64,000 nucleotides of DNA from Candidatus Brocadiaceae bacterium S225 (GTDB lineage: Bacteria; Planctomycetota; Brocadiia; Brocadiales; Scalinduaceae). The stretch covers positions 1 to 64,000 of the forward strand of contig SMSL01000005.1 in assembly GCA_007859995.1 (NCBI GenBank), given 5' to 3'. This document shows, one piece after another, positions 1-64,000 of this stretch. The notes beneath the pieces were generated by a model that worked only from the letters and a program-made list of their open reading frames with translations, did not search any database and was not told the origin of the DNA. The translations under genes were made by a program, and so were the position numbers. Each line of letters starts with the position of its first letter. Within the stretch, counting starts at the first letter, position 1.

Positions 1-161
1 TGTGTAAGTACTTCTTTAATGCTTAAATCTGTAATTTTAACTGCCGCTTCCATGGCTTGTACATTACCAAATTTCCCGTCAATTAGGTAGCTTATACTAA
101 AGTTTTTTTCTGAGTTTTTTAACGAACGCAAGGGGTGTTTAACTGGGTGCTTACGTTGCAT
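1..161 (-). CDS. partial hypothetical protein, runs off left edge
   Basis: An open frame on the minus strand starts at ATG 161-159 and stays open to base 1, giving about 53 residues that begin MQRKHPVKHPLRSLKNSEKN. A short polybasic start is followed by a mixed segment with no motif I recognise. The stop codon lies outside the window, so length and family cannot be judged. It is separated from the BrnTA pair by about 77 bases. The open frame is short enough to occur by chance, so confidence is low. Confidence 0.3.
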   Translation of the reverse strand, partial: MQRKHPVKHPLRSLKNSEKNFSISYLIDGKFGNVQAMEAAVKITDLSIKEVLT

Positions 162-237
162 CTTCTTTTCCACAGTTATCACATATCATAAATTAAAACA
201 TTCCATTACTTTGTTTCATAGTTAATTATGGCTAATT

Positions 238-438
238 TTATTGTGCCATATCAGCTATTTCCTTGTCACTCTTTATGAGATTATTAACTATGGTTGATAC
301 ATCTTCTTGTCTCTTCTCGGCTATTTTTTCAACAAAAGAATAAGCTTCAGAATCCAGATAAACTGGTAGATTAAGCTTCACATCGGGCTTATAGAACTTG
401 CCCCGTTTTCCTTTTGAAAAATCATACTCTTTTTTCAT
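238..438 (-). CDS. brnA: BrnA/CopG-like antitoxin
   Basis: A 66-residue basic protein, second gene of a two-gene cassette. Its start overlaps the end of the preceding BrnT-like gene by four bases (ATGA), the usual arrangement of type II toxin-antitoxin operons. The C-terminal half (LDSEAYSFVEKIAEKRQ through the VSTIVNNLIKSDKE segment) looks like a ribbon-helix-helix DNA-binding domain, in which a short strand is followed by two helices. By family analogy it would bind the toxin and autorepress the operon. The assignment rests mostly on the adjacent BrnT; a generic CopG-type antitoxin label is equally safe. Confidence 0.7.
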   Translation of the reverse strand: MKKEYDFSKGKRGKFYKPDVKLNLPVYLDSEAYSFVEKIAEKRQEDVSTIVNNLIKSDKEIADMAQ

Positions 439-734
439 CGGTTTCCCTCCAAATATTGTTGTTTTTCCAGCCTTGTTGACTTTCGACTTGAGAAAATTCT
501 AATATTTACATTTGTAGCGTCTACTTCATTAAACGTGTGGTGAACCGCTATTACATTTCCGGTAGAAGCGCTTCCAAGTGTAATCCAACGATCCTCATAA
601 TCGCTATGTTTTGTATCGTAAATAGAAATTGCGAAAGGATCACGAAAAACAGTTGCAGCCTGTTCAAATCTTACCTTATGTTTTCTCCAGTTATTTATTG
701 CCTTGTTTGGGTCCCAATCAAAATTGTATTGCAA
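435..734 (-). CDS. brnT: BrnT-family ribonuclease toxin
   Basis: A 99-residue protein with the BrnT hallmarks: an N-terminal FDWDPNKAINNWRKHKVRF segment (the family's F-x-WD-x-x-K-x-x-x-N-x-x-K-H-x-V-x-F signature), a central DPF...D stretch, R-W-x-x-L-G, and a C-terminal RIFSSRKSTRLEKQQY segment resembling the I-R-x-x-S-A-R-x-A-x-x-x-E-x-x-x-Y signature. BrnT toxins are RelE-fold ribonucleases that arrest translation and are neutralised by BrnA. Here the alanine of the C-terminal SAR motif is serine. It is the first gene of the cassette and overlaps the antitoxin start by four bases. Confidence 0.85.
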   Translation of the reverse strand: MQYNFDWDPNKAINNWRKHKVRFEQAATVFRDPFAISIYDTKHSDYEDRWITLGSASTGNVIAVHHTFNEVDATNVNIRIFSSRKSTRLEKQQYLEGNR

Positions 735-931
735 AATATTTTAATCCTCAATGTTTAAGCGAAGGCGGGACGAACAAATAATCATAAAGACCTGTATACC
801 ATCACTATTGTAATAATATTCAATTTAGCAACAAGTACAAGGAAACATACATGTCAAAACCGTACTCTATAAATAGAAGAGTAACATGTCAAGTGTGTTA
901 CTTGAGAAAAGTCCTTAAGTATCCCAACTCC

Positions 932-2323
932 CTATTTAATAACCTTCCCTTCCATTTGCCAAGGGATATCGATTCCCATACGATCCAGGACAGTAGGTGT
1001 TACATCCATTATTTGCAGATCATCTCGCCTTTCAGAATGATATACGTTATCGCCACTCATTACAAATATTCCGTGTTGAGAGTGGTTTGCGTCATCCGCG
1101 CCTGTATCATTCTCATTCGTCCACAGAGTATTGTGTCCTACACTGCCAATAGACCTCCAGGCCAGGTCTCCATAATAGACAATTAAATCTGGTGGTATAT
1201 TCCTGCATTCTGTGTAGATATCCTCAGGTTTAAAGACCCTGGTGTTTATTTTCTGGCCTGTTTTATCTCGCTGATCTTCAAGTGCCGTTATTAATTCATT
1301 CCTGAAAAATTCATAATTCTGTTTCGGGATTACTCCTCTCGGCTCACGGCCTTTTACATTAAAGAACAGGCGTCCGTAGTAGCCTCCCTCACCCCACACC
1401 ATGGTTTTATCCCAGTCAATCAGGTGTTTGCTGACTTGAGTAACTTCATCGGGGTAATGTACCAGCTTCAAGTATCCATTATTTATCAGCCACTCGTTTA
1501 TGCAGATCCCGCCTTCCATCAACATGGCGCCGTGGTCAGATACAATCAAGGTAATGGTATCATCGTCCAGTAGTGCAAGAGTACGACCAATTTCTTCATC
1601 TACATATTTGTAGTAGTCAAATATGACATTCTCATATTTATTACCCGGAAGGTATTCCAGATGTCTGTTGTCGAAGAATCTCCAGAAGGCGTGTTGTATC
1701 CTGTCCGTCCCCATCTCCACCATCATGAGGAAATCCCAATCTTCATTTTGTATAAAATGTCTGGTGAGCTTAAATCTCTTTCTTGTCATTTCATAGATTG
1801 TATGTAGAACCTGCTCTTTTTCCACACCCCTGAAATCTTTTACGTCCAGTATATAGCCTTCTGTAATCCTTTCTACCTCATGCTTTAGCCCGTCAGGCCA
1901 GGTATACTGATGGTTTTTGTCCGGTGTAAGGAAGCCGCTTATCATTAATCCATTGTGAACAGGTTTGAGAGGGTATGTCAGTGGTACGCCGATGATGATA
2001 GGTCTTTTACCGTGCCGCGCAAGTATATTCCAGATGGTCTCTTCCTTAACGGTGTTAGAATCCGCAAAATGCAGACCTTCGTAATCATAATTGATTCTAT
2101 TCCTGAAACCATAGATTCCCAGCTTGCCGGGGTTTGTGCTTGTGACCATTGATGCCCATGCTGGACATGTGATTGCGGGTATCGTACTCTCCAGCTTGCC
2201 GGAAATGCCATTTGAAACAAGATGTTTTATATTAGGCAGGTCATCAAGCCACTTATCGAAGACCAGTTCCGGTGGAGCCGCGTCCAAGCCAAAAATTATT
2301 ACTTTTCGTTTAGATAAATTCAT
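932..2323 (-). CDS. AlkP-superfamily phosphodiesterase/phosphatase
   Basis: A 463-residue protein of the type I phosphodiesterase/nucleotide pyrophosphatase branch of the alkaline phosphatase superfamily. Visible metal and catalytic positions: D14 in IFGLDAAPP, a candidate nucleophile T52 in AITCPAW, D207 and H211 in GTDRIQHAFW, D263-H264 in VSDHGA, and H417 in HSQHGIF. No signal peptide is seen, so it is probably cytoplasmic. Its ATG overlaps the stop of the DUF362 gene by one base (TAATG), which points to translational coupling, and the MEMO-family gene lies directly upstream. The substrate is unknown; nucleotide, phospholipid or phosphonate diesters are all possible for this branch. Confidence 0.8.
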   Translation of the reverse strand: MNLSKRKVIIFGLDAAPPELVFDKWLDDLPNIKHLVSNGISGKLESTIPAITCPAWASMVTSTNPGKLGIYGFRNRINYDYEGLHFADSNTVKEETIWNILARHGKRPIIIGVPLTYPLKPVHNGLMISGFLTPDKNHQYTWPDGLKHEVERITEGYILDVKDFRGVEKEQVLHTIYEMTRKRFKLTRHFIQNEDWDFLMMVEMGTDRIQHAFWRFFDNRHLEYLPGNKYENVIFDYYKYVDEEIGRTLALLDDDTITLIVSDHGAMLMEGGICINEWLINNGYLKLVHYPDEVTQVSKHLIDWDKTMVWGEGGYYGRLFFNVKGREPRGVIPKQNYEFFRNELITALEDQRDKTGQKINTRVFKPEDIYTECRNIPPDLIVYYGDLAWRSIGSVGHNTLWTNENDTGADDANHSQHGIFVMSGDNVYHSERRDDLQIMDVTPTVLDRMGIDIPWQMEGKVIK

Positions 2324-3408
2324 TAATCAGAGGTAACATTTTCCAGATCATAATCAAGGTTACCTAAACCGATTTGATGGGCATGATTAAGCTGCACGGT
2401 ATAATCAATCTCCGGCCAGATATGTCTGAAATAATCTTTTCCGGTGTGTTCGTTTATTAAATCTATAGTCGCTTTTTCAACAGCAACCGGGTCTCTTGAT
2501 ACAACGATACCGATATCAGGTATATCCGGTTCAAAGGGCTTGTCCATACAGTCACAATGTTTCGTAATGTGTGTAAGGAAGTTAAAAAACGCCGCTTTCT
2601 CCTTCTTCTCATTTAAAATTGCAAGGCAATATTCCGCAACCTTTTTCTGTAAATTTGCCGTGTCTTCATCCCATGCAATCTTAACCGCGCCGAATTGACA
2701 GACTGCAAGACATTCTCCGCAGCCGATACATTTCTCCGGGTCAATCACTGCAGTATCCTTATCCATGTTGATTGCATCTGCGGGGCACCAGACCTGACAC
2801 ACCTTGCATGTTGTACAATTTTTGCTGATAATTTGAGGTATCACACCGGAGTGCTGAGCTAATTTACCCCCCCTTGCAGACAACCCCATACCAACATTTT
2901 TAAATGTCGCTCCCATGCCTGTAGCAAGATGTCCTGTAACGTGTGCAATAGAAATAATGACATTTGAAGCCTTTGCCACGCCGGAAATATAAGCGTTTTT
3001 GCACAATTTTTGATTAATAGGGACAATGTAATTGTGCTCACCAAAAAGTCCGTCTCCAATAACAACAGGAGCACCTGTGTTTTCTATGGTAAATCCATGC
3101 TCATGAGCAAGCACTAAATGGTCTATTGCATTGGTGCGTTGCCCTACATATAACGTATTCGTTTCAACCAGGAAAGGCTTGCCGCCGTTTAACTTTACTT
3201 TATCCACAGCAGCTTTGATTATTGGGGGTTTAAGGTGGCCAATATTTCCCTTTTCTCCAAAACTGGTCTTTACCGCAACCATGTCACCTCGTTTGACCAT
3301 GTTCCCAAGTCCGGCAGCATCGTAAAGAAGCTTCACTTTTTCAGCTAGTGACGCAAGTGATTCATCGCTCCTGGTTTTAATAAAAAATACCTTACTCTTT
3401 TTTCCCAT
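2323..3408 (-). CDS. DUF362 protein with 2[4Fe-4S] ferredoxin domain
   Basis: DUF362 N-terminal domain (MGKKSKVFFIKTRSDESL onward; KTSFGEKGN; HVTGHLATGMGATFKNVGMG) with an inserted bacterial ferredoxin pair: CTTCKVCQVWCPAD and CIGCGECLAVCQFGA, eight cysteines for two [4Fe-4S] clusters. DUF362 proteins are iron-sulfur proteins of unsettled biochemical role. I chose ATG at 3408 because family members usually begin close to a K-V-Y/F-F motif. A GTG at 3486, directly after the MEMO stop, would add 26 residues; neither start has a clear ribosome-binding site. It lies between the MEMO and phosphodiesterase genes in one operon. Confidence 0.8.
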   Translation of the reverse strand: MGKKSKVFFIKTRSDESLASLAEKVKLLYDAAGLGNMVKRGDMVAVKTSFGEKGNIGHLKPPIIKAAVDKVKLNGGKPFLVETNTLYVGQRTNAIDHLVLAHEHGFTIENTGAPVVIGDGLFGEHNYIVPINQKLCKNAYISGVAKASNVIISIAHVTGHLATGMGATFKNVGMGLSARGGKLAQHSGVIPQIISKNCTTCKVCQVWCPADAINMDKDTAVIDPEKCIGCGECLAVCQFGAVKIAWDEDTANLQKKVAEYCLAILNEKKEKAAFFNFLTHITKHCDCMDKPFEPDIPDIGIVVSRDPVAVEKATIDLINEHTGKDYFRHIWPEIDYTVQLNHAHQIGLGNLDYDLENVTSD

Positions 3409-3486
3409 TTTAAATATTGTTAACGCTTTTCTTTGTCGAATTGGAAGATATACTTGAATGGCTTTCTGTTGCGCCCCTTTGAACAC

Positions 3487-4677
3487 TTAATAGAATGACA
3501 TGCTGGCGAATGATACTGTTGAATTGGTCTCGTCCGCGTATTGAGAGTATTTAAGAAGCTTGCTTCTATTAGCATCAATAACATTCAGCAGAGTATTAAT
3601 AGCCGGGTATCCACATATTTTCCTACTATTCTGGTCTTTCTGTATCGAATTGTTAAATCCCTCTACATCCAGATTTTCAACATATTTCAGCATATCAGTG
3701 TCTTCGGAACGTAATTTATCGAGATATGTGTCGTCCTGAAGTTCCGTGTCGCCAAACCGGGAACCGACATGTGCAAGGTCGACACTTGCAATTATACAGA
3801 TTTTCTTTCCGCTCTCCTTAATTGTATCCTTGAGTGAAGAGACAAATTCCTCAAATTGAGAAGGCGGCACGGAACAAGTGTTATTACCGTCTGCTTCACC
3901 AAATGAGGAACAGAGTATCGGGATTATCTTGAAATTCTTTTTCTGGTGATAAAGGTATTTAAGGAATACCGCCTGAAATCCGATTGAGTGTTCGTCTCTG
4001 TGGACAAATTCGTCTTCAAAATAATCAGTCTTACTCTTTTTTTGTAATGAATTGAGGAACTCTTTGTCTGTTTCTACATTACCAAATGGTGTCTCAAAGG
4101 TCTTATCCGTCAGGACAAAAAGATTATTAGTTCCCGTATGAGCAATACCAAGTATTATAAAAAGTTCGGCGTCTGACGATTCTGCAATCTCCTTGTATGC
4201 CCAGGCAAAACATGGCCCCCCACATCCTAAATCAATATGCGGTGCTATTACTCCCTTTAACCCTTTGGTCTGGGTGGATTGCGATGGCATGCCTGGGCCA
4301 TCTGAGGATAGGAAAAAACCGTCTATCTGGTCCTTTAATTTCTCTTTGTCCGCTTCGTATGCAGTGCCTGCATGCGCGTCCTTGCGTATGTCCGAATTCC
4401 TGAAATCATCTTTCAGCTTTTTAATGAAATCTCTGGATCGGCTATTATCTAAAAGAAAGTTTTTATCCAGTTCCTCTATTACCTGTTGAATTATTCCCTG
4501 AATATCACCTTTGCCATGTCTCTGTATATATATTTCCTGTATGTCCTTTATGGAGTGATTGCCGTCAAAGTAATAGACAATGTTGTCAAAAACTTCACGA
4601 GGAACAAAAGAGTTCCTGGTATTAAACGGGTCTCTGAGACATACAGTCGGTTTCCCGGACATATCAATAGGAAACAC
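3487..4677 (-). CDS. MEMO-family protein (AmmeMemoRadiSam system protein B)
   Basis: A 396-residue protein. Residues from about 140 to the end match the MEMO1 fold (VIAPHIDLGCGGPCFAWAYK; IILGIAHTGTNN; EHSIGFQAVFLKYL; CIIASVDLAHVGSRFGD), related to class III extradiol dioxygenases. The conserved histidines in APHID, GIAHTG and DLAHVG are the expected metal or active-site positions. The N-terminal 130 residues are extra compared with stand-alone MEMO proteins and carry no motif I recognise. In many genomes MEMO proteins accompany an AMMECR1 protein and a radical SAM enzyme; neither partner is in this window. The stop abuts the alternative GTG start of the DUF362 gene. Confidence 0.8.
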   Translation of the reverse strand: MFPIDMSGKPTVCLRDPFNTRNSFVPREVFDNIVYYFDGNHSIKDIQEIYIQRHGKGDIQGIIQQVIEELDKNFLLDNSRSRDFIKKLKDDFRNSDIRKDAHAGTAYEADKEKLKDQIDGFFLSSDGPGMPSQSTQTKGLKGVIAPHIDLGCGGPCFAWAYKEIAESSDAELFIILGIAHTGTNNLFVLTDKTFETPFGNVETDKEFLNSLQKKSKTDYFEDEFVHRDEHSIGFQAVFLKYLYHQKKNFKIIPILCSSFGEADGNNTCSVPPSQFEEFVSSLKDTIKESGKKICIIASVDLAHVGSRFGDTELQDDTYLDKLRSEDTDMLKYVENLDVEGFNNSIQKDQNSRKICGYPAINTLLNVIDANRSKLLKYSQYADETNSTVSFASMSFY

Positions 4678-4781
4678 ATCTATTAAACGTAATTTTGGGT
4701 ATTCCAGAATTTAGCTCCTTTCACTCGCTAACTTCCTCATAAAAAGCAAAAACGCCTACTTGTCCGCCAGACTTTGCTGCA

Positions 4782-5441
4782 CTATGTTAACACCTTTAGC
4801 TCGGCAGATAAAGACTCTGACTGTTTAGTAATTATTACATATCCGCCTTCTCGAAACATACCGGCATTGAAGACTAAGGTATTTTCTATTGTATCACTTC
4901 CTCTTGCCTCGTGGATGTGTCCGCTCAATGCGATATCAGGCTTGTGTTTTAGAATAAAATTGCGGACGCTCTGACTTCCTACATGGACACCGGCGGATAT
5001 AATATCAAGCTTCGTATCTTTTGGCGGCATATGCGGTACCATGATTTTGAATTTAGTGTTCCTTACCTTACCAATGCCCTCGAGTAGAAAAGTCTCAATC
5101 TCATCTTCGCTGAATTCGGTAGGGGTATTGAAAGGTGTGGGGTTTGATCCGCCTACACCAAATATTCCTATATCGTCCCTTATGAAACCATTTCGGTGAA
5201 GGTTGATGCCTTTTTCTGTCAGGTAATCGTTAACCTCCGGCTGATCCAGATTTCCTAATTGGGCTAATACATTCTTGTTGTACTTCATTATTTCATCAAT
5301 TACCTTTTTTGCCTCTTTTCGACCATTAAAGTTAGTCAAATCACCGGTAACTATTACAAGATCTGCATTTTCCAGCTCATTCTTCAAGGGTATCAAATTG
5401 CTGAAATCTTCATGGATGTCGCCAATAGATATTATTTTCAT
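4782..5441 (-). CDS. calcineurin-like metallophosphoesterase
   Basis: A 219-residue single-domain phosphoesterase. The dinuclear metal motifs appear in order: D-x-H in SIGDIHEDF, GDLTNFNG, G-N-x-D in QLGNLDQPE (aspartate in place of the usual histidine of GNHE), H in MVPHMPP and GHIHEARG near the C terminus. It resembles the YfcE/YmdB-like small phosphodiesterases. The gene starts at ATG 5441 and lies 104 bases upstream of the MEMO gene on the same strand, so it probably heads that operon. The substrate cannot be told from sequence. Confidence 0.8.
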   Translation of the reverse strand: MKIISIGDIHEDFSNLIPLKNELENADLVIVTGDLTNFNGRKEAKKVIDEIMKYNKNVLAQLGNLDQPEVNDYLTEKGINLHRNGFIRDDIGIFGVGGSNPTPFNTPTEFSEDEIETFLLEGIGKVRNTKFKIMVPHMPPKDTKLDIISAGVHVGSQSVRNFILKHKPDIALSGHIHEARGSDTIENTLVFNAGMFREGGYVIITKQSESLSAELKVLT

Positions 5442-5529
5442 TTGCTATTTAGATATAAGTCACCTAAATTCAACATATTAACAATCCTGAAAAAAATGTT
5501 CAAGATATTCTTTTCAGGGCTGTTTTATG

Positions 5530-5558
5530 TTGACGCTAAAAAATAGTTTTGATAGTAT
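5530..5558 (+). promoter_or_regulatory. putative sigma70 promoter for HEAT-repeat gene
   Basis: TTGACG (5530-5535), a 17-base spacer, then TAGTAT (5553-5558). This is about 84 bases upstream of the first possible start of the HEAT-repeat gene in the divergent gap after the metallophosphoesterase gene. A further TATAAT-like hexamer at about 5567 could serve an overlapping promoter. Confidence 0.4.
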
Positions 5559-5668
5559 TAAAATTTTATAATGAAGATAAAATCAATACACTAATCTCAG
5601 GTTGTATAACCTTTTCATATTTAGGAGAGAACTACGCATAAGTGTTGATCTCCTCGGCAGATAAATGG

Positions 5669-7753
5669 ATGAAAAAATATTGTTTGTCTATACTTGCTTT
5701 AGCAAGTATATCAATTTGTAGTTGTCTGATAGTAACTGAAAATAGAGTTGTTGATGCCAATGAAGAGAAGTTGTCCAAACAAACATCACAGGAAATTTCA
5801 CCTGAGCTGAGAATTAAGATTGATGAGTGGATGAAGCTTTTATATTCAGAGGATTCCGCAATACGCACGTCTGCGGTCATTTCATTATTGGGACTTAACC
5901 TTTCCACTGTTTATGATTCGTTAATTGACATCCTTAAAAATTCCGACAATGATGATGTCCGTATCTCACTGATTAAAGCATTTGGTTTTGCCGGTGATGA
6001 CAGCAGGGCATTAGATTGTATGATTAATTTGCTTACCAGTGAAAATAAGGAGATGAGAATTGCTTCTGCTGATGCATTGGGAAACATCAGGACAAAAAAG
6101 GCGATAGATGAGATGGCAGGCGTACTCCTGGATAATCGCAAACCGGTTGAATCCCGCATCCTTATTACGGGTGCCTTGGCAAAGACCCGTTCACGTGAGG
6201 CAGTGAAACCACTAATAGATGTATTAGAATCTGATAATAACGATTTGCAGGCTGCGGCTCATGACGCATTAGTGGAGATTACAAAACAATCTAACAGTAA
6301 AGCAAACTCTTTCTGGCAAGAGTGGTGGGAAAGAAATAAGGTTAAAACAAGGGAGCAGTGGCTAGAGGATATTGTTGACAAGCTTGAAGGAGGGTTTAAG
6401 AAGCTTAAAGCAGAAAACAATTTATTGAAGGAAGAGATAGTCAGGCAGACTATAAAAACCTTAAAAACAGGTAAAGAAAAGGATGACATCAGGCCATTAA
6501 TTGATGCCTTAAAAAGTGAATATCAGGCGGTAAGGATTTATGCTGCAGGTGAACTGGCAAATCATAAAGACCCTGAAGTTGTCAAAATATTTGTTGATTT
6601 GATTTCAGATGCTGATACAGAGATACGTGTTCTGGCAGTAAATGTTCTTGGAAAAATTGGCGGAGTATCTGAACTGAAAAATTTAATATCGGCACTGCAG
6701 GACAAAGAAGCCAGGGTAAGGGAGAGCGCAGCAATGTCCCTGGGCAAACTGGGTCAGAAAGAAGCAGTATTTGATCTGTTAACCGCCTTAAGCGACCCTG
6801 CCAACAGTGTAGTATGCGCGGCGGCAGAAGCCCTTGGCGAGCTAAAGGCAGATAAAGCAGTAGAGCCATTAATCAACCTGTTTTCGAATAATGATCCTAA
6901 GGTGAGGGAATCAGCAATAGTTGCCCTTGGCAAGTTTCAGGATAACAGAGCGATTGAGCCCCTGATTAATTCACTGAAAGATAAAGAAGAAAGGGTGAGA
7001 TGGTATGCTGCAGACGCTCTGGGAAAAACAGGAACAAAAAGGGCTGTTTTGCCTTTGATTGCCTTACTTTCTGATGAGAGTGCTCGTGTTCGTGAATCAA
7101 CGGCAGCGGCCTTAGGGTTAATCGGTGATGAGATTGCGGTTGAACCTTTAATCAAGCTGCTAAAGGATACAGATAATAGAGCTGCAGAAAAAGCAGCCGA
7201 TATGCTTCTTTCTATAAAGTGTGGGTCTTTTGTATTACTTGATAGTATCGTTAACGCCTTTTATGCCGAAGAAGATTACAAAAGAGCGAAAGTGATATTA
7301 AAGAAACAAATCGAAGACTATAAAGGTGTGCCTGAATACGACTATGCATTGTGGCAAAGTAAAAAAAGGTTGGCGAAATTGTATTTCTCAGATAATGATT
7401 GCCAAAAGGCCACTTTGCTCTATGAAGAACTTGTCACGCATTTTGATAATAACATGGAAATGAAACATGAACTGGTACATTGTCTGAAAGAAGCAAAGCA
7501 ATATGACAAACTGTTAAGCTTTTTATCATTATGGGTAGAAAGTTCCTTGGCAGATAACCATTTGTGGTGGTCTGAGATATATGAGGTTGTCAAAGGATTA
7601 TATCAAGAGGGTTCTTATGAAAGAGTGAGAACACTTGTAGATGCTTTCGAAAAAAAAACCTCATATTTGGGAGGTCCTGAATTGAAATCCAGGTTTTATG
7701 ACTTGAGGAAAAAAAGTATGGCAGCGATCTCACCTCAAGCTGAAAAGTCTTGA
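5669..7753 (+). CDS. exported HEAT-repeat protein
   Basis: About 694 residues. The N terminus (MKKYCLSILALASISICSC) is a signal peptide with a possible lipobox cysteine. The middle carries tandem HEAT/PBS-lyase-like repeats of about 31 residues with the recurring R-x-x-A-x-x-A-L-G-x-x-G core: one block at residues 70-210, a short coiled linker, then about seven repeats between 270 and 510. The last 190 residues look like TPR-type helices (KKRLAKLYFSDNDCQKATLLYEELVTHF). Such proteins act as periplasmic or envelope scaffolds; the partner is unknown. A GTG at 5642 in frame would add nine residues before the signal peptide, so ATG 5669 is preferred. A strong terminator follows. Confidence 0.8.
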   Translation: MKKYCLSILALASISICSCLIVTENRVVDANEEKLSKQTSQEISPELRIKIDEWMKLLYSEDSAIRTSAVISLLGLNLSTVYDSLIDILKNSDNDDVRISLIKAFGFAGDDSRALDCMINLLTSENKEMRIASADALGNIRTKKAIDEMAGVLLDNRKPVESRILITGALAKTRSREAVKPLIDVLESDNNDLQAAAHDALVEITKQSNSKANSFWQEWWERNKVKTREQWLEDIVDKLEGGFKKLKAENNLLKEEIVRQTIKTLKTGKEKDDIRPLIDALKSEYQAVRIYAAGELANHKDPEVVKIFVDLISDADTEIRVLAVNVLGKIGGVSELKNLISALQDKEARVRESAAMSLGKLGQKEAVFDLLTALSDPANSVVCAAAEALGELKADKAVEPLINLFSNNDPKVRESAIVALGKFQDNRAIEPLINSLKDKEERVRWYAADALGKTGTKRAVLPLIALLSDESARVRESTAAALGLIGDEIAVEPLIKLLKDTDNRAAEKAADMLLSIKCGSFVLLDSIVNAFYAEEDYKRAKVILKKQIEDYKGVPEYDYALWQSKKRLAKLYFSDNDCQKATLLYEELVTHFDNNMEMKHELVHCLKEAKQYDKLLSFLSLWVESSLADNHLWWSEIYEVVKGLYQEGSYERVRTLVDAFEKKTSYLGGPELKSRFYDLRKKSMAAISPQAEKS

Positions 7754-7784
7754 ACGTATATTAATTTTATATAAGAGTGCGAGA

Positions 7785-7824
7785 AACACGGAATGACGCA
7801 GTATAACGTTATTTCGTGTTTTTT
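7785..7824 (+). terminator. rho-independent terminator after HEAT-repeat gene
   Basis: A 14-base-pair stem (7785-7798 with 7807-7820, two G-T pairs), an 8-base loop, and a run of T ending at 7824. It separates the HEAT-repeat gene from trkA. Confidence 0.75.
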
Positions 7825-7868
7825 GTATTAACCCTTTTCCTCAAAGACTTAACTTAAAAAGGTTATAG

Positions 7869-9227
7869 ATGAAAATTCTCATAATTGGGGCAGGTGCTGT
7901 AGGATTCAGTATTGCGAAACAGTTATCAGCGGAAGGGCATGACATATCAGTAGTTGATGAGAACCCCGAATTATCCAGGAAAATTTCTGAAAAACTGGAT
8001 GTCTCGGTGATTACCGGTAATGGTACTTCTCCCAGTGTCTTGGAATCTGCCGGTGTACAAGAAGCACATATGGTATTAGCCGTAACCACCAGTGATGAGG
8101 TCAATATTGTCACTTGCATCATTGCCAGTAAATACGGTAACGATAAAAAAATCAAGATCGCCAGGATTAGAAACGGTGAATTTACCGGTAATAAATCAAT
8201 TTTTGAACATAATGGATTCTGTGTTGATCATATGATCAATCCGGAGCAGGTTATTGTTGAATCGATTATTAAGATTTTAGAGACTCCGGGGGCAACATTT
8301 GCGGTTGACTTTCTCATTGGTGATGTTGTTTTAAGAGGGTTTCATGTCCCTGAGGATGCTCCGCTTGTGGGTTTGACGTTTTCAGAACTGGAAGAGACTG
8401 AGTATACAGATTCATTCTTGATCGTATATATCCAACGTGATGATGAGATGATTACGCCGTCGCATAGTACTACAATATTATCAGATGATAATATTTTTGT
8501 ACTTATATCGAAAACAGGATTACCATATTTTCTGCCAATGGTTAACAGAAGGGCGGATGAGGTGGAAAAGGTAATTATATATAAGGCGAGTCGTATGGGT
8601 ATGCTGCTTGCCAAAAGGCTCGAAAACAGCCCGATTGCCGTAACAATAATTGAACCGGAAAAAGATAAGGCTGTAATGGCAGCAGCCTCTTTAAGGACTG
8701 CAGTTGTTTTACATGGTGATGCTACTGAAATAGATGTGCTTAAAGATGCGGATGTCGCAACTGCGGACATATTTATTGCCCTTTCAGAAAATGAACAGAC
8801 CAATCTGCTTACAGCCTTGCTGGCAAAAAAGAATGGTGCAAAGAAGACGATTGTGCTTACCAATGAACCGGAATTGGTACATATAATTAAACAAATTGAT
8901 GTTGATGTGGTTGTAAATCCAAGGTTGGTGACAGCGAGTTATATACTTAAGCACATAAGGAGAGGACAGATACAGTCAATAGCCAAGTTAGGCGACAGCG
9001 AGGCGGAAGCGATTGAATTGATCGCCGAAGAGGGCTCTGAAATCGTAAAGAAACCTCTTAAGAAGATCCGGTTTCCAAAGAAATCTATCCTGGGCGCTAT
9101 TGTAAGAAACAATACAATGCTCCTTCCCAAAGGTATTGAAGCTATTAATCCCGGGGAAAGTGTTATTGTGTTCACCCTCCCTGATGACATAGAAAGGGTT
9201 CAGGCTCTTTTCAGCGTAAAGAAATAG
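7869..9227 (+). CDS. trkA: Trk potassium uptake system NAD-binding protein TrkA
   Basis: A 452-residue cytoplasmic gating subunit with the duplicated RCK layout: N-terminal Rossmann domain with the dinucleotide motif IIGAGAVGFSIAKQL, an RCK-C domain at about 140-220, a second Rossmann-like domain near 230 in which the glycine motif is degenerate (IIYKASRMGMLLAKRL), and a final RCK-C domain. Length is typical of full TrkA. It binds NAD(H)/ATP and controls the TrkH pore. trkH follows 46 bases downstream, so the two form an operon for K+ uptake. Confidence 0.95.
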   Translation: MKILIIGAGAVGFSIAKQLSAEGHDISVVDENPELSRKISEKLDVSVITGNGTSPSVLESAGVQEAHMVLAVTTSDEVNIVTCIIASKYGNDKKIKIARIRNGEFTGNKSIFEHNGFCVDHMINPEQVIVESIIKILETPGATFAVDFLIGDVVLRGFHVPEDAPLVGLTFSELEETEYTDSFLIVYIQRDDEMITPSHSTTILSDDNIFVLISKTGLPYFLPMVNRRADEVEKVIIYKASRMGMLLAKRLENSPIAVTIIEPEKDKAVMAAASLRTAVVLHGDATEIDVLKDADVATADIFIALSENEQTNLLTALLAKKNGAKKTIVLTNEPELVHIIKQIDVDVVVNPRLVTASYILKHIRRGQIQSIAKLGDSEAEAIELIAEEGSEIVKKPLKKIRFPKKSILGAIVRNNTMLLPKGIEAINPGESVIVFTLPDDIERVQALFSVKK

Positions 9228-9273
9228 AAATACATTTTTTGTAAATTTTTCCTGACAAATCCTCTATCAAAAC

Positions 9274-10758
9274 ATGAATATCCTTTTAGTGTTGCGTACT
9301 CTGGGAAACCTCTTAATACTGCTTTCCGGTATCTTAATTGTTCCATTCGGAGTATCGTACTGTTATGGAACGAGGGAAGAGATCTGGGCGTTTGCAATAA
9401 CAATCATCGCGTCCGGGGCTACCGGTTTAGCATTAAAATTTTCTTTAAAACCTGAGAATGAAGATATTACGATTAGAGAGGGTTTGGCTATTGTCACATT
9501 CTGGTGGATATCCTGTGCCTTGTTTGGCGCCTTGCCTTATTGGTTTTCAGGGGCATGTGATACCTTTTGTGATTCTTATTTCGAATCAATGAGTGGGTTC
9601 ACAACTACAGGCGCCTCTATTTTCAACGATATTGAGGCGTTGCCGAATGGAATTCTTTTCTGGAGGAGCATGACACAGTGGCTTGGGGGGATGGGTATCG
9701 TTGTTTTCTTTGTCGCGATCCTTTCGACGATTGGCGTTGGAGGTCACAAGCTGTTCAGTGCTGAAGCCCCTGATCTTACTACGGATAAGATAAAACCTCG
9801 CATCGCCCAGACAGCAAAAATATTGTGGGTTATATACCTTTCTCTTACTGCCATTTTAATTCCGCTTTTATGGCTCGGGGGGATGGAACTATTTGATGCC
9901 GTCTGCCATGCCTTTACAACGGTATCGACTGGAGGGTTCTCTACAAAAAATCTGAGTATTGCGGCATATGACAACCTGTTTATAGAGATTGTCCTTATGG
10001 TATTTATGTTTATAGCTGCCTGCAACTTCATACTGTATTACCAATTGGTTACGGGAAGAATTAAAAAAGTACTGATGAATTCAGAATTACGTTTTTTTGC
10101 AGGTTTGATATTATGTGCTATATGTTTAGTAACGCTTGCGTTGTTTTTCTTTAATGCAAACGATTATAACGGAGGCGTAAAAGATCATAAATTCGATACC
10201 ATTGGCGGCTCGCTGAGGTACGCCGCGTTTCAGACGATATCCATAATGACCAGCGCCGGTTATTGTAACGCGGATTTTGATATCTGGCCAAATTTTTGCA
10301 GAGTATTTCTTGTCCTGCTCATGTTTATTGGTGGATGTGCGGGCTCAACTGCCGGAGGCATGAAGGTGGCAAGGATAATGTTGCTTTTCAGGTCCGGTAT
10401 AAGGGAGCTTGTTCACGTAATCAGACCGAGAGCTATAATGCATGTTAAACTCAGTGGTAAACCGGTCAGTGAGGACATAATTACAAACACACTGGGGTTT
10501 GTTGTTATACATCTGGGTCTGCTTGGTGTCTTTTCTCTTATCCTGACCATCTTTGGTACTGAGTTAATTACGTCATTCAGCGCGGTTGCGTCGATGATGA
10601 GTAACGTTGGGCCTGCCCTTGCAGATGCGGGCGCTACCAAAAACTACAGCGGATTTGCCTATCCCTGTAAATGGGTGCTTGCTTTCAGTATGCTGGTGGG
10701 CAGGCTGGAAATATACACGGTTATACTTATCTTTATGCCACTGACATGGAAGAAATAG
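9274..10758 (+). CDS. trkH: Trk potassium uptake system membrane pore TrkH
   Basis: A 494-residue polytopic membrane protein with four M1-P-M2 units. The four filter segments are recognisable: SMSGFTTTGASIF, FTTVSTGGFSTKN, TSAGYCNADF and MMSNVGPALAD, each centred on the glycine that lines the K+ filter. The C-terminal VGRLEIYTVILIFMP segment is the conserved TrkH ending. It acts in the inner membrane with TrkA, encoded just upstream. Confidence 0.95.
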   Translation: MNILLVLRTLGNLLILLSGILIVPFGVSYCYGTREEIWAFAITIIASGATGLALKFSLKPENEDITIREGLAIVTFWWISCALFGALPYWFSGACDTFCDSYFESMSGFTTTGASIFNDIEALPNGILFWRSMTQWLGGMGIVVFFVAILSTIGVGGHKLFSAEAPDLTTDKIKPRIAQTAKILWVIYLSLTAILIPLLWLGGMELFDAVCHAFTTVSTGGFSTKNLSIAAYDNLFIEIVLMVFMFIAACNFILYYQLVTGRIKKVLMNSELRFFAGLILCAICLVTLALFFFNANDYNGGVKDHKFDTIGGSLRYAAFQTISIMTSAGYCNADFDIWPNFCRVFLVLLMFIGGCAGSTAGGMKVARIMLLFRSGIRELVHVIRPRAIMHVKLSGKPVSEDIITNTLGFVVIHLGLLGVFSLILTIFGTELITSFSAVASMMSNVGPALADAGATKNYSGFAYPCKWVLAFSMLVGRLEIYTVILIFMPLTWKK

Positions 10759-10809
10759 GATTGTAATAAACACAAGCAGTCATTTAATAAAAAACCACGG
10801 AAGGTGCAA

Positions 10810-12351
10810 ATGGCAGGACTTGGGAAGGTAAAGAGCGTTGCGGTATACGGAATTGAAGCATATGTACTGGAAATAGAGGTGTTCGTTACCAAGGGGCAAC
10901 TTCCCTCAACGGTGGTTATTGGATTGCCGGACGCGGCAGTTAAAGAGTGCAGGGACAGGGTAAAAGCGGCACTCAAGAACAGCGGATACAAATTCCCTTA
11001 TAAGAACATAACCATAAACCTGGCCCCTGCTGATAGAAAGAAGGAGGGGCCTTCCTTTGAGTTGTCCATAGCGATGGGATTGCTCATTGCTTCAAACCAG
11101 ATAGCAACAGAAAAGATAAACGAATACGGTATAGTAGGCGAGCTTGCACTGGATGGACGGGTTAGAAAGGTTAATGGCTGTTTGTCAATGGCCATAAAAT
11201 GCAAAGAAGCGGGGCTGAAAGGATTGATCCTTCCTGCAGATAATGCGCCAGAAGCCGCTATCGTAGAGGGTGTTGATATTATTCCTGTTAATACCCTGTC
11301 TGATACGGTAAGTTTCCTGACAAATGAATTCATTATTACTCCATTCTCCTTAAACCTTTCAGATGTTTTCAGTGATTCTTCTCATTATGATATTGATTTT
11401 ATGGATGTGAAGGGGCAGGAGCATGTAAAACGTGCACTTACCATAGCTGCGGCAGGAAATCATAATGTACTTATGATCGGCCCTCCCGGTTCCGGCAAAA
11501 CCATGCTGACACAAAGACTGCCAACCATAATGCCCGGATTAACACTGGAAGAGGCGATCGAGACTACTGCAATATATAGCTCAGCAGGACTTTTAGGGCA
11601 GGATAACTCCCTGATAGCGACCAGACCTTTTCGTAATCCACATCATACTATCAGTACTGCGGGGCTGGTTGGAGGCGGCAGCTTCCCACGCCCGGGTGAG
11701 ATTAGCCTTGCGCATCATGGAGTCCTCTTCCTTGATGAATTACCTGAATATAACAGGAAGACGCTGGAAGTATTGAGGCAGCCATTAGAGACGGATGAGA
11801 TTACGATTTCAAGGGCAATGAGTTCAGTGATGTTTCCGGCAGAGATAATGCTGGTTGGAGCTATGAACCCATGCCCATGCGGATATAATACCGATCCGAA
11901 AAAAGAGTGCCACTGCTCACCGCGCCAGATTCAGAACTATATATCCAAGATTTCCGGCCCCCTGCTTGACAGGATCGATATCCATGTTGAGGTCCCGAAT
12001 GTTCAGTACAAAGACCTGACATCTGATGCAACCTGTGAATCATCGGAGGAGATTAGAGCGGAAGTTACAAAGGCACGTGAAACACAGCTAAAGAGGTTTC
12101 AGGGACTCAAATACTCAACCAATTCCCGAATGTCAACCAAACAGATAAAGAAACATTGCTCACTGGACAGGCAGGCGGATGAGCTGCTTCATCAGGCAAT
12201 GACTGAACTGAACATCTCCGCAAGGGGCTATAATAAAATACTCAAGGTCGGCAGAACAATTGCTGACTTGGATAAGAGTGAGGATGTGCGCATAGAACAC
12301 ATATCTGAGGCCGTTCAGTACAGAAATCTGGATCGTGATTTGTGGAAGTGA
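10810..12351 (+). CDS. comM: YifB/ComM-family Mg-chelatase-like AAA ATPase
   Basis: A 513-residue protein with an N-terminal Lon-S5-like/ChlI domain (residues 1-170), a central AAA+ domain with Walker A GPPGSGKTM and Walker B VLFLDELPEY, a Cys-rich loop (MNPCPCGYNTDPKKECHC) and the Mg-chelatase C-terminal helical domain. ComM is a DNA branch-migration helicase that promotes integration of incoming DNA in natural transformation. A GGAAGG ribosome-binding site at 10799-10804, five bases before ATG 10810, fixes the start. The last 48 codons recur, diverged, at 15766-15918, at the far side of an accessory island. Confidence 0.92.
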   Translation: MAGLGKVKSVAVYGIEAYVLEIEVFVTKGQLPSTVVIGLPDAAVKECRDRVKAALKNSGYKFPYKNITINLAPADRKKEGPSFELSIAMGLLIASNQIATEKINEYGIVGELALDGRVRKVNGCLSMAIKCKEAGLKGLILPADNAPEAAIVEGVDIIPVNTLSDTVSFLTNEFIITPFSLNLSDVFSDSSHYDIDFMDVKGQEHVKRALTIAAAGNHNVLMIGPPGSGKTMLTQRLPTIMPGLTLEEAIETTAIYSSAGLLGQDNSLIATRPFRNPHHTISTAGLVGGGSFPRPGEISLAHHGVLFLDELPEYNRKTLEVLRQPLETDEITISRAMSSVMFPAEIMLVGAMNPCPCGYNTDPKKECHCSPRQIQNYISKISGPLLDRIDIHVEVPNVQYKDLTSDATCESSEEIRAEVTKARETQLKRFQGLKYSTNSRMSTKQIKKHCSLDRQADELLHQAMTELNISARGYNKILKVGRTIADLDKSEDVRIEHISEAVQYRNLDRDLWK

Positions 12352-12482
12352 TGAAACAAAAAAGGCTCTTTAGGGTTTCAAGTGACACCATCTTTGCACT
12401 GTTTCCGATTAAAAGGGATATCAAACATCAGTAATATGGCCTTTGATTCGCTAATTCATAAAAATAAATTTTCTTACTAAAC

Positions 12483-12510
12483 TTGCTTTTGGTGGTAATA
12501 GTTATATAAT
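12483..12510 (+). promoter_or_regulatory. putative promoter of parDE
   Basis: TTGCTT (12483-12488), a 16-base spacer and a consensus TATAAT (12505-12510), 48 bases before the parD start. It is followed by an AT-rich partly palindromic stretch (about 12508-12527) that could hold the ParD operator. Confidence 0.45.
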
Positions 12511-12557
12511 TATTATTATTATAATTGTGAGATAAAAATTTTGGGAGGTCAATACAC

Positions 12558-12824
12558 ATGAGTACAAATAAAAGTTATTCTCTTGGCAGCCATTATGAAA
12601 ATTTTATCAGTAATCAGGTTGCTCAGGGACGTTTTAACAATGGTAGTGAGGTTGTTCGTGCGGGGTTGCGGATGCTGGAAGACTATGAGGCCCGTATGAA
12701 CGAATTGCGAACACTTATTGATGAAGGGGATACTGCTGTTACAAAAGGGCAGGTAAAGACCTATACTGATGCGGAAGAGTTGACTGCCGATATTGTTAAA
12801 CGGGGTAGAAAACAATTAAATTAA
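12558..12824 (+). CDS. parD: ParD-like antitoxin
   Basis: An 88-residue protein with the ParD (CC2985-type) ribbon-helix-helix start: [20 protein letters not shown], then [23 protein letters not shown], the conserved G-R-[FY]-x-x-x-S-E-V-V-R-x-[AG]-L-R-x-L-E motif. The C-terminal tail is disordered and acidic, then basic, as in toxin-binding tails. It would neutralise ParE and repress the operon. A GGGAGG ribosome-binding site lies nine bases before the ATG. The stop overlaps the beginning of the parE frame. Confidence 0.88.
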
Positions 12825-13129
12825 AACGACTGGATATTTCGGCACCGGCCCAGACTGACCTTATTGCAATCTATCGTTATATTGCACAAGATGATCCACT
12901 TGCGGCAGAACGGTTTGTTGCTGATCTGATTCGGCAAATGTATAAAATAGCAAGGCTCGGCATTTCAGGATCACCAAGGGATTGGATACGTCCTAGCCTT
13001 CGTGGTTTTTCTTACCGACAACGCTGTATCTATTTTCGGAGCTATAAAGACCGCATTGTAATTGTTCGTGTTCTGCATGGCAAGCAGGATATTGGTAGGC
13101 AGGAGTTTGATGAATCACAGAGCACGTAA
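12815..13129 (+). CDS. parE: ParE-like toxin, non-ATG start overlapping parD
   Basis: The frame ending TAA 13127-13129 is open back to a stop at 12806-12808. From ATT at 12815 it reads [20 protein letters not shown], then [18 protein letters not shown] and, near the C terminus, [20 protein letters not shown], a complete ParE/RelE-fold protein of about 104 residues. No ATG precedes the methionine at 12938, and starting there would discard the first third of the fold. The likely initiation codon is the rare ATT at 12815, or CTG at 12830, overlapping the parD stop. ParE toxins poison DNA gyrase. The C terminus ([10 protein letters not shown]) is complete. Confidence 0.75.
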
Positions 13130-13314
13130 TGTAATTCCAAGACACGCCTTTTGCACCTGAAGAAGTAGAAGTGCCAGTTAGAGAGGAAAAAGAGCAAGCC
13201 AGAAAAGTAGAAGAGTCAATAAAAAAAGAACTTTGGAGAAGGCATAAAAATTAGTTTTCAAAGAACTCAAAAAGTCTGACTTGGAAAAAGTATTGTTTCT
13301 ACAACCGAAAAAAC

Positions 13315-13476
13315 AGGGACAGCGCAATCACAAAAGAAAATTGAAAGGGCACCTCTAACTGGCAAGCCATGCGGTAATGATCGATTTTTGAAAAGGCTTG
13401 AAAAATTATTCGGAAGAAGGCTAAGGGCTTTACCGTGAGGAAGACCACGTAAGACTAATAAATAGTCGCTGTCCCT
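13315..13476. repeat. inverted repeat bracketing RAYT remnant
   Basis: AGGGACAGCG at 13315-13324 and its exact complement CGCTGTCCCT at 13467-13476 enclose the transposase tail. The arms may be the REP-like ends recognised by the lost transposase. Confidence 0.5.
13346..13465 (+). pseudogene. C-terminal remnant of a REP-associated tyrosine transposase
   Basis: This frame reads RAPLTGKPCGNDRFLKRLEK, LFGRRLRALP, a TGA stop, then GRPRKTNK and a final TAG. That is the typical tail of RAYT (TnpA-REP) transposases (T-G-R-P-x-G...F-x-x-x-L-E-x-x-x-G-R-x-L...G-R-P-R-K) with one nonsense mutation. The catalytic HUH part is absent. Inverted 10-base repeats flank it, so it is a decayed IS200-like remnant. 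Confidence 0.6.
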
Positions 13477-13621
13477 ATTTATATCTCCTGAGATGGCGTT
13501 AAATGAATTTCACGATAAGTGGTGATAAAAAAATGTTCTTGACAAACCACGTTGTACTGTTTAATTTGAGCAACAGCCTTCGCTAATCATCTCCACTTTT
13601 ATGTTATAGGAGTAATTAATA

Positions 13622-13863
13622 ATGCAAAAATCACTATTTGCCGCTGCTAACGTATACTCTATTATTACGCCAAGTTTTTACGCCAAGTTTTGCTTTTCTG
13701 GCACAATCACTCATCTTCTTATACTCCAAATATACCGTCTCAAGACTTACGAGGCGTTTCAAATACAACCATCAAATTTTCCGACTCTCAATATACATTA
13801 TGTTCAATGACATTGTGGTTTATACTTGTTTCAAGATATTGCGGGAGGATTTTGTACATTTAA
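13622..13863 (+). pseudogene. frameshifted small exported protein
   Basis: An ATG at 13622, preceded by a possible ribosome-binding site (AGGAG at 13609-13613), opens a signal-peptide-like sequence (MQKSLFAAANVYSIITPSF). A 13-base tandem duplication (acgccaagttttt at 13667-13679, repeated from 13680) then shifts the frame. Dropping one unit restores TPSFAFLAQS, a plausible cleavage region. Downstream the third frame reads SSSYTPNIPSQDLRGVSNTT and ends at TAA 13861-13863, so at least one more frame change is needed. A TTGACA at 13539 could be its promoter. No family is recognised; the bases between it and parE (13130-13621) hold only the RAYT remnant. Confidence 0.35.
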
Positions 13864-13931
13864 TCGACTGGCGAGTTTGCTCGCCTTCATAATACGATAG
13901 AATCTTTTTCTAAATCTATAAGGAATGAAAA

Positions 13932-14177
13932 ATGAAAATGGTACAAAGGTTGTTTATTTTAGTATTTGTACTGTGTATTTACTTCATTTATGAAGCAAAT
14001 GCACAAGAATGCATAACAGACTTATCTGTTCGTGCAAAGTCAGGCAAAGTACAACTCACATGGACACACGTAGAAGGTACAGATAAATACATAATCATGA
14101 GAAGATCAGATCCGGCAAGTCCGTTTGAATCATTAGGTAATATGAAATTGGGGTCAGAAATTTGTGGTCAAACCTAA
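13932..14177 (+). pseudogene. truncated exported fibronectin type III protein
   Basis: A clear signal peptide (MKMVQRLFILVFVLCIYFIY...ANA-QE) is followed by the first strands of a fibronectin type III domain (ITDLSVRAKSGKVQLTWTHV, then DKYIIMRRSDP). The coding sequence breaks off after ESLGN near 14143, where the RAYT element begins with ggggtca at 14150; the remaining residues to the TAA at 14177 come from the element. No continuation is found beyond the element's right end. An AAGGA ribosome-binding site precedes the ATG. This is the 5' remnant of a larger secreted protein. Confidence 0.65.
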
Positions 14178-14181
14178 TCTA

Positions 14182-14210
14182 TTGACAACTCTGGGCAGAT
14201 GTTTTAGTTT
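14182..14210 (+). promoter_or_regulatory. weak promoter-like sequence of RAYT transposase
   Basis: TTGACA (14182-14187), 17-base spacer, TAGTTT (14205-14210), directly before the transposase ATG at 14217. The -35 is consensus; the -10 is poor. Confidence 0.25.
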
Positions 14211-14216
14211 ACCGCT

Positions 14217-14937
14217 ATGGCAAGACCATTACGAATCGAATTTCCTGGTGCATGGTACCATTTTACCTGTCGCGGTAACGAAAGGAACCGTATATTTAAA
14301 AATGATACTGATCGAAAAGAGTTTCTAAGTATATTAAAAGATAGTTTAGAAAAATATGCGACACAATTACATGGGTATGTTCTCATGGAAAATCATTTCC
14401 ATCTTATCCTCCACACACCGATCGGAAACCTCAGCCGTTTTGCACAAAGATTTAATACCGCCTACACAGTTTATTACAACCGAAAACATAAACGGACCGG
14501 ACATCTGTATCAGGGCCGATATAAGGCCATTCTAATTGAAAAGGATTCCTACCTTTTAGTACTTTCATGTTATATCCATTTAAATCCTGTTAAGATTAAA
14601 AAAGATTAAGAAATTATCTCTTTCAGAACAGATAGAGTGTTTGAGGAGTTATCGATGGAGTAGTAATTTGGAATACGGATTATTAAGGTACAGAAATGAT
14701 TTTATGTGTTACCGTGATGTTCTGGATTATATGGGAGGGGACAATAAGTATGGCAGGAAGGGCTACAGGGAGTTTGTGGAAGAAAGGTTAATGACAGATA
14801 TCGAATCACCATTTGATGACATTAAGGGGCATGTCGTACTTGGAGAATCAGGGTTTGTAGATTGGCTCTATGAAAGCGTGTTAAAGAATTCTAAGCCTGA
14901 CAAAACAGAACAGTCAAAATCGAGAGCAAGTCTTTAA
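14217..14937 (+). pseudogene. frameshifted REP-associated tyrosine transposase
   Basis: The first part (14217-14609) reads MARPLRIEFPGAWYHFTCRG, then the HUH motif in ENHFHLILHT and the candidate catalytic tyrosine in LSCYIHLNPV. It stops at TAA just after a run of six A (about 14598). Skipping one A restores KIKKLSLSEQIECLRSYRWS and leads into the second frame, which runs to TAA 14935-14937. A full-length Y1 transposase of about 240 residues is thus broken by a single-base change. It could be a pseudogene, a sequencing slip in the A run, or slippage-dependent expression; the run is not a standard -1 slippery heptamer. Confidence 0.8.
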
Positions 14938-15003
14938 AAATTATGTCCACCTGTAACCTTGTCTACAAGCTTACGGGGAGTTATACGCGAAATTTTACAA
15001 ACA

Positions 15004-15036
15004 AAACGAATATCAAATATCAAAGATGTGACCCCG
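15004..15036 (+). repeat. 33-bp direct repeat, copy 1 (RAYT right end)
   Basis: A 33-base sequence beginning aaaacgaatatcaaatatca and ending gtgacccc. It is identical to 15992-16024 in the same orientation and forms the right end of the RAYT element. Confidence 0.8.
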
Positions 15037-15104
15037 TATTCTTTGTTATGCCGTTGTACGCTATTTTGTTGACAATAGTTAGTGATTAGCGTACCATGGA
15101 ACGC

Positions 15105-15380
15105 ATGATACATTCGTTCAAACATAAAGGGCTTCAAGAACTTTATAAGACTGGCAAGACCGGACGTATTGATAAAGGAATGCATAAGCGCATTCTCAGG
15201 CGACTTGACGCATTGGCCTCAGCATCCAGACCAAAAAACATGAACATCCCCGGTTTTGATTTTCATGGACTACAAGGCTGTGTGCCGAAACGCTACACCG
15301 TCCATATTAACGGCCCTTGGTGCGTGACGTTTGAGTGGGACGATGGTGCTGAAAATGTAGACTATGTGCAATACCATTAA
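15105..15380 (+). CDS. higB: HigB-like (RelE-fold) toxin
   Basis: About 91 residues: MIHSFKHKGLQELYKTGKTG, then HKRILRRLDALASASRPKNM, PGFDFHGLQG and a C-terminal W-x-V-T-F-E-W motif followed by DYVQYH. This is the HigB/RelE-type mRNA endonuclease pattern, with toxin upstream of antitoxin. ATG 15105 is preferred over ATG 15096 because the family starts with M-I-x-S-F-K-H-K-G. A TTGACA with a TACCAT 17 bases downstream (15069-15097) is a possible promoter, which would place the start close to the transcript end. higA follows ten bases later. Confidence 0.85.
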   Translation: MIHSFKHKGLQELYKTGKTGRIDKGMHKRILRRLDALASASRPKNMNIPGFDFHGLQGCVPKRYTVHINGPWCVTFEWDDGAENVDYVQYH

Positions 15381-15389
15381 AGGAGAAAA

Positions 15390-15707
15390 ATGATGACTAG
15401 ACAACCGACACATCCGGGTGAGATTTTGAAGGAAGATGTTTTTCCGGCTTTGAAACTCAAACCTTCAAAGGCAGCGGAAGCCTTGCAGATTTCCCGCCAG
15501 TATATGAGCGACATACTGAATTGCCACAAACCGCTTACACCCTTTCTTTGTCTGAAAGTGGGTAAGCTTGCCGGAAACGGGCCGGAACTGTGGATGAATA
15601 TGCAGAGCAAATATAACCTTTGGGAAGCACAGCAGAATCGAGAAAACCAAAAGATACTGGCCGGTGTTCCAACCCTGAAAGATTTAGAATCTACCCTTAA
15701 AGGATAA
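15390..15707 (+). CDS. higA: HigA-like XRE antitoxin
   Basis: A 105-residue protein with the HigA signature THPGEILKEDVFPALKLKPS, then a helix-turn-helix (KAAEALQISRQYMSDILN) and the conserved GPELWMNMQSKYNLWEA segment. It neutralises HigB and represses the operon. A GGAG ribosome-binding site at 15382-15385 precedes two adjacent ATGs (15390, 15393); the second has the better spacing. It lies 58 bases before the comM 3' duplicate. Confidence 0.88.
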   Translation: MMTRQPTHPGEILKEDVFPALKLKPSKAAEALQISRQYMSDILNCHKPLTPFLCLKVGKLAGNGPELWMNMQSKYNLWEAQQNRENQKILAGVPTLKDLESTLKG

Positions 15708-15765
15708 AAACATTCTGGTTCCGTCTAACCGGTCATGTGCACAATCTATCACTATCCCCCTGGAA

Positions 15766-15918
15766 ATGGTCGAACTAAACATCTCTGCAAGTGGTTATAA
15801 TAAGATACCCAAGGTCGGCAGAACAATTACAGGCCTTGATCACAGTGAGAATGTTTGCATCGAACACATTTCAGAAGCTGTTCAGTACAGAAATCTGGAT
15901 CGTGATTTGTGGAAATGA
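15766..15918 (+). pseudogene. duplicated 3' end of comM
   Basis: The frame reads ELNISASGYNKIPKVGRTIT, GLDHSENVCIEHISEAVQYR and NLDRDLWK, then TGA. This is the last 48 codons of comM (12205-12351) with about eight amino-acid differences. Similarity seems to continue past the stop: tttccaattaaaa followed by atatcaaatatca here matches tttccgattaaaa followed by atatcaaacatca at 12405-12428. The fragment has no start region and is a remnant. It puts ParDE, the RAYT element and HigBA between the two copies. Confidence 0.85.
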
Positions 15919-15991
15919 TGTTTCTTGTAAGCAGATTAGTCTATATTGTGCCGAGTAGAGAGATGTCTATGTTTTCGCATTATTTCCAATT

Positions 15992-16024
15992 AAAACGAAT
16001 ATCAAATATCAAAGATGTGACCCC
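15992..16024 (+). repeat. 33-bp direct repeat, copy 2 (solo RAYT end)
   Basis: An exact copy of 15004-15036, ending in gtgacccc, with no transposase attached. Its first 20 bases coincide with the region downstream of the comM duplicate that resembles the sequence after true comM. Confidence 0.75.
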
Positions 16025-16051
16025 AAATCCCTCCAAATCCTCCTTGATTAC

Positions 16052-16930
16052 TTAATGGAGACTCTTACCCTTCTTCAATTTTTCATATATTACTGCTTCC
16101 TCCTTCGCCTTTTTATACAAACCGGCTTTTTTGTAGACTACGCTGAGTTGATGGCGGATCCTGGCATCTTCAGGCATTAATTCGATTGCTTTTTTTAACT
16201 CGTCCATTGCATCATCGAACACATTGTTACCTTCATAGGCCAATCCGAGTTTGTAATGCACACCGGACCTCTTTTTTTTCTGTGTCTCAGGAAGGAGTTT
16301 TAACGTTGTCCGGTATTCCGTTATAGCCTTATCAAACATTCCCTGCCGGTAATAAGACAAACCAAGATTATAGTGGGCTTCTGACATACCGGGGTTAATT
16401 TCTACTGCCATCCAGAACTCATCTGCAGCATCATTATACTTTCCTTTCATTGAATACAACGTTCCGAGGCTGTAGTGCGCGCGTGCATTATCCGGTTCTA
16501 TCTCAATTGACTTTTTGTAGGCATTGATCGCATCATCAATCATCCCTTTTTCAGCGTAAGCACTTCCCAATTCAAGATAATTTTTTGTATCAGTAATCTT
16601 GTATTCTATTTTTTCTCTGTATTTTTTTACATACTCATTAAATTTGTTCGGATTGAGCCTGTGGGCAATGGAAAATTCAGACCTGGCCTGTTCATCCATA
16701 CCATTCCGTTTAAATGCCCGGCCCAGGTTAAAATGGACCTCTACACCGGAGGGATTAAGTTTAACGGCCTTCTTAAAAGCATCAACTGCATAATTATGCT
16801 GCCCATTATTAAGATAGTTAACCCCCAATCTGTTGTAGTGGTCATCGTCCCTACGTGAACATCCGAAAAACAGAAAAAAAACTACCACAAAAGCAAGACT
16901 TCTCTTTGAATAATTATTAAAAATCCACAT
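16052..16930 (-). CDS. TPR-repeat lipoprotein
   Basis: A 292-residue protein with a lipoprotein signal peptide (SLAFVVVFFLFFGC-SRRD; lipobox L-F-F-G-C... with cysteine at about residue 24). The rest is at least six TPR units of 34 residues (HYNRLGVNYLNNGQHNYAVD; NARAHYSLGTLYSMKGKYND; MSEAHYNLGLSYYRQGMFDK; GVHYKLGLAYEGNNVFDDAM). It is expected to be anchored to the inner or outer membrane and to scaffold an envelope complex. No partner is encoded beside it; the neighbouring comF gene is divergent. Confidence 0.85.
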   Translation of the reverse strand: MWIFNNYSKRSLAFVVVFFLFFGCSRRDDDHYNRLGVNYLNNGQHNYAVDAFKKAVKLNPSGVEVHFNLGRAFKRNGMDEQARSEFSIAHRLNPNKFNEYVKKYREKIEYKITDTKNYLELGSAYAEKGMIDDAINAYKKSIEIEPDNARAHYSLGTLYSMKGKYNDAADEFWMAVEINPGMSEAHYNLGLSYYRQGMFDKAITEYRTTLKLLPETQKKKRSGVHYKLGLAYEGNNVFDDAMDELKKAIELMPEDARIRHQLSVVYKKAGLYKKAKEEAVIYEKLKKGKSLH

Positions 16931-17085
16931 TCTAAATCAGGTCTTTGGCAACTACTATTTCCCCCGAAGATCACGAAAGTATTTTTTGTATCTTTTCGTG
17001 TGTTTCGTGGGCTTCTTTGAAATTAAACTAAGTTTTGTAGCAAAATTTTGTTTAAAAAACCAAAACATGGAGTATTATACAAGCC

Positions 17086-17856
17086 ATGCCAGATTTGCAT
17101 CAAGAAAATAAAGTATTTTTGATATCGGCAATACGCGATATATTCGTTGGGTTTTTGGATGTTTTGTACCCACGTCACTGTTTTGCCTGTGACAAGAGTC
17201 TTCATGAAGAAAAAAACACCTATATATGTGAAAGCTGCCTGGAAATAATAGAAACAGCCGAAGCAAAACGCTGCAGTAAGTGTGGTCTAAAATTAGGATC
17301 AGGCATAACTTCTTCTAGCAAAGGATGCCATGAATGTAAAAACAATAAATTCAGATTTGAAAAATGTTTTTTTGTATCTGATAACACAGAACCTGTCAAA
17401 ACCCTTATTCATCAGTTCAAGTATAAAAAACATACATGCCTGGCGACACCATTAGGATATCTGCTAACAAATCTCTTATATCAAAAAACTATTTGTGAAA
17501 TAGACTTTGTTGTACCAGTGCCCCTTCATTGGAAAAAGAAGCAGGAAAGGGGTTTTAACCAGTCTGAGTTGATGGCCAAAAAAATATGTGATGAATTATC
17601 TATACCAATTTCTATAAACAACCTGCATCGTGCAAAAAACACATTGTCACAAACTCAGCTCTCACGTGTACAGCGGCAGAAAAATGTTAAAGGTGCCTTC
17701 AGGGTTAAAAATCCGGAGAAGTTTTATCAAAAAAATATTCTCCTGGTAGACGATGTTTTAACAACTGGAATGACGGCCTCAGAATGCGCAAAAAGCCTGG
17801 AAAATGCAGGAGCAGGCAAAATATTCCTCATCGCACTTGCGAGATCAAAGATGTAA
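17086..17856 (+). CDS. comF: ComF-family phosphoribosyltransferase-like protein
   Basis: A 256-residue protein with an N-terminal double zinc finger (CFACDKSLHEE; YICESCLEII; CSKCGLKL; GCHECKNN) and a C-terminal PRTase fold with LLVDDVLTTGMTASECAKSL, the PRPP-binding loop. The central DFVVPVPLHWKKKQERGFNQ block is diagnostic of ComF/GntX. ComF is required for DNA uptake in transformable bacteria. It is of interest that comM is also present here. It is transcribed divergently from the TPR lipoprotein gene. Confidence 0.9.
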   Translation: MPDLHQENKVFLISAIRDIFVGFLDVLYPRHCFACDKSLHEEKNTYICESCLEIIETAEAKRCSKCGLKLGSGITSSSKGCHECKNNKFRFEKCFFVSDNTEPVKTLIHQFKYKKHTCLATPLGYLLTNLLYQKTICEIDFVVPVPLHWKKKQERGFNQSELMAKKICDELSIPISINNLHRAKNTLSQTQLSRVQRQKNVKGAFRVKNPEKFYQKNILLVDDVLTTGMTASECAKSLENAGAGKIFLIALARSKM

Positions 17857-18032
17857 CGACATACGGTTGAACCGCCATACAACCAATCTTGACTCTCCAT
17901 TAGCCTTAACAATATGCCATTAATCGCTTGACTACATTAAATAAAAAAAGTATCATCAATCCTTGGCCTTTTGCTTAATCAGAACAAAAAATTATCAAAC
18001 AATATTATTTAGCTGGTAGGAGGAAACAAGAT

Positions 18033-18365
18033 TTGGAGATAATCATACACGCAAGGCATCTGGACGCTACAGAAGCAATCAAGAACTATGTAAATAAGAA
18101 AGCTTCGAAACTTACTAAATATTCAACCAAAATAACCAAGATACAATTTACCCTGAAGATAGAAGGTGTAAATAACATAGTAGAAGCAATATGTTCAGCT
18201 GCGGGGGGGACACTTGTTGCAGAAGTGACAAATGCTGATATGTATGCCGCTATCGACCTTGTAATGGACAAACTGGACAAACAAATTATCAAACAGAAAG
18301 AAAAAGTGAAACAACCCAGAAGAAGCATAAGAGAAAAAGTTCCGGCAGAAGAGGAGGATGAGTAA
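18033..18365 (+). CDS. hpf: ribosome hibernation promoting factor (short HPF/RaiA type)
   Basis: A 110-residue sigma54-modulation/HPF domain (MEIIIHARHLDATEAIKNYV; KLTKYSTKITKIQFTLKIEG; ATSADM-like NADMYAAIDLVMDKLDKQIIKQKEK) with a short basic tail. It binds the 30S decoding region in stationary phase. The start is TTG at 18033, supported by AGGAGG at 18018-18023, nine bases upstream. ptsN and the HPr-EI gene follow, the familiar hpf-ptsN linkage of Proteobacteria, so this group probably senses nutrient or nitrogen state. Confidence 0.9.
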   Translation: MEIIIHARHLDATEAIKNYVNKKASKLTKYSTKITKIQFTLKIEGVNNIVEAICSAAGGTLVAEVTNADMYAAIDLVMDKLDKQIIKQKEKVKQPRRSIREKVPAEEEDE

Positions 18366-18480
18366 GTAATTTTATCAATGGAGGTGTGGCCTGTTGAAGT
18401 AATTACACTTCTTTCCGTACTTTATTTATTAATGCATTCGGGTTTTATTTTTTAAATTATTTTTTTTACAAAGAGAGCTA

Positions 18481-18954
18481 ATGAAAATAATCGATTTTAT
18501 AGATGAAGAAGCCGTAATAGACGATTTACAATCCACCGATAAAGAATCCGTCATCCGGGAAATGGTTAACGTATTGAAAGACCTGAACAAGATTAATGAA
18601 AGTGAATTAGACGATATAATGAACGCGCTCATAAAGAGAGAAAAAGTGGGAAGCACTGGAATAGGTAAAGGAGTCGCAGTGCCTCATACAAAACACAAGA
18701 GTATTACAAAAATAACAGGAGCATTTGCTCGTTCGTTGAAAGGAGTAGAATTTGATGCGCTTGACGGTGAACCTGTCTACCTGTTCTTTCTGTTACTATC
18801 ACCAAATGACTCAACAGATGTACATCTCGCCGCCTTGGAAAAAATTTCATCTGTAATTAGAAACTCTGATTTTCGTAATTTCGTAAGAAATGCATCTGAT
18901 AAATCAGAAATGATTGACATCTTAAAGGAAGTCGATGAGGCAAAGTCTGAATAA
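18481..18954 (+). CDS. ptsN: PTS IIA-Ntr-type phosphocarrier
   Basis: A 157-residue fructose/mannitol-type IIA domain. The phosphorylated histidine lies in GIGKGVAVPHTKHKSI, and the conserved GEPVYLFFLLLSPNDS and HLAALEKISSVIRNSDF segments are present. With no IIB or IIC gene nearby, it is likely a regulatory IIA-Ntr that receives phosphate from the HPr-EI fusion encoded 29 bases downstream. Confidence 0.9.
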   Translation: MKIIDFIDEEAVIDDLQSTDKESVIREMVNVLKDLNKINESELDDIMNALIKREKVGSTGIGKGVAVPHTKHKSITKITGAFARSLKGVEFDALDGEPVYLFFLLLSPNDSTDVHLAALEKISSVIRNSDFRNFVRNASDKSEMIDILKEVDEAKSE

Positions 18955-18983
18955 CGCAATTCAACTATTAACCAAACCAACCA

Positions 18984-21002
18984 ATGCTTATAGAACGCAG
19001 GACAAAGATAATAAATACAAATGGACTACACGCAAGACCTGCGACACGTTTTGCAGAAATGGCTAATAAATTCAGCTCAGAGATTTTCGTCAAAACAGAA
19101 AACAAGGAAGAAGTAAACGGAAAAAGCATTATTGACCTTCTAACACTGGGGGCAAAGAGAGGAACTGAATTATTAATAACTGCAAATGGAAAAGATAACG
19201 AACTTGCCCTGGACGCACTAGAAGGTCTTGTAAATGACGGATTTAACGAGGACAGCATGGAAACGAGAAAAGGTATTGCTGTGTCGCCGGGTGTAGTAAT
19301 AAAAGATGCATTCATTTTAGAAAGCGAAGGCTATCGAATACCACGCCACCTTATCAAAGAAGGTGAAATACCTAAAGAGATATCCAGACTGAAAGAAGCA
19401 ACAACAGCAGCATGGAAAGAGATCGAGAAGCTTGAAGAGCGTGTTTCAGAAAATTTAGGTTCACAAATTGCTTCTATCTTTGCCACCCACAAATTAATGC
19501 TTCAAGATAAGCTGTTACTGCGTGAGTTTAGCAATAAAGTTGAACAACATAAATTCAGCGCTGAATATGCAGTTACATTAGTCTTACGCGTATATATAAA
19601 AAAATTTGAAAGTGTTGACGACCCATATCTCTCTGCAAGAGTTGGGGATATATATGATATAGAAAAAAGGCTCTTAAGAAATTTATTGGGAGAAAAAAGA
19701 GAAGAACTAAAAAACCTTACAAAAGAAGTTGTCGTTATTGCACATGATCTCAGCCCTTCGCAAATAGCATCTTTAGATACTACGAAAGTACGCGGCTTTG
19801 TAACGGACCTTGGCAGCAGGAATTCGCATGCTGCAATAGTTGCCAGGGCTTTAGGAATACCTGCCGTAGTTGGGCTGGGAACAGCAACAGTCGATGTGTT
19901 TGGCGGAGATCGTGTTATTATAGACGGCAACCGGGGAGATGTAATTGTAAGGCCGGACGAAACAACCATCAGGGAATATCAATTAATAGAAAAAGACTTC
20001 CATGTCTTCGAAGAAAAGCTTACCTCTGAACTTAAAGATTTACCTGCCGTAACCTTAGATGGCAGAGAAATCTCGATATTAGGTAATATCGAATTTCCCC
20101 GTGATATTGGCCCAAGTTTAAATCAGGGTGCTACTGGTATAGGTTTGTATAGAACAGAATTTTTGTTTCTCGGTAGCAATGAAACACCAACAGAAGAGGA
20201 ACATTTTAAAGCCTATTCACAATCAGTGCAAGAGCTGGGAGATAAACCATTAATTATCAGAACCGTTGATTTAGGCGGAGACAAATTCTTCCCTGCAAAC
20301 AGCAATACTGAACTTAATCCCTTTTTAGGCTGCAGATCCATCCGTTACTGCCTGGAGCACCCAGACATTTTCAAACCTCAGCTTAGGGCTATCTTAAGAG
20401 CCTCTGCATTAGGTAACGCAAAAATCATGTTCCCATTAATCTCTTCTTTACAGGAACTTCGAAAAGCAAAGGATATTGTAAAGGAGGTAATGGAAGATCT
20501 GAATCAAAAAGGAATAGATTTCGATGAAAAAATAGAAATTGGTATTATGATAGAAGTACCATCTGCCGCTATGGTGGCAGACGATCTGGCAAAAGAAGTT
20601 GATTTCTTTAGCATAGGAACAAATGACCTCATTCAATACACTATGGCCGTAGACAGAGGCAATGAAAAAGTTGCCCACCTTTATTCACCAGCTCACCCGG
20701 CGATCTTAAAATTATTGAAGATGACCATAACGGCTGCCGAGGAAAATAATATAAAGATTGGGATTTGCGGAGAAATGGGTGGTGAAATTGAGTACACTAT
20801 CTTGTTATTAGGATTGGGCTTAAGAGAGTTCAGCGTCGCTCCGGCAATGATAATACCGGAAGTAAAGAAGATTATCAGGTCAGTTACTTATGAAAGAGCA
20901 AAGGAAGCAGCAGAAACTGTTTGTTCTTACAACGATCCTGCAAAAACCATAGAGTACCTTCGGAATATTGTTCGAGAAATTATTCCAGAATTAGTATATT
21001 AA
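18984..21002 (+). CDS. ptsI: HPr-Enzyme I fusion phosphotransferase
   Basis: A 672-residue fusion. Residues 1-88 are HPr, with the phosphorylatable histidine in TNGLHARPATRF and a serine-46-like NGKSIIDL. After a linker, residues 95-670 are Enzyme I (RKGIAVSPGVV start; active histidine in SRNSHAAIVARALGIPAV; PEP-binding TGIGLYRTEFLF; EIGIMIEVPSAA; catalytic cysteine in IGICGEMGG). It takes phosphate from PEP and passes it through its own HPr to the IIA encoded upstream. HPr-EI fusions are known in several phyla. An HPr kinase/phosphatase is not in the window. Confidence 0.92.
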   Translation: MLIERRTKIINTNGLHARPATRFAEMANKFSSEIFVKTENKEEVNGKSIIDLLTLGAKRGTELLITANGKDNELALDALEGLVNDGFNEDSMETRKGIAVSPGVVIKDAFILESEGYRIPRHLIKEGEIPKEISRLKEATTAAWKEIEKLEERVSENLGSQIASIFATHKLMLQDKLLLREFSNKVEQHKFSAEYAVTLVLRVYIKKFESVDDPYLSARVGDIYDIEKRLLRNLLGEKREELKNLTKEVVVIAHDLSPSQIASLDTTKVRGFVTDLGSRNSHAAIVARALGIPAVVGLGTATVDVFGGDRVIIDGNRGDVIVRPDETTIREYQLIEKDFHVFEEKLTSELKDLPAVTLDGREISILGNIEFPRDIGPSLNQGATGIGLYRTEFLFLGSNETPTEEEHFKAYSQSVQELGDKPLIIRTVDLGGDKFFPANSNTELNPFLGCRSIRYCLEHPDIFKPQLRAILRASALGNAKIMFPLISSLQELRKAKDIVKEVMEDLNQKGIDFDEKIEIGIMIEVPSAAMVADDLAKEVDFFSIGTNDLIQYTMAVDRGNEKVAHLYSPAHPAILKLLKMTITAAEENNIKIGICGEMGGEIEYTILLLGLGLREFSVAPAMIIPEVKKIIRSVTYERAKEAAETVCSYNDPAKTIEYLRNIVREIIPELVY

Positions 21003-21192
21003 ACCCGAAGGTTGATTTGATTTACCGTAAAACTGGATTTCTGCAATCCTGCCTTTTTTTCATTTCCTTTGCATATCGAGCAAACGTGAGAATACTGTTG
21101 ACAGATTTGATATTTGTTACTAGAATCTGTCTAAGTCTAATGGGGCAAACGTGTTGATAAATATTTAATAAGTAAACTATTTTGGCAATATC

Positions 21193-21810
21193 TTGAGAAT
21201 TCAAGTTAAATTTATAAAACAGGGGAGCCTGAGATTTATCTCTCATCATAACTTAATGAAGCTTTTCGAAAGAGCAATTCGTAGAGCGAAAATTTCAGTC
21301 AAAATGTCTGTTGGGTATAATCCAAGACCTAAAATTGCCTACCCTTTAGCCCTGCCAGTTGGAATCAAAGGTATCGACGAAAAATTGGAAATAGAACTTT
21401 GTGAGTGGATGGACGTTTCTGAACTAGAAACAAGGCTAAAAAAACAGCTTCCGGAAAACATGCAAATTACATCAGTCGAGCCGATTTCCAGTAAGGTAAA
21501 ATCTACAGTAAAAGACGTAACTTACGTAGTAAAACCAAAAAATGGTAAAATGCCAGAGGCGGGGATAGCAGACGAGCTTTTATCCAAAGATGCCGTAATA
21601 ATACAAAGAAAAGGGAAAAAACGGGCCTTTAACATTCGTCCATCAATAGACAGCATTAAAACAGATTCACAATCTATTGATTTGGACCTGAAGATGACAC
21701 CGGAAGGAATGGCTCGACCTGAAGAAGTATTATTACATTTAGGATTGAAAGTTGGCAAAGACTACGAAATTTCAGAAATAGTTAGAAAAAGAGTAAATCT
21801 CTTCTCCTAA
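21193..21810 (+). CDS. DUF2344 (radical SAM-linked) protein
   Basis: A 205-residue protein matching the DUF2344/TIGR03936 family: MRIQVKFIKQGSLRFISHHN, LMKLFERAIRRAKISVKMS and GYNPRPKIAYPLALPVG are the family core. Members are often fused to, or sit beside, a B12-binding radical SAM protein, and are common just upstream of RNase G/E, as here. The role is unknown. The start is TTG 21193; no clear ribosome-binding site supports it, and ATG 21304 would cut into the conserved core. Confidence 0.85.
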   Translation: MRIQVKFIKQGSLRFISHHNLMKLFERAIRRAKISVKMSVGYNPRPKIAYPLALPVGIKGIDEKLEIELCEWMDVSELETRLKKQLPENMQITSVEPISSKVKSTVKDVTYVVKPKNGKMPEAGIADELLSKDAVIIQRKGKKRAFNIRPSIDSIKTDSQSIDLDLKMTPEGMARPEEVLLHLGLKVGKDYEISEIVRKRVNLFS

Positions 21811-21845
21811 AGCGCCTGCTAGCACAAGCAAAAGGAGTATATGCC

Positions 21846-23432
21846 ATGAAGAAGAGAATGTTAATAAATGTTGTAGAGCCGGAGGAGAGCAGAATCGCCA
21901 TCTTGGAAGATGGAATTCTTGAAGAATTATATATTGAAAGGTTCTCTCGTGAACAAATTGCAGGAAACATATATAAAGGTCGTATTGTAAATATTGAGCC
22001 AAGCATAGAAGCCGCATTTGTAAATATCGGAATATCAAGAAACGGATTCCTCCACGTTTCAGACGTTAAGAACAGTCGCAGTAGTGGCAATGGCAATGGA
22101 GATTCATCAGGCAAAACTGAAATAACGGACAAAAAAGAAACAATAGACAAAACTGAAATAACGGACAAAAAAGGCAAAACTGAAACAAAGGGAGGCCGCT
22201 CAAGGATCAAGTCTCTATTAAGCCCCGACCAGGAAGTACTTGTTCAGGTTATCAAAGAGGGAATTGGTGAAAAGGGGTCGAGTTTAACCACAAATGTCAG
22301 TATCCCTGGAAGATTTCTTGTACTTACACCGGACTCAACTCGTATAGGTGTTTCGCGAAAAATTGTCGATGAAACTGAAAGAGCAAGACTTAAGCAGATA
22401 ATCGAGGAGCTAAAACCACCTCCAAATCTAGGCATGATAGTAAGAACCGCAGGAGAGCGCCAGACAAAGCGTGAGCTTTCCAGAGATTTTAATTATCTTC
22501 GCAGGCTGTGGAAGGTTATAGAGAATAAGGAAAAAAAGGCGGAAGTACCATCCGTGATCTATCAGGAAAGCGATTTAGTAATCCGCACGATCCGGGACAT
22601 ATTTTCGACTGATATAAATGAAATAGTCATTGACTCAGAGGCTGTCTTTAAAAAAATAAGATACTTCCTGCGTTTAATAATGCCCAGCTGTGTAAAGAAG
22701 CTGAAATTCTACAACGAACAGGAACCATTGTTTCACAAGTATAACATTGAGCGTGAAATAGAAAAAATAAACAAACGGGAAGTTCGCCTCCCGAAAGGTG
22801 GCTCCATTGTAATTGAACAAACAGAAGCATTAGTCGCAATAGACGTAAATAGCGGAAAATATAGAGAGGAAAATGATCCGGAAAGAACCGCACTCAAAAC
22901 AAACATAAAAGCAGCAAAAGAGATTGCAAGACAAGTCAGGCTGAGGGATATTGGTGGAGTCGTCATAGTTGACTTCATTGATATGAAAGAAGAAAAAAAT
23001 ATGAGGGCTGTTGAAAAAACACTGGAAGCATCTCTAAAAAGAGACCGTGCCAGAAAAAAAATACTAAAAATATCTAGATTTGGTATTGTAGAAATGACCC
23101 GGCAGCGTATCAGACCCAGCCTTAAATCGGTAATTTACGAAAGTTGTAAAAATTGCGGAGGCACAGGAGAAACACAGACACTCGAAAGTACCTGCCTGAG
23201 CCTAATGAGGCAGATAAAATCGATGGTAAATAATCCACAAATCAAAAAAATCGAAATTACTGCCAGCGATGCGGTCGCAGGATATTTACTAAACAATAAA
23301 AGAAAAAAGCTTGCAGAACTTGAAGAAAAATTCTCAACAACCATTATAATAAACGGTATAATTGGGCAAAAAACGGGTGAAGTAACAACTAATTGTACCG
23401 ATAGCGAAGGGAATCGAATTGTAACCAGATAA
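21846..23432 (+). CDS. rng: RNase G/E family endoribonuclease
   Basis: A 528-residue RNase G/E. An S1 domain (residues 35-140) is interrupted by a hydrophilic insert (about 78-115) built of tandem KTEITDKK units. Catalytic aspartates are in VAIDVNSGKY and VIVDFIDM. The zinc-link cysteines are in CKNCGGTG. It processes rRNA and mRNA. The start ATG 21846 lies in AGGAGTATATGCC, with AGGAG spaced eight bases upstream. It follows the DUF2344 gene by 35 bases and precedes rplU/rpmA, a common order. Confidence 0.93.
   Translation: MKKRMLINVVEPEESRIAILEDGILEELYIERFSREQIAGNIYKGRIVNIEPSIEAAFVNIGISRNGFLHVSDVKNSRSSGNGNGDSSGKTEITDKKETIDKTEITDKKGKTETKGGRSRIKSLLSPDQEVLVQVIKEGIGEKGSSLTTNVSIPGRFLVLTPDSTRIGVSRKIVDETERARLKQIIEELKPPPNLGMIVRTAGERQTKRELSRDFNYLRRLWKVIENKEKKAEVPSVIYQESDLVIRTIRDIFSTDINEIVIDSEAVFKKIRYFLRLIMPSCVKKLKFYNEQEPLFHKYNIEREIEKINKREVRLPKGGSIVIEQTEALVAIDVNSGKYREENDPERTALKTNIKAAKEIARQVRLRDIGGVVIVDFIDMKEEKNMRAVEKTLEASLKRDRARKKILKISRFGIVEMTRQRIRPSLKSVIYESCKNCGGTGETQTLESTCLSLMRQIKSMVNNPQIKKIEITASDAVAGYLLNNKRKKLAELEEKFSTTIIINGIIGQKTGEVTTNCTDSEGNRIVTR
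22113..22187 (+). repeat. in-frame tandem repeat within RNase G/E S1 domain
   Basis: The sequence aaaactgaaataacggacaa occurs at about 22113 and again 36 bases later, followed by a third partial unit (aaaactgaaac). It encodes KTEITDKKETIDKTEITDKK, a charged low-complexity loop. Confidence 0.7.
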
Positions 23433-23543
23433 ATTTTAATTGCAAACCGCTCAACTATCTGCCTCAATAGTATTGGAGGGCGGTATAAAAAGAATTAGCT
23501 TTAATACTCACAAACGAGAGAATATTGAAAGGAGAAATACTAA

Positions 23544-23858
23544 ATGTATGCAGTAATAAGAGAACGCGGAAAGCAATACAAAGTTGAACCGGGCAACATT
23601 ATAGAAATCGATTTAAAGGAAGATGCCAAAAAAGGTGATACGCTTGAACTCACTGATGTTTTAATGGTATCGAAAGATGGAGAGACGCAAATAGGAGCGC
23701 CCACTGTTGAAAATGCTAAAGTTATTTCTGAAGTGCAGGGAAATACTAAAGGAAAAAAACTGGTAGTAATGAAATTCCGTCGTCGTAAAGACTCCAGAAC
23801 AAAACAGGGGCATAGGCAAAAATATACAAAAATCAAAATAACGGAAATTGTTTCCTGA
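23544..23858 (+). CDS. rplU: 50S ribosomal protein L21
   Basis: A 104-residue L21 (MYAVIRERGKQYKVEPGNII; later KFRRRKDSRTKQGHRQKYTK, the L21 signature). It binds 23S rRNA. An AAAGGAGAAA ribosome-binding site lies before the ATG. rpmA follows 52 bases downstream. Confidence 0.97.
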   Translation: MYAVIRERGKQYKVEPGNIIEIDLKEDAKKGDTLELTDVLMVSKDGETQIGAPTVENAKVISEVQGNTKGKKLVVMKFRRRKDSRTKQGHRQKYTKIKITEIVS

Positions 23859-23910
23859 TATTAAAACTACGAAATATATTTTAAAATTTTTGTTACACAA
23901 GGAGTAAAAA

Positions 23911-24153
23911 ATGGCTCATAAAAAGGGACAAAGCTCGACTAGAAACGGAAGAGATAGCAACGCTCAACACAGAGGCATTAAACATTACGGCGGCGAACTG
24001 GTCAAATCCGGTTCTATTCTGGTTAGGCAATGCGGGACAAAATTCAAGCCTGGCACAAATGTCGGATGTGGAAAGGATTACACATTATTTACTAAGATAG
24101 ACGGAAAAGTCAAATTTGAAACTGGCCGTCGAGTTAGTGTACATCCTGCGTAG
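23911..24153 (+). CDS. rpmA: 50S ribosomal protein L27
   Basis: An 80-residue L27 starting [20 protein letters not shown] with the conserved [15 protein letters not shown] segment. The N terminus lies directly after the methionine, with no processed leader of the Firmicute type. ACAAGGAG precedes the ATG. A terminator follows within 40 bases. Confidence 0.97.
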
Positions 24154-24188
24154 CAGAACTTGGCTGTTAAGCTTAGCGTATCAAAATC

Positions 24189-24214
24189 AAGGGAGCTTAA
24201 ACGCTCCCTTTTTT
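24189..24214 (+). terminator. terminator/attenuator between rpmA and obgE
   Basis: A perfect 8-base stem AAGGGAGC (24189-24196) and GCTCCCTT (24203-24210) with a 6-base loop and a T run to 24214. Because obgE starts at 24230, only 15 bases on, it may partly attenuate read-through from rplU-rpmA into obgE. Confidence 0.85.
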
Positions 24215-24229
24215 CATATAAAAATAATT

Positions 24230-25291
24230 ATGTTTATAGATGAAGTAAGGATTTATGTAAAAGGTGGTGATGGCGGTGATGGCGGTGTAAGCTTTCGTCG
24301 TGAAAAATTTGTCCCTCGCGGCGGGCCTAATGGCGGAGATGGCGGCAACGGTGGCAATGTCATCATACGTGCAAATAAAAATATTGATACATTACTGGAC
24401 ATAACATCAAAAACAAAATTCATTGCTGAGGATGGAGGAAAAGGACAGAACAGCAACAAAAACGGCAAGGACGGAAAAGATTTAATCATTAACGTACCTA
24501 AAGGAACACTGATAAAGGATCTTAAAACAGGACGGACAATTAAAGATTTAAAAGAGAATGATATGTCTATAATAATTGCAAGAGGAGGGAGAAGAGGCAG
24601 AGGAAATGCTTTTTTTAAATCTCCAATTGACCAGACGCCACGTTTTGCTGAAGAGGGAAGAAATGGGCACGAACGCTGGCTGAGGCTTGAGCTAAAACTT
24701 ATCGCGGATATTGGTATAATCGGCCTGCCAAATGCCGGAAAGTCTACTTTACTTTCAAGGATCTCATCTGCACGGCCTAAGATTGCAGACTATCCGTTTA
24801 CTACTTTGCAACCGCAATTGGGGATTGTAGAATTAGAAGATTATAAAAGATTAGTGTTTGCAGACATTCCCGGTCTCATAGAAGGAGCACATAGCGGCTC
24901 AGGCCTGGGCAACACGTTCTTAAAACATATAGAGCGGACCAGAGTCGTTGTCCATCTAATAGATATTTCTTCAACGGATCTTCTGAAAACATACAATCTG
25001 GTCAGGAATGAACTGGCGCTTTTCAGCTCTAAATTGAGTGAAAAAGCAGAAATAGTAGCCATAAACAAATCCGACATTTTAGACATGGAAACCAGCCGCA
25101 TAATGGCTGAAAAACTGAGTAAAGAAATTTCTAAACCAGTATACATGATCTCCGCGGTATCAGGCAATAACGTGAAAAAGCTAATTAAGGCTGCATCAGA
25201 TTTAATAGACAAGGAAAATGAAGAAGAACTTTTATGCCTGTCATCTCCTGCAGACCATGACGCAATTGACAAAAAGGGATTAACATTTTAA
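24230..25291 (+). CDS. obgE: GTPase ObgE/CgtA
   Basis: A 353-residue Obg. The N-terminal glycine-rich OBG domain begins MFIDEVRIYVKGGDGGDGGV and contains GPNGGDGGNGGNV. The GTPase domain has G1 GLPNAGKST, G3 DIPG and G4 NKSD (AINKSDIL). Obg associates with the 50S subunit. The start is ATG 24230; an upstream in-frame ATG at 24116 lies inside rpmA and across the terminator, so it is rejected. Confidence 0.95.
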   Translation: MFIDEVRIYVKGGDGGDGGVSFRREKFVPRGGPNGGDGGNGGNVIIRANKNIDTLLDITSKTKFIAEDGGKGQNSNKNGKDGKDLIINVPKGTLIKDLKTGRTIKDLKENDMSIIIARGGRRGRGNAFFKSPIDQTPRFAEEGRNGHERWLRLELKLIADIGIIGLPNAGKSTLLSRISSARPKIADYPFTTLQPQLGIVELEDYKRLVFADIPGLIEGAHSGSGLGNTFLKHIERTRVVVHLIDISSTDLLKTYNLVRNELALFSSKLSEKAEIVAINKSDILDMETSRIMAEKLSKEISKPVYMISAVSGNNVKKLIKAASDLIDKENEEELLCLSSPADHDAIDKKGLTF

Positions 25292-25322
25292 TATTGTTAT
25301 CTTATCAAAATCCTAAATCCTC

Positions 25323-26072
25323 ATGATCCTGGCAGTAGATATTGGTAATACAAACATTAATATAGGTAGCTTTACAGGCAAGAAGCTTATTTCGCATTTT
25401 TGTATAGGCAATACATCTTTAATCAATCAAAAAACTGCACTACCCACTAAATCATCACTACTGAATGAAAGTAAAAACATAGTAATCGCCTCAGTAAATC
25501 CTGACATAGAATCAGTTTTTTACAAATCCTTAGGGAAAAGGCATAAAAAGAAAATACTAAAGATAGGTAGAGAAATAAAACTGAGGATACCGATACTTGT
25601 TGAAAATCCACAAACGGTTGGTATTGACAGGTTGTTAAATGCACTTGCCGCGTATCGACGAACCAAAACATCTACAATAGTTCTTGATTTTGGTACTGCA
25701 ATAACTATTGACATAGTGTCAAAAAAAGGTGAGTTCCTGGGCGGCTTGATACTCCCTGGAATAAAGACAAGCGCCTATGCCCTGAATAAACAAACCGCAC
25801 TTTTACCAGAAGTAGATATAAAAAGACCTAAAACAATTATTGGAAAAAATTCGGAAGACGCCATCAAAGCGGGAATCTATTTTGGAACTGTCGGGTCCGT
25901 AAACCACATAATAAATGAGTTGAACAGAGTTTTTGGAGATCTGGAATATACTATTGCAACAGGTGGCGATGCAAATATATTTAAAAAAGAGATTCCAAAA
26001 ATTGACAAATTTATTCCACGTTTAACGTTGGAAGGAATAAGATTAGCTTTTGAAGAAAAACTTAATTCATAG
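25323..26072 (+). CDS. coaX: type III pantothenate kinase
   Basis: A 249-residue CoaX of the ASKHA fold: AVDIGNTNINIG (phosphate 1), GIDRLLNALAAY, LDFGTAITID (phosphate 2) and YTIATGGDA (adenosine). It makes 4'-phosphopantothenate, the first step of CoA synthesis. It lies 31 bases after obgE on the same strand. The next gene is convergent. Confidence 0.95.
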   Translation: MILAVDIGNTNINIGSFTGKKLISHFCIGNTSLINQKTALPTKSSLLNESKNIVIASVNPDIESVFYKSLGKRHKKKILKIGREIKLRIPILVENPQTVGIDRLLNALAAYRRTKTSTIVLDFGTAITIDIVSKKGEFLGGLILPGIKTSAYALNKQTALLPEVDIKRPKTIIGKNSEDAIKAGIYFGTVGSVNHIINELNRVFGDLEYTIATGGDANIFKKEIPKIDKFIPRLTLEGIRLAFEEKLNS

Positions 26073-26079
26073 AATCGCA

Positions 26080-26505
26080 TTAAACAATTTTTTTCGATGA
26101 TTTTGACAACTTATGAATTAGTACTTTATAGTCATCTTCATCTCTCAAACTATCCAGATCGCTATCATTTACCAAATGTGCCAGGTCGTCATAACCCAAA
26201 TCTATTGCCTTCCCTAAAGACACCGACGATTTACTAAGCATTCCCATTAACGCAAAACTACATGCAAGATTGTAGTGTACGAGAGGATCTTGTGGTCTAA
26301 GTCTCGCCAATTTCAAATCGACCTCCAATCCTTTCTCGTACATGCCGGTAGCGGTATATGCATTGCCGAGATACATCAGGCATTCGACATAGGCAGGGTA
26401 TTTCTCAAGAACACCTTCCAAAAACCAGATTGTAAACTCATCATCGGTTTTTTGGAATTCCGGTGTTTTTAAATCAAACCTGTATTCTGGAATTTCTAAT
26501 CTCAT
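26080..26505 (-). CDS. TPR-repeat protein
   Basis: A 141-residue soluble protein with two to three TPR units (YVECLMYLGNAYTATGMYEK; PLVHYNLACSFALMGMLSKS) and the conserved Asp-rich ending (DLAHLVNDSDLDSLRDEDDY) common to bacterial TPR_11 proteins. No signal peptide is seen. It is convergent with coaX and divergent from sucC. The function is unknown. Confidence 0.75.
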   Translation of the reverse strand: MRLEIPEYRFDLKTPEFQKTDDEFTIWFLEGVLEKYPAYVECLMYLGNAYTATGMYEKGLEVDLKLARLRPQDPLVHYNLACSFALMGMLSKSSVSLGKAIDLGYDDLAHLVNDSDLDSLRDEDDYKVLIHKLSKSSKKIV

Positions 26506-26633
26506 CTGACAAATAAAATTTACTTATCATTAGCTAATACACGACGCAAAACTAATCTCAGTTTATTGCAAATTGATGTATTGTCAAGCATGATTTTAAA
26601 AAATTGTTGTCTAAAGCGCCTATGCCTTTCACC

Positions 26634-26662
26634 TTGACATATTTCTTTGTGAAAAGTAGAAT
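26634..26662 (+). promoter_or_regulatory. strong sigma70-type promoter of sucCD-kor operon
   Basis: Consensus TTGACA (26634-26639), a 17-base spacer, then TAGAAT (26657-26662), one mismatch from TATAAT. It lies 77 bases before the sucC TTG start and is the best promoter match in the window. Confidence 0.7.
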
Positions 26663-26738
26663 CTGCTATGAATTTTTTGCATACAAGTCTATAAATACAG
26701 TAATCCCGTTTTTATAACTCAAAAGATCAGGACTACTA

Positions 26739-27908
26739 TTGAAACTCTACGAATATCAGGCGAAAGAAATCCTTCACAAATACAATATAAATGTCCCCAA
26801 AGGCGAAGCGGTAACCGATGTGGAAGGGGCAACAAAAATATACAATCAATTGGGAACGGAAAGGTGTGTTATAAAATCACAAGTCCTTGCAGGCGGCAGA
26901 GGCAAAGGCGGTGGAGTAAGAATAGTCAATACGCTGGAAGAAGTAAAGGACTACACTTCTAAAATTATTGGCTCTCACTTAATAACCTCCCAGACAGGAG
27001 AGAAGGGTGTACTGGTAAACAAAGTCCTCGTAGCAGAAGCCATTGACATAAAAAAAGAATTATACCTGGCAATCTCAATAGACAGGAGTGCATCAAAAAT
27101 CACCATAATAAGCAGCACAGAGGGTGGTACAGAAATAGAAGAAGTCTCTTCAAAAACACCTCATAAAATTTTTAAAGAACAAATCAATCCATTATTAGGC
27201 ATTCGTAATTTCCAGGTGCGTCAAATAGCAATCAATCTGGGCTTGACCGGTCCTCTTTTAACAAAAGCATCCAGCCTGCTCAAAACTCTGTTCAAAATAT
27301 TCGTTGAGAATGATTGCTCTCTTCTTGAAATAAACCCACTGGTTTTAACACCCGACGATGAGATAGTGGCTCTGGATATAAAAATGGAGATTGACGATAA
27401 CGCCCTCTTCCGACACAAAGATCTTTTGGAAATGAAGGACATTTCAGACACCGGTAATGTCGAAAATGTGGCCACGGAAGCGGGACTTAGCTACATTGGG
27501 CTTGATGGCAATATAGGCTGCCTGGTGAATGGCGCCGGACTGGCAATGGCCACAATGGATATTATTAAACTCTATGGTGGAGAGCCCGCAAATTTTCTGG
27601 ATGTGGGAGGTGATGCCCCGGTGGAAAGGATAACAACCGCCTTTGAGATAATATTTACAGATCCTCATGTTGCAGGCGTATTAGTAAATATCTTCGGAGG
27701 TATCATGAAGTGCGATATTGTTGCTGAAGGGATTATCCACGCTATAGAGAAGGTTGACATTAAAGTGCCTCTCGTAGTCAGGCTGGAAGGCACAAATGTT
27801 GAAATCGCCAGAAAAATGTTAAATGATTCTAAACTGAACATAATATTTGCGGATAGCATGAAAGACGCGTCTGAAAAAATAATCAAAGCCGTAAATGAAA
27901 ATAAATGA
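26739..27908 (+). CDS. sucC: succinyl-CoA synthetase beta subunit
   Basis: A 389-residue ATP-grasp subunit ([60 protein letters not shown]). It converts succinyl-CoA and succinate with nucleotide phosphorylation. The start is TTG 26739, with AGGA about six bases upstream; no ATG fits the family N terminus. The stop overlaps the sucD ATG by four bases, which implies coupled translation. Confidence 0.95.
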
Positions 27909-28774
27909 GTATCTTAATTAATAAAGACACTAAAGTAATCTGCCAGGGAATTACTGGAAGTTCAGGAAGATTTCATACGGAACATATGCTGGAATACGGT
28001 ACAAAAGTCCTGGCAGGCGTTACTCCCGGAAAAGGAGGAACTCGGGTTTTAGACGTTCCGGTTTTTGATTCCATGAAAGAGGCTATTAAAGAAACAGAAT
28101 GTGATACATCCATAATTTATGTACCTGCCCCTTTCGCTGCTGACGCTATAATAGAAGGAGCAGAAGCAGGCATAAAATTAATCATATGTATAACGGAAGG
28201 AATTCCTACCATTGACATGCTGAAAGTCAAAGCGTATCTCAATACTCAAACAACTCGTTTGATTGGACCTAACTGCCCGGGAATCATCACTCCAGGAGAA
28301 TCAAAGATCGGAATTATGCCGGGTTATATTCATACACCTGGCCCGGTAGGCGTTGTATCAAGAAGTGGAACACTTACATATGAAGCCGTGTGGCAACTAA
28401 CACAAAGGAATGTCGGCCAGTCAACGTGCATTGGGATAGGCGGAGACCCTGTCATTGGAACAACATTTATAGACACCCTGAAATTGTTTCAGGAAGACAG
28501 CAACACCGAAGCAATAGTCATGATTGGAGAAATCGGTGGCAGCGCAGAGGAAGAGGCTGCTGAATTTATAAAACAAGGAGTAACCAAACCTGTAATAAGC
28601 TTTATTGCGGGAGTAACAGCTCCGAAAGGCAGAAGAATGGGTCATGCCGGAGCCATTATTGCCGGAGGGAAAGGCACTGTCGCTGAAAAAGTATCCTGCT
28701 TGCGAGGTGTCGGTGTCACCGTTGTCGATAGCCCGGCAGATATAGGAGAAGCGGTACAGAAGATTCTAAGCTAA
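27905..28774 (+). CDS. sucD: succinyl-CoA synthetase alpha subunit
   Basis: A 289-residue CoA-binding subunit ([34 protein letters not shown]; phosphohistidine in [17 protein letters not shown]). It pairs with SucC. The next genes are the kor subunits, so this operon covers the 2-oxoglutarate to succinate step. Confidence 0.95.
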
Positions 28775-28880
28775 ATGAATATAAGACTTTACTAACATAA
28801 TAATCCAGAGTGGAATAAGGTAGATGCCAGAATCCACAAATAACGGCAAGGCCGTATGACATAATTTATATTCTTGACCA

Positions 28881-29078
28881 ATGGCGAAGAAACAGGGAAT
28901 TGTTAACATAAATCACAATCGGTGTAAAGCATGCGGTATATGCGTCAGTGTATGCCCTGTACAAAATTATAAAATAGAACATGGAAAACTTCGAGAGTTC
29001 GGTAAATGCATTGCATGTCTACAATGTGAAAGATATTGCCCTGACATGGCGCTAATTATAGATACTAAAAATGACTAA
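28881..29078 (+). CDS. korD: 2-oxoglutarate:ferredoxin oxidoreductase, ferredoxin-like delta subunit
   Basis: A 65-residue protein with two [4Fe-4S] motifs: CKACGICVSVCP and CIACLQCERYCP. It passes electrons from the thiamine-bound intermediate to ferredoxin. Its end overlaps the korA start by eight bases. The small size and position at the head of korAB are typical. Confidence 0.9.
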   Translation: MAKKQGIVNINHNRCKACGICVSVCPVQNYKIEHGKLREFGKCIACLQCERYCPDMALIIDTKND

Positions 29079-30090
29079 AAGACTCCTACAGGGCAACCAG
29101 GCAGTCGCGCTGGCTGCCGTAAAAGCCGGCTTAGATTTTTATGCCGGATACCCCATTACACCAGCATCAGAAATTTTGCACGAACTGGTTAATAAGAAAA
29201 CGGTAAAAGTCTTGCAGATGGAAGATGAAATCGCCTCTATTAATGCGATTATTGGTTCGTCTCTGGCAGGCGCAAAATCTATGACCGCAACATCAGGTCC
29301 GGGATTCTCACTTATGCAGGAGAGTATCGGCCTTGCCCATATGATGGAAATTCCACTAGTCATTGTAAATGTTCAACGTGTCGGTCCCAGCACGGGAATG
29401 CCAACATTTCCAGCACAGGGAGATATACTACAATGCAAATATGGTAGTCATGGTGATTACTTCCCTATAGTCTTTTATCCAAACTCTGTTGCAGAACTTT
29501 ATGAATTTACTTTTAACGCCTTTAATGCATCTGAAGAATCGCTTAGTCCGGTAATCCTCTTAAGTGATAGTTATGTAGGACACCTCTACGAAACAATTGA
29601 GGAGACTGATTACCCGATATCGAAAAGGACTTTGGCCCCATTGGGAACATCTAATAGGCACTTCACAGGCCTTACTCATGCCGATTCTAAACCTGCAACA
29701 TCAGATCCTGAAGTACATAAGAACTTTATAAAACATCTGGAGGCAAAGCAAAAAAAAGTATCCAAAAAGTATAATAGTTACGAATATATTGAAAATAATG
29801 AGTCAGACACCCTCTTGATAGCATACGGTGCGATGTCAAGAGTTGCGTACGATTTCAAAGAAGATTTTGCGATTTATAGACCGGTGAGGATTTTCCCAAT
29901 AGTAGAAAAAATCAAAACTATAGCAAAAAAATACAATAAAATTGTGGTAATGGAAATGAACACTGGACAATACGCGAATGAGGTTGAAAGATTGCTGCAT
30001 CGAGAAGTCAAACTTCTCCCAATCCTGGGAGGCAAAATAGATTTAAAAGAGATTGCATCTAAACTCAGAAGAATCAAAAAGAAAAAATGA
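29071..30090 (+). CDS. korA: 2-oxoglutarate:ferredoxin oxidoreductase alpha subunit
   Basis: A 339-residue POR/KOR alpha subunit (GNQAVALAAVKAGLDFYAGY, PITPASEI; MEDEIASINAIIGSSLAG; TSGPGFSLMQESIGLA). The PITP-S-E motif and absence of a pyruvate-type extension favour 2-oxoglutarate, but sibling 2-oxoacid reactions cannot be excluded. It overlaps korB by four bases. With sucCD it can run reductively (CO2 fixing) or oxidatively. Confidence 0.9.
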   Translation: MTKRLLQGNQAVALAAVKAGLDFYAGYPITPASEILHELVNKKTVKVLQMEDEIASINAIIGSSLAGAKSMTATSGPGFSLMQESIGLAHMMEIPLVIVNVQRVGPSTGMPTFPAQGDILQCKYGSHGDYFPIVFYPNSVAELYEFTFNAFNASEESLSPVILLSDSYVGHLYETIEETDYPISKRTLAPLGTSNRHFTGLTHADSKPATSDPEVHKNFIKHLEAKQKKVSKKYNSYEYIENNESDTLLIAYGAMSRVAYDFKEDFAIYRPVRIFPIVEKIKTIAKKYNKIVVMEMNTGQYANEVERLLHREVKLLPILGGKIDLKEIASKLRRIKKKK

Positions 30091-30824
30091 CTAAAGAATT
30101 AACGTATCTAAATTATCTGAAACAGGAACTCCTGCCCACACAGTGGTGCCCCGGATGTGGCAACGGAATTATTCTTAAGATTGCCTGTATGGCTATGGAG
30201 AAACTGAATTTCCAGCAAAAAGGCACTGTTATGGTATCCGGTATTGGCTGCTCCGGAAGGAGCGCCGGTTTTTTTGACCTTGATTCAGTCCATACCGTCC
30301 ACGGAAGAGCACTCCCGGTTGCTGAAGGGATTAAACTTGCCAATGAAAAACTAAACGTAATGGTGATCAGTGGCGATGGGGATCTTTTCGGAATAGGAGG
30401 AAATCATCTCTTGCATGCATCCAGGAGAAACACAGATATTACGGTAATATGCATTTCAAATGCAATATACGGTATGACAGGCGGACAATGTTCTCCCACT
30501 ACCGAACTAACCTCTAAAACGCTGACAACACCACGAGGGAATGTGGACTCTCCTATTAACGTGCAGGCACTTGTTACGGCACACAACTGTTTTTATGCCC
30601 GCTCTACAACGTTCCATTTTAATCATGCACTGAAGTGTGTTTTTGAAGCGTTACAACACAAGGGATTCTCATTTGTTGAGATAAAGAGTCAGTGCATTAC
30701 AAATGACGGTCGCAGACGTGGTTTTAAAAACTCTTATGAAATGATGATGTCATACAAGGAAACCTACAAAATAAACAATAGTACAAATAAATTGGAACAC
30801 AATGAAATTGGAATTATAAGATGA
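30087..30824 (+). CDS. korB: 2-oxoglutarate:ferredoxin oxidoreductase beta subunit
   Basis: A 245-residue thiamine-diphosphate subunit: QWCPGCGNGIILK, then the GDGD-containing ThDP motif (VISGDGDLFGIGGNHLLHA...N) and GMTGGQCSPTT. It overlaps the next gene by four bases. Typical length for KorB. Confidence 0.92.
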   Translation: MTKELTYLNYLKQELLPTQWCPGCGNGIILKIACMAMEKLNFQQKGTVMVSGIGCSGRSAGFFDLDSVHTVHGRALPVAEGIKLANEKLNVMVISGDGDLFGIGGNHLLHASRRNTDITVICISNAIYGMTGGQCSPTTELTSKTLTTPRGNVDSPINVQALVTAHNCFYARSTTFHFNHALKCVFEALQHKGFSFVEIKSQCITNDGRRRGFKNSYEMMMSYKETYKINNSTNKLEHNEIGIIR

Positions 30825-31819
30825 AATACGAAATAAAGAAACTTGAAGAGCGCGAAGTTAAGGATACTCTTACTCTTTTCAGATCAATAGTTGACGAATT
30901 GCACGCAGACAGCTCTAAAGCCGAACGCTCACGCTATAAAGCAACTCATTCTGCGAGCAAAGTCAGGAAGCTGCTGCACGATAAAGATAGCGTCTATCTG
31001 GTAGGCAAGCTGGGGGATGAAATTATCAGCTTCATGTTTGCGCTTGTGGCTGACGGCATTGGCAATATCCATTGGTCGGGTGTCAAAGCGGAACATAGAA
31101 AAGAAGGATATGCCCGATTGCTTTTGGAGAAAACTATAAACATATTTAAAAAAAAATCTTGTCATGAAGCGAGAGTTTTCATTTACCCTGAAGCAGAGGG
31201 CGCGTATAAGCTGTTCAAAAGTTTTGATTTTGAAGAAAAATCATACATAGATGAACAGTTCTTTGGTATAAGCATTATTTTGATGGAAAAACAGCTGGCA
31301 CCGGTACCATTAAAAAAAATAGCAAAGAAAGTGATACTTACCGGTGAAGCAGGACAGGGCATAAAGCTCATGGCACATACCCTGGGCAACATACTCGCTA
31401 AAATGGGAAAAGAGGTATCACTGAATATTATTTACGGAGCAGCAGTGCGCGGAGGAGAAATAACTGCCGAATTGATCTATTCTGACGAGAAGATAGAAAC
31501 CCCATTCTTTGAAAAAGCTGACGTGGGTGTCTGCTTATCAAAAAGCAGGAAGGAGATGATCAATGCAAAAGAATTAATTGTCGAAGCAACTGCGTATGAT
31601 AGCGACCTCATCCATCCTATACCGGATGTAATGCCGTTTGCCCAAATTGCCATGGATCAATTCCATAGCCATGTATTTGTGAATATGATAGCACTGGGAA
31701 GACTGCTCAGCATCATTGGTATAAAAATAGAGAAAGTAGATTTTGAGTCAGAATTTCAATCACGGTTCCTTGAAGAAAACACCCGTGCAGTAAAATTTGG
31801 CTACACATACCAGGATTAA
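30821..31819 (+). CDS. korC: GNAT acetyltransferase fused to KorC gamma subunit
   Basis: A 332-residue two-domain protein. Residues 1-150 look like a GNAT N-acetyltransferase, with the acetyl-CoA motif A in GVKAEHRKEGYARLLLEK. Residues 163-332 are a POR/KOR gamma domain (VILTGEAGQGIKLMAHTLGN; NIIYGAAVRGGEITAELIYS). The gamma subunit normally stands alone at about 180 residues. No stop or start signal separates the domains. The position in the kor operon and the four-base overlap with korB show that this is the complex's gamma subunit. The acetyltransferase may modify the complex or respond to acetyl-CoA; that is inference. Confidence 0.88.
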   Translation: MKYEIKKLEEREVKDTLTLFRSIVDELHADSSKAERSRYKATHSASKVRKLLHDKDSVYLVGKLGDEIISFMFALVADGIGNIHWSGVKAEHRKEGYARLLLEKTINIFKKKSCHEARVFIYPEAEGAYKLFKSFDFEEKSYIDEQFFGISIILMEKQLAPVPLKKIAKKVILTGEAGQGIKLMAHTLGNILAKMGKEVSLNIIYGAAVRGGEITAELIYSDEKIETPFFEKADVGVCLSKSRKEMINAKELIVEATAYDSDLIHPIPDVMPFAQIAMDQFHSHVFVNMIALGRLLSIIGIKIEKVDFESEFQSRFLEENTRAVKFGYTYQD

Positions 31820-31842
31820 GAAATAAGAAAAACTTTTGCACA

Positions 31843-31906
31843 GGGTGGGCAATGTCCACCAAAAATATTCTATAATTGTAACTGAAGTGGTGGGCAGCGC
31901 CCACCC
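31843..31906. repeat. short inverted-repeat (REP-like) element
   Basis: Outer arms GGGTGGGC (31843-31850) and GCCCACCC (31899-31906) are exact complements, and each end is itself hairpin-like (gtgggcaatgtccac; ggtgggcagcgcccacc). It lies in the 108-base gap between korC and gpmI. Confidence 0.6.
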
Positions 31907-31927
31907 TACAAAAGCTTCTAACTTAAT

Positions 31928-33496
31928 ATGCAAAAATCCATTGTCCTCATCATCAGAGACGGCTGGGGCATAAATCCGAATCCGGACCATAACGCCATAA
32001 AAAATGCCAGTACACCACATACAGATTCTATTCTGAAAAAATATCCAAACACCATACTGGAAGCATCCGGTACGTCAGTTGGCCTACCCGAAGGCTATCA
32101 GGGCTCTTCTGAAGTAGGCCATCTTAATATTGGAGCGGGCAGGATCGTTGAACAGGAAATTACCAAGATAACAAATAAAATCCAGGACGGTTCTTTCTTT
32201 AATATCCCTATCTTCCGCAATGCCATTAACAATGTTCTTGAAAAAAAATCATCGCTCCACCTGATGGGTTTAGTACAGGATGAAGGTGTACACGCGCACC
32301 AGGAACATCTGTTCGCGATCATGAAATTCGCGAAGGAGCATGGCGTCAAAAGGCTATACATCCATTTCTTTGCGGACGGGAGAGATTCCGCACCGAAAAG
32401 CGCCATAAGCTTTATCCGCACCCTGAAGGAAAAAATTGAAGAGTATGATATAGGTGAAATTGCTACATTTATGGGAAGATACTATGCAATGGATCGCGGC
32501 AAAATATGGCAGCTCACAACAGCAGCATATGATGCTATAACAAAGGGAAAAGGGAAAAGGATAGAAAGTGGTGAAAATCTGGAAGAAGCAATACAGGAAG
32601 CCTACAAAACAAAAACTCCAAATGATAAGGAGATGTTTGACGAATATATTCCACCCCTGATAATTGGGAATTACGAAGGGGTTAAAGATGGGGATTCCGT
32701 CATTCACTTCAACTACAGACAAGACAGAGCCATCCAATTAACCATGGCATTTGTTGAAGATGATTACCCGGGAGAAAGGTGGAAGAAATTCGATATAGTT
32801 TATTGTGGACTCACCAGATATTACGATACATTTCTCTATAACATTTTAGAACCTATGGATGACAGCGGAGGGATGGACAATCTGCTCGGCCAGATCCTGA
32901 GCCAGAGAGGCTTGAAGCAGATCCGCATATCAGAGACACAGAAGTACCGGCACGTAACATCCTTTATCGATGGCAAACGAACGAAACCATATCCGGGTGA
33001 AGAGCAAATAGAGATCAAGGGAACTTTCGACCCTGCAACATTCGCCGATCACCCAGAAATGAATGCGTATGAGGTTACCGATGAGGCCGTTAAAAAAATA
33101 AATTCAAATAAATTCAGCCTTATGATCATTAACCTGGCGAATTGTGACATGGTCGGGCACACCGGTATCTATGAGGCGGCAAAGAGAGCAGTAGAGGTTG
33201 TAGACGAATGTGTAGGTAAAATTGTTGAAACTATTTTGTCACAAAACAAAATAGCTCTGATTACGGCCGATCACGGAAACGCTGAAGAAATGATAGATTA
33301 CAAAACAGGCATAACTAAAACATCCCACACAAAAAACCCGGTAGAATTCATCTATGTCGCAGAAGATTATAATAGCATAAAATTAGTTGAAAGAGGCACT
33401 CTCTCAGACATCGCTCCTACGATCCTATATCTGCTTGGCATAGAAAAACCGGTAGAAATGACCAGTAATAATCTGATAATACCAGATAAAGCATAA
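31928..33496 (+). CDS. gpmI: 2,3-bisphosphoglycerate-independent phosphoglycerate mutase
   Basis: A 522-residue enzyme of the AlkP superfamily: LIIRDGWGINP metal site, catalytic serine in GSSEVGHLNIGAGR, FFADGRDSAP, ITADHGNAEEM and TSHTKNPVEF. It interconverts 3- and 2-phosphoglycerate with two Mn2+ ions. The length fits the family. It is a glycolysis/gluconeogenesis gene, separate from the kor operon by the REP-like element. Confidence 0.95.
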   Translation: MQKSIVLIIRDGWGINPNPDHNAIKNASTPHTDSILKKYPNTILEASGTSVGLPEGYQGSSEVGHLNIGAGRIVEQEITKITNKIQDGSFFNIPIFRNAINNVLEKKSSLHLMGLVQDEGVHAHQEHLFAIMKFAKEHGVKRLYIHFFADGRDSAPKSAISFIRTLKEKIEEYDIGEIATFMGRYYAMDRGKIWQLTTAAYDAITKGKGKRIESGENLEEAIQEAYKTKTPNDKEMFDEYIPPLIIGNYEGVKDGDSVIHFNYRQDRAIQLTMAFVEDDYPGERWKKFDIVYCGLTRYYDTFLYNILEPMDDSGGMDNLLGQILSQRGLKQIRISETQKYRHVTSFIDGKRTKPYPGEEQIEIKGTFDPATFADHPEMNAYEVTDEAVKKINSNKFSLMIINLANCDMVGHTGIYEAAKRAVEVVDECVGKIVETILSQNKIALITADHGNAEEMIDYKTGITKTSHTKNPVEFIYVAEDYNSIKLVERGTLSDIAPTILYLLGIEKPVEMTSNNLIIPDKA

Positions 33497-33579
33497 TCCT
33501 TCATTTCTTAACAGCAATTTAGTTTACTTTGCATTCTCTGCTTCTGCTGTGAATACAAACAAACAGGGAGTTATCAAGT

Positions 33580-34848
33580 TTGACAACAAGAATTAAATTC
33601 ATACACTGTGCAGACCTCCACCTCGACAGCCCTTTTCAGGGTCTGACCACGAAAGAACCTTCACTGGCAGACAGGTTCAAACACGCCACGAATGATGCAT
33701 TTGTTAAAATAATAGACCTCTGCCTGTCAGAAAAAGTTGATTTCCTTACCATTGCCGGTGATACGTTTGATGGTGCTGACAGAAGCCTGCACGCGCAAAT
33801 CCTGCTGAGAGATCAGCTTGAGAGACTGTATAAGGCAGGCATACCCGTTATTATCGCAGCAGGAAACCACGACCCGTTATGTGACTGGCTGACAGAAATA
33901 AAATACCCTGAAAACGTACATCTGCTTGGAAGCGATAAGGTCGATAAGGTCACAATTGAAAAAAACGGCAAAGTAATTACTACAATATTTGGAATCAGTT
34001 ATAGCGTACGAGAAGTAACAGAAAACCTCTCTTTAAAATTCCTGGCGGAAGCGAAAGACACTGTTTCTATCGGTATGCTGCACGCAAACGTGGGGTCAAA
34101 GAAAGAACATGCCGTTTATTCACCCTGTACAATAAACGATCTGAAAGCAGCTAATATGGATATATGGCTGCTCGGGCACATACATACCCCGGAGGTGCTC
34201 TGTGACAACCCACTGATTCTCTATCCAGGAAATATTCAGGGCAGGCATATAAACGAAGACGGACCAAGAGGTTGTTATATAATTAAGATAGATTCCAGCC
34301 GGAAGATATCATATGAATTCAAATCCGTTCAAAATATTCTGTGGAAACAGGAAGAGATAAACGTAAAGAATATTTTGACTTCTATCGAGCTGACAGATTT
34401 ACTTTCAGACAAATGCGAGGAAGGGCTTTCAAAACTTATTAATGATGAAAAGGGAATCGTTATAAGGTGGAAACTTACCGGCTCATCTCCACTCTATCAT
34501 GAGTTAACAATGACAGATAAGGTAGTAGAAACAAAAGAGATACTGGTAGAACGTTTTTTCAACCAGACCCCATTTGTTTTTCCTGAATCAATACGACTGT
34601 CAATCAAGCCTGAGAGAAAAAGGGAAGATTATCTTAACCAGGAAAATTTCATTGGAGATTTTCTGAGACTTGCCGGAAAAGTAAAAAATGATGATCAAAT
34701 GAAGACCGCATTACTGGAGATTTTGAATCAACCGTTATCAAACAGAACAATAAGGAAATACCTTGAAGAAGTAGATGAAACAGAGTTATTAGATATCCTG
34801 GAAAATTCTGTAAATCTGGGGCTGAATCTGTTATCGGGTGGTAAGTAA
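33580..34848 (+). CDS. YhaO/SbcD-like DNA-repair metallophosphoesterase
   Basis: A 422-residue protein with a Mre11-type nuclease domain: IHCADLHLDSP, IAGDTFDGAD, AAGNHDPL, MLHANVG and LLGHIHTPE. The C-terminal 180 residues are the YhaO-type capping part. The start is TTG 33580, preceded by a GGGAG-containing region; no ATG matches the conserved I-K-F-I-H-x-A-D-x-H-L start. The partner ATPase (YhaN-like) follows, together a Mre11-Rad50-like pair acting on DNA ends. Confidence 0.88.
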   Translation: MTTRIKFIHCADLHLDSPFQGLTTKEPSLADRFKHATNDAFVKIIDLCLSEKVDFLTIAGDTFDGADRSLHAQILLRDQLERLYKAGIPVIIAAGNHDPLCDWLTEIKYPENVHLLGSDKVDKVTIEKNGKVITTIFGISYSVREVTENLSLKFLAEAKDTVSIGMLHANVGSKKEHAVYSPCTINDLKAANMDIWLLGHIHTPEVLCDNPLILYPGNIQGRHINEDGPRGCYIIKIDSSRKISYEFKSVQNILWKQEEINVKNILTSIELTDLLSDKCEEGLSKLINDEKGIVIRWKLTGSSPLYHELTMTDKVVETKEILVERFFNQTPFVFPESIRLSIKPERKREDYLNQENFIGDFLRLAGKVKNDDQMKTALLEILNQPLSNRTIRKYLEEVDETELLDILENSVNLGLNLLSGGK

Positions 34849-35103
34849 CTATCTGAATTCCCGTTTAGAAAAGGCGAAGGAAGAGGGGTTTGATTTTCAA
34901 ACTATATATAAGTTGGCAGCTTTATCACCACCCCCTTTATCCCCTCCTTCGTAAGGAGATGAATAGGAAGATCCAAATTGTTGTAATACAGCTCTAATGG
35001 CGGGAAATAGTTAGTGCATCATCCGCGATGATGCGTATTATAGCAGTGACACCCGCCTAATAGAGTGGCGGACAGGCGGTCACTGCACTCCAAAAAACAA
35101 TCT

Positions 35104-37905
35104 ATGAAATTCATAAAGGCGTACATAGACGGATACGGAAAATTTCACAACCTGGACTTTGTCTTTGAACCAGGGTTTAACCTCATCTTTGGTCCTAACG
35201 AGGCAGGAAAGACAACAATGATGTCCTTTCTCCGGACAGTATTCTTTGGATTTCCAGGAAAGAAGAATGCAGTTGACCGTTATGAACCTCTGGCAGGCGG
35301 TGTCCATGGTGGGAGGCTGGAACTGGAAACAACAGATAATAAGAAATTCTCTGTATCCATTAAACCAGGCCGGACACTTACCGGAGAAATAACTATTCTC
35401 AATGGAGACGGAACTGAGTTGTCCGGTGAAGGCGCAAAGAAAAGTTTACAGGTAGCCCTTCATGGTGTAAGTGAAAATATATACAAAACGGTATTTGCTT
35501 TCAGCCTGACGGAATTGCAGCAGTTGGACTCACTGGAAAATGACGAAATAAACGCGCATATTTATTCAGCAGGTACAGGGGTCGGAGATGTTACCCTGCC
35601 GTACATATTAAAGGCCGTTGAAGCGGAGAAAAACAAGATATATAAATATGGTGGAGCGGCTCAAATAGTACCCAAAATCACAAATGAACTTGAAAGAGTC
35701 AGGGTTGAAATATCAGATATAAAAAAAGATCAGGAAAGATATAAAGCAACAATCTCGGAAATCGAAACACTGAGACAGGAACAAACACGGCTCTTCCATG
35801 TCATTGACAACAAAAGAAGAGAAAAAGAAAGAGCCTCAAGACTGAAGGCTGGCAGAGACAATGTCAACGAACTGAATGAGATAGAAAAACAAATTACTTC
35901 TTTTCCGTTTGTAATTAAAGAATTCCCTATGAACGGCACAGGAAGGCTGGAGAAGCTTGAAGAAAAATTAACAGAAAGAAAAGAAGAACTGCAGGAATGC
36001 AGAAATAAGATTAAAAATCTTAGTATACAAACAGACTCAATACGTATTGATAGAAACATTTTAGAGTCTGAAGCCCTTATTATATCTTTGACTGAAGCCC
36101 GCTCGGCAGAAACCGAAAACATAAAAAGAGAAGATGAAATCAGATCAAATTTAACCTCACTAAAGACGGATGTGGCAAACGCAATCACTGACATCGGTAC
36201 AGATTGGAATGAAGATCGAGTAACAGCAATAGATGTGGGGAAAGAATCTTTTCAGAACACAAGGGTTTTAACTGAAGATCTTTCAAGTGCTCAGGTTAAA
36301 GTAGAGAAAGCGGAAGACGCCCTTGCACAGGAGAGAAAAAACAAGGAAGAATCCACCAAAGAGTTTCTTGTTTTCTCCCGCAAGTTTGAGAAAACCAGAA
36401 CGGTAATCCAATTCAAATTCTTAATAATCTTTGGGATGCTCATATCAATAGGACTGGGAGCATTCTGCTGGATCACCTTTAAGCCGGTTTCCGGCATAAT
36501 GGCCACAGCTTTAGGATTTGTGTCCATTGCCGCCCTTTACTACGTTTATTATAAATCAGCGAGCGATACTTTAGATGACTCAAAAGAGCAACTGTCAAAT
36601 ATCATGGAATCAAAGAGGCAGTCTATCGCGGTAGCAGAGAAAGTGCTGTCAGAGTCAAAGGATGAATATCAGCAAGTATGCAGGAAATGGCAAGACTGGC
36701 TTCAAAATAATGGGTTTAGTACGGAACTGGACAGAAACGGAATATTCGCCTTGATTGAATCGATCAGGAAGATCAAGGAACTGATAAGAAAGAGTGAAGA
36801 TGCGGAAAAAACATTGCAACAAGCCAGAGAGCGAGCTCACACATATCTTGACCGTGTAAATAATGTTTTGAAGCTATGTAATCTGGAAACGGCATCACGA
36901 GAGAACATTTTTCAGTCAATCCACAGACTAGATGATTCATTAAAAAAACAGAAAGGGTTTAAGGAGAAGAGAGAACAGCTTGAAGAAAAAACAAGGGAAC
37001 TTAAAATCCGGGAAAAGACGATTGAGGATATCATTGCCGGCATGGAAAATGATATTCATAACCTGATAGTTGAAGGTGGGGCAGGGAATGCCGAGGAATT
37101 CAGGAAGCACTCAAAGATTGTACAAAAAAGAGAGAGTTTGCTGGAACGGAAAAACAACCTTGAAATACAGCTTGCGCGGCTGATTGGCAGCAAACTGGAA
37201 ATTGAAAAGTTTAAGAAAGAGGTTGCCGATGAATCAGACCCTATGACAACGGATCAATCTATTGAGGAGCTTGAGGATGAGATTACACAACTGGAACGCA
37301 AACGTTCCGGCACCATGCAGGAGATGGGGGCAAAGACAAATCAAATATCTGAACTGGAAAAGAGTGAAAGACTGGGAGAACTAAGACTCGAAGAAGAGAA
37401 CCTCAAATCAAGATTACGGGAAGCCATTTCAGAATGGTCTGTAAATGCCTTGTGCTATACACTATTAAATAAAGCGATGACAATATATGAGAGAGAAAGA
37501 CAACCTTTTGTCCTCAAACATGCGGGGCGATACCTTGAGAAAATTACGCGGAGTCGATACGTTCGCATAATCAAGAAAGCTGATGACAACAGGCTTGTAG
37601 TCGAAACACCGGAAGGATTACAAAAAAGCGTGTCTGCACTCAGCAGGGGAACTGCTGAGCAGCTCTATCTCTCAATGAGATTGGCATTTATCAAGGAGTA
37701 TGCAAATAGAGTGGGCACGCTGCCACTGATAGTTGACGATATTCTCGTAAATTTTGATCCCCAAAGGGCGAAGACGACAATCCGATTATTGAATGAGGTG
37801 TCAAAAGAAAACCAGATCATAATGTTCACCTGCCATCCCAACACCGTGGACCTGTGCAAAAAAGAGATAAAGGATTTTAATGGACCTGTTAAGATAGATA
37901 TTTAA
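35104..37905 (+). CDS. YhaN/SbcC-like AAA ATPase with long coiled coil
   Basis: A 933-residue Rad50-type ATPase. N-terminal Walker A in LIFGPNEAGKTTMM; long coiled coils at about 190-400 and 550-780; a double hydrophobic hairpin near 430-480 (FLIIFGMLISIGLGAFCWIT, then a second segment) that is seen in YhaN-type proteins and suggests membrane attachment; C-terminal ABC signature SALSRGTAEQLYLSM and Walker B LIVDDILVNFD. ATG 35104 (MKFIKAYIDGYGKFHN) matches the family; a GTG at 35065 would only add an unrelated leader. The 216-base gap after yhaO has no recognised feature. Confidence 0.88.
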   Translation: MKFIKAYIDGYGKFHNLDFVFEPGFNLIFGPNEAGKTTMMSFLRTVFFGFPGKKNAVDRYEPLAGGVHGGRLELETTDNKKFSVSIKPGRTLTGEITILNGDGTELSGEGAKKSLQVALHGVSENIYKTVFAFSLTELQQLDSLENDEINAHIYSAGTGVGDVTLPYILKAVEAEKNKIYKYGGAAQIVPKITNELERVRVEISDIKKDQERYKATISEIETLRQEQTRLFHVIDNKRREKERASRLKAGRDNVNELNEIEKQITSFPFVIKEFPMNGTGRLEKLEEKLTERKEELQECRNKIKNLSIQTDSIRIDRNILESEALIISLTEARSAETENIKREDEIRSNLTSLKTDVANAITDIGTDWNEDRVTAIDVGKESFQNTRVLTEDLSSAQVKVEKAEDALAQERKNKEESTKEFLVFSRKFEKTRTVIQFKFLIIFGMLISIGLGAFCWITFKPVSGIMATALGFVSIAALYYVYYKSASDTLDDSKEQLSNIMESKRQSIAVAEKVLSESKDEYQQVCRKWQDWLQNNGFSTELDRNGIFALIESIRKIKELIRKSEDAEKTLQQARERAHTYLDRVNNVLKLCNLETASRENIFQSIHRLDDSLKKQKGFKEKREQLEEKTRELKIREKTIEDIIAGMENDIHNLIVEGGAGNAEEFRKHSKIVQKRESLLERKNNLEIQLARLIGSKLEIEKFKKEVADESDPMTTDQSIEELEDEITQLERKRSGTMQEMGAKTNQISELEKSERLGELRLEEENLKSRLREAISEWSVNALCYTLLNKAMTIYERERQPFVLKHAGRYLEKITRSRYVRIIKKADDNRLVVETPEGLQKSVSALSRGTAEQLYLSMRLAFIKEYANRVGTLPLIVDDILVNFDPQRAKTTIRLLNEVSKENQIIMFTCHPNTVDLCKKEIKDFNGPVKIDI

Positions 37906-38111
37906 ATAAATCCATTCCTATACTTCTCATTCAGATCTCCTGCGTAGATATAAAGCGCTTAACGCCCCACCTCACAAAAACCCCACCTGTTGGCCGGTAT
38001 GAAGTCTTATTTATCGTACCGTTCCCCCTTATTTATTATTAGGAACCTTTTAATGGGAATTTATGTTATATTGGTACATAGTTTTTTAATAATTTTTGAG
38101 GGAGATGGAAA

Positions 38112-38549
38112 ATGGTAGGAAAATGTAAGTCATTGGTAATATTTATCGCAGTAGTAGGTGTTGCTTGCATAGTACTTAATTTTGCAGGAATAGATGCACA
38201 GGTTTACGCGCAGGGTGCGGCAAACGTCAAATCAAGTGAGTGTCCGTTGGATAAAGGTGAAAAATGTTCAAGTGACAATGATTGCAGCAAGAAGCCTAAA
38301 TGTGACAAGGGCGGATGTGACAACATTGATAAAATGATGGATCTTACCCGGTGCGCGAAAAAGGAATTGCTTAAGGAGAAGATTAAGGCGAATCTTGAGA
38401 AAAAAATGGGAACTAAGCTAGATAAAATTGCTGATCTTCTTGTTGATGCAATGCTTAACGAATACAAAGCATCAATGGGATGTAAAACACAAAGAGCCAC
38501 ACTTGAAAATAATATAAGGGAAGTATTCAGCGGGAAAGGTTCTCAGTGA
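38112..38549 (+). CDS. exported cysteine-rich hypothetical protein
   Basis: A 145-residue protein with a signal peptide (SLVIFIAVVGVACIVLNFAG ... VYA-QG). The mature part begins with a Cys-rich, charged stretch (seven cysteines between residues 44 and 69, e.g. CSSDNDCSKKPKCDK) followed by a helical tail rich in lysine (KKELLKEKIKANLEKKMG). No family is recognised. The spacing does not match ferredoxin or heme motifs; the cysteines may bind metal or form disulfides. A GAGGGAGA ribosome-binding site precedes the ATG. Confidence 0.65.
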   Translation: MVGKCKSLVIFIAVVGVACIVLNFAGIDAQVYAQGAANVKSSECPLDKGEKCSSDNDCSKKPKCDKGGCDNIDKMMDLTRCAKKELLKEKIKANLEKKMGTKLDKIADLLVDAMLNEYKASMGCKTQRATLENNIREVFSGKGSQ

Positions 38550-38792
38550 CATTTGGTATACGCATATTCGCAGCCAGCCTGTCACTCCGGATGGTTTAGC
38601 TATAATGCAAAGCAAAATTACCAAAAAGCAGAACCGGATATCGTGATTGCCCAGGAGCAGCTTTGCGGGCTATCTCTATCAAGACCAGATTGCCTGCCCG
38701 TATGTATTGTTAGATACGGGCAGGTTTACTGCCAAGGCCCAATACCATTTCCTCAATAACCACGAAACCTTCTGACTCCTCTGAACACGCAT

Positions 38793-38831
38793 AAAAAAAG
38801 TCCCCAATACCCTGTTACGAATATTGAGGAC
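38793..38831 (-). terminator. terminator of cold-shock gene
   Basis: Arms GTCCCCAATA (38800-38809) and TATTGAGGAC (38822-38831) pair with one mismatch. On the minus strand the stem is followed by seven T (A run at 38793-38799). It lies 90 bases after the csp stop. The rest of 38550-38921 holds nothing else that I can support. Confidence 0.75.
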
Positions 38832-38921
38832 ACTATTATCACAGTCATATTTTTTAAAACCACTCTATACTTTTATACCGTCTATACAGTAAAATATATG
38901 AGCACTCTTTGTAAAATATAC

Positions 38922-39122
38922 TTATAATTTAACAACGTTTGCTGCCTTGCTACCCTTTTCACCTTCTTCAATGTCAAACTCTACCTGATCTCCTTCTGAA
39001 AGGCTTTTAAAACCTTCAGACTGGATTGCGGTATGGTGAACAAAGACATCGTCGCCATTCTCCGGTGTAATAAAGCCAAAACCTTTTGAATCGTTAAACC
39101 ACTTAACTGTTCCAGTCGCCAT
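38922..39122 (-). CDS. cspA: cold-shock domain protein
   Basis: A 66-residue single cold-shock domain: [20 protein letters not shown] with RNP1 KGFGFI and RNP2 DVFVHH, ending KAANVVKL. It binds single-stranded nucleic acid and acts as an RNA chaperone. ATG 39122 matches the family start; longer in-frame extension upstream lies across the leader hairpin and is rejected. A GGGAG (on the minus strand at about 39136-39132) gives a ribosome-binding site. Confidence 0.95.
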
Positions 39123-39150
39123 AATAAAAACCACTCCCTTCAATAAAAAA

Positions 39151-39188
39151 ACAAAAAAAAAAGCGGCAAGATTGGTAAACCTTGCCGC
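39151..39188 (-). terminator. intrinsic terminator/attenuator in csp leader
   Basis: Perfect 8-base stem (39163-39170 with 39181-39188), 10-base loop, and on the minus strand a run of ten T (39153-39162). It lies 30-65 bases upstream of the csp start, on the same strand. No minus-strand gene lies upstream for about 8 kb, so it does not end a neighbouring gene. It either attenuates csp transcription or ends a small RNA. The gap 39189-39550 holds a weak promoter-like pair (TTGGTT-17-TATATG on the minus strand near 39205-39235) and nothing else. Confidence 0.75.
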
Positions 39189-39550
39189 CTTACTTATGTA
39201 TTTAACATATAATCTGACGCTACAGTACAACCAATACTACCAGCTAATACGAATTAGTCATAAAGGTATCAAACATTATTTATAAAAGCAAGAGAAAATA
39301 AAATAAATAAAATTATTATATTTCCCGGTTTTTCTATGATGTATGAATTACGATTTGATACTTCAAGTTGTCTGATATTTTTCCTGTTGATTTTGCTAAA
39401 CAACATCACTATTATTTACTCGAAAGCTTTAGTATTAACATAAGACCTGACAAAATAATGGCTCATTTTACACTAACAGGTGTATTGTCATCTTTAAATA
39501 CGGGCTCTATCTCCGGAATTTTCTGTAATTTCAAGTGAAGGATTTGGAAT

Positions 39551-39991
39551 ATGAATATTTTAGTTGCTATCGATTTATCCAGTGCCTCACAAAAGATATT
39601 AGATAAAACAAAAACGCTCGCGTTAGCATTGCCTGCTAAAGTATGCTTACTCCATGTTATTGAAGGTGACCCTGATTTTCTGGATGATGAGCCTGATTCA
39701 CAAGACACAAGTGCCCATGGCCAACAGGAATTTCCCCTGGAGTATAAGGCCTTACTGAAAGAGGTAGATGGACTCCGACAATCAGGGATAGACACAAAGG
39801 GACTTCTCACGCAAGGTTCCGTTGTCGATGTTATCCTTCAGAAATCAAAGCAACTGGAAATTGACATAATTATTGTTGGCACCCACGGACATGGAGGTGT
39901 CCATCACATGATATTTGGCAGCGTCAGTGAAGGAGTGTTGCGAAACACCTCCTGCCCTGTTCTTGTGATACCTACACTTGATCGAGAGTAA
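39551..39991 (+). CDS. universal stress protein (UspA family)
   Basis: A 146-residue Usp fold: MNILVAIDLSSASQKILDKT start, VCLLHVIEGDP, and the ATP-binding loop GTHGHGGVHHMIFGSVSEGV with RNTSCPVLVIP at the end. The G-x2-G-x9-G-(S/T) pattern suggests an ATP-binding type. An AAGGA precedes the ATG. The gene stands alone between the csp leader and the accessory region. Confidence 0.92.
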   Translation: MNILVAIDLSSASQKILDKTKTLALALPAKVCLLHVIEGDPDFLDDEPDSQDTSAHGQQEFPLEYKALLKEVDGLRQSGIDTKGLLTQGSVVDVILQKSKQLEIDIIIVGTHGHGGVHHMIFGSVSEGVLRNTSCPVLVIPTLDRE

Positions 39992-40055
39992 TTATCCACC
40001 TCAAACCCGCAGAGAACTATTTTTTTGGAACCTGATCAGGCCTCGAATTTAAAAT

Positions 40056-40505
40056 ATGGAAATAACCCCCTTTCAACGGTTCATATTGGTAAACCTGTAC
40101 AATCTCTGGAAAGAGTACGGCACCAGTAAAGTAAAGACCTTAGATGCACTGATAGAAGAGTACGATTATAAAGAAAAAAATATCAGAAAACCGATGAAGG
40201 CCCTTATCTCGGCAGGGCTTGTTGATTCTGATTCGTACGGTGCATGGTTAACGAAAAAGGGTATTCGTCAAATGGAAGTTGCCAGTAAGTCCGACGATAG
40301 CACCGTTACCCGGGAAGACAGGGCGCCGGTTAACATTACAATAAATTTTCTGAAAAACTTTGAACAGGCGATCGGCAAATCCGAACTTCAGTCACCTGAA
40401 AGGGAAGTGTGGCTGGACGGCATAACTCAGATCGGTCAAAACCCCTTGCTCCTTAGAACATTAGAGACTGCTCTTAAGGCGACAATAGAAAATAAACCTT
40501 CTTAA
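40056..40505 (+). CDS. winged-helix-like hypothetical protein beside KAP NTPase
   Basis: A 149-residue protein. Residues 1-70 look like a winged helix (TPFQRFILVNLYNLWKEYGT, then KNIRKPMKALISAGLVDSDS, AWLTKKGIRQME). Residues 90-149 form a separate helical segment (INFLKNFEQAIGKSELQSPE). It ends 63 bases before the KAP NTPase gene on the same strand and could be its regulator or adaptor. No family is recognised. The start ATG 40056 has no clear ribosome-binding site. Confidence 0.6.
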   Translation: MEITPFQRFILVNLYNLWKEYGTSKVKTLDALIEEYDYKEKNIRKPMKALISAGLVDSDSYGAWLTKKGIRQMEVASKSDDSTVTREDRAPVNITINFLKNFEQAIGKSELQSPEREVWLDGITQIGQNPLLLRTLETALKATIENKPS

Positions 40506-40990
40506 CTTTCCAGGAATTGCAACCGGACGCACATCCTGGATATTTGTATTTAATTCCGGGCTACCTGAATGAAAAAATACCGTTTAAACATCAAATCCGA
40601 TATTTACTGTGATGAAGACCAGTTAGGGTTCGGCAAATACATTGAAACTCTTAATACAATGTTTACCGATAGGGACTTCAAAACACCTTTCTGCATTGGT
40701 ATTTTCGGAAAGTGGGGAAGTGGAAAGACAAGTTTTATGCATCTTCTTGAGAACAGGCTTTTAAAGGATAATAACGAACCACGTATTATTCCGGTCTGGT
40801 TTAATCCCTGGAGGTATGAAAAAGAAGAATACCTGATTATTCCTTTTTTAAAGACCATTGAACGTGGAATCAGGAAATATGAAGAAGAAAATAAAACTAA
40901 AGGAGACAAACTGTTAAAGGTTGCTACAAAGATAGGAGATGTTTCTGCCGCTTTCGCTTACGGGATAACGGCTGATGCTAAGCTGGGAGG

Positions 40991-41086
40991 GTTTGGACTA
41001 AGGCTAGATGCTTCAAAAATCATGTTGCATTAGAATGCCAAAGTACAATCGTGTAAGTTTGGACTAAGGCTAGATGCTTCAAAAAT
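40991..41086 (+). repeat. 30-bp direct repeats bracketing the amber stop in KAP gene
   Basis: The 30 bases starting gtttggactaaggctagatg occur at 40991-41020 and 41057-41086. The 36-base spacer holds the TAG. Removing one repeat plus the spacer (66 bases, 22 codons) restores GFGLRLDASKMAKREEEL with no stop. Confidence 0.9.
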
Positions 41087-42656
41087 GGCAAAAAGGGAAG
41101 AAGAGTTGTCCTCCAGAAGAATGAAAGAATTAAGGAACCTTTCAGAAGAATACTGCTCTATGTACTATGAAATTACAAAGGAATTACAAAAGGCAGTTGA
41201 TGAAAAGCTCTTTAGAATAGTTGTCTTTGTAGATGACCTGGATAGATGTCTGCCCGATAAGGCAGTAGAGCTTCTTGAGGCAATAAAGCTCTTTCTCGAT
41301 ATAGAAGGATATCTCTTTGTCATTGGTGTTGACCGCGAAGTGGCAAAGAAGGGGATTTCATATCGATACAGATTTTTTGAACACAAGGAGGAAAAAGAGA
41401 AAGAGAACCTCATTATCTCACCGGAAGACTATCTGGACAAGATGATCCAGCTGCCTCTTGAATTACCGACTATCGAGCATGGGAGGAAGAAAACATTTAT
41501 TGAATCCTTAATGGGAAATTCAGAAGATTTCAAAGAACATTCTGACGTGATAATTGACGCAGGAATTGGAGAAAACCCAAGATCTCTAAAACGTTTTATC
41601 AACCTGCTCGCCTTTACGGTAAATCTTGCGAAAACGTTGAAGGAAAATATTGTAGATGATAAAGTTGATCAGGAGGAAACCAAAGAACATAAAAAACTCT
41701 TAAGAAAATATTTTATGCCTCTATTATATATGAAATGGACAATTATTGTGTTTCATTATCCGAAGATACATAATGACATTAAGGGAAATCCAAAAAGACT
41801 GATTGAGATACAAAGTGCGGCAATAAATGACGACATTTCACCGGAGACAGAAGATAAAAAGACAGAGAAAAAGGACATGCAGATAGACGAAAGGCTGAAA
41901 AAGGTACTTGCAAAGTGAACCGCGTTTCCCGATGACGACTGGTTGATAGAGCGGTTTATTCATTTGACAGAATCAACGGTTATCAGCGATAAAGACAAAT
42001 CAGGAACTGTAGGTTACACCCAAAGTTTCAAACTTGGCGAAACGGTATTGATCCCTAAAGGTATATTCCTTTATGGTGAGGATAAGACAAAAAACGATAG
42101 TATAAAGAACGACTACAAAATTGATGTGTATCCGGTTACCAATAAACAGTACAAAGAATTTATGGACGAAACAGACCATGAAGTGCCGTATAGTGATAAT
42201 GAAGATGAGAAACCGTACTGCTGGAACAAAAATAATCGAACATATCCTGAAGGATTGGGAAACCACCCGGTAGTACTTGTATCCCATAACGACGCTATAA
42301 ATTTTTGCAGGTGGAGGTCTGAGAAAGAAGGAATAGAAGTCAGACTTCCAACAGAATATGAGTGGGAAAAAGCAGCAAGAGGCAGAGATGGACGAGAATA
42401 TCCCTGGGGCAATGAATTTGATTTTAATAAGCTAAATTGTGCTGATTATCACGTAAAAAAGGAATTAAAGGATTATGATGAATGGGATAAAGTGTTTAAC
42501 AAAGAATTTTATAAAAATAATAAAATGAAGGCACTGACAACAGAAGTCGGCAGATTTACTTATGGCGCAAGCCAATTCGGCTGCCATGATGTGGCCGGTA
42601 ATGTCTGGGAATGGACGAGTAGCCCCTACGACAAGAGCAAAGACACCTTTGTTTTG

Positions 42657-42773
42657 CGCGGCGGCTCGTGGTACTACAGTAGTAGCGGTTGCCGGTGCGC
42701 GTATCGCAACGACGACGTACCGGGTAGCAGGAACTACAACATAGGTTTTCGTTGTGCCAGGACTCTTACCCTT
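42657..42773 (+). other. variable-region-like 3' end of FGE domain
   Basis: The codons for RGGSWYYSSSGCRCAYRNDD and the following VPGSRNYNIGFRCARTL use mostly N-N-C/T codons (TAC, AGT, AGC, GAC, AAC) at the positions where DGR variable proteins carry mutated AAC/AAT codons. Base composition is markedly more GC-rich than the flanks. T-rich TTACCC repeats follow the stop (about 42766-42795). No reverse transcriptase or template repeat is found in the window. Confidence 0.55.
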
Positions 42774-42878
42774 TAGGTTTTTTACCCTTTTACCCTCTGT
42801 TTTTATTTTTTAAAACTTTTAGTTTTTTTGTTTTACCGACGAAGTCGGTCGAAATTCATTTTGAAAAACGTGCGAATA

Positions 42879-42905
42879 ATAGGGACTGTTCGGGGAACAG
42901 TCCCT
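42879..42905. repeat. perfect 12-bp inverted repeat (REP-like hairpin)
   Basis: TAGGGACTGTTC and GAACAGTCCCTA with a 3-base loop. It lies in the 352-base gap between the FGE stop and the RAYT gene, which also holds a small ACCGAC/GTCGGT hairpin at about 42834 and the REP arm at 43023. Confidence 0.7.
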
Positions 42906-43022
42906 ACATTTTCTGATCAAGGATTTTATTTTGTAGGATCAAATATAAACGTCCCGTATTACACGTTTCCCGAAACTGGCCTTTTGTAACGATTGTATCA
43001 TTATAATAGGCATTCTGACAAA

Positions 43023-43047
43023 GTCCGTTTGGGAAACGGACCCTACA
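43023..43047. repeat. left REP-like hairpin of RAYT element
   Basis: GTCCGTTT-ggg-AAACGGAC hairpin (43023-43041) followed by CCTACA. Its reverse complement, with two changes, is found at 43619-43643 on the other side of the transposase gene. Confidence 0.7.
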
Positions 43048-43128
43048 GGATGTTTGCTCACTTGTCATTTGTCGAGCAAGGAAACGGACACTGCATTTAA
43101 TATTCGTAATTTTGACATAAATTGTGGT

Positions 43129-43623
43129 ATGAATAGTAAACCAAAACGTAGAAAGAATATCAGACTTAAAGGTTTTGATTACACAGGAAACGCTTATGTT
43201 TATTTCATAACTATTTGCACTCATGATAAACAACAATATTTTCGTAATGCTGAAATTGCCAAAATAATCAAAGATGAAATTGAATTCAGAATGATAAAGG
43301 AAATACAATTGCTCTGTTACTGTATCATGCCTGATCATTTACATATGTTGTTATCATTAACTGAGGACTATACAAAGAAAGGTGAAGGCAAATCTGCAGG
43401 GAAAGGTACCCTGCAGAATTGGGTTTCGGCATACAAGCGTTATACATCAAGGATTGCAAATCAATTATTTAAAATTAAACCGTTATGGCAGAAAAATTTC
43501 CACGATCATGTTGTAAGAAAAGAAGAGTCGTTGTTAAAAATAGCAGCATATATTGTTGATAATCCGGTAAGAAAAGGGATGGTATCAGAATGGGAAGAGT
43601 ATCTATACAGCAGGATTATGTAG
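43129..43623 (+). CDS. REP-associated tyrosine transposase (RAYT)
   Basis: A 164-residue single-domain Y1 transposase: MNSKPKRRKNIRLKGFDYTG, ITICTHDKQQYF, the HUH motif in CIMPDHLHMLLSL, and the candidate catalytic tyrosine in AAYIVDNPVRKG. It cuts single-stranded DNA at REP hairpins. ATG 43129 begins the conserved N terminus; the in-frame ATG at 43054 lies in the REP region and is less likely. The gene is intact and is flanked by inverted REP-like hairpins. A TTGACA at 43112 lies just upstream. Confidence 0.9.
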   Translation: MNSKPKRRKNIRLKGFDYTGNAYVYFITICTHDKQQYFRNAEIAKIIKDEIEFRMIKEIQLLCYCIMPDHLHMLLSLTEDYTKKGEGKSAGKGTLQNWVSAYKRYTSRIANQLFKIKPLWQKNFHDHVVRKEESLLKIAAYIVDNPVRKGMVSEWEEYLYSRIM

Positions 43624-43643
43624 GGCCCGTTTCCCAAACGGGC
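43619..43643. repeat. right REP-like hairpin of RAYT element
   Basis: TGTAGG followed by GCCCGTTT-ccc-AAACGGGC, overlapping the transposase stop codon. It is the inverted partner of 43023-43047 (23 of 25 bases). Confidence 0.7.
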
Positions 43644-43778
43644 ATTATTTTAGCTGTCGTATTATAAAGGAAATTCTGATAAGGGCTATTCAGGAAAACG
43701 GGATCGACAAACCTTGAATGTATAGGAATTTCAGAGTATAGTTTTTGTCGCAATAGCGACTTCACTTGTATTAAAAAA

Positions 43779-44384
43779 ATGACTGAAATCAAAGAACTAA
43801 TACGCAGTTTTTGCGAGAAACATTTAAATGATGAATTAATGGGCTATGCCTTAAAACTATGCGATGCCCTTGGCAGAAAAAAGAAAATTAACCTTTCTCG
43901 CGGCAAAAAGGAGATATGGGCAGCTTCAATTATTTGTGCGATAGCACGTCTTAATTTTTTATTCGACAAGAAAAATGAAAACTACATAGCGGCTGATACT
44001 ATATGCAGTTATTTTAGCACCTCCAGGTCAACGATAGGAAACAAAGCAACTCAAATCGAAGATGCCTGTAATCTGACTATTGGGGCCGAAGGATATTGCA
44101 GTAAACATGTCACGGACTCACTCACTTTTTATAAAACTCCGGAAGGTTTTATCGTCCCAAAAAATATGATTGAGGATCTGGAAATAGTTTATGAAATTGC
44201 GGAAGGAGAAGATGCAAAGGAGCTTGAAAGATTTGTTGAAAATCAAAGAAGGATGAAAGAACAGGAAATAAAAAGGAAACAGGAACGAAGGGCAGAGATA
44301 AACAGAGAAATTGCGGAAAAAAAGAGAAAAAACAGAAAAAACAAGGACTACAAAAACAGGCAACTAAAACTGTTTGGTGATTGA
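43779..44384 (+). CDS. DUF6398-like hypothetical protein
   Basis: A 201-residue protein. The first 110 residues match the DUF6398 pattern (ELIRSFCEKHLNDELMGYAL; LSRGKKEIWAASIICAIARL; NFLFDK; a helix-turn-helix-like ICSYFSTSRSTIGNKATQIE). The C terminus is a long charged helix (RRMKEQEIKRKQERRAEINR). The HTH-like part may bind DNA; function is unknown. A GTCGC-AATA-GCGAC hairpin lies 20 bases upstream of the start. It is convergent with the Ntn-hydrolase pseudogene. Confidence 0.65.
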   Translation: MTEIKELIRSFCEKHLNDELMGYALKLCDALGRKKKINLSRGKKEIWAASIICAIARLNFLFDKKNENYIAADTICSYFSTSRSTIGNKATQIEDACNLTIGAEGYCSKHVTDSLTFYKTPEGFIVPKNMIEDLEIVYEIAEGEDAKELERFVENQRRMKEQEIKRKQERRAEINREIAEKKRKNRKNKDYKNRQLKLFGD

Positions 44385-44388
44385 TAGG

Positions 44389-44888
44389 TTATATGAAAAA
44401 TAATTGCGTTCTCATAAATTGATTTTTAACAAATGAGTACTTCTCGTGTAATACGGGCCACAGTCTTTTGAAAAACAGAAAGAGGTCCTGTTTCGTTGAT
44501 AACCTGACCGGTTTTTTACCTTTCAGATAATCATCCAGAATATTGTCATACAGACCCCAGCCAGCACCGGCAACCATCGCGTTACCTATACGCCTCAACC
44601 TTAGATTCATTCAGATTATCGACACCTGCCATATTAGAATCAAAGCACTGGGGAGCATTCCCATTTTATTGTATATAAAAGAGGTGGATTCACTTCGTTT
44701 AATCCACCCTACCTCGCACCATACGTTTGCTTATTTGTAAGGGTGGATTAAGGCCGGAGGCCGAATCCACGTATTCATGGGTATAATACCTGATTTACAA
44801 AAAATTGGGAATGCTCCCAAAGCACTGTAAGGTGTCTGCGCCAATAACTATTTTATTGTCTTTTCTTAACTACCACTGCAATAGACAT
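44389..44888 (-). pseudogene. proteasome-like Ntn hydrolase, split by MITE and frameshifts
   Basis: From ATG 44888 (GGGAG upstream) the minus strand reads MSIAVVVKK, then one base over, DNKIVIGADTL. Here the 168-base MITE interrupts. After it the frame continues QCFDSNMAGVDNLNESKVEA, then after a second frame change RRIGNAMVAGAGWGLYDNIL and DDYL. This matches the start of bacterial proteasome-beta-like Ntn hydrolases (I-A-x-V-x-K-x-x-x-x-x-I-G-A-D-T). The C-terminal half of the fold is missing or unrecognisable. The MITE sits inside a 9-base duplication and removing it rejoins TLQCFD in frame. Confidence 0.65.
44651..44818 (+). mobile_element. 168-bp MITE, copy 1
   Basis: Terminal inverted repeats GGGAGCATTCCCA and TGGGAATGCTCCC bound a 168-base noncoding element. 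Flanking bases 44642-44650 and 44819-44827 are both aaagcactg, a 9-base target-site duplication. It is the inverted copy of 58901-59068 with only about three differences. The inside contains nested hairpins (gtggattcacttcgtttaatccacc). No transposase in the window carries these ends. Confidence 0.92.
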
Positions 44889-45137
44889 ATTTTTCTCCCG
44901 GAAAACCTGAAATATTTATAATAATCGATCTTACGTGCACCAATCTGTGTTTAAATTAGTGCCCTACGGACGGGCTTTTAGTAAAAACATGCTCACGCAA
45001 AGCCGCCTCTATCAGTTTGGCAGTCTAAACATAAACATTTTTATTAATAGCCTTGATATGATAGAATGCTTCCTTCTTTATTTTATTTTTTACTGAAAAT
45101 CAAATTTCTATCGCTCAATATATATATAAAAAAAACC

Positions 45138-47099
45138 ATGAAAAAATATTTCAGCACATGCCCCAGAGATTGTTACGATACCTGTGCCATGATCACAACG
45201 GTTGAGGACGGTAAGGCAGTCAAGCTTCAGGGCAACCCAAAACACCCTATAACGCGGGGATTCCTATGCTGGAAGATACAAAACGCTTTAAAGTTTGTGT
45301 ATTCACCGGAACGTCTGAAGCGTCCTCTCAAAAGAGTAGGAAAGAAAGGGACTGACAATTTTAAAGAGATTACGTGGAAAGAGGCTTACAGGGAAATCGC
45401 ACACCAGATGGAAAATGTTCAATCCAGACACGGGAGGGAAGCAATATTGCCGTTTCACTATTATGGCCATATGGGCCTGCTTAATAAGCAATTGCCACAG
45501 CGAATCTTCACAACACTGGGCACCAGTAATTGCTCACCCACAGTATGTTCAAACGCGGGACGAACAGCCATGCAGTATGTCTATGGCGGATTCTGGGGTC
45601 TTGATCCGGAAGAGATACCCTCTTCCAAACTCATTATCTTCTGGGGATTGAACGGGCCATGGAGCAACCTGCACGGATACAACATGGTTAAGGAAGCCGT
45701 ACGTAACGGAGCAAAGTTCTACGTCATTGATCCCTTGAAAACAGGCCAACTAGGCAAGCACCTTGCCATTAAGCCAAACACTGATGGTGTCCTTGCACTG
45801 GGAATTGCAAATTATCTGATAACAAGTAATATGTACGACAAGGAACATGTTGAAAAGTATACGCACGGTTTTGAACAATTCAGGGAAGTAGCTGAGGATT
45901 TTGACCTTGAAAGGGTTTCAAGGATAACAGGCTTATCTGTAGACGATATTAGAGAATTAGCAGAAGATCTGTATCGGATAAGACCAAGCTTCATTCACCT
46001 GGGATTCGGTATCCAGAAACATCTTTATGGTGGTGAGGCTGCCAGGACTATTGCACTCCTCCCGCCTCTTGTTGGCGGATTCAGGGTACACTACAGCAAT
46101 ACTGACAGAGAAATAGACCTTGCCTTTCTCCAGGGCAAACACCTTATCAGTCAGGAATTCCCGAAAACTCAGAAGATGCGTAATATGGCACAACTTGGCA
46201 AGTTACTTGAGGCGGAAGAGATAAAATTCCTTTTCGTCTTCAATACAAATCCCCTGGTAAATCTCCCAAACCAGGCACTGGTAAAGAAGGGTATGGAGAG
46301 TGAAGATCTCTTTACGGTGGTACATGATATCTTTTTAAATGACACCTGCAGCTACGCGGACATTGTCCTGCCTGCCCCAAGCTTCCTGGAATCATTTGAT
46401 ATCCATATATGTTATTACCACAACTATCTCTCCATAAATCAGAAGGCAATTGAACCTCTTGGCGAGTCAAAACCGAACTATCAGGTCTTTAAGGAACTTT
46501 CTGCGGCTCTTGGCCTGAATACGCAAGATCTCTTCCCCCCGGAACGTGAAGTGACCGAAGAGTTCCTTAGCAGAAGTAAGGCCGTAGATTTTGCCCTGAA
46601 AGATCTGGAGCAGGATGGTTTCTGCAAGATGAAGCCCAGGCCGCAGGATGAATATCTCACTCCGTCCGGCAAGATTGAAATGTACTCTCAACTGGCGGAA
46701 AAATCCAATATTTCGCCTCTACCCGGTTACTATGAAGAGGAAAAGAGCAGGTATCCTCTCCAGTTTCTAACGGTAAATCATAAACGTATCACGCGTTCTC
46801 AATTCCACAACATCTGGCAAAAAGAGATTGAACCAATCGTCCTGATTAATAATGAAGACGCAAAGAAGAAAGGTATAAAAGAAGGGGATTGGGTAGTATT
46901 AAAAAATGACCAGGATACTTTGAACATGAAGGCACGCCCTACCAGGGATATTAAACAGGGAGTTACTTTAGCCTATGGAGGATTGTGGTCTAAGCTGTGT
47001 GAAGGAAAAGGCGCAAACACCCTTACCCCGGATATTGTCCAGGATTTTGGAGGCAACGCCACTTATAATTCTACCTACATTGAGATTGAAAAGCTGTAA
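45138..47099 (+). CDS. molybdopterin-dependent oxidoreductase
   Basis: A 653-residue catalytic subunit of the DMSO-reductase (MopB) superfamily. Iron-sulfur ligands C8, C12, C16 and a fourth in RGFLCWK (C-x3-C-x3-C-x27-C) bind one [4Fe-4S]. Further blocks: AYREIAHQMENVQSRHGREA, CSNAGRTAMQYVYGGFWGLD, LIIFWGLNGPWSN, CSYADIVLPAPSFLE, and the C-terminal cofactor domain (LTVNHKRITRSQFHN; VLINNEDAKKKGI; DWVVLKND). No Tat signal is visible, so it is probably cytoplasmic. ATG 45138 is chosen; the in-frame ATG 45066 adds a hydrophobic stretch unlike a Tat signal. The substrate is unknown. The 320-base leader after the MITE has nothing else. Confidence 0.88.
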   Translation: MKKYFSTCPRDCYDTCAMITTVEDGKAVKLQGNPKHPITRGFLCWKIQNALKFVYSPERLKRPLKRVGKKGTDNFKEITWKEAYREIAHQMENVQSRHGREAILPFHYYGHMGLLNKQLPQRIFTTLGTSNCSPTVCSNAGRTAMQYVYGGFWGLDPEEIPSSKLIIFWGLNGPWSNLHGYNMVKEAVRNGAKFYVIDPLKTGQLGKHLAIKPNTDGVLALGIANYLITSNMYDKEHVEKYTHGFEQFREVAEDFDLERVSRITGLSVDDIRELAEDLYRIRPSFIHLGFGIQKHLYGGEAARTIALLPPLVGGFRVHYSNTDREIDLAFLQGKHLISQEFPKTQKMRNMAQLGKLLEAEEIKFLFVFNTNPLVNLPNQALVKKGMESEDLFTVVHDIFLNDTCSYADIVLPAPSFLESFDIHICYYHNYLSINQKAIEPLGESKPNYQVFKELSAALGLNTQDLFPPEREVTEEFLSRSKAVDFALKDLEQDGFCKMKPRPQDEYLTPSGKIEMYSQLAEKSNISPLPGYYEEEKSRYPLQFLTVNHKRITRSQFHNIWQKEIEPIVLINNEDAKKKGIKEGDWVVLKNDQDTLNMKARPTRDIKQGVTLAYGGLWSKLCEGKGANTLTPDIVQDFGGNATYNSTYIEIEKL

Positions 47100-47158
47100 T
47101 GTGGTATGTATAAACCTGATTCCCACATGGAAACGAAAGAAGAGTGAAGACAGGATAT

Positions 47159-48217
47159 TTAAAATCCAGTAAGATTGGTCGATGATTTATTGGACAGGTC
47201 TGGTTTTCTTTTCCCCCTGGCCATTTTCTCGAACTGATTAAAGTGTTCCGGTTCTCCAATCACTGCGACCTTGTCTCCCTCCTCTATCAGGGTATGAGCA
47301 CGGGGGTTAAATAATATTTTCCCATTTTTTTTCTTCAGAGCCACGATTACAACCCAGTTTTTTGCTCTAATGTCTGCATCTTTGATGGTTTTGCCCGCCA
47401 ATGCAGACGCCTCTTCTACCACAACCTCTTCTATCTGAATTTCCATATTACCGGCTTTTGCCGTTAACTCCAGAAAGTCTACTACCGTTGGCTTAAGTAT
47501 GGTATGAGCTATCCTGAGGCCTCCAATATGGTATGGAGAGACGACCTTGTCCGCACCCGCTCTTGTAAGTTTGTAATCCGCACCCTCTTCATTCGCCCTT
47601 GCTACGATAAAGAGGTCATTATTAAGCCCTCTTGCGCTGAGCACAACATAGAGATTCTGTGCATCGGAATCAAGGACCGATATAAGCCCCTTCGCTTTTT
47701 CTATACCTACATCTCTAAGGAGCTCGTCTCTAGTCGCATCTCCATAAGTGATTATGACATCTTCATCTAGATCGAGTTCCTGAGGCTCTTTTTCTACAAT
47801 AACAAAAGGGATCCCCTTTCGTTTTAATTCGGTACATATAACCTTCCCCATACGGCCGTAACCGCAGACAATGTAGTGATTTTCCAACGACTCTAACACC
47901 TTTTTCAATTTTCTTCTCCCAAATACATCCTGAAATTCACCTTCAAATATAGCCTTTAGCCCGTAATTTAATGCATAAGCCACAACACCCAGACTAAAAA
48001 ATATCAGGCCAATAGTAAAGGCCTTTCCCTCTTTTGAAAGTGGTTCTATTTCATGAAACCCTACCGTCGAGAGGGTGATAACGGTCATGTACAGAGAATC
48101 AAAGAGCTGCCATCCCTCAATAAAATAGTAACCTGCAGTACCTGACAATAAAACAATAATGAAAAGAACCAGGGAAAGAATTAACTTCCTTCTAAATGTG
48201 GTTGCACTGTTTTGCAT
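47159..48217 (-). CDS. MthK-like potassium channel with RCK domain
   Basis: A 352-residue protein: two transmembrane helices with pore loop MTVITLSTVGFHEIEPLS (filter TVGF), then a TrkA-N domain starting IVCGYGRMGKVICTEL and a TrkA-C domain ending about residue 335. This is the 2TM ligand-gated K+ channel layout. The filter has TVGFHE in place of TVGYGD, a variant common in bacterial channels. It is convergent with the molybdopterin gene, and lies downstream of aconitase on the same strand with a 125-base gap. Confidence 0.9.
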   Translation of the reverse strand: MQNSATTFRRKLILSLVLFIIVLLSGTAGYYFIEGWQLFDSLYMTVITLSTVGFHEIEPLSKEGKAFTIGLIFFSLGVVAYALNYGLKAIFEGEFQDVFGRRKLKKVLESLENHYIVCGYGRMGKVICTELKRKGIPFVIVEKEPQELDLDEDVIITYGDATRDELLRDVGIEKAKGLISVLDSDAQNLYVVLSARGLNNDLFIVARANEEGADYKLTRAGADKVVSPYHIGGLRIAHTILKPTVVDFLELTAKAGNMEIQIEEVVVEEASALAGKTIKDADIRAKNWVVIVALKKKNGKILFNPRAHTLIEEGDKVAVIGEPEHFNQFEKMARGKRKPDLSNKSSTNLTGF

Positions 48218-48342
48218 TAAGGACAGAAAATTATGGAATTATATCTTATATCAAAAAAAGGCACAGACCGTTGATATTATTTTTGGCTTATTCGCCAGAA
48301 AACTACTACAATCCGGATCATAAGTCAAGAATTTCCCTGAAG

Positions 48343-50604
48343 TTACCCAGCCAAATCCTTAGCTATTTTATTCAGGGCAGAACCTGCTCTGAACCATCCC
48401 AGCTGTTGTTCTGACATAGTATGTTTCGTTTCTATGTTCTCTTCGGTTCCATCGCTGTGCCTGATCTTTACGAGAACATTTTTGCCAGGAGCTAAACTGT
48501 CCAAACCGGTAATCGACACCTTGTCATCCTCGCAGAATCTTTCATAGTCCTCCGGATCAACAAATGTCAGGGGAACGATGCCCTGTTTCTTTAAATTAGT
48601 CTCATGGATTCGGGCGAATGAACGGACGATTACCGCAACGGCACCAAGAAACCGTGGAGACATGGCTGCATGCTCACGCGAAGAGCCTTCTCCATAGTTT
48701 TCATCACCTACAACAACCCATGAAACTCCACGCTCCCTGTAGTCACGGGCGATGTCTGAAAACCTTATACCCCTCTTACCGGTGAAAAGGTTTTTACCTG
48801 TACCGACTGAACCATCAAACGCGTTTACGGCGCCAAAAAAGGTGTTATCAGATATATGGTCCAGATGTCCCCTGAACTTCAGCCACGGCCCCGCCGGAGA
48901 AATATGATCGGTTGTACATTTCCCGGAAGCTTTTAACAACAAAGGAACATCGATAAAATCTTTACCACACCATGGTGCAAAAGGGGCCAATACCTGAAGA
49001 CGTTCTGATTCGGGATTGATAACAATCTCTACCTTAGAACCATCTTCCACTGGCGGCACATAGCCTTTGCCGCAACCGGTAAATCCGGCAGATGGCAGTT
49101 CTTCCGATGATGGCTCTCCCAGCATCACTTCCTGCCCGGAAACAGTTTTCAATTTATCTTGCAATGGATTGAAGGAGAGAGAACCTGAGAAGGCGTATGC
49201 CGTTACAATTTCAGGAGAGCCGATAAATGAAAGCGTCTCTGTGTTGCCATCATTACGGGCACGAAAATTTCTATTATAAGAATTAACAATGGTATTTTTC
49301 TCGCCTTTTTTGATATCGGTACGTTTCCACTGTCCTATACACGGACCGCAAGCATTGGCCAATACGGTTGCACCGGCATCAGTCAGGGCTTTCATCTGTC
49401 CATCACGTTTAATAGTATCTTCTATCAGGTTTGATCCCGGTGTCACCAGTAGTGGTATAGCCAGCTTCAAGCCCTTTGCAATAGCATCCCTTGCCACGGC
49501 AGCAGCACGCCCCATGTCCTCATATGAAGAGTTTGTACAGGAGCCGATAAGTGCAAATTTAATATTATCAGGATAATCTTCCTTCAATATTTCGTCTTTG
49601 AAGTCTGATAGAGAACGTACCTTATCAGGTGTGTGAGGACCGCATACCTGCGGCTCAAGTTCTGACAAGTTTATCTCAATAATCTTATCATAATACTTTT
49701 CAGGATCTGCATATACCTCGTCATCAGCCCTGAAACACTCTGAATATTCCTCCGCTAAAGCAGCAATGTCAGACCTGTCTGTTGCTCTCAGATAATCCGA
49801 CATCCGCGAATCGAAAGGAAATGTAGATGTTGTGGCGCCGTGTTCCGCCCCCATATTACATATAGTGGCCTTACCCGTGCATGAAATTGAAGCCGCACCA
49901 TCCCCAAAATATTCGACGACATAACCAGTTCCTCCTTTGACAGTAAGCTCTTTCATTACCCTCAGGATAACGTCCTTGGAAGATGACCAGCCGGATAATT
50001 TACCGGTTAGTTTTATACCTATAACACCGGGCCACTTCAGACCGAAAGGCAGACCTGCCATCACATCTACAGCGTCCGCCCCGCCCACACCGATTGCCAG
50101 CATACCCAACCCCCCCCCATTGGGAGTGTGTGAGTCGGTACCGATAAGTAGACCACCCGGAAAGGCATAATTCTCTAAAACTACCTGATGAATGATCCCT
50201 GCCCCCGGATTCCAGAAACCCATACTATATTTTTTAGCGGCAGAGGAGAGAAAATCATAAACCTCCTTATTTGTCATTTTTGCGGCAGGCAGATCATCTT
50301 CCACGCCCTGATGTGCCAGTATCAGGTGATCACAATGGACGGTAGTCGGTACTTGCACAGATGGTATACCTGATGACATAAATTGTAATATCGCCATCTG
50401 GGCGGTCGCGTCCTGCATAGCAACCCTATCCGGATACAGATCTACATTAGATTCCTTTCGAGTATATAGTTTTATATCCTCCAGCTTCATATGAGAATAA
50501 AGGGTTTTTTCCGTGAGGGTCAGACCCCTCGCCAGAACTTCTCGTGCTTTCTGATGTTTTTCTTCTAAATTCTTATATAATTTTCTGCATGTCTCAATTG
50601 TCAT
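48343..50604 (-). CDS. acn: aconitate hydratase, mitochondrial type
   Basis: A 753-residue aconitase. Iron-sulfur cysteines are in IGSCTNSSYEDMG and ANACGPCIGQW; other blocks are IGTDSHTPNGGGLGMLAIGV, GGADAVDVMAG and the swivel-domain VVVGDENYGEGSSREHAAMS. The length and order match the mitochondrial/AcnA-like single polypeptide. It isomerises citrate and isocitrate and, with sucCD-kor in the window, supplies the TCA-type cycle. An AGGGGGAA-like ribosome-binding site lies before ATG 50604. Confidence 0.95.
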   Translation of the reverse strand: MTIETCRKLYKNLEEKHQKAREVLARGLTLTEKTLYSHMKLEDIKLYTRKESNVDLYPDRVAMQDATAQMAILQFMSSGIPSVQVPTTVHCDHLILAHQGVEDDLPAAKMTNKEVYDFLSSAAKKYSMGFWNPGAGIIHQVVLENYAFPGGLLIGTDSHTPNGGGLGMLAIGVGGADAVDVMAGLPFGLKWPGVIGIKLTGKLSGWSSSKDVILRVMKELTVKGGTGYVVEYFGDGAASISCTGKATICNMGAEHGATTSTFPFDSRMSDYLRATDRSDIAALAEEYSECFRADDEVYADPEKYYDKIIEINLSELEPQVCGPHTPDKVRSLSDFKDEILKEDYPDNIKFALIGSCTNSSYEDMGRAAAVARDAIAKGLKLAIPLLVTPGSNLIEDTIKRDGQMKALTDAGATVLANACGPCIGQWKRTDIKKGEKNTIVNSYNRNFRARNDGNTETLSFIGSPEIVTAYAFSGSLSFNPLQDKLKTVSGQEVMLGEPSSEELPSAGFTGCGKGYVPPVEDGSKVEIVINPESERLQVLAPFAPWCGKDFIDVPLLLKASGKCTTDHISPAGPWLKFRGHLDHISDNTFFGAVNAFDGSVGTGKNLFTGKRGIRFSDIARDYRERGVSWVVVGDENYGEGSSREHAAMSPRFLGAVAVIVRSFARIHETNLKKQGIVPLTFVDPEDYERFCEDDKVSITGLDSLAPGKNVLVKIRHSDGTEENIETKHTMSEQQLGWFRAGSALNKIAKDLAG

Positions 50605-50832
50605 ATTTTCCCCCTTGTAATGCTCATTTCTTATCTATATATTATAGCGGCAGGCAAATTTGAAATGCCTACCAGCCTGACCAATCAATTCGGGCAGGAA
50701 GTTTAAAGTGATCTAAAGCTTCATGAAAATGAGGCTTTTACAAAACTAATCCTAAGCCTAACTCAGTTTTAATCCGTTTGCAAATAAACAGTGTAATAGC
50801 ATAATACCATAATATGGCACAAGTGCAACCCT

Positions 50833-50851
50833 GTCTGACATCTTGTCAGAC
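50833..50851. promoter_or_regulatory. 8-bp inverted repeat in divergent region
   Basis: GTCTGACA-tct-TGTCAGAC in the 333-base divergent gap between aconitase and the MBL-fold gene. There is no T run, so it is not a terminator. It could be an operator for either gene; nothing else stands out in the gap. Confidence 0.4.
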
Positions 50852-50937
50852 GGGCGAAAACAACAGGATCCATCACTTTACAGGTAAAAAACAACTAAGT
50901 TCAGCTTAGTCAGAAAATAGACGAAAGGAATTGATTT

Positions 50938-51780
50938 ATGAAGATTGGGCAATATGAATTACATTCGATTGAGACAGGAACGTTTGCCCTTGACGGCGGT
51001 GCGATGTTTGGCATTGTACCCAAGGGAATATGGAGTAAACTTCATCCTTCAGATGAGCAAAACAGGGTACCGATGGCCCTCAGGTCACTACTCATCATGG
51101 ATGATAAACGCAAAATTCTTGTTGACACCGGCATCGGCACAAAATTATCAAAAAAAAATCAGAAAATCTACAAAATAGACCAGACCGAACACAACCTTGA
51201 AGCGTCCCTGGAAAAATATGATCTGGAAACGAAGGATATAACTGATGTGATTCTGACTCATCTTCATCTGGACCATGTTGGAGGAGCAACTTATTTAAAA
51301 GGCAAAAAACAGAAGCTTACATTTCCAAACGCATCATTTTATGTTCAGAAAACCCATCACGAGTGGGCGTTAAAACCGAGTGAAAAGGATAAAGGCAGTT
51401 TTATCAAAGAAGATTTTAAGGCAATAGAAGGAGAAGGAAAGCTTCGACTAATAGATGGATACGCCATGATATTACCAAACATCGACGTCATAATCTATGA
51501 CGGCCACACTATAGGACAGCAGCTTGTAAAAATTTCAGACGGAATAAACACGCTCGTTTACTGCGGCGATGTAATACCCTTTACATCTCACATCAGGTTA
51601 CCGTATATAGCGAGTTACGATATTAATCCGATAACGTCAATTGAAGACAAAGAGAAATTACTGTCAAGGGCCTGTAATGGGGATTGGATCCTTTTCTTTG
51701 AACACGACCCTGTAACAGAGGCAGTTAAAGTAGAAAAGGCGGAGAATGGGTATACAATAAAGGAAACGATATCTTTATAG
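50938..51780 (+). CDS. MBL-fold metallo-hydrolase
   Basis: A 280-residue metallo-beta-lactamase-fold hydrolase with the metal motif LTHLHLDHVGGAT, a further aspartate in LVYCGDVIPF, and H in DGHTIGQQ. The N-terminal LDGGAMFGIVPKGIWSK block is typical of the AttM/quorum-quenching lactonase-like branch, but many other substrates are possible. The AAAGGAATT ribosome-binding site precedes ATG 50938. The SDR gene follows about 75 bases later. Confidence 0.88.
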   Translation: MKIGQYELHSIETGTFALDGGAMFGIVPKGIWSKLHPSDEQNRVPMALRSLLIMDDKRKILVDTGIGTKLSKKNQKIYKIDQTEHNLEASLEKYDLETKDITDVILTHLHLDHVGGATYLKGKKQKLTFPNASFYVQKTHHEWALKPSEKDKGSFIKEDFKAIEGEGKLRLIDGYAMILPNIDVIIYDGHTIGQQLVKISDGINTLVYCGDVIPFTSHIRLPYIASYDINPITSIEDKEKLLSRACNGDWILFFEHDPVTEAVKVEKAENGYTIKETISL

Positions 51781-51854
51781 ATTTTTCCTGACATGACAAA
51801 CAGTATATGTTTCACATTATAACCTGGCAAACATGTCAACAAAGAGAGGTTGCT

Positions 51855-52604
51855 TTGAAACTGAATGGTAAAGTCGCGATCGTAACGGCAGCGAGCAGTG
51901 ACAGAGGGAGTGCGATTGCAGAACTCCTGGCATCTGAAGGCGCAGCAGTGACAATTAATTACCTGAAAAACAAGAAGAACGCAGAATCCATCTTGGATAG
52001 GATTGAAAGCCGTGGGGGCATGGCTATGGTGATGCAAGCTGACGTAACCGTAAAGGCAAGTGTGAATAAAATGGTTAAGGATACCATCAAAAAATTTGGT
52101 GGTATAGACATCCTTGTGAACAATGCACACGGTACCATAAGACGAAAAACCTTTGAAGAAACAATATGGAATGAATTAACAGAAGCCATCAACGGCACGA
52201 TAAAAGGCGCGCACAATTGTTGCCAAGCGGTAATTAGCGAGATGCAGAAGAGGCAATGGGGAAGGATCATCAACATAATGGACAATATAGTTAATGAACC
52301 CGTAAAAGGGTATACCAGTCATATAACAGCCCAATCCGCATTGGTGGGGTTTACGAGAAGCCTTGCAGTCGAATTGGGCAGTTTCGGAATAACCGTTAAT
52401 TTGATCAATGCTGGATTTACTTTAGCGAAGAAAACGCCTCACGCGCCACCTCGCATACAGAAGGCAATGGCGGAACAGACACCACTGAAACGACTTGCAC
52501 TACCTATAGACATCGCTAAAGCAGTCCTGTTCTATGCCACTGACTTGTCTGACTTTGTAACCGGCAATTGCTTATCAGTCAACGGTGGCAAAACAATGCG
52601 TTAA
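51855..52604 (+). CDS. short-chain dehydrogenase-like protein lacking catalytic Tyr and Lys
   Basis: A 249-residue Rossmann protein with the SDR layout (LNGKVAIVTAASSDRGSAIA; IDILVNNAHGTIRR; GRIINIMDN; ALVGFTRSLAVELGSFGITV; TGNCLSVNGG). At the catalytic Y-x-x-x-K position it has H-I-T-A-Q (before SALVGFTRSLA). The nucleotide motif is T-A-A-S-S-D-R-G rather than T-G-x-x-x-G-I-G. TTG 51855 is chosen because AGAGAGG lies five bases upstream and it begins the family core; ATG 51807 adds an unrelated leader. Without Tyr and Lys it is probably not a classical dehydrogenase. Confidence 0.85.
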   Translation: MKLNGKVAIVTAASSDRGSAIAELLASEGAAVTINYLKNKKNAESILDRIESRGGMAMVMQADVTVKASVNKMVKDTIKKFGGIDILVNNAHGTIRRKTFEETIWNELTEAINGTIKGAHNCCQAVISEMQKRQWGRIINIMDNIVNEPVKGYTSHITAQSALVGFTRSLAVELGSFGITVNLINAGFTLAKKTPHAPPRIQKAMAEQTPLKRLALPIDIAKAVLFYATDLSDFVTGNCLSVNGGKTMR

Positions 52605-52696
52605 TCTTATATTATTATTTTTTCATTTACATTTCTTTCAATCATTATGTATAAAAAAAACTTCATATTTAGCACAAGTCGATAAGGAGGCATTGG

Positions 52697-55153
52697 ATGC
52701 TGCAAAAATATATAAGATATTGCACCAGGAAGGTATTAGATGCCGTAAATATCGGAACTATGGAACTGGTAAATATGGGGCATACTGTGTTTACAACGGA
52801 GTTTGTGCTTTTAGGGTTACTGGTCCAGAACGATTCTACTATTATAACAATTATGGAACAACTTAAACTGGATACAGAAGGATTTAAAAAACGTCTCATG
52901 GATGACATTTTTGCATCTTTAGATAACCAAACAACTAATGTTGCAAAAACCGGTAATATTCAATTAGTAATATCCAGTGAGGTTGATAAAGTATTTGAGT
53001 CTGCTTTGCAGGAATCAAAAATGATGGGAGACAAGCTTATCAGTACTGAAGCTCTGTTCCTTGCGCTCTTTAATCCACAATCCGGGAAAACTGCTGAGAT
53101 TCTCAAAGACGCTGGCCTTGATCAGGAAAACGCCAGAACCGCTATTAAAGAAATCAGGGGTGGAAGAAAGGTTGTAAACCAGGATGACGAAAGCAAACTC
53201 GATGTATTAAAAGAGTATACGCTGGATCTGTTAGAGCTTGCAAGACAGGGAGAACTGGATCCTGTCATAGGAAGAGAAAAAGAGATAGAAAGAGTAATCC
53301 AGATCCTGTCGAGACGCAAGAAGAACAATCCCGTTTTAATAGGAGAAGCAGGAGTGGGTAAAACCGTTATAGTAGAGGGCCTTGCTCAGCAAATTGTTGC
53401 TGCAGAGGTGCCACAATCGTTACTGTCAAAAAGGATACTTTCACTTGACATGGCAGCCCTTATTGCAGGAGCCGGTGTCAGAGGTGAATTTGAGGGTAGA
53501 CTTAAATCAATCAGGGATACGATAATTGATTCCGGAGGCCGTATTATACTCTTTATAGATGAATTACATACTGTGGTCGGTGTAGGAGGCGGTGCCAGCG
53601 GAGGCATGGGAGCGCCCGACATCTTGAAACCAGCCCTGGCAAGAGGCCAGCTACAGTTGATTGGCGCTACTACGTATGATGACTATCGAAAATATATCGA
53701 ATCAGACAGAGCGCTTGCGCGACGATTTCAGACGGTACAAGTAAATGCACCAGGAATAGAAGATACCAAAAAAATCCTTGAGGGGCTTAAACCTTATTAT
53801 GAAAAACATCATAATATAGATTACACACCGGAATCATTGGACGCTGCCGCGCGTCTTTCTGAGCGTTACATCACAGACAGGGCACAACCTGACAAGGCAA
53901 TAGACCTTCTGGATGAAGCGGGTTCAAAGAAACATCTTGAAATGCACTACACGCCACCTGATCTTAAAAAGCTGGAAAATGAAAAGAGGGCGCATACGGC
54001 GCTCAAAATGGAGGCTTTTGAAAGACAGGATTTTGAGGAAGCGACGAAACACCATGCAGAATTACAGATTATAGAAGAACAGCTTGCCACCGAGAAAGAG
54101 AAGTGGCAAAAGGAACTGAAAGAGAAGGACGCCTCTGTAACTTCTGAAGATATAGCTGGTGTCGTTTCGAACTGGACAGGTATTCCGGCTTCAAGAATGC
54201 TGGAAGGTGAGGCAGACAAGCTGGCACATATGGAGGAGAAAATACACGAACGCATAGTAGCGCAGGAAGCTGCCGTAGGGGCAATTGCCGATGCGATCAG
54301 GAGAAACAGAGCGGGGTTGAGGGAAGCTTCGAGGCCAATAGGAACCTTCCTGTTCCTTGGCCCAACGGGAGTCGGGAAGACGGAACTGGCAAAGACCCTT
54401 GCGGAATTTCTATTCGACGACGAAACCCATATCGTCAGGTTGGACATGTCAGAGTATATGGAACGTCATGAAGTCGCAAAGCTAATTGGAGCACCTCCCG
54501 GTTATGTGGGTTACGGAGAAGGGGGACAGCTTACCGAAAGGATAAGGCGGGTACCTTACGCGGTAGTACTGCTTGATGAAGTAGAAAAGGCCCATCCCGA
54601 TGTATTTAATATGCTCCTCCAGGTACTTGATGAAGGCAGGCTAACCGATGCACAAGGTCACGTCGTAAGCTTTCGCAATACTATTATCATAGGAACTTCA
54701 AATATAGGAAGCGAAAAGCTTGCAGAAAAACATGAGATAGGATTTAAGTCGAGCCCTGGCATTATCAGTCATGACGAAGCAAAGGATATGATTTTATCCG
54801 AAGTTAAAAAATATTTTAAACCGGAATTTCTGAATAGACTGGATGATATGATTGTCTTTCACTCTTTAACAAAGGAGCATATTTCACACATATTGGAGAT
54901 TCTTCTTAATAGGCTTATAAAGAGATTGAAGGAAGAAGGAATATATCTTGAAATAGGAACTGAAATTAAGGAAAAACTGGTAACAGATGGATATGAACCA
55001 AAGTATGGCGCCCGCCCGCTTAAGAGAGCCATTGAACGTGAAATAGAAAATAAATTGTCCTTATGTATAGTAAACCGACAATTTCAATCAGGCGATAAAA
55101 TCAAAGCAATAATTAAGGATAAAGAAATAGCTTTTGTAAAAATCTCTGTATGA
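52697..55153 (+). CDS. clpC: ClpC-like AAA+ protease chaperone
   Basis: An 818-residue two-ring Clp ATPase. It has two Clp-N repeats (residues 1-150), Walker A GEAGVGKT and Walker B ILFIDELH in ring 1, a short UVR-type middle domain ([20 protein letters not shown]), then Walker [10 protein letters not shown] and [13 protein letters not shown] in ring 2. The HEIGFKSS loop resembles the I-G-F/L ClpP-docking tripeptide, so it is likely the unfoldase of ClpCP. AGGAGG six bases before ATG 52697 fixes the start. The last about 45 codons recur at 56521-56651. Confidence 0.93.
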
Positions 55154-55251
55154 ATAATACGAGAAAACCATTTAAGAATAACTATCGGATTCTGTAACTA
55201 CCTGTTCGGAAAATACCTTAAAAAGTTAATAATTTCATACAGAGTGACCTT

Positions 55252-56547
55252 GTGTTCAAATCATCAACCATATATCTATTAAAATGGATCTGCTTTGCGG
55301 TTAGCGCTTCCACTCTTGGGATAGGGACTATCTATTCCTTCAAGTATTTATTGATAAAAATACTCGAATTAATACACTATTCAGGTATTTCTTTATACCT
55401 GTGGCCAGTATTTGGCGCTCTTGTATGTGGCTTGATTATCTATCGGATATGCCCCGGTTCGGCGGGTGAGGGAATGCCTGCTTATTTGCTGGCGGTAAAC
55501 TCAGAAAATGGGAACCTGTCACTTAAAGCCACGGTATGTAAATTTTTCGCAGCTTTATTTACTCTAGGGTTCGGTGGTAGTGGTGGAATTATCGGCCCAA
55601 TGGTTAGAGTTAATTCCGGTATAATGGCAAGCCTTGGAAACCTTTTCATGAAGATTGGGTTTACCGAAGAAGATCGTAGAATTATTGCTATTTGCGGTGC
55701 ATCATCCGTTTGCGCTGCTGCATTTCAGTCTCCTATCGGCGCGGGTTTCCTTGTTGTAGAAATATTAAAGAGAGCAAATATGCATTATCTGGATCTCTTT
55801 CCCTCCATTATAACTTCATGTTTATGTGTTACTTTAATTCGATACTTGAATTTACCTGACATTTTCCCTTTTCATATTTCTATTGTTAATGATAATTTTG
55901 TTCTTTCGAAAGATATGATATGGATTATAACCCTGGGTTTTATAACCGGGGGGTTTTCAATTCTTTATGTAAAGTTTTATGGTTGGATGCGCAGGTTCAT
56001 GGAGAGGGATTCCCTCAGCACAATAAATATGTTGATCGGTTCAATCATAGTTAGTGGTATCGCTTATCTGGTACATAAAGATCTTTTGAGTGCCAGCTTC
56101 TCTTATGTAGAAAATCTGACTTCTGGAAACGGTGTATGGCCTTTTGCCGAAATTTTTGAAGGAAAAACTCTATTTGTTGTTTTTATTCTTCTTGCCGTCA
56201 CGAAAGGATTAACTAATTCTATAACAGTTGGTTCAGGGCTTAGTGGTGGATTTATCGGGCCTTCTATTATTATGGGTCTCTTTCTTGGCGCTGCTATGGC
56301 GCAATTTTTAGGTATTCAGGCTAATAGTGGAGTTTATTACGCATTATTAGTTGCCGGAATGAGTGGTGTCTTATCAGGAAGTTTGAATGCTCCCATTGCT
56401 GCTGCAATAATTGGTACAGAAATTTTTGGAGCAGGCTATGCGGTTCCGGCCACATTATCTTCAATAGTCTCCTTCCAGATAGCAAGAAGTTCATATCTGT
56501 ATGCCTCCCAATACGACAGCTTAAAAGAGCCGTTGGACGTAAAATAG
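55252..56547 (+). CDS. CLC-family chloride channel/transporter
   Basis: A 431-residue membrane protein with about ten helices. CLC motifs: GSAGEGMPAYLL (the GSGIP region), GGSGGIIGPMVRVNSGI, and GSGLSGGFIGPSIIMG (GxFxP region). At the G-(K/R)-E-G-P position it has G-I-I-G-P, so the gating glutamate of CLC exchangers is absent. The start is GTG 55252. The last eight residues (LKEPLDVK) come from a copy of the clpC 3' end, so the original C terminus has been replaced by read-in. It lies in a 1.4-kb segment between clpC and that copy. Confidence 0.9.
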   Translation: MFKSSTIYLLKWICFAVSASTLGIGTIYSFKYLLIKILELIHYSGISLYLWPVFGALVCGLIIYRICPGSAGEGMPAYLLAVNSENGNLSLKATVCKFFAALFTLGFGGSGGIIGPMVRVNSGIMASLGNLFMKIGFTEEDRRIIAICGASSVCAAAFQSPIGAGFLVVEILKRANMHYLDLFPSIITSCLCVTLIRYLNLPDIFPFHISIVNDNFVLSKDMIWIITLGFITGGFSILYVKFYGWMRRFMERDSLSTINMLIGSIIVSGIAYLVHKDLLSASFSYVENLTSGNGVWPFAEIFEGKTLFVVFILLAVTKGLTNSITVGSGLSGGFIGPSIIMGLFLGAAMAQFLGIQANSGVYYALLVAGMSGVLSGSLNAPIAAAIIGTEIFGAGYAVPATLSSIVSFQIARSSYLYASQYDSLKEPLDVK

Positions 56548-56651
56548 AAAACAAATTATCCTTATGTATAGTAAACCGGCAATTTCAACCAGGCGACAAG
56601 GCCAAAGCAATAACAGGGTGAAGAGATAGGTTTTGAAAAGATCTCTGTATG
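56521..56651 (+). pseudogene. duplicated 3' end of clpC
   Basis: This segment aligns with 55020-55153 over its full length (ttaaaagagccgttggacgt versus ttaagagagccattgaacgt; the central 20 bases ccttatgtatagtaaaccgg differ at one position) down to the final ATCTCTGTATGA. It carries small deletions and in-frame stops, so it is a decayed copy. Its start forms the end of the CLC reading frame. Confidence 0.88.
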
Positions 56652-56753
56652 AAAAAGGGTTGTTTAGCCTGCCTGACTTGCCCTTTTGCATGAAAGCGTA
56701 AATATCTGGTTTGCAGAGAAGCGGTAAAAATAAATGGGGAAATTATTGAGTAT

Positions 56754-57044
56754 CTAATTTCTTTCTAAGACATTTAATACTACCTTAGGTTCTTTTGCTA
56801 CCACATTAAGTAAAACCAATGCGGGACCATGTGGTTTTCTATCACCTCTTTCCCAATGCCGCAATGTTCCTAAGCTTATTCCAAATGATGATGCAAATTC
56901 TGTTTGAGTCATTCCAATATCAGTCCTGATTTTTTTTACATCAACAGCATCAAATTCGTGAACTACTGCTTTAACAGGTTTGCCTTTTGCATAATCAATA
57001 GCTTCTGTAAGCCCTTTTTTAATACTCTCAAATGCTTTACTCAT
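56754..57044 (-). CDS. HigA/NadS-like HTH antitoxin
   Basis: A 96-residue protein with an XRE-type helix-turn-helix in the second half (IGMTQTEFASSFGISLGTLR, then HWERGDRKPHGPALVLLNVV). The first half is the toxin-binding part (ESIKKGLTEAIDYAKGK). It would bind and inhibit the RelE-like toxin encoded just upstream, whose end overlaps its start by eight bases. A HigA label is by arrangement; NadS-type is an alternative. Confidence 0.85.
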   Translation of the reverse strand: MSKAFESIKKGLTEAIDYAKGKPVKAVVHEFDAVDVKKIRTDIGMTQTEFASSFGISLGTLRHWERGDRKPHGPALVLLNVVAKEPKVVLNVLERN

Positions 57045-57378
57045 TTATTCCTCCATACGATTTGACAAGCACACAAACGAACTTTGCCAATTCATTTCTT
57101 TCTGACTTTGTCAGGTTGGTTTTTTCGTTTTTACCAAATACGGTAAGTAGAAACAAAGGCGTATTCTCATTATGAAAATAATAGACAATTCGCAAACCTC
57201 CTCGTTTTCCAGCGCCATGCCCTTCCCACCTAAACTTTCTTACACCGCCTGTTCCTGGCATAATTGTTCCAGCTTTGGGGTGGCAAGCCAGATAGTTGAC
57301 TATACCTTCGCTATCTGACTTGATTAATAGCTTCTTAATCTTCCTCAAGTATTCGGGCAACTCCACAACCGTTTGCAT
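57037..57378 (-). CDS. RelE/HigB-like toxin
   Basis: A 113-residue RelE-fold toxin: MQTVVELPEYLRKIKKLLIK, YLACHPKAGTIMPGTGGVRK, GKRGGLRIVYYFH and LLTVFGKNEKTNLTKSERNE. It precedes its antitoxin, HigBA order. ATG 57378 is favoured because the promoter-like pair upstream (TTGACA...TAATGT) puts the transcript start close to it; ATG 57390 lies inside the -10. Confidence 0.85.
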   Translation of the reverse strand: MQTVVELPEYLRKIKKLLIKSDSEGIVNYLACHPKAGTIMPGTGGVRKFRWEGHGAGKRGGLRIVYYFHNENTPLFLLTVFGKNEKTNLTKSERNELAKFVCVLVKSYGGINE

Positions 57379-57386
57379 ACGCCCAA

Positions 57387-57415
57387 ACATTAATCCAATG
57401 GATTACCTATGTCAA
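57387..57415 (-). promoter_or_regulatory. promoter with overlapping operator palindrome for RelE/HigA pair
   Basis: On the minus strand TTGACA (57415-57410), 17-base spacer, TAATGT (57392-57387). Within the spacer and reaching into the -10 lies TAATCCAATGGATTA (57391-57405), a perfect 7-base inverted repeat with one central base. It fits an autorepression operator. Confidence 0.55.
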
Positions 57416-57609
57416 TTAAATTATTTAATTGTTTGTCGATACTTCACAACAATAAAAAGATTGGATTATAAATTCTATAGCGACACAACCCTGTCTCCTG
57501 AGGACGACACAGAGGGGATACGACTCTGTCGGTCTCACGCCTTACCCCGATCCGACACTCAGTCGGAATACGCTAACTCACGACTATTTTTCACACAACT
57601 ACCTTTCTC

Positions 57610-57638
57610 TTGACTTTAATAATGTATGGTTTTATCAT
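57610..57638 (+). promoter_or_regulatory. putative sigma70 promoter
   Basis: TTGACT (57610-57615), 17-base spacer, TATCAT (57633-57638), 67 bases before the ORF at 57705. The 314-base gap before that gene also has a small TCCGAC/GTCGGA hairpin at 57551-57567 and no gene I can support. Confidence 0.5.
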
Positions 57639-57704
57639 TCCGGTATTCCGACTCTATCAAAGTAAAGACGGTGCCAAATCTTGAATGTATGTCAGAGTTA
57701 AAAG

Positions 57705-58200
57705 ATGAGCAATCAAAAAGTTAACACAAAAATAACTTCAATATGGGACAAAACAATTTTTGCCCAGTTTGAAAATCCTAAACTCGAGAAAGAGCTTATT
57801 GAGTGGGCAAAAGAACACCAGCTTGATATAACATGGGGAAATCCTGAACATCCAGACCTGATAGCTTGTTCAAGTTTTGCTCTAATAATTGACAGAAATT
57901 TAATAATTGAAAATCAAATCTACTCTCTCTCAATATTTATCATATATCAATGAAGTTAACTCAGATGGTGAGCTTAAAGAATTAAGAGACACCAGTATTT
58001 TTATAATCGTTGACAATATTAATAACTTAGAATTGCCTTTGTTGGATGTAGTTTTACAAGTAGATATAAATCAGAAAAATGCGGTTAAATTTATTCTTCA
58101 CAATCTTGAATTATCATCGAAGTTAGTTGCTGGAACTGCTGATAAACACCTCAAAGTAGCAGAAAAAGCAATAGATAAATACCTCAAACTCAGGAAATAA
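57705..58200 (+). pseudogene. hypothetical protein with frameshift in CT repeat
   Basis: Frame 1 (57705-57953) begins MSNQKVNTKITSIWDKTIFA and goes out of frame at CTCTCTCTC (57923-57931). Frame 2 continues SQYLSYINEVNSDGELKELR, then FIIVDNINNLELPLLDVVLQ to TAA 58200. Adding one CT unit joins the two into a protein of about 165 residues. No family is recognised. It may be an on/off contingency gene or simply a frameshift. Confidence 0.55.
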
Positions 58201-58236
58201 AGACAATACTAAATTCTGAGTTTACCAAAGCCTATC

Positions 58237-58638
58237 ATGACTAAAATAAACATTGATGTTATACCTGAAATACTGTCAGTCCATAAGTTTCTTTTGGATA
58301 CCTTCAAGAATATTACCGGAATGGAGAAAAGATCGCTGGTATCAAAATATCTACATTTTCATTTCCCGAATTTGTTTTATATTTATGATTCGAGAGCCGT
58401 AACTTCTCTTAGAAAATTCCAGAAGAGAAAGCGGGTTCGTTTACCCCAATGTGAATTTGATAAAGAATATGCTACTTTTTTTGTAAAACTGCATGGTTGG
58501 CAACAAGAGATATATGAGAAAACAGGCGCTGATTTGACTCCTCGCGAAATGGATAGACTTTTATTAAAAAGAAAAGAGGTTATTTCGCCTAATCAGCAAT
58601 GTGTTGGTACTCATGAAACGGGAGTAAGAAAATCTTAG
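58237..58638 (+). CDS. hypothetical protein of the decaying cluster
   Basis: A 133-residue basic protein: MTKINIDVIPEILSVHKFLL, KRSLVSKYLHFHFPNLFYIY, DSRAVTSLRKFQKRKRVRLP. The KYLHFH...FYIYDSRA core resembles uncharacterised bacterial proteins seen in mobile regions; I cannot name a family. The N terminus may be incomplete. It lies between the CT-tract ORF and the HD pseudogene, with no gap to the latter. Confidence 0.5.
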   Translation: MTKINIDVIPEILSVHKFLLDTFKNITGMEKRSLVSKYLHFHFPNLFYIYDSRAVTSLRKFQKRKRVRLPQCEFDKEYATFFVKLHGWQQEIYEKTGADLTPREMDRLLLKRKEVISPNQQCVGTHETGVRKS

Positions 58639-59350
58639 AGAAAAGCTCAACAATCGATGAAGCGTATAACTTGTTGAAAAAATTAGAAGCTCCGGAATGT
58701 TTGTTTGTTCATGTAAAACTGGTTGGTGAAGCATTGGAAGAGATTATCTGTTTTTGTCAAAATATAACTTGCCAATAGATTATAATTTTGCACGTTTGGG
58801 TGTGGTTCTTCACGATGCGGGCAAAATAGTTCATTCTCTGGAATTTACAGATTTTGGAAACAAGCATGAATCAGAAGGTAACAGGCTTCTCCTGGAAAAT
58901 GGGAGCATTCCCAATTTTTTGTAAATCAGGTATGATGCCCATGAATACGTGGATTCGGCCTCCGGCCTTAATCCACCCTTACAAATAAGCAAACGTATGG
59001 TGCGAGGTAGGGTGAATTAAACGAAGTGAATCCACCTCTTTTATATACAATAAAATGGGAATGCTCCCCTGGAAAATGGAGTAGCTCCAGAACTCGCCCA
59101 ATGTTGTATTTCTCACGCGCAATATGACGGGAATGAATACTCAGTTGAAGAGTTGTTAGTCGCACTGTCTGACAGTCTCTGGAAAGGGACAAGGGTGGAA
59201 AGGCTCGAATTAAAAGTAGTTGATAAGATAGCAGAGTCAATGGGGAAAGAGCGTTGAGATATTTTTCTGGAATTAGATGACTGTTTTGAGGCGGTAGCAT
59301 CATCGGGTAACAAAAGGTTGGAACGTAGTAAAAACAGCTTCTGTTTTTAA
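58638..59350 (+). pseudogene. HD-domain phosphohydrolase, broken by frameshift, MITE and stop
   Basis: The first frame reads EKSSTIDEAYNLLKKLEAPE, then LFVHVKLVGEALEEII. Near 58754 it shifts to FLSKYNLPIDYNFARLGVVL and HDAGKIVHSLEF...NKHESEGNRLLLEN. The MITE interrupts after LLLEN; the frame resumes GVAPELAQCCISHAQYDGNE, ALSDSLWKG, then TGA in place of a likely tryptophan (ER-stop-DIFLELDDCF) and a final TAA at 59350. The H...HD...H...H...D metal pattern of HD phosphohydrolases is visible. Removing the MITE and one 9-base duplicate rejoins LLENGVA in frame. Confidence 0.7.
58901..59068 (-). mobile_element. 168-bp MITE, copy 2
   Basis: Same length and ends (GGGAGCATTCCCA, TGGGAATGCTCCC) as the element at 44651-44818 but in inverted orientation. 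Bases 58892-58900 and 59069-59077 are both ctggaaaat, a 9-base target-site duplication. About three base differences from copy 1. Confidence 0.92.
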
Positions 59351-59398
59351 GCAATAAATCAAAGTGAATTAGTGTAAATTCGTGAAATTCGTGTCTGT

Positions 59399-59956
59399 TC
59401 AATAGCGCTCTAAGATTTTTTTGACAGTAGGAGCAAGTTTAATCATCCCCGCTCTCTCGCCAATTAAGAGTGCCTCTTCTATATCTTTTTCATCAATGTG
59501 AAATGCCTTAAGCGCAAACATTGCGCCGACACGTTCTCCGCTTTTACAGTGAACGATCAATGGATAATTTCCAGGCTTAGAAAGCGCCCCAGCAAACGCT
59601 TTGGCATTCTGCGGCGTAAAACCCTCTGTCACGATAACAGGAATATGAATATATTCCATTCCAGACCCTTCAACCCAGACTCTCTCCTGTTCAGGATCAG
59701 GCAATTCATTGCCTGCCCGGAGATTAATGACAGCCTTAAATCCTGTTTCAGCAGCCTGTTTTACCTGGTCAAAAGTCGGTTGGCCACCGGTCAGAACGCC
59801 ATCAAACGGTACCTGACTATTTGGAAGGTTTATGAGTGCTGAACTAACCTGTCTTATAAATGATCTTTTATCCATGGTTATATTATCTGCAAATACATTA
59901 GATACAATAAATAAAGTTAACCATGCAACAGACAAAACCCTGATGTAACAATTCAT
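59399..59956 (-). CDS. exported DUF442-type tyrosine phosphatase-like protein
   Basis: A 185-residue protein. A signal peptide (MNCYIRVLSVAWLTLFIVSN-VFA) is followed by a beta-lactamase-hydrolase-like/DUF442 phosphatase domain: DGVLTGGQPTFDQVKQAAET, GFKAVINLR, and the P-loop HCKSGERVGAMFAL (C-x5-R, with C and R of the protein tyrosine phosphatase signature). It would act in the periplasm. The conserved acid of the family may be the E/D in GNELPDPEQE. It is downstream of era on the same strand. Confidence 0.85.
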   Translation of the reverse strand: MNCYIRVLSVAWLTLFIVSNVFADNITMDKRSFIRQVSSALINLPNSQVPFDGVLTGGQPTFDQVKQAAETGFKAVINLRAGNELPDPEQERVWVEGSGMEYIHIPVIVTEGFTPQNAKAFAGALSKPGNYPLIVHCKSGERVGAMFALKAFHIDEKDIEEALLIGERAGMIKLAPTVKKILERY

Positions 59957-59987
59957 TTTGAACTCCTTACATTATTATATTCCGTTA

Positions 59988-60890
59988 TTATTTATATCCA
60001 AATCGACTTAATGCCGCTTCATCTTTTCTCCAGTTTTCGCTGACTTTGACCCAGAGGTCCAGATAGACCTTTTTACCTAAAAGTTCCTGGATACCTTCAC
60101 GGGATTTTCTTCCTATCTCTTTCAGCATTTGCCCGTTCCCACCGACAACAATCAATTTATGACGTTGCTTTTCCACATATATATTTGCAGCTATATAATC
60201 AAGTTCATCGCTTCTTGCCACAACCTCCTTTATCACCACAGCCACCCCATGCGGTATTTCCTGCCTTACAGATAACAGTATCTGTTCACGGATAAGCTCA
60301 GCAATTGCCAGCTTTTCCTGCTGGTCCGTTACGGTGCCTTCCGGATAGTAAGCCGGGTTCTCCGGCATTAGTTCAAATATTTTTTTGATCAGAATCGGAA
60401 TATTAATTTGTGTTATGGCAGAAACAGCAACACCGCCTTTAAAATCTCCAAGCTTTTTATATTCCGCAATAATCGCATCGAGATTTGGTATATCTGCAAT
60501 ATCTAATTTATTGATTACCAGCAAAATATCCTTATTAACGTTGCGTATCAGTTTTGCAGCACGTTTATCATCGCTGTGCGGAGGCGTGGTACCATCTACG
60601 ACAAACAAGACTACATCAGCATCTCTAAGGCAGGAACGTGCCGATTTGACCAGATACTCATCCAGTTTCTGCTTTGGTTTCAGTATTCCCGGTGTATCAA
60701 GAAATACGAGTTGCCCCTCTTCCGTCTCACAAATCCCCGAAATTCTGTTACGTGTCGTCTGCGGCCTTGGCGTAACAATAGCCACCTTTTCACCAACAAG
60801 CCTGTTAAGTAGTGTTGACTTGCCTACATTAGGCCGCCCCCATATCGTTACAAACCCTGATTTATAACTCTTATTTGTCTCTTCTATCAT
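59988..60890 (-). CDS. era: GTPase Era
   Basis: A 300-residue Era: GTPase domain with G1 GRPNVGKSTLLN, G3 FLDTPGIL and G4 VINKLD, then a KH domain (GNGQMLKEIGRKSREGIQEL...VYLDLWVKVSENWRKDE). It binds 16S rRNA 3' end and acts in 30S maturation. The length and the closing W-R-K-D-E match the family. Confidence 0.96.
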   Translation of the reverse strand: MIEETNKSYKSGFVTIWGRPNVGKSTLLNRLVGEKVAIVTPRPQTTRNRISGICETEEGQLVFLDTPGILKPKQKLDEYLVKSARSCLRDADVVLFVVDGTTPPHSDDKRAAKLIRNVNKDILLVINKLDIADIPNLDAIIAEYKKLGDFKGGVAVSAITQINIPILIKKIFELMPENPAYYPEGTVTDQQEKLAIAELIREQILLSVRQEIPHGVAVVIKEVVARSDELDYIAANIYVEKQRHKLIVVGGNGQMLKEIGRKSREGIQELLGKKVYLDLWVKVSENWRKDEAALSRFGYK

Positions 60891-61091
60891 AATGAATTTC
60901 TCTTAGCCAGATACATAGCTTTTCAATATTAATAACACTTCGACTTCCTCAGTATGATGTTATCCTAATCGCAATAATTAAAAAATAGTTACTGGTTTAA
61001 ATTTAATCCAACCATGGAATAAAGTCAAGTTTTTAACAATTTTACTAATAATACGTACTATCTTAAGAGGGATTATGTCACCTATTTTACC

Positions 61092-61120
61092 TTGACTTAA
61101 TTAATATACAGCTTTATTAT
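61092..61120 (+). promoter_or_regulatory. putative sigma70 promoter
   Basis: TTGACT (61092-61097), 17-base spacer, TATTAT (61115-61120), about 200 bases before the acetyltransferase ORF. The 430-base gap between era and that ORF (60891-61320) shows nothing else. Confidence 0.4.
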
Positions 61121-61320
61121 TCCGTCGTATTCTATTCAACCAATTTACAACTTATCATATCCATAAAAAAGGGCTTGACCCGGTTTAATGTCCCAAATAG
61201 TGCTGAAATTTCTGGAGACACACCCGGACTATCTAAACTTACGAGACAAATAGCATTTTTTCATAAGTAAGTTTAAAGAATTGCAATCTTATCTTTTATT
61301 TAAAAATAGACCAGCTATCA

Positions 61321-62427
61321 ATGCTATCAATTAAAAAAATTAATACCCAAAATGAATTTTCAAAACTAAAAGAAGAATGGACTTCTCTTTTGAAAAAGAG
61401 CAGAAGTGACACGGTTTTTCTTACCTGGGAATGGATGTACACTTGGTGGGAATGTTTTAAAGGTAACAAGCAACTCTTCCTCCTGACTGCATATGGTGAA
61501 AAAAAAAAATTGATTGGTATTGCACCATTGTGTATGGATAAAAAGAAGGTAGTCGGCATTACCGTCTTAAAATATTTACGATTCCTGGGAACGATGCCTA
61601 TCTCTTCCGACCATCTTGATTTCATCATAAATAGAGAGAGAGAAGGAGAAGTTCTTAAGGCAATAGTCGATTACCTGTTTCAAGAAATCAAGTGGGACTT
61701 ATGCCTCTTAAGCAACATACCCATCTCTTCTTTAACCAGCAAATTACTCAGAGAGATTATGAGAAACAGACCATTTCAATCAGAGATATCTCAGGTTTGC
61801 CCCTATATACCGCTGCCAGATCAAATTGAAGATTTCTACCTTTCTTTAAGTAGAAACATGAGAAACACTATAAAGAGAAGGCGGCGTAATTTATTCAGGA
61901 AATACGATAATATTGAGTTCCTGGCATGGGAAAATCCGGATGAAATAGACAGCGCCATGGAAAGATTGTTTGAACTGCATGAAAAACGGTGGATGATCGT
62001 AAAACACAAAGGAAATTTTATGAAGAGTAACGTCAGAGGATTTCATAAAAAGATTGCTAGAACATTTCTGAAATCCGATATGCTGAGACTGTACTTTCTC
62101 AGGGTACAGGGGAAGGATGTGGCGGCATTATATTTCTTCAAATACAAAAACATGCTTTTTTACTATCAGGGAGGATGGGATCCGAAATGGTCTGAGGATC
62201 GTGTCGGGAATATTCTGACAAATCTTGTAATAGAAGATGCAATAAATAAAGGGTATTCGGAGTATGATTTCTTACGCGGAACAGAGGATTATAAGGTTCG
62301 ATTGACCGATAAGAAAAGAGAAGAGATTGATATCTTTATATCAAATTCCTATACAGCAAAAATATATCTTCTTTCCAGAAGTCTTTATCATAAAATGAAA
62401 GAGTATGGTAATAAAAAACGTATATAA
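61321..62427 (+). CDS. GNAT-fold acyltransferase of CelD/BcsL type
   Basis: A 368-residue protein of the two-GNAT-domain CelD/FemAB-like group: WEWMYTWWECFKGNKQLFLL near the start, SRNMRNTIKRRRRNLFRKYD in the middle, then YFLRVQGKDVAALYFFKYKN, YYQGGWDPKWSEDRVGNILT and YSEYDFLRGTEDYKVRL near the end. Such enzymes are found in exopolysaccharide and cell-wall clusters. The gene is convergent with the next FemAB-like gene, 31 bases away. Confidence 0.8.
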   Translation: MLSIKKINTQNEFSKLKEEWTSLLKKSRSDTVFLTWEWMYTWWECFKGNKQLFLLTAYGEKKKLIGIAPLCMDKKKVVGITVLKYLRFLGTMPISSDHLDFIINREREGEVLKAIVDYLFQEIKWDLCLLSNIPISSLTSKLLREIMRNRPFQSEISQVCPYIPLPDQIEDFYLSLSRNMRNTIKRRRRNLFRKYDNIEFLAWENPDEIDSAMERLFELHEKRWMIVKHKGNFMKSNVRGFHKKIARTFLKSDMLRLYFLRVQGKDVAALYFFKYKNMLFYYQGGWDPKWSEDRVGNILTNLVIEDAINKGYSEYDFLRGTEDYKVRLTDKKREEIDIFISNSYTAKIYLLSRSLYHKMKEYGNKKRI

Positions 62428-62457
62428 TCCGGATATAATAACTCCTCCCTGAATTTC

Positions 62458-63459
62458 CTATTGAACCTGGATAATCCTGCCTTTGGTAAGATGCCAGGCA
62501 ATGGAAAACGGTAAACTGGATTTTGAAACACGATAAAACGGTACCAAATCAGCATCATATTGGCCTTTAAAACTGGCCTTGGACGGGCCTCCGGCCTGAC
62601 CAAAATCATAGAAGTCGTACCCTTTGTCTTTGTAATATTCTATTGCTTTCCACTGCAAAAGAGAATTAATCCCCGGATCGGGAGTCTCCGGTATAAATCC
62701 ACTGAATAAACCGTAAACGCAATTTTTCTTATAATCAACAATAGAAATATCAACTGCTTTATAGCCTTCATTCTTCTCTTCCTTTGCGGCAATAATTACA
62801 ATATTATTGCTTATTCTCTTAAAGATTTCAGTCATTTCATCAAAAGCCAATGGACACGTTACACCTTGCCTGGCGTATGTATGCTTTATGACGTCATAAA
62901 CGGGTGCTACATCCTCAAGCACTTCGATTACAATTGGTTTCTTTTGCGCTCTTTTTATCTGCAGCCTTTTAGGTTTAGATATTAAAGAGAGCTCAACCTT
63001 ATCAAGATGCGTTCGGTAAGAATAAAGTAAGTTTTGATTCCAACCTTTCCACAAAAACCCTCTAATGTCCTTTAATTCAGGATGATTAGCAATTACCACA
63101 TAATGAAAATCACTTTGTAACCTTTCAGCTATTGATGTAAAAATATCAAGAACGTATCTTCTCTGGCTCTCTTTATATTGTGTATTTCTAGGAATATAAT
63201 GGCAACTGTTGAAATAACTGATCGGTGGAACGTTTGCAATCTTCAGCCTAAACTTTTCAACAGCTTCAAACGCCACACCGCCAATTAGAGCATCTTTATT
63301 AAATACCCCTAAGATTTTGATTTTACAATTCAGTACGGACGACAAGGCATCAAGCCAGAGTGTAGTGTCAAATATATTATACGCCGGTGACTGCGATACC
63401 AATGCGTCCCACCTCTTGTATTCATCACCGGCAAGGTATTTTGTTGTATAAGAAGGCAT
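62458..63459 (-). CDS. FemAB-like acyltransferase
   Basis: A 333-residue protein with the FemAB/BioF2-like pattern: WDALVSQSPAYNIFDTTLWL, GVAFEAVEKFRLKIANVPPI, LQIKRAQKKPIVIEVLEDVA, GINSLLQWKAIEYYKDKGYD, FYDFGQAGG and SKASFKGQYDADLVPFYRVS. These lysine/amino-acyl transferases act on peptidoglycan precursors or polysaccharides. It shares strand with the partial ATP-grasp gene upstream, so the two may belong to one polysaccharide or peptide-modification operon. Confidence 0.8.
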   Translation of the reverse strand: MPSYTTKYLAGDEYKRWDALVSQSPAYNIFDTTLWLDALSSVLNCKIKILGVFNKDALIGGVAFEAVEKFRLKIANVPPISYFNSCHYIPRNTQYKESQRRYVLDIFTSIAERLQSDFHYVVIANHPELKDIRGFLWKGWNQNLLYSYRTHLDKVELSLISKPKRLQIKRAQKKPIVIEVLEDVAPVYDVIKHTYARQGVTCPLAFDEMTEIFKRISNNIVIIAAKEEKNEGYKAVDISIVDYKKNCVYGLFSGFIPETPDPGINSLLQWKAIEYYKDKGYDFYDFGQAGGPSKASFKGQYDADLVPFYRVSKSSLPFSIAWHLTKGRIIQVQ

Positions 63460-63535
63460 AATATAATAGAAATTGGCTAGAATATTTATTTATTACATTT
63501 TCTCTTTTCAGGCTTTGAATTTTATTATAGGCGGT

Positions 63536-64000
63536 TTATCTAAAACCGATACGCCTCAATACAATATTTAAGAACTCTTGCTTATAGAGAACTAAGGTAG
63601 GAAGCGGATCCTTCCATGACCATGTCATATGGTGGGAAGCCCTGAAAATGCTGATTATAATTCTAAACATCCATCCGATCCCCTGTAAAATAGAAATCTC
63701 TTTTTTCCTCCGTTCTTTTAACATGCCGGTAATATCCCCAAACAACCAATGGATGCGTATGCCAAGCCGGTAATCTTTTGAATATTGTGGTAGTGATGCG
63801 ATCTCTCCACTCAAATACTGATGAACGTCTATTGCCTGTTTTGGAAAATCAACACCGCAGTAATATGGCAATGCATGACTTCCGCCCATTCTCGGGTTAA
63901 ATTCCAGAAAGTAAGGAGTGCCATCTTCTTCATCTACAAGAAACTGAATAATACCAATACCTGTATAATCAAGCTTATGTGTTAGTAGTTCACAGTAGTG
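63536..64000 (-). CDS. partial ATP-grasp enzyme, runs off right edge
   Basis: The minus-strand frame is open from base 64000 to the stop at 63536 (about 154 residues). It carries GIGIIQFLVDEEDGTPYFLE, then FNPRMGGSHALPYYCGVDFP, the last catalytic blocks (E-F-N-P-R) of carbamoyl-phosphate-synthase-like ATP-grasp ligases. The N-terminal part is outside the window. ATG 63889 is internal to the motif and is not the start. The C-terminal 90 residues are variable. Confidence 0.8.
   Translation of the reverse strand, partial: HYCELLTHKLDYTGIGIIQFLVDEEDGTPYFLEFNPRMGGSHALPYYCGVDFPKQAIDVHQYLSGEIASLPQYSKDYRLGIRIHWLFGDITGMLKERRKKEISILQGIGWMFRIIISIFRASHHMTWSWKDPLPTLVLYKQEFLNIVLRRIGFR

Follow-up and report, generated by a model that had tools for sequence, protein, structure and literature searches.

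The question raised by this locus is whether the 3′ end of an FGE-sulfatase gene on a contig of Candidatus Brocadiaceae bacterium S225 is, or was, a target of a diversity-generating retroelement (DGR), as a sequence-only reading had proposed, and where the mutator that acted on it would lie. The window is the whole 64,000-nt stretch of DNA analysed, and the genes and repeats of the locus lie on its + strand. A 149-aa gene without a Pfam match (40056–40505) is followed by the N-terminal half (40569–41033; PF07693, 3.1e-16) and the C-terminal half (41085–41918; PF07693, 4.1e-20) of a KAP NTPase, and then by an FGE-sulfatase domain of C-type-lectin type (41943–42776; PF03781, 1e-51) with the variable repeat (VR) at its C terminus. 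The last three segments share one frame and constitute a broken KAP-NTPase-FGE gene. The PF03781 match runs nearly to the end of the frame, an assignment made from sequence only, and the peptide RGGSWYYSSSGCRCAYRNDDVPGSRNYNIGFRCARTLTL closes the open frame at 42776, as had been read. The VR (42648–42766) is defined as the segment that matches a template repeat (TR) in G003, a genome of the same genus. Its GC content is 55%, compared with 39% in 41943–42647 and 40% in the whole window, which bears out the GC-rich local composition noted earlier; in a scan of the window at 10-nt steps, only 0.5% of 119-nt segments reach such a value. The VR occupies the position of a DGR target repeat, the 3′ end of a gene whose C-type-lectin/FGE fold is assigned by homology.

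A near copy of the VR, differing from it mostly at adenines and lying beside reverse transcriptase (RT) and avd genes, had been predicted for the same genome; such a copy exists, but on G003:C140. A search with the VR covered 147 genomes, the own one among them; 19 matched at E ≤ 1e-4, 11 of them with a match confined to the conserved stretch upstream of the VR. The candidates scored were 5 of 6 in the own genome, 4 of 4 in G002, 5 of 9 in G003, 5 of 8 in G004, 5 of 7 in G015, 5 of 9 in G032, 5 of 13 in G044 and 5 of 8 in G048. Because the best four or five candidates were scored per genome, and because the two VRs of G044 were not among the matches listed though its template was, the absence of a template from other genomes is weak evidence. 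The two matches in G003 are separated by 3 kb. The first is the C-terminal end of a NACHT-FGE protein of 929 aa and the second is the template, located between the NACHT-FGE gene and the gene of a 353-aa RVT_1 protein, after which comes a 121-aa bAvd protein. In G044, too, RVT_1 and bAvd adjoin the TR, so that in both genomes a DGR-type RT and an avd-like gene accompany the template in one cassette.

The window VR and the G003 template are 87% identical over 119 nt. Template adenines are changed at 12/34 sites and other bases at 3/84 (Fisher 1.5e-5, 118 sites); put differently, 12 of the 15 differences fall on the 34 adenines among 119 sites (hypergeometric 1.4e-5). This template, with its adenine-biased differences, belongs to the relative G003 and not to the own assembly. 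The changes at template adenines, eight to G and four to T, are confined to 42672–42735. The codons at variable positions had been read as limited to TAC, AGT, AGC, GAC and AAC, which is broadly right and yet too narrow, as the codons that differ from the G003 template include GGT (42687, 42723) and GTA (42717), and AGT at 42681 is the same as in the template. Among the three non-adenine differences, 42689 is a third codon position, 42761 is the IMH base, and at 42727 the window and G004 both have G, and the template of these two may therefore have had A there; two of the three require drift or a slightly different template. The IMH-like constant 3′ end of the VR, GGTTTTCGTTGTGCCAGGACTC (42744–42765), carries G at 42761 (position 115), where the three templates seen have C or T, and no pair compared has the same IMH/IMH* base in TR and VR.

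An orthologous comparison gives the same adenine bias. Contig C10 of G004 is syntenic with 33959–52621 of the window, at approximately 80–87% identity over the main blocks, and retains the small upstream gene and the FGE domain with its VR. With sites classed by the G003 template, the window and G004 differ at 19/34 template-A sites, 14/85 other VR sites and 129/696 sites of the FGE upstream of the VR; at codon positions 1 and 2 the corresponding counts are 18/32, 3/48 and 61/464. Homologs changing equally often at non-adenine sites, which would have told against a DGR, are hence not what is seen here (18/32 against 3/48). Taken with the template, RT and avd genes of G003, this A-site bias supports the proposal, and the gene that carries 42648–42766 almost certainly is or was a DGR target. 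The same alignment bears on a neighbouring feature, a pair of 170-nt inverted copies at 44650–44819 and 58900–59069 that are 98% alike; since in G004 the sequences on either side of the first copy adjoin with a 10-nt overlap, as at an empty site, these copies represent a short MITE-like insertion.

The relatives show the same pattern to different degrees. G044 has a target, avd, RT, TR and KAP-FGE target in a row, and its two VRs differ from its TR at 17/29 and 20/29 adenines and at 1/89 non-adenine sites each; the alignment of G044_VR1 contains a one-base gap in the VR, at which the reading frame shifts, and gapped columns are excluded from these counts. The VR of the NACHT-FGE target in G003 is equally clean against its own TR (A 21/34, non-A 1/84). 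The VR of G032 against its own template (A 19/32, non-A 5/86) and those of G002, G004 and G015 against the G003 template (non-A changes 7/84, 15/84 and 12/84, respectively) are less clean. In G032 the template and target occur without RT or avd in the 19-kb stretch examined. The repeat there is an orphan template, found with the conserved downstream stretch at reverse-strand position 7739 of G032:C1 (L046), approximately 350 nt before the target gene.

Downstream of the window VR, 70 nt past the IMH, begins a hairpin (ACCGACGAAGTCGGT; 42835–42849, +) with stem arms ACCGAC and GTCGGT around a GAA loop, and its exact pattern, ACCGNCGAAGNCGGT, occurs once in the 2.96-Mb assembly. Versions of it, defined as matches to ACCGNCGAAGNCGGT or to the G003 form with at most three substitutions and folded with RNA parameters, follow nine of ten related VRs at +27 to +85, so that a downstream inverted repeat accompanies the VR here as it does most of the related VRs. 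One of the nine, in G015 C5, gives no fold, and no version follows the VR of G004. As a control, both strands were scanned for the loose form of the hairpin: the window contains one, at 42835–42849, and 75.8 kb of sequence from elsewhere in the own genome contain one more. The window hairpin departs from the version shared by G003 and G048 in one paired change, A-T for C-G. In BPP-1, a structure 3′ of the VR is described as needed for efficient homing (PMC3240598), and the window hairpin may have a like function.

The VR and its downstream elements are preserved in a gene that is itself interrupted twice, a point on which the sequence-only reading is silent. The N-terminal KAP half stops at a TAG brought in by a 66-nt in-frame insertion (40991–41086), which consists of a 30-nt direct repeat (40991–41020 and 41057–41086) around 36 nt, and the C-terminal half is ended by an in-frame TGA (41916–41918), so that the window holds no intact target. 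The insertion is missing from the G015 homologue. Its origin as an off-target CRISPR spacer integration is unsupported: the CRISPR repeat on contig C17 of the own assembly is 37 nt long compared with the 30-nt duplication, no further copy of the 36-nt insert occurs in the own genome at three mismatches or fewer, and a 25-nt piece of it has no exact match in viral_contigs. Reading of the TGA as Trp is rejected, as homologues have Gly (G044, G013) or Arg (G015) at that site. The KAP-FGE fusion is unbroken in G048 and G013 and broken in the window, G004, G015 and G044; in G004 the break, a deletion of approximately 1.07 kb of KAP, arose independently of those in the window.

Despite these breaks, the FGE domain does not evolve neutrally. 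Against G004, dN/dS is 0.28 for the FGE upstream of the VR, 0.46 for the VR and 0.17 for the 149-aa gene, with 0.04–0.18 for four neighbouring genes and the N-terminal KAP piece; against G015 it is 0.14 for the FGE, 0.23 for the small upstream gene and 0.63 for the VR. Constraint on the FGE is thus relaxed at most, with 0.28 against G004 and a value that is not raised, 0.14, against G015. The 149-aa gene is a probable operon partner, as in G004 and G015 too it lies directly 5′ of the KAP-FGE gene. Both KAP halves match the PADLOC models QatA, PifA and PDC-S20, which belong to KAP-type, anti-phage systems; neither the FGE part nor the 149-aa gene has a match among the PADLOC anti-phage models. 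A search of viral_contigs with the FGE protein found no relative, and a 22-nt piece of the template matched one contig there, the FGE-like gene of which carries a different tail. Five FGE loci of other named groups were found in genome_contigs at 33–46% identity, in a set that may exclude records close to the window, and Rfam gave nothing on three loci.

The claim that template and RT lie elsewhere in the same genome did not hold in the assembly at hand, which is 79% complete. A DNA search returned no second copy of the VR and so no FGE template (8 of 8 candidates). Searching the own genome with the G003 cassette (40 of 49 candidates) returned, besides the window VR itself (1.5e-35), a diverged stretch of an RT on contig C3 at 70% (2.6e-6) and nine further, weak matches, all at E 0.016 or worse. 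Three RT matches exist in the assembly, namely one in a DGR on C3, one beside genes that presumably are cas1 and cas2, and one fragment. The CRISPR locus on C17 (G000:C17; L001, L020) has a 37-nt repeat and an RT gene with a seemingly split frame, among genes that presumably resemble RAMP genes, cas1 and cas2. The C3 DGR, the sole DGR recognised in the assembly, comprises avd, a template of another type and an RT that is fused to a MutS_I domain and contains an in-frame TGA (G000:C3:228354-232628 and 246798-246930; L002, L016, L100). It serves two VRs of its own, both on C3, with changes at 17/41 and 20/41 adenines and at 6/89 non-adenine sites each; the C-terminal tails of these two targets are, we assume, PEP-CTERM-like.

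These observations are best explained by a gene that is probably a relic in this genome, formerly diversified and of a defence-type sensor kind, given that the assembly contains neither a cognate template nor a cognate RT and that the gene is interrupted twice. By analogy with known DGRs, a DGR close to the present one of G003, with avd, RT and template repeat, would have been at work in an ancestor; the template RNA would have been copied into cDNA with its adenines misread, and this cDNA would have replaced the 3′ end of the FGE domain. Going by the families concerned, such replacement may have retargeted the ligand-binding face of a KAP-NTPase-FGE sensor that was probably of the anti-phage or conflict type. 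Counting against a relic are the intact hairpin and IMH in the window, the open FGE frame and the non-neutral dN/dS of the FGE.

A less likely though serious reading of the same features is that the gene is still an active target. Its template and RT would then be found on a plasmid or phage, or in the fifth of the genome that the assembly lacks, and the interruptions would be strain-level or assembly effects. At 79% completeness, a cognate cassette may lie in the missing part. The VR, IMH and hairpin are intact, only two non-adenine differences from the G003 template remain besides the IMH base, and the supply of DGR components in trans is proposed in PMC10907252. Set against this is the state of the relatives. 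The G003 RT was searched in 59 genomes (own included) and matched in 19 at E ≤ 1e-20, the closest besides G003 being that of G044 (70%); no match at that cut-off was obtained in G002, G004, G015 or G032, and the best match in G048 is only 26%. G002 (95% complete) and G004 (93%) therefore have VRs without a G003-type RT match at E ≤ 1e-20, and no template is among the matches listed for either (5 of 8 candidates scored in G004). The two breaks in the window and the independent one in G004 also argue against continued activity.

It is very improbable that the resident C3 DGR diversifies the window VR in trans. In its favour, no other DGR was recognised in the assembly, and PMC10907252 proposes trans action on remote targets, but the C3 template matches the window VR at 35/78 non-A sites at the best ungapped offset, compared with 82/85 for the G003 template, its own VRs lie elsewhere on C3, and its RT frame contains a TGA; the poor template fit largely refutes it as the mutator here. 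Next to nothing speaks for an ordinary FGE C terminus in which the segment RGGSW...GFRCA forms a loop under weaker constraint, rich in Asn, Tyr and Ser codons. Ordinary FGE-family proteins do have the RGGSW and GFRCA motifs, but the A-biased template, the RT and avd cassette, the IMH mismatch and, in the G004 test, an excess of changes at codon positions 1 and 2 of template-A sites over upstream and non-A VR sites refute this reading.

With a relic as the preferred reading, the relatives place the window within a wider pattern. Targets without a cognate cassette look common here, among draft genomes of which the best four or five candidates each were scored, and VRs with both IMH and hairpin persist in some genomes that lack a cognate RT. 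G002 holds a DGR-type target of a different kind, DUF4062-NACHT-FGE (G002:C23, L049, 6248–9265; a 1006-aa frame), and the fact that it adjoins the same ATPase gene as the window neighbourhood hints at a shared insertion site. We tentatively suggest that, in this lineage, DGR cassettes come and go while the diversified NTPase-FGE sensors stay, such that past hypermutation may become fixed into a heritable receptor set and old targets may be reused when a cassette returns. By itself, the locus is one more DGR-diversified NTPase-FGE sensor, and DGR-diversified NACHT/KAP sensors are already published. What it adds is a matched series within one genus and its order, in which some cassettes occur together with their targets, an orthologous target and others have no cognate cassette, and the breaks in the targets differ. 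Such a series permits the fate of a hypermutated sensor to be measured after loss of its mutator, for example as the rate of non-adenine drift once template copying stops.

Among the closest known systems are the clade 5D DGRs of multicellular bacteria, for which NACHT, nSTAND1 and KAP NTPase targets fused to CLec are described (PMC10907252, 2024). The likeness is one of architecture, an FGE/CLec variable domain fused to an NTPase; unlike the systems described there, the window assembly is without a cognate RT and template and its KAP-FGE gene is interrupted. That source also discusses incomplete loci and remote targets and proposes a role as antigen sensors for NTPase-CLec proteins, KAP among them; the window KAP-FGE protein may have played the same role. 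The target site resembles that of BPP-1 (PMC3240598, 2011) in that a constant VR end is followed by an inverted repeat whose stem varies and whose loop is largely kept. The phage hairpins of this type are reported with stems of 7–10 bp and 4-nt GRNA loops at 4–34 bp from the VR, compared with a 6-bp stem and a 3-nt GAA loop at 70 nt past the IMH in the window (27–85 nt in relatives). The diversifying ternary conflict systems (PMC7159879, 2020) likewise have a hypervariable, DGR-tied FGE/FGS domain in an NTP-dependent conflict setting. As described there, the FGS domain is mostly on the vWA component of a VMAP-ternary system, whereas in the window it is fused to a KAP NTPase and accompanied by a small upstream gene.
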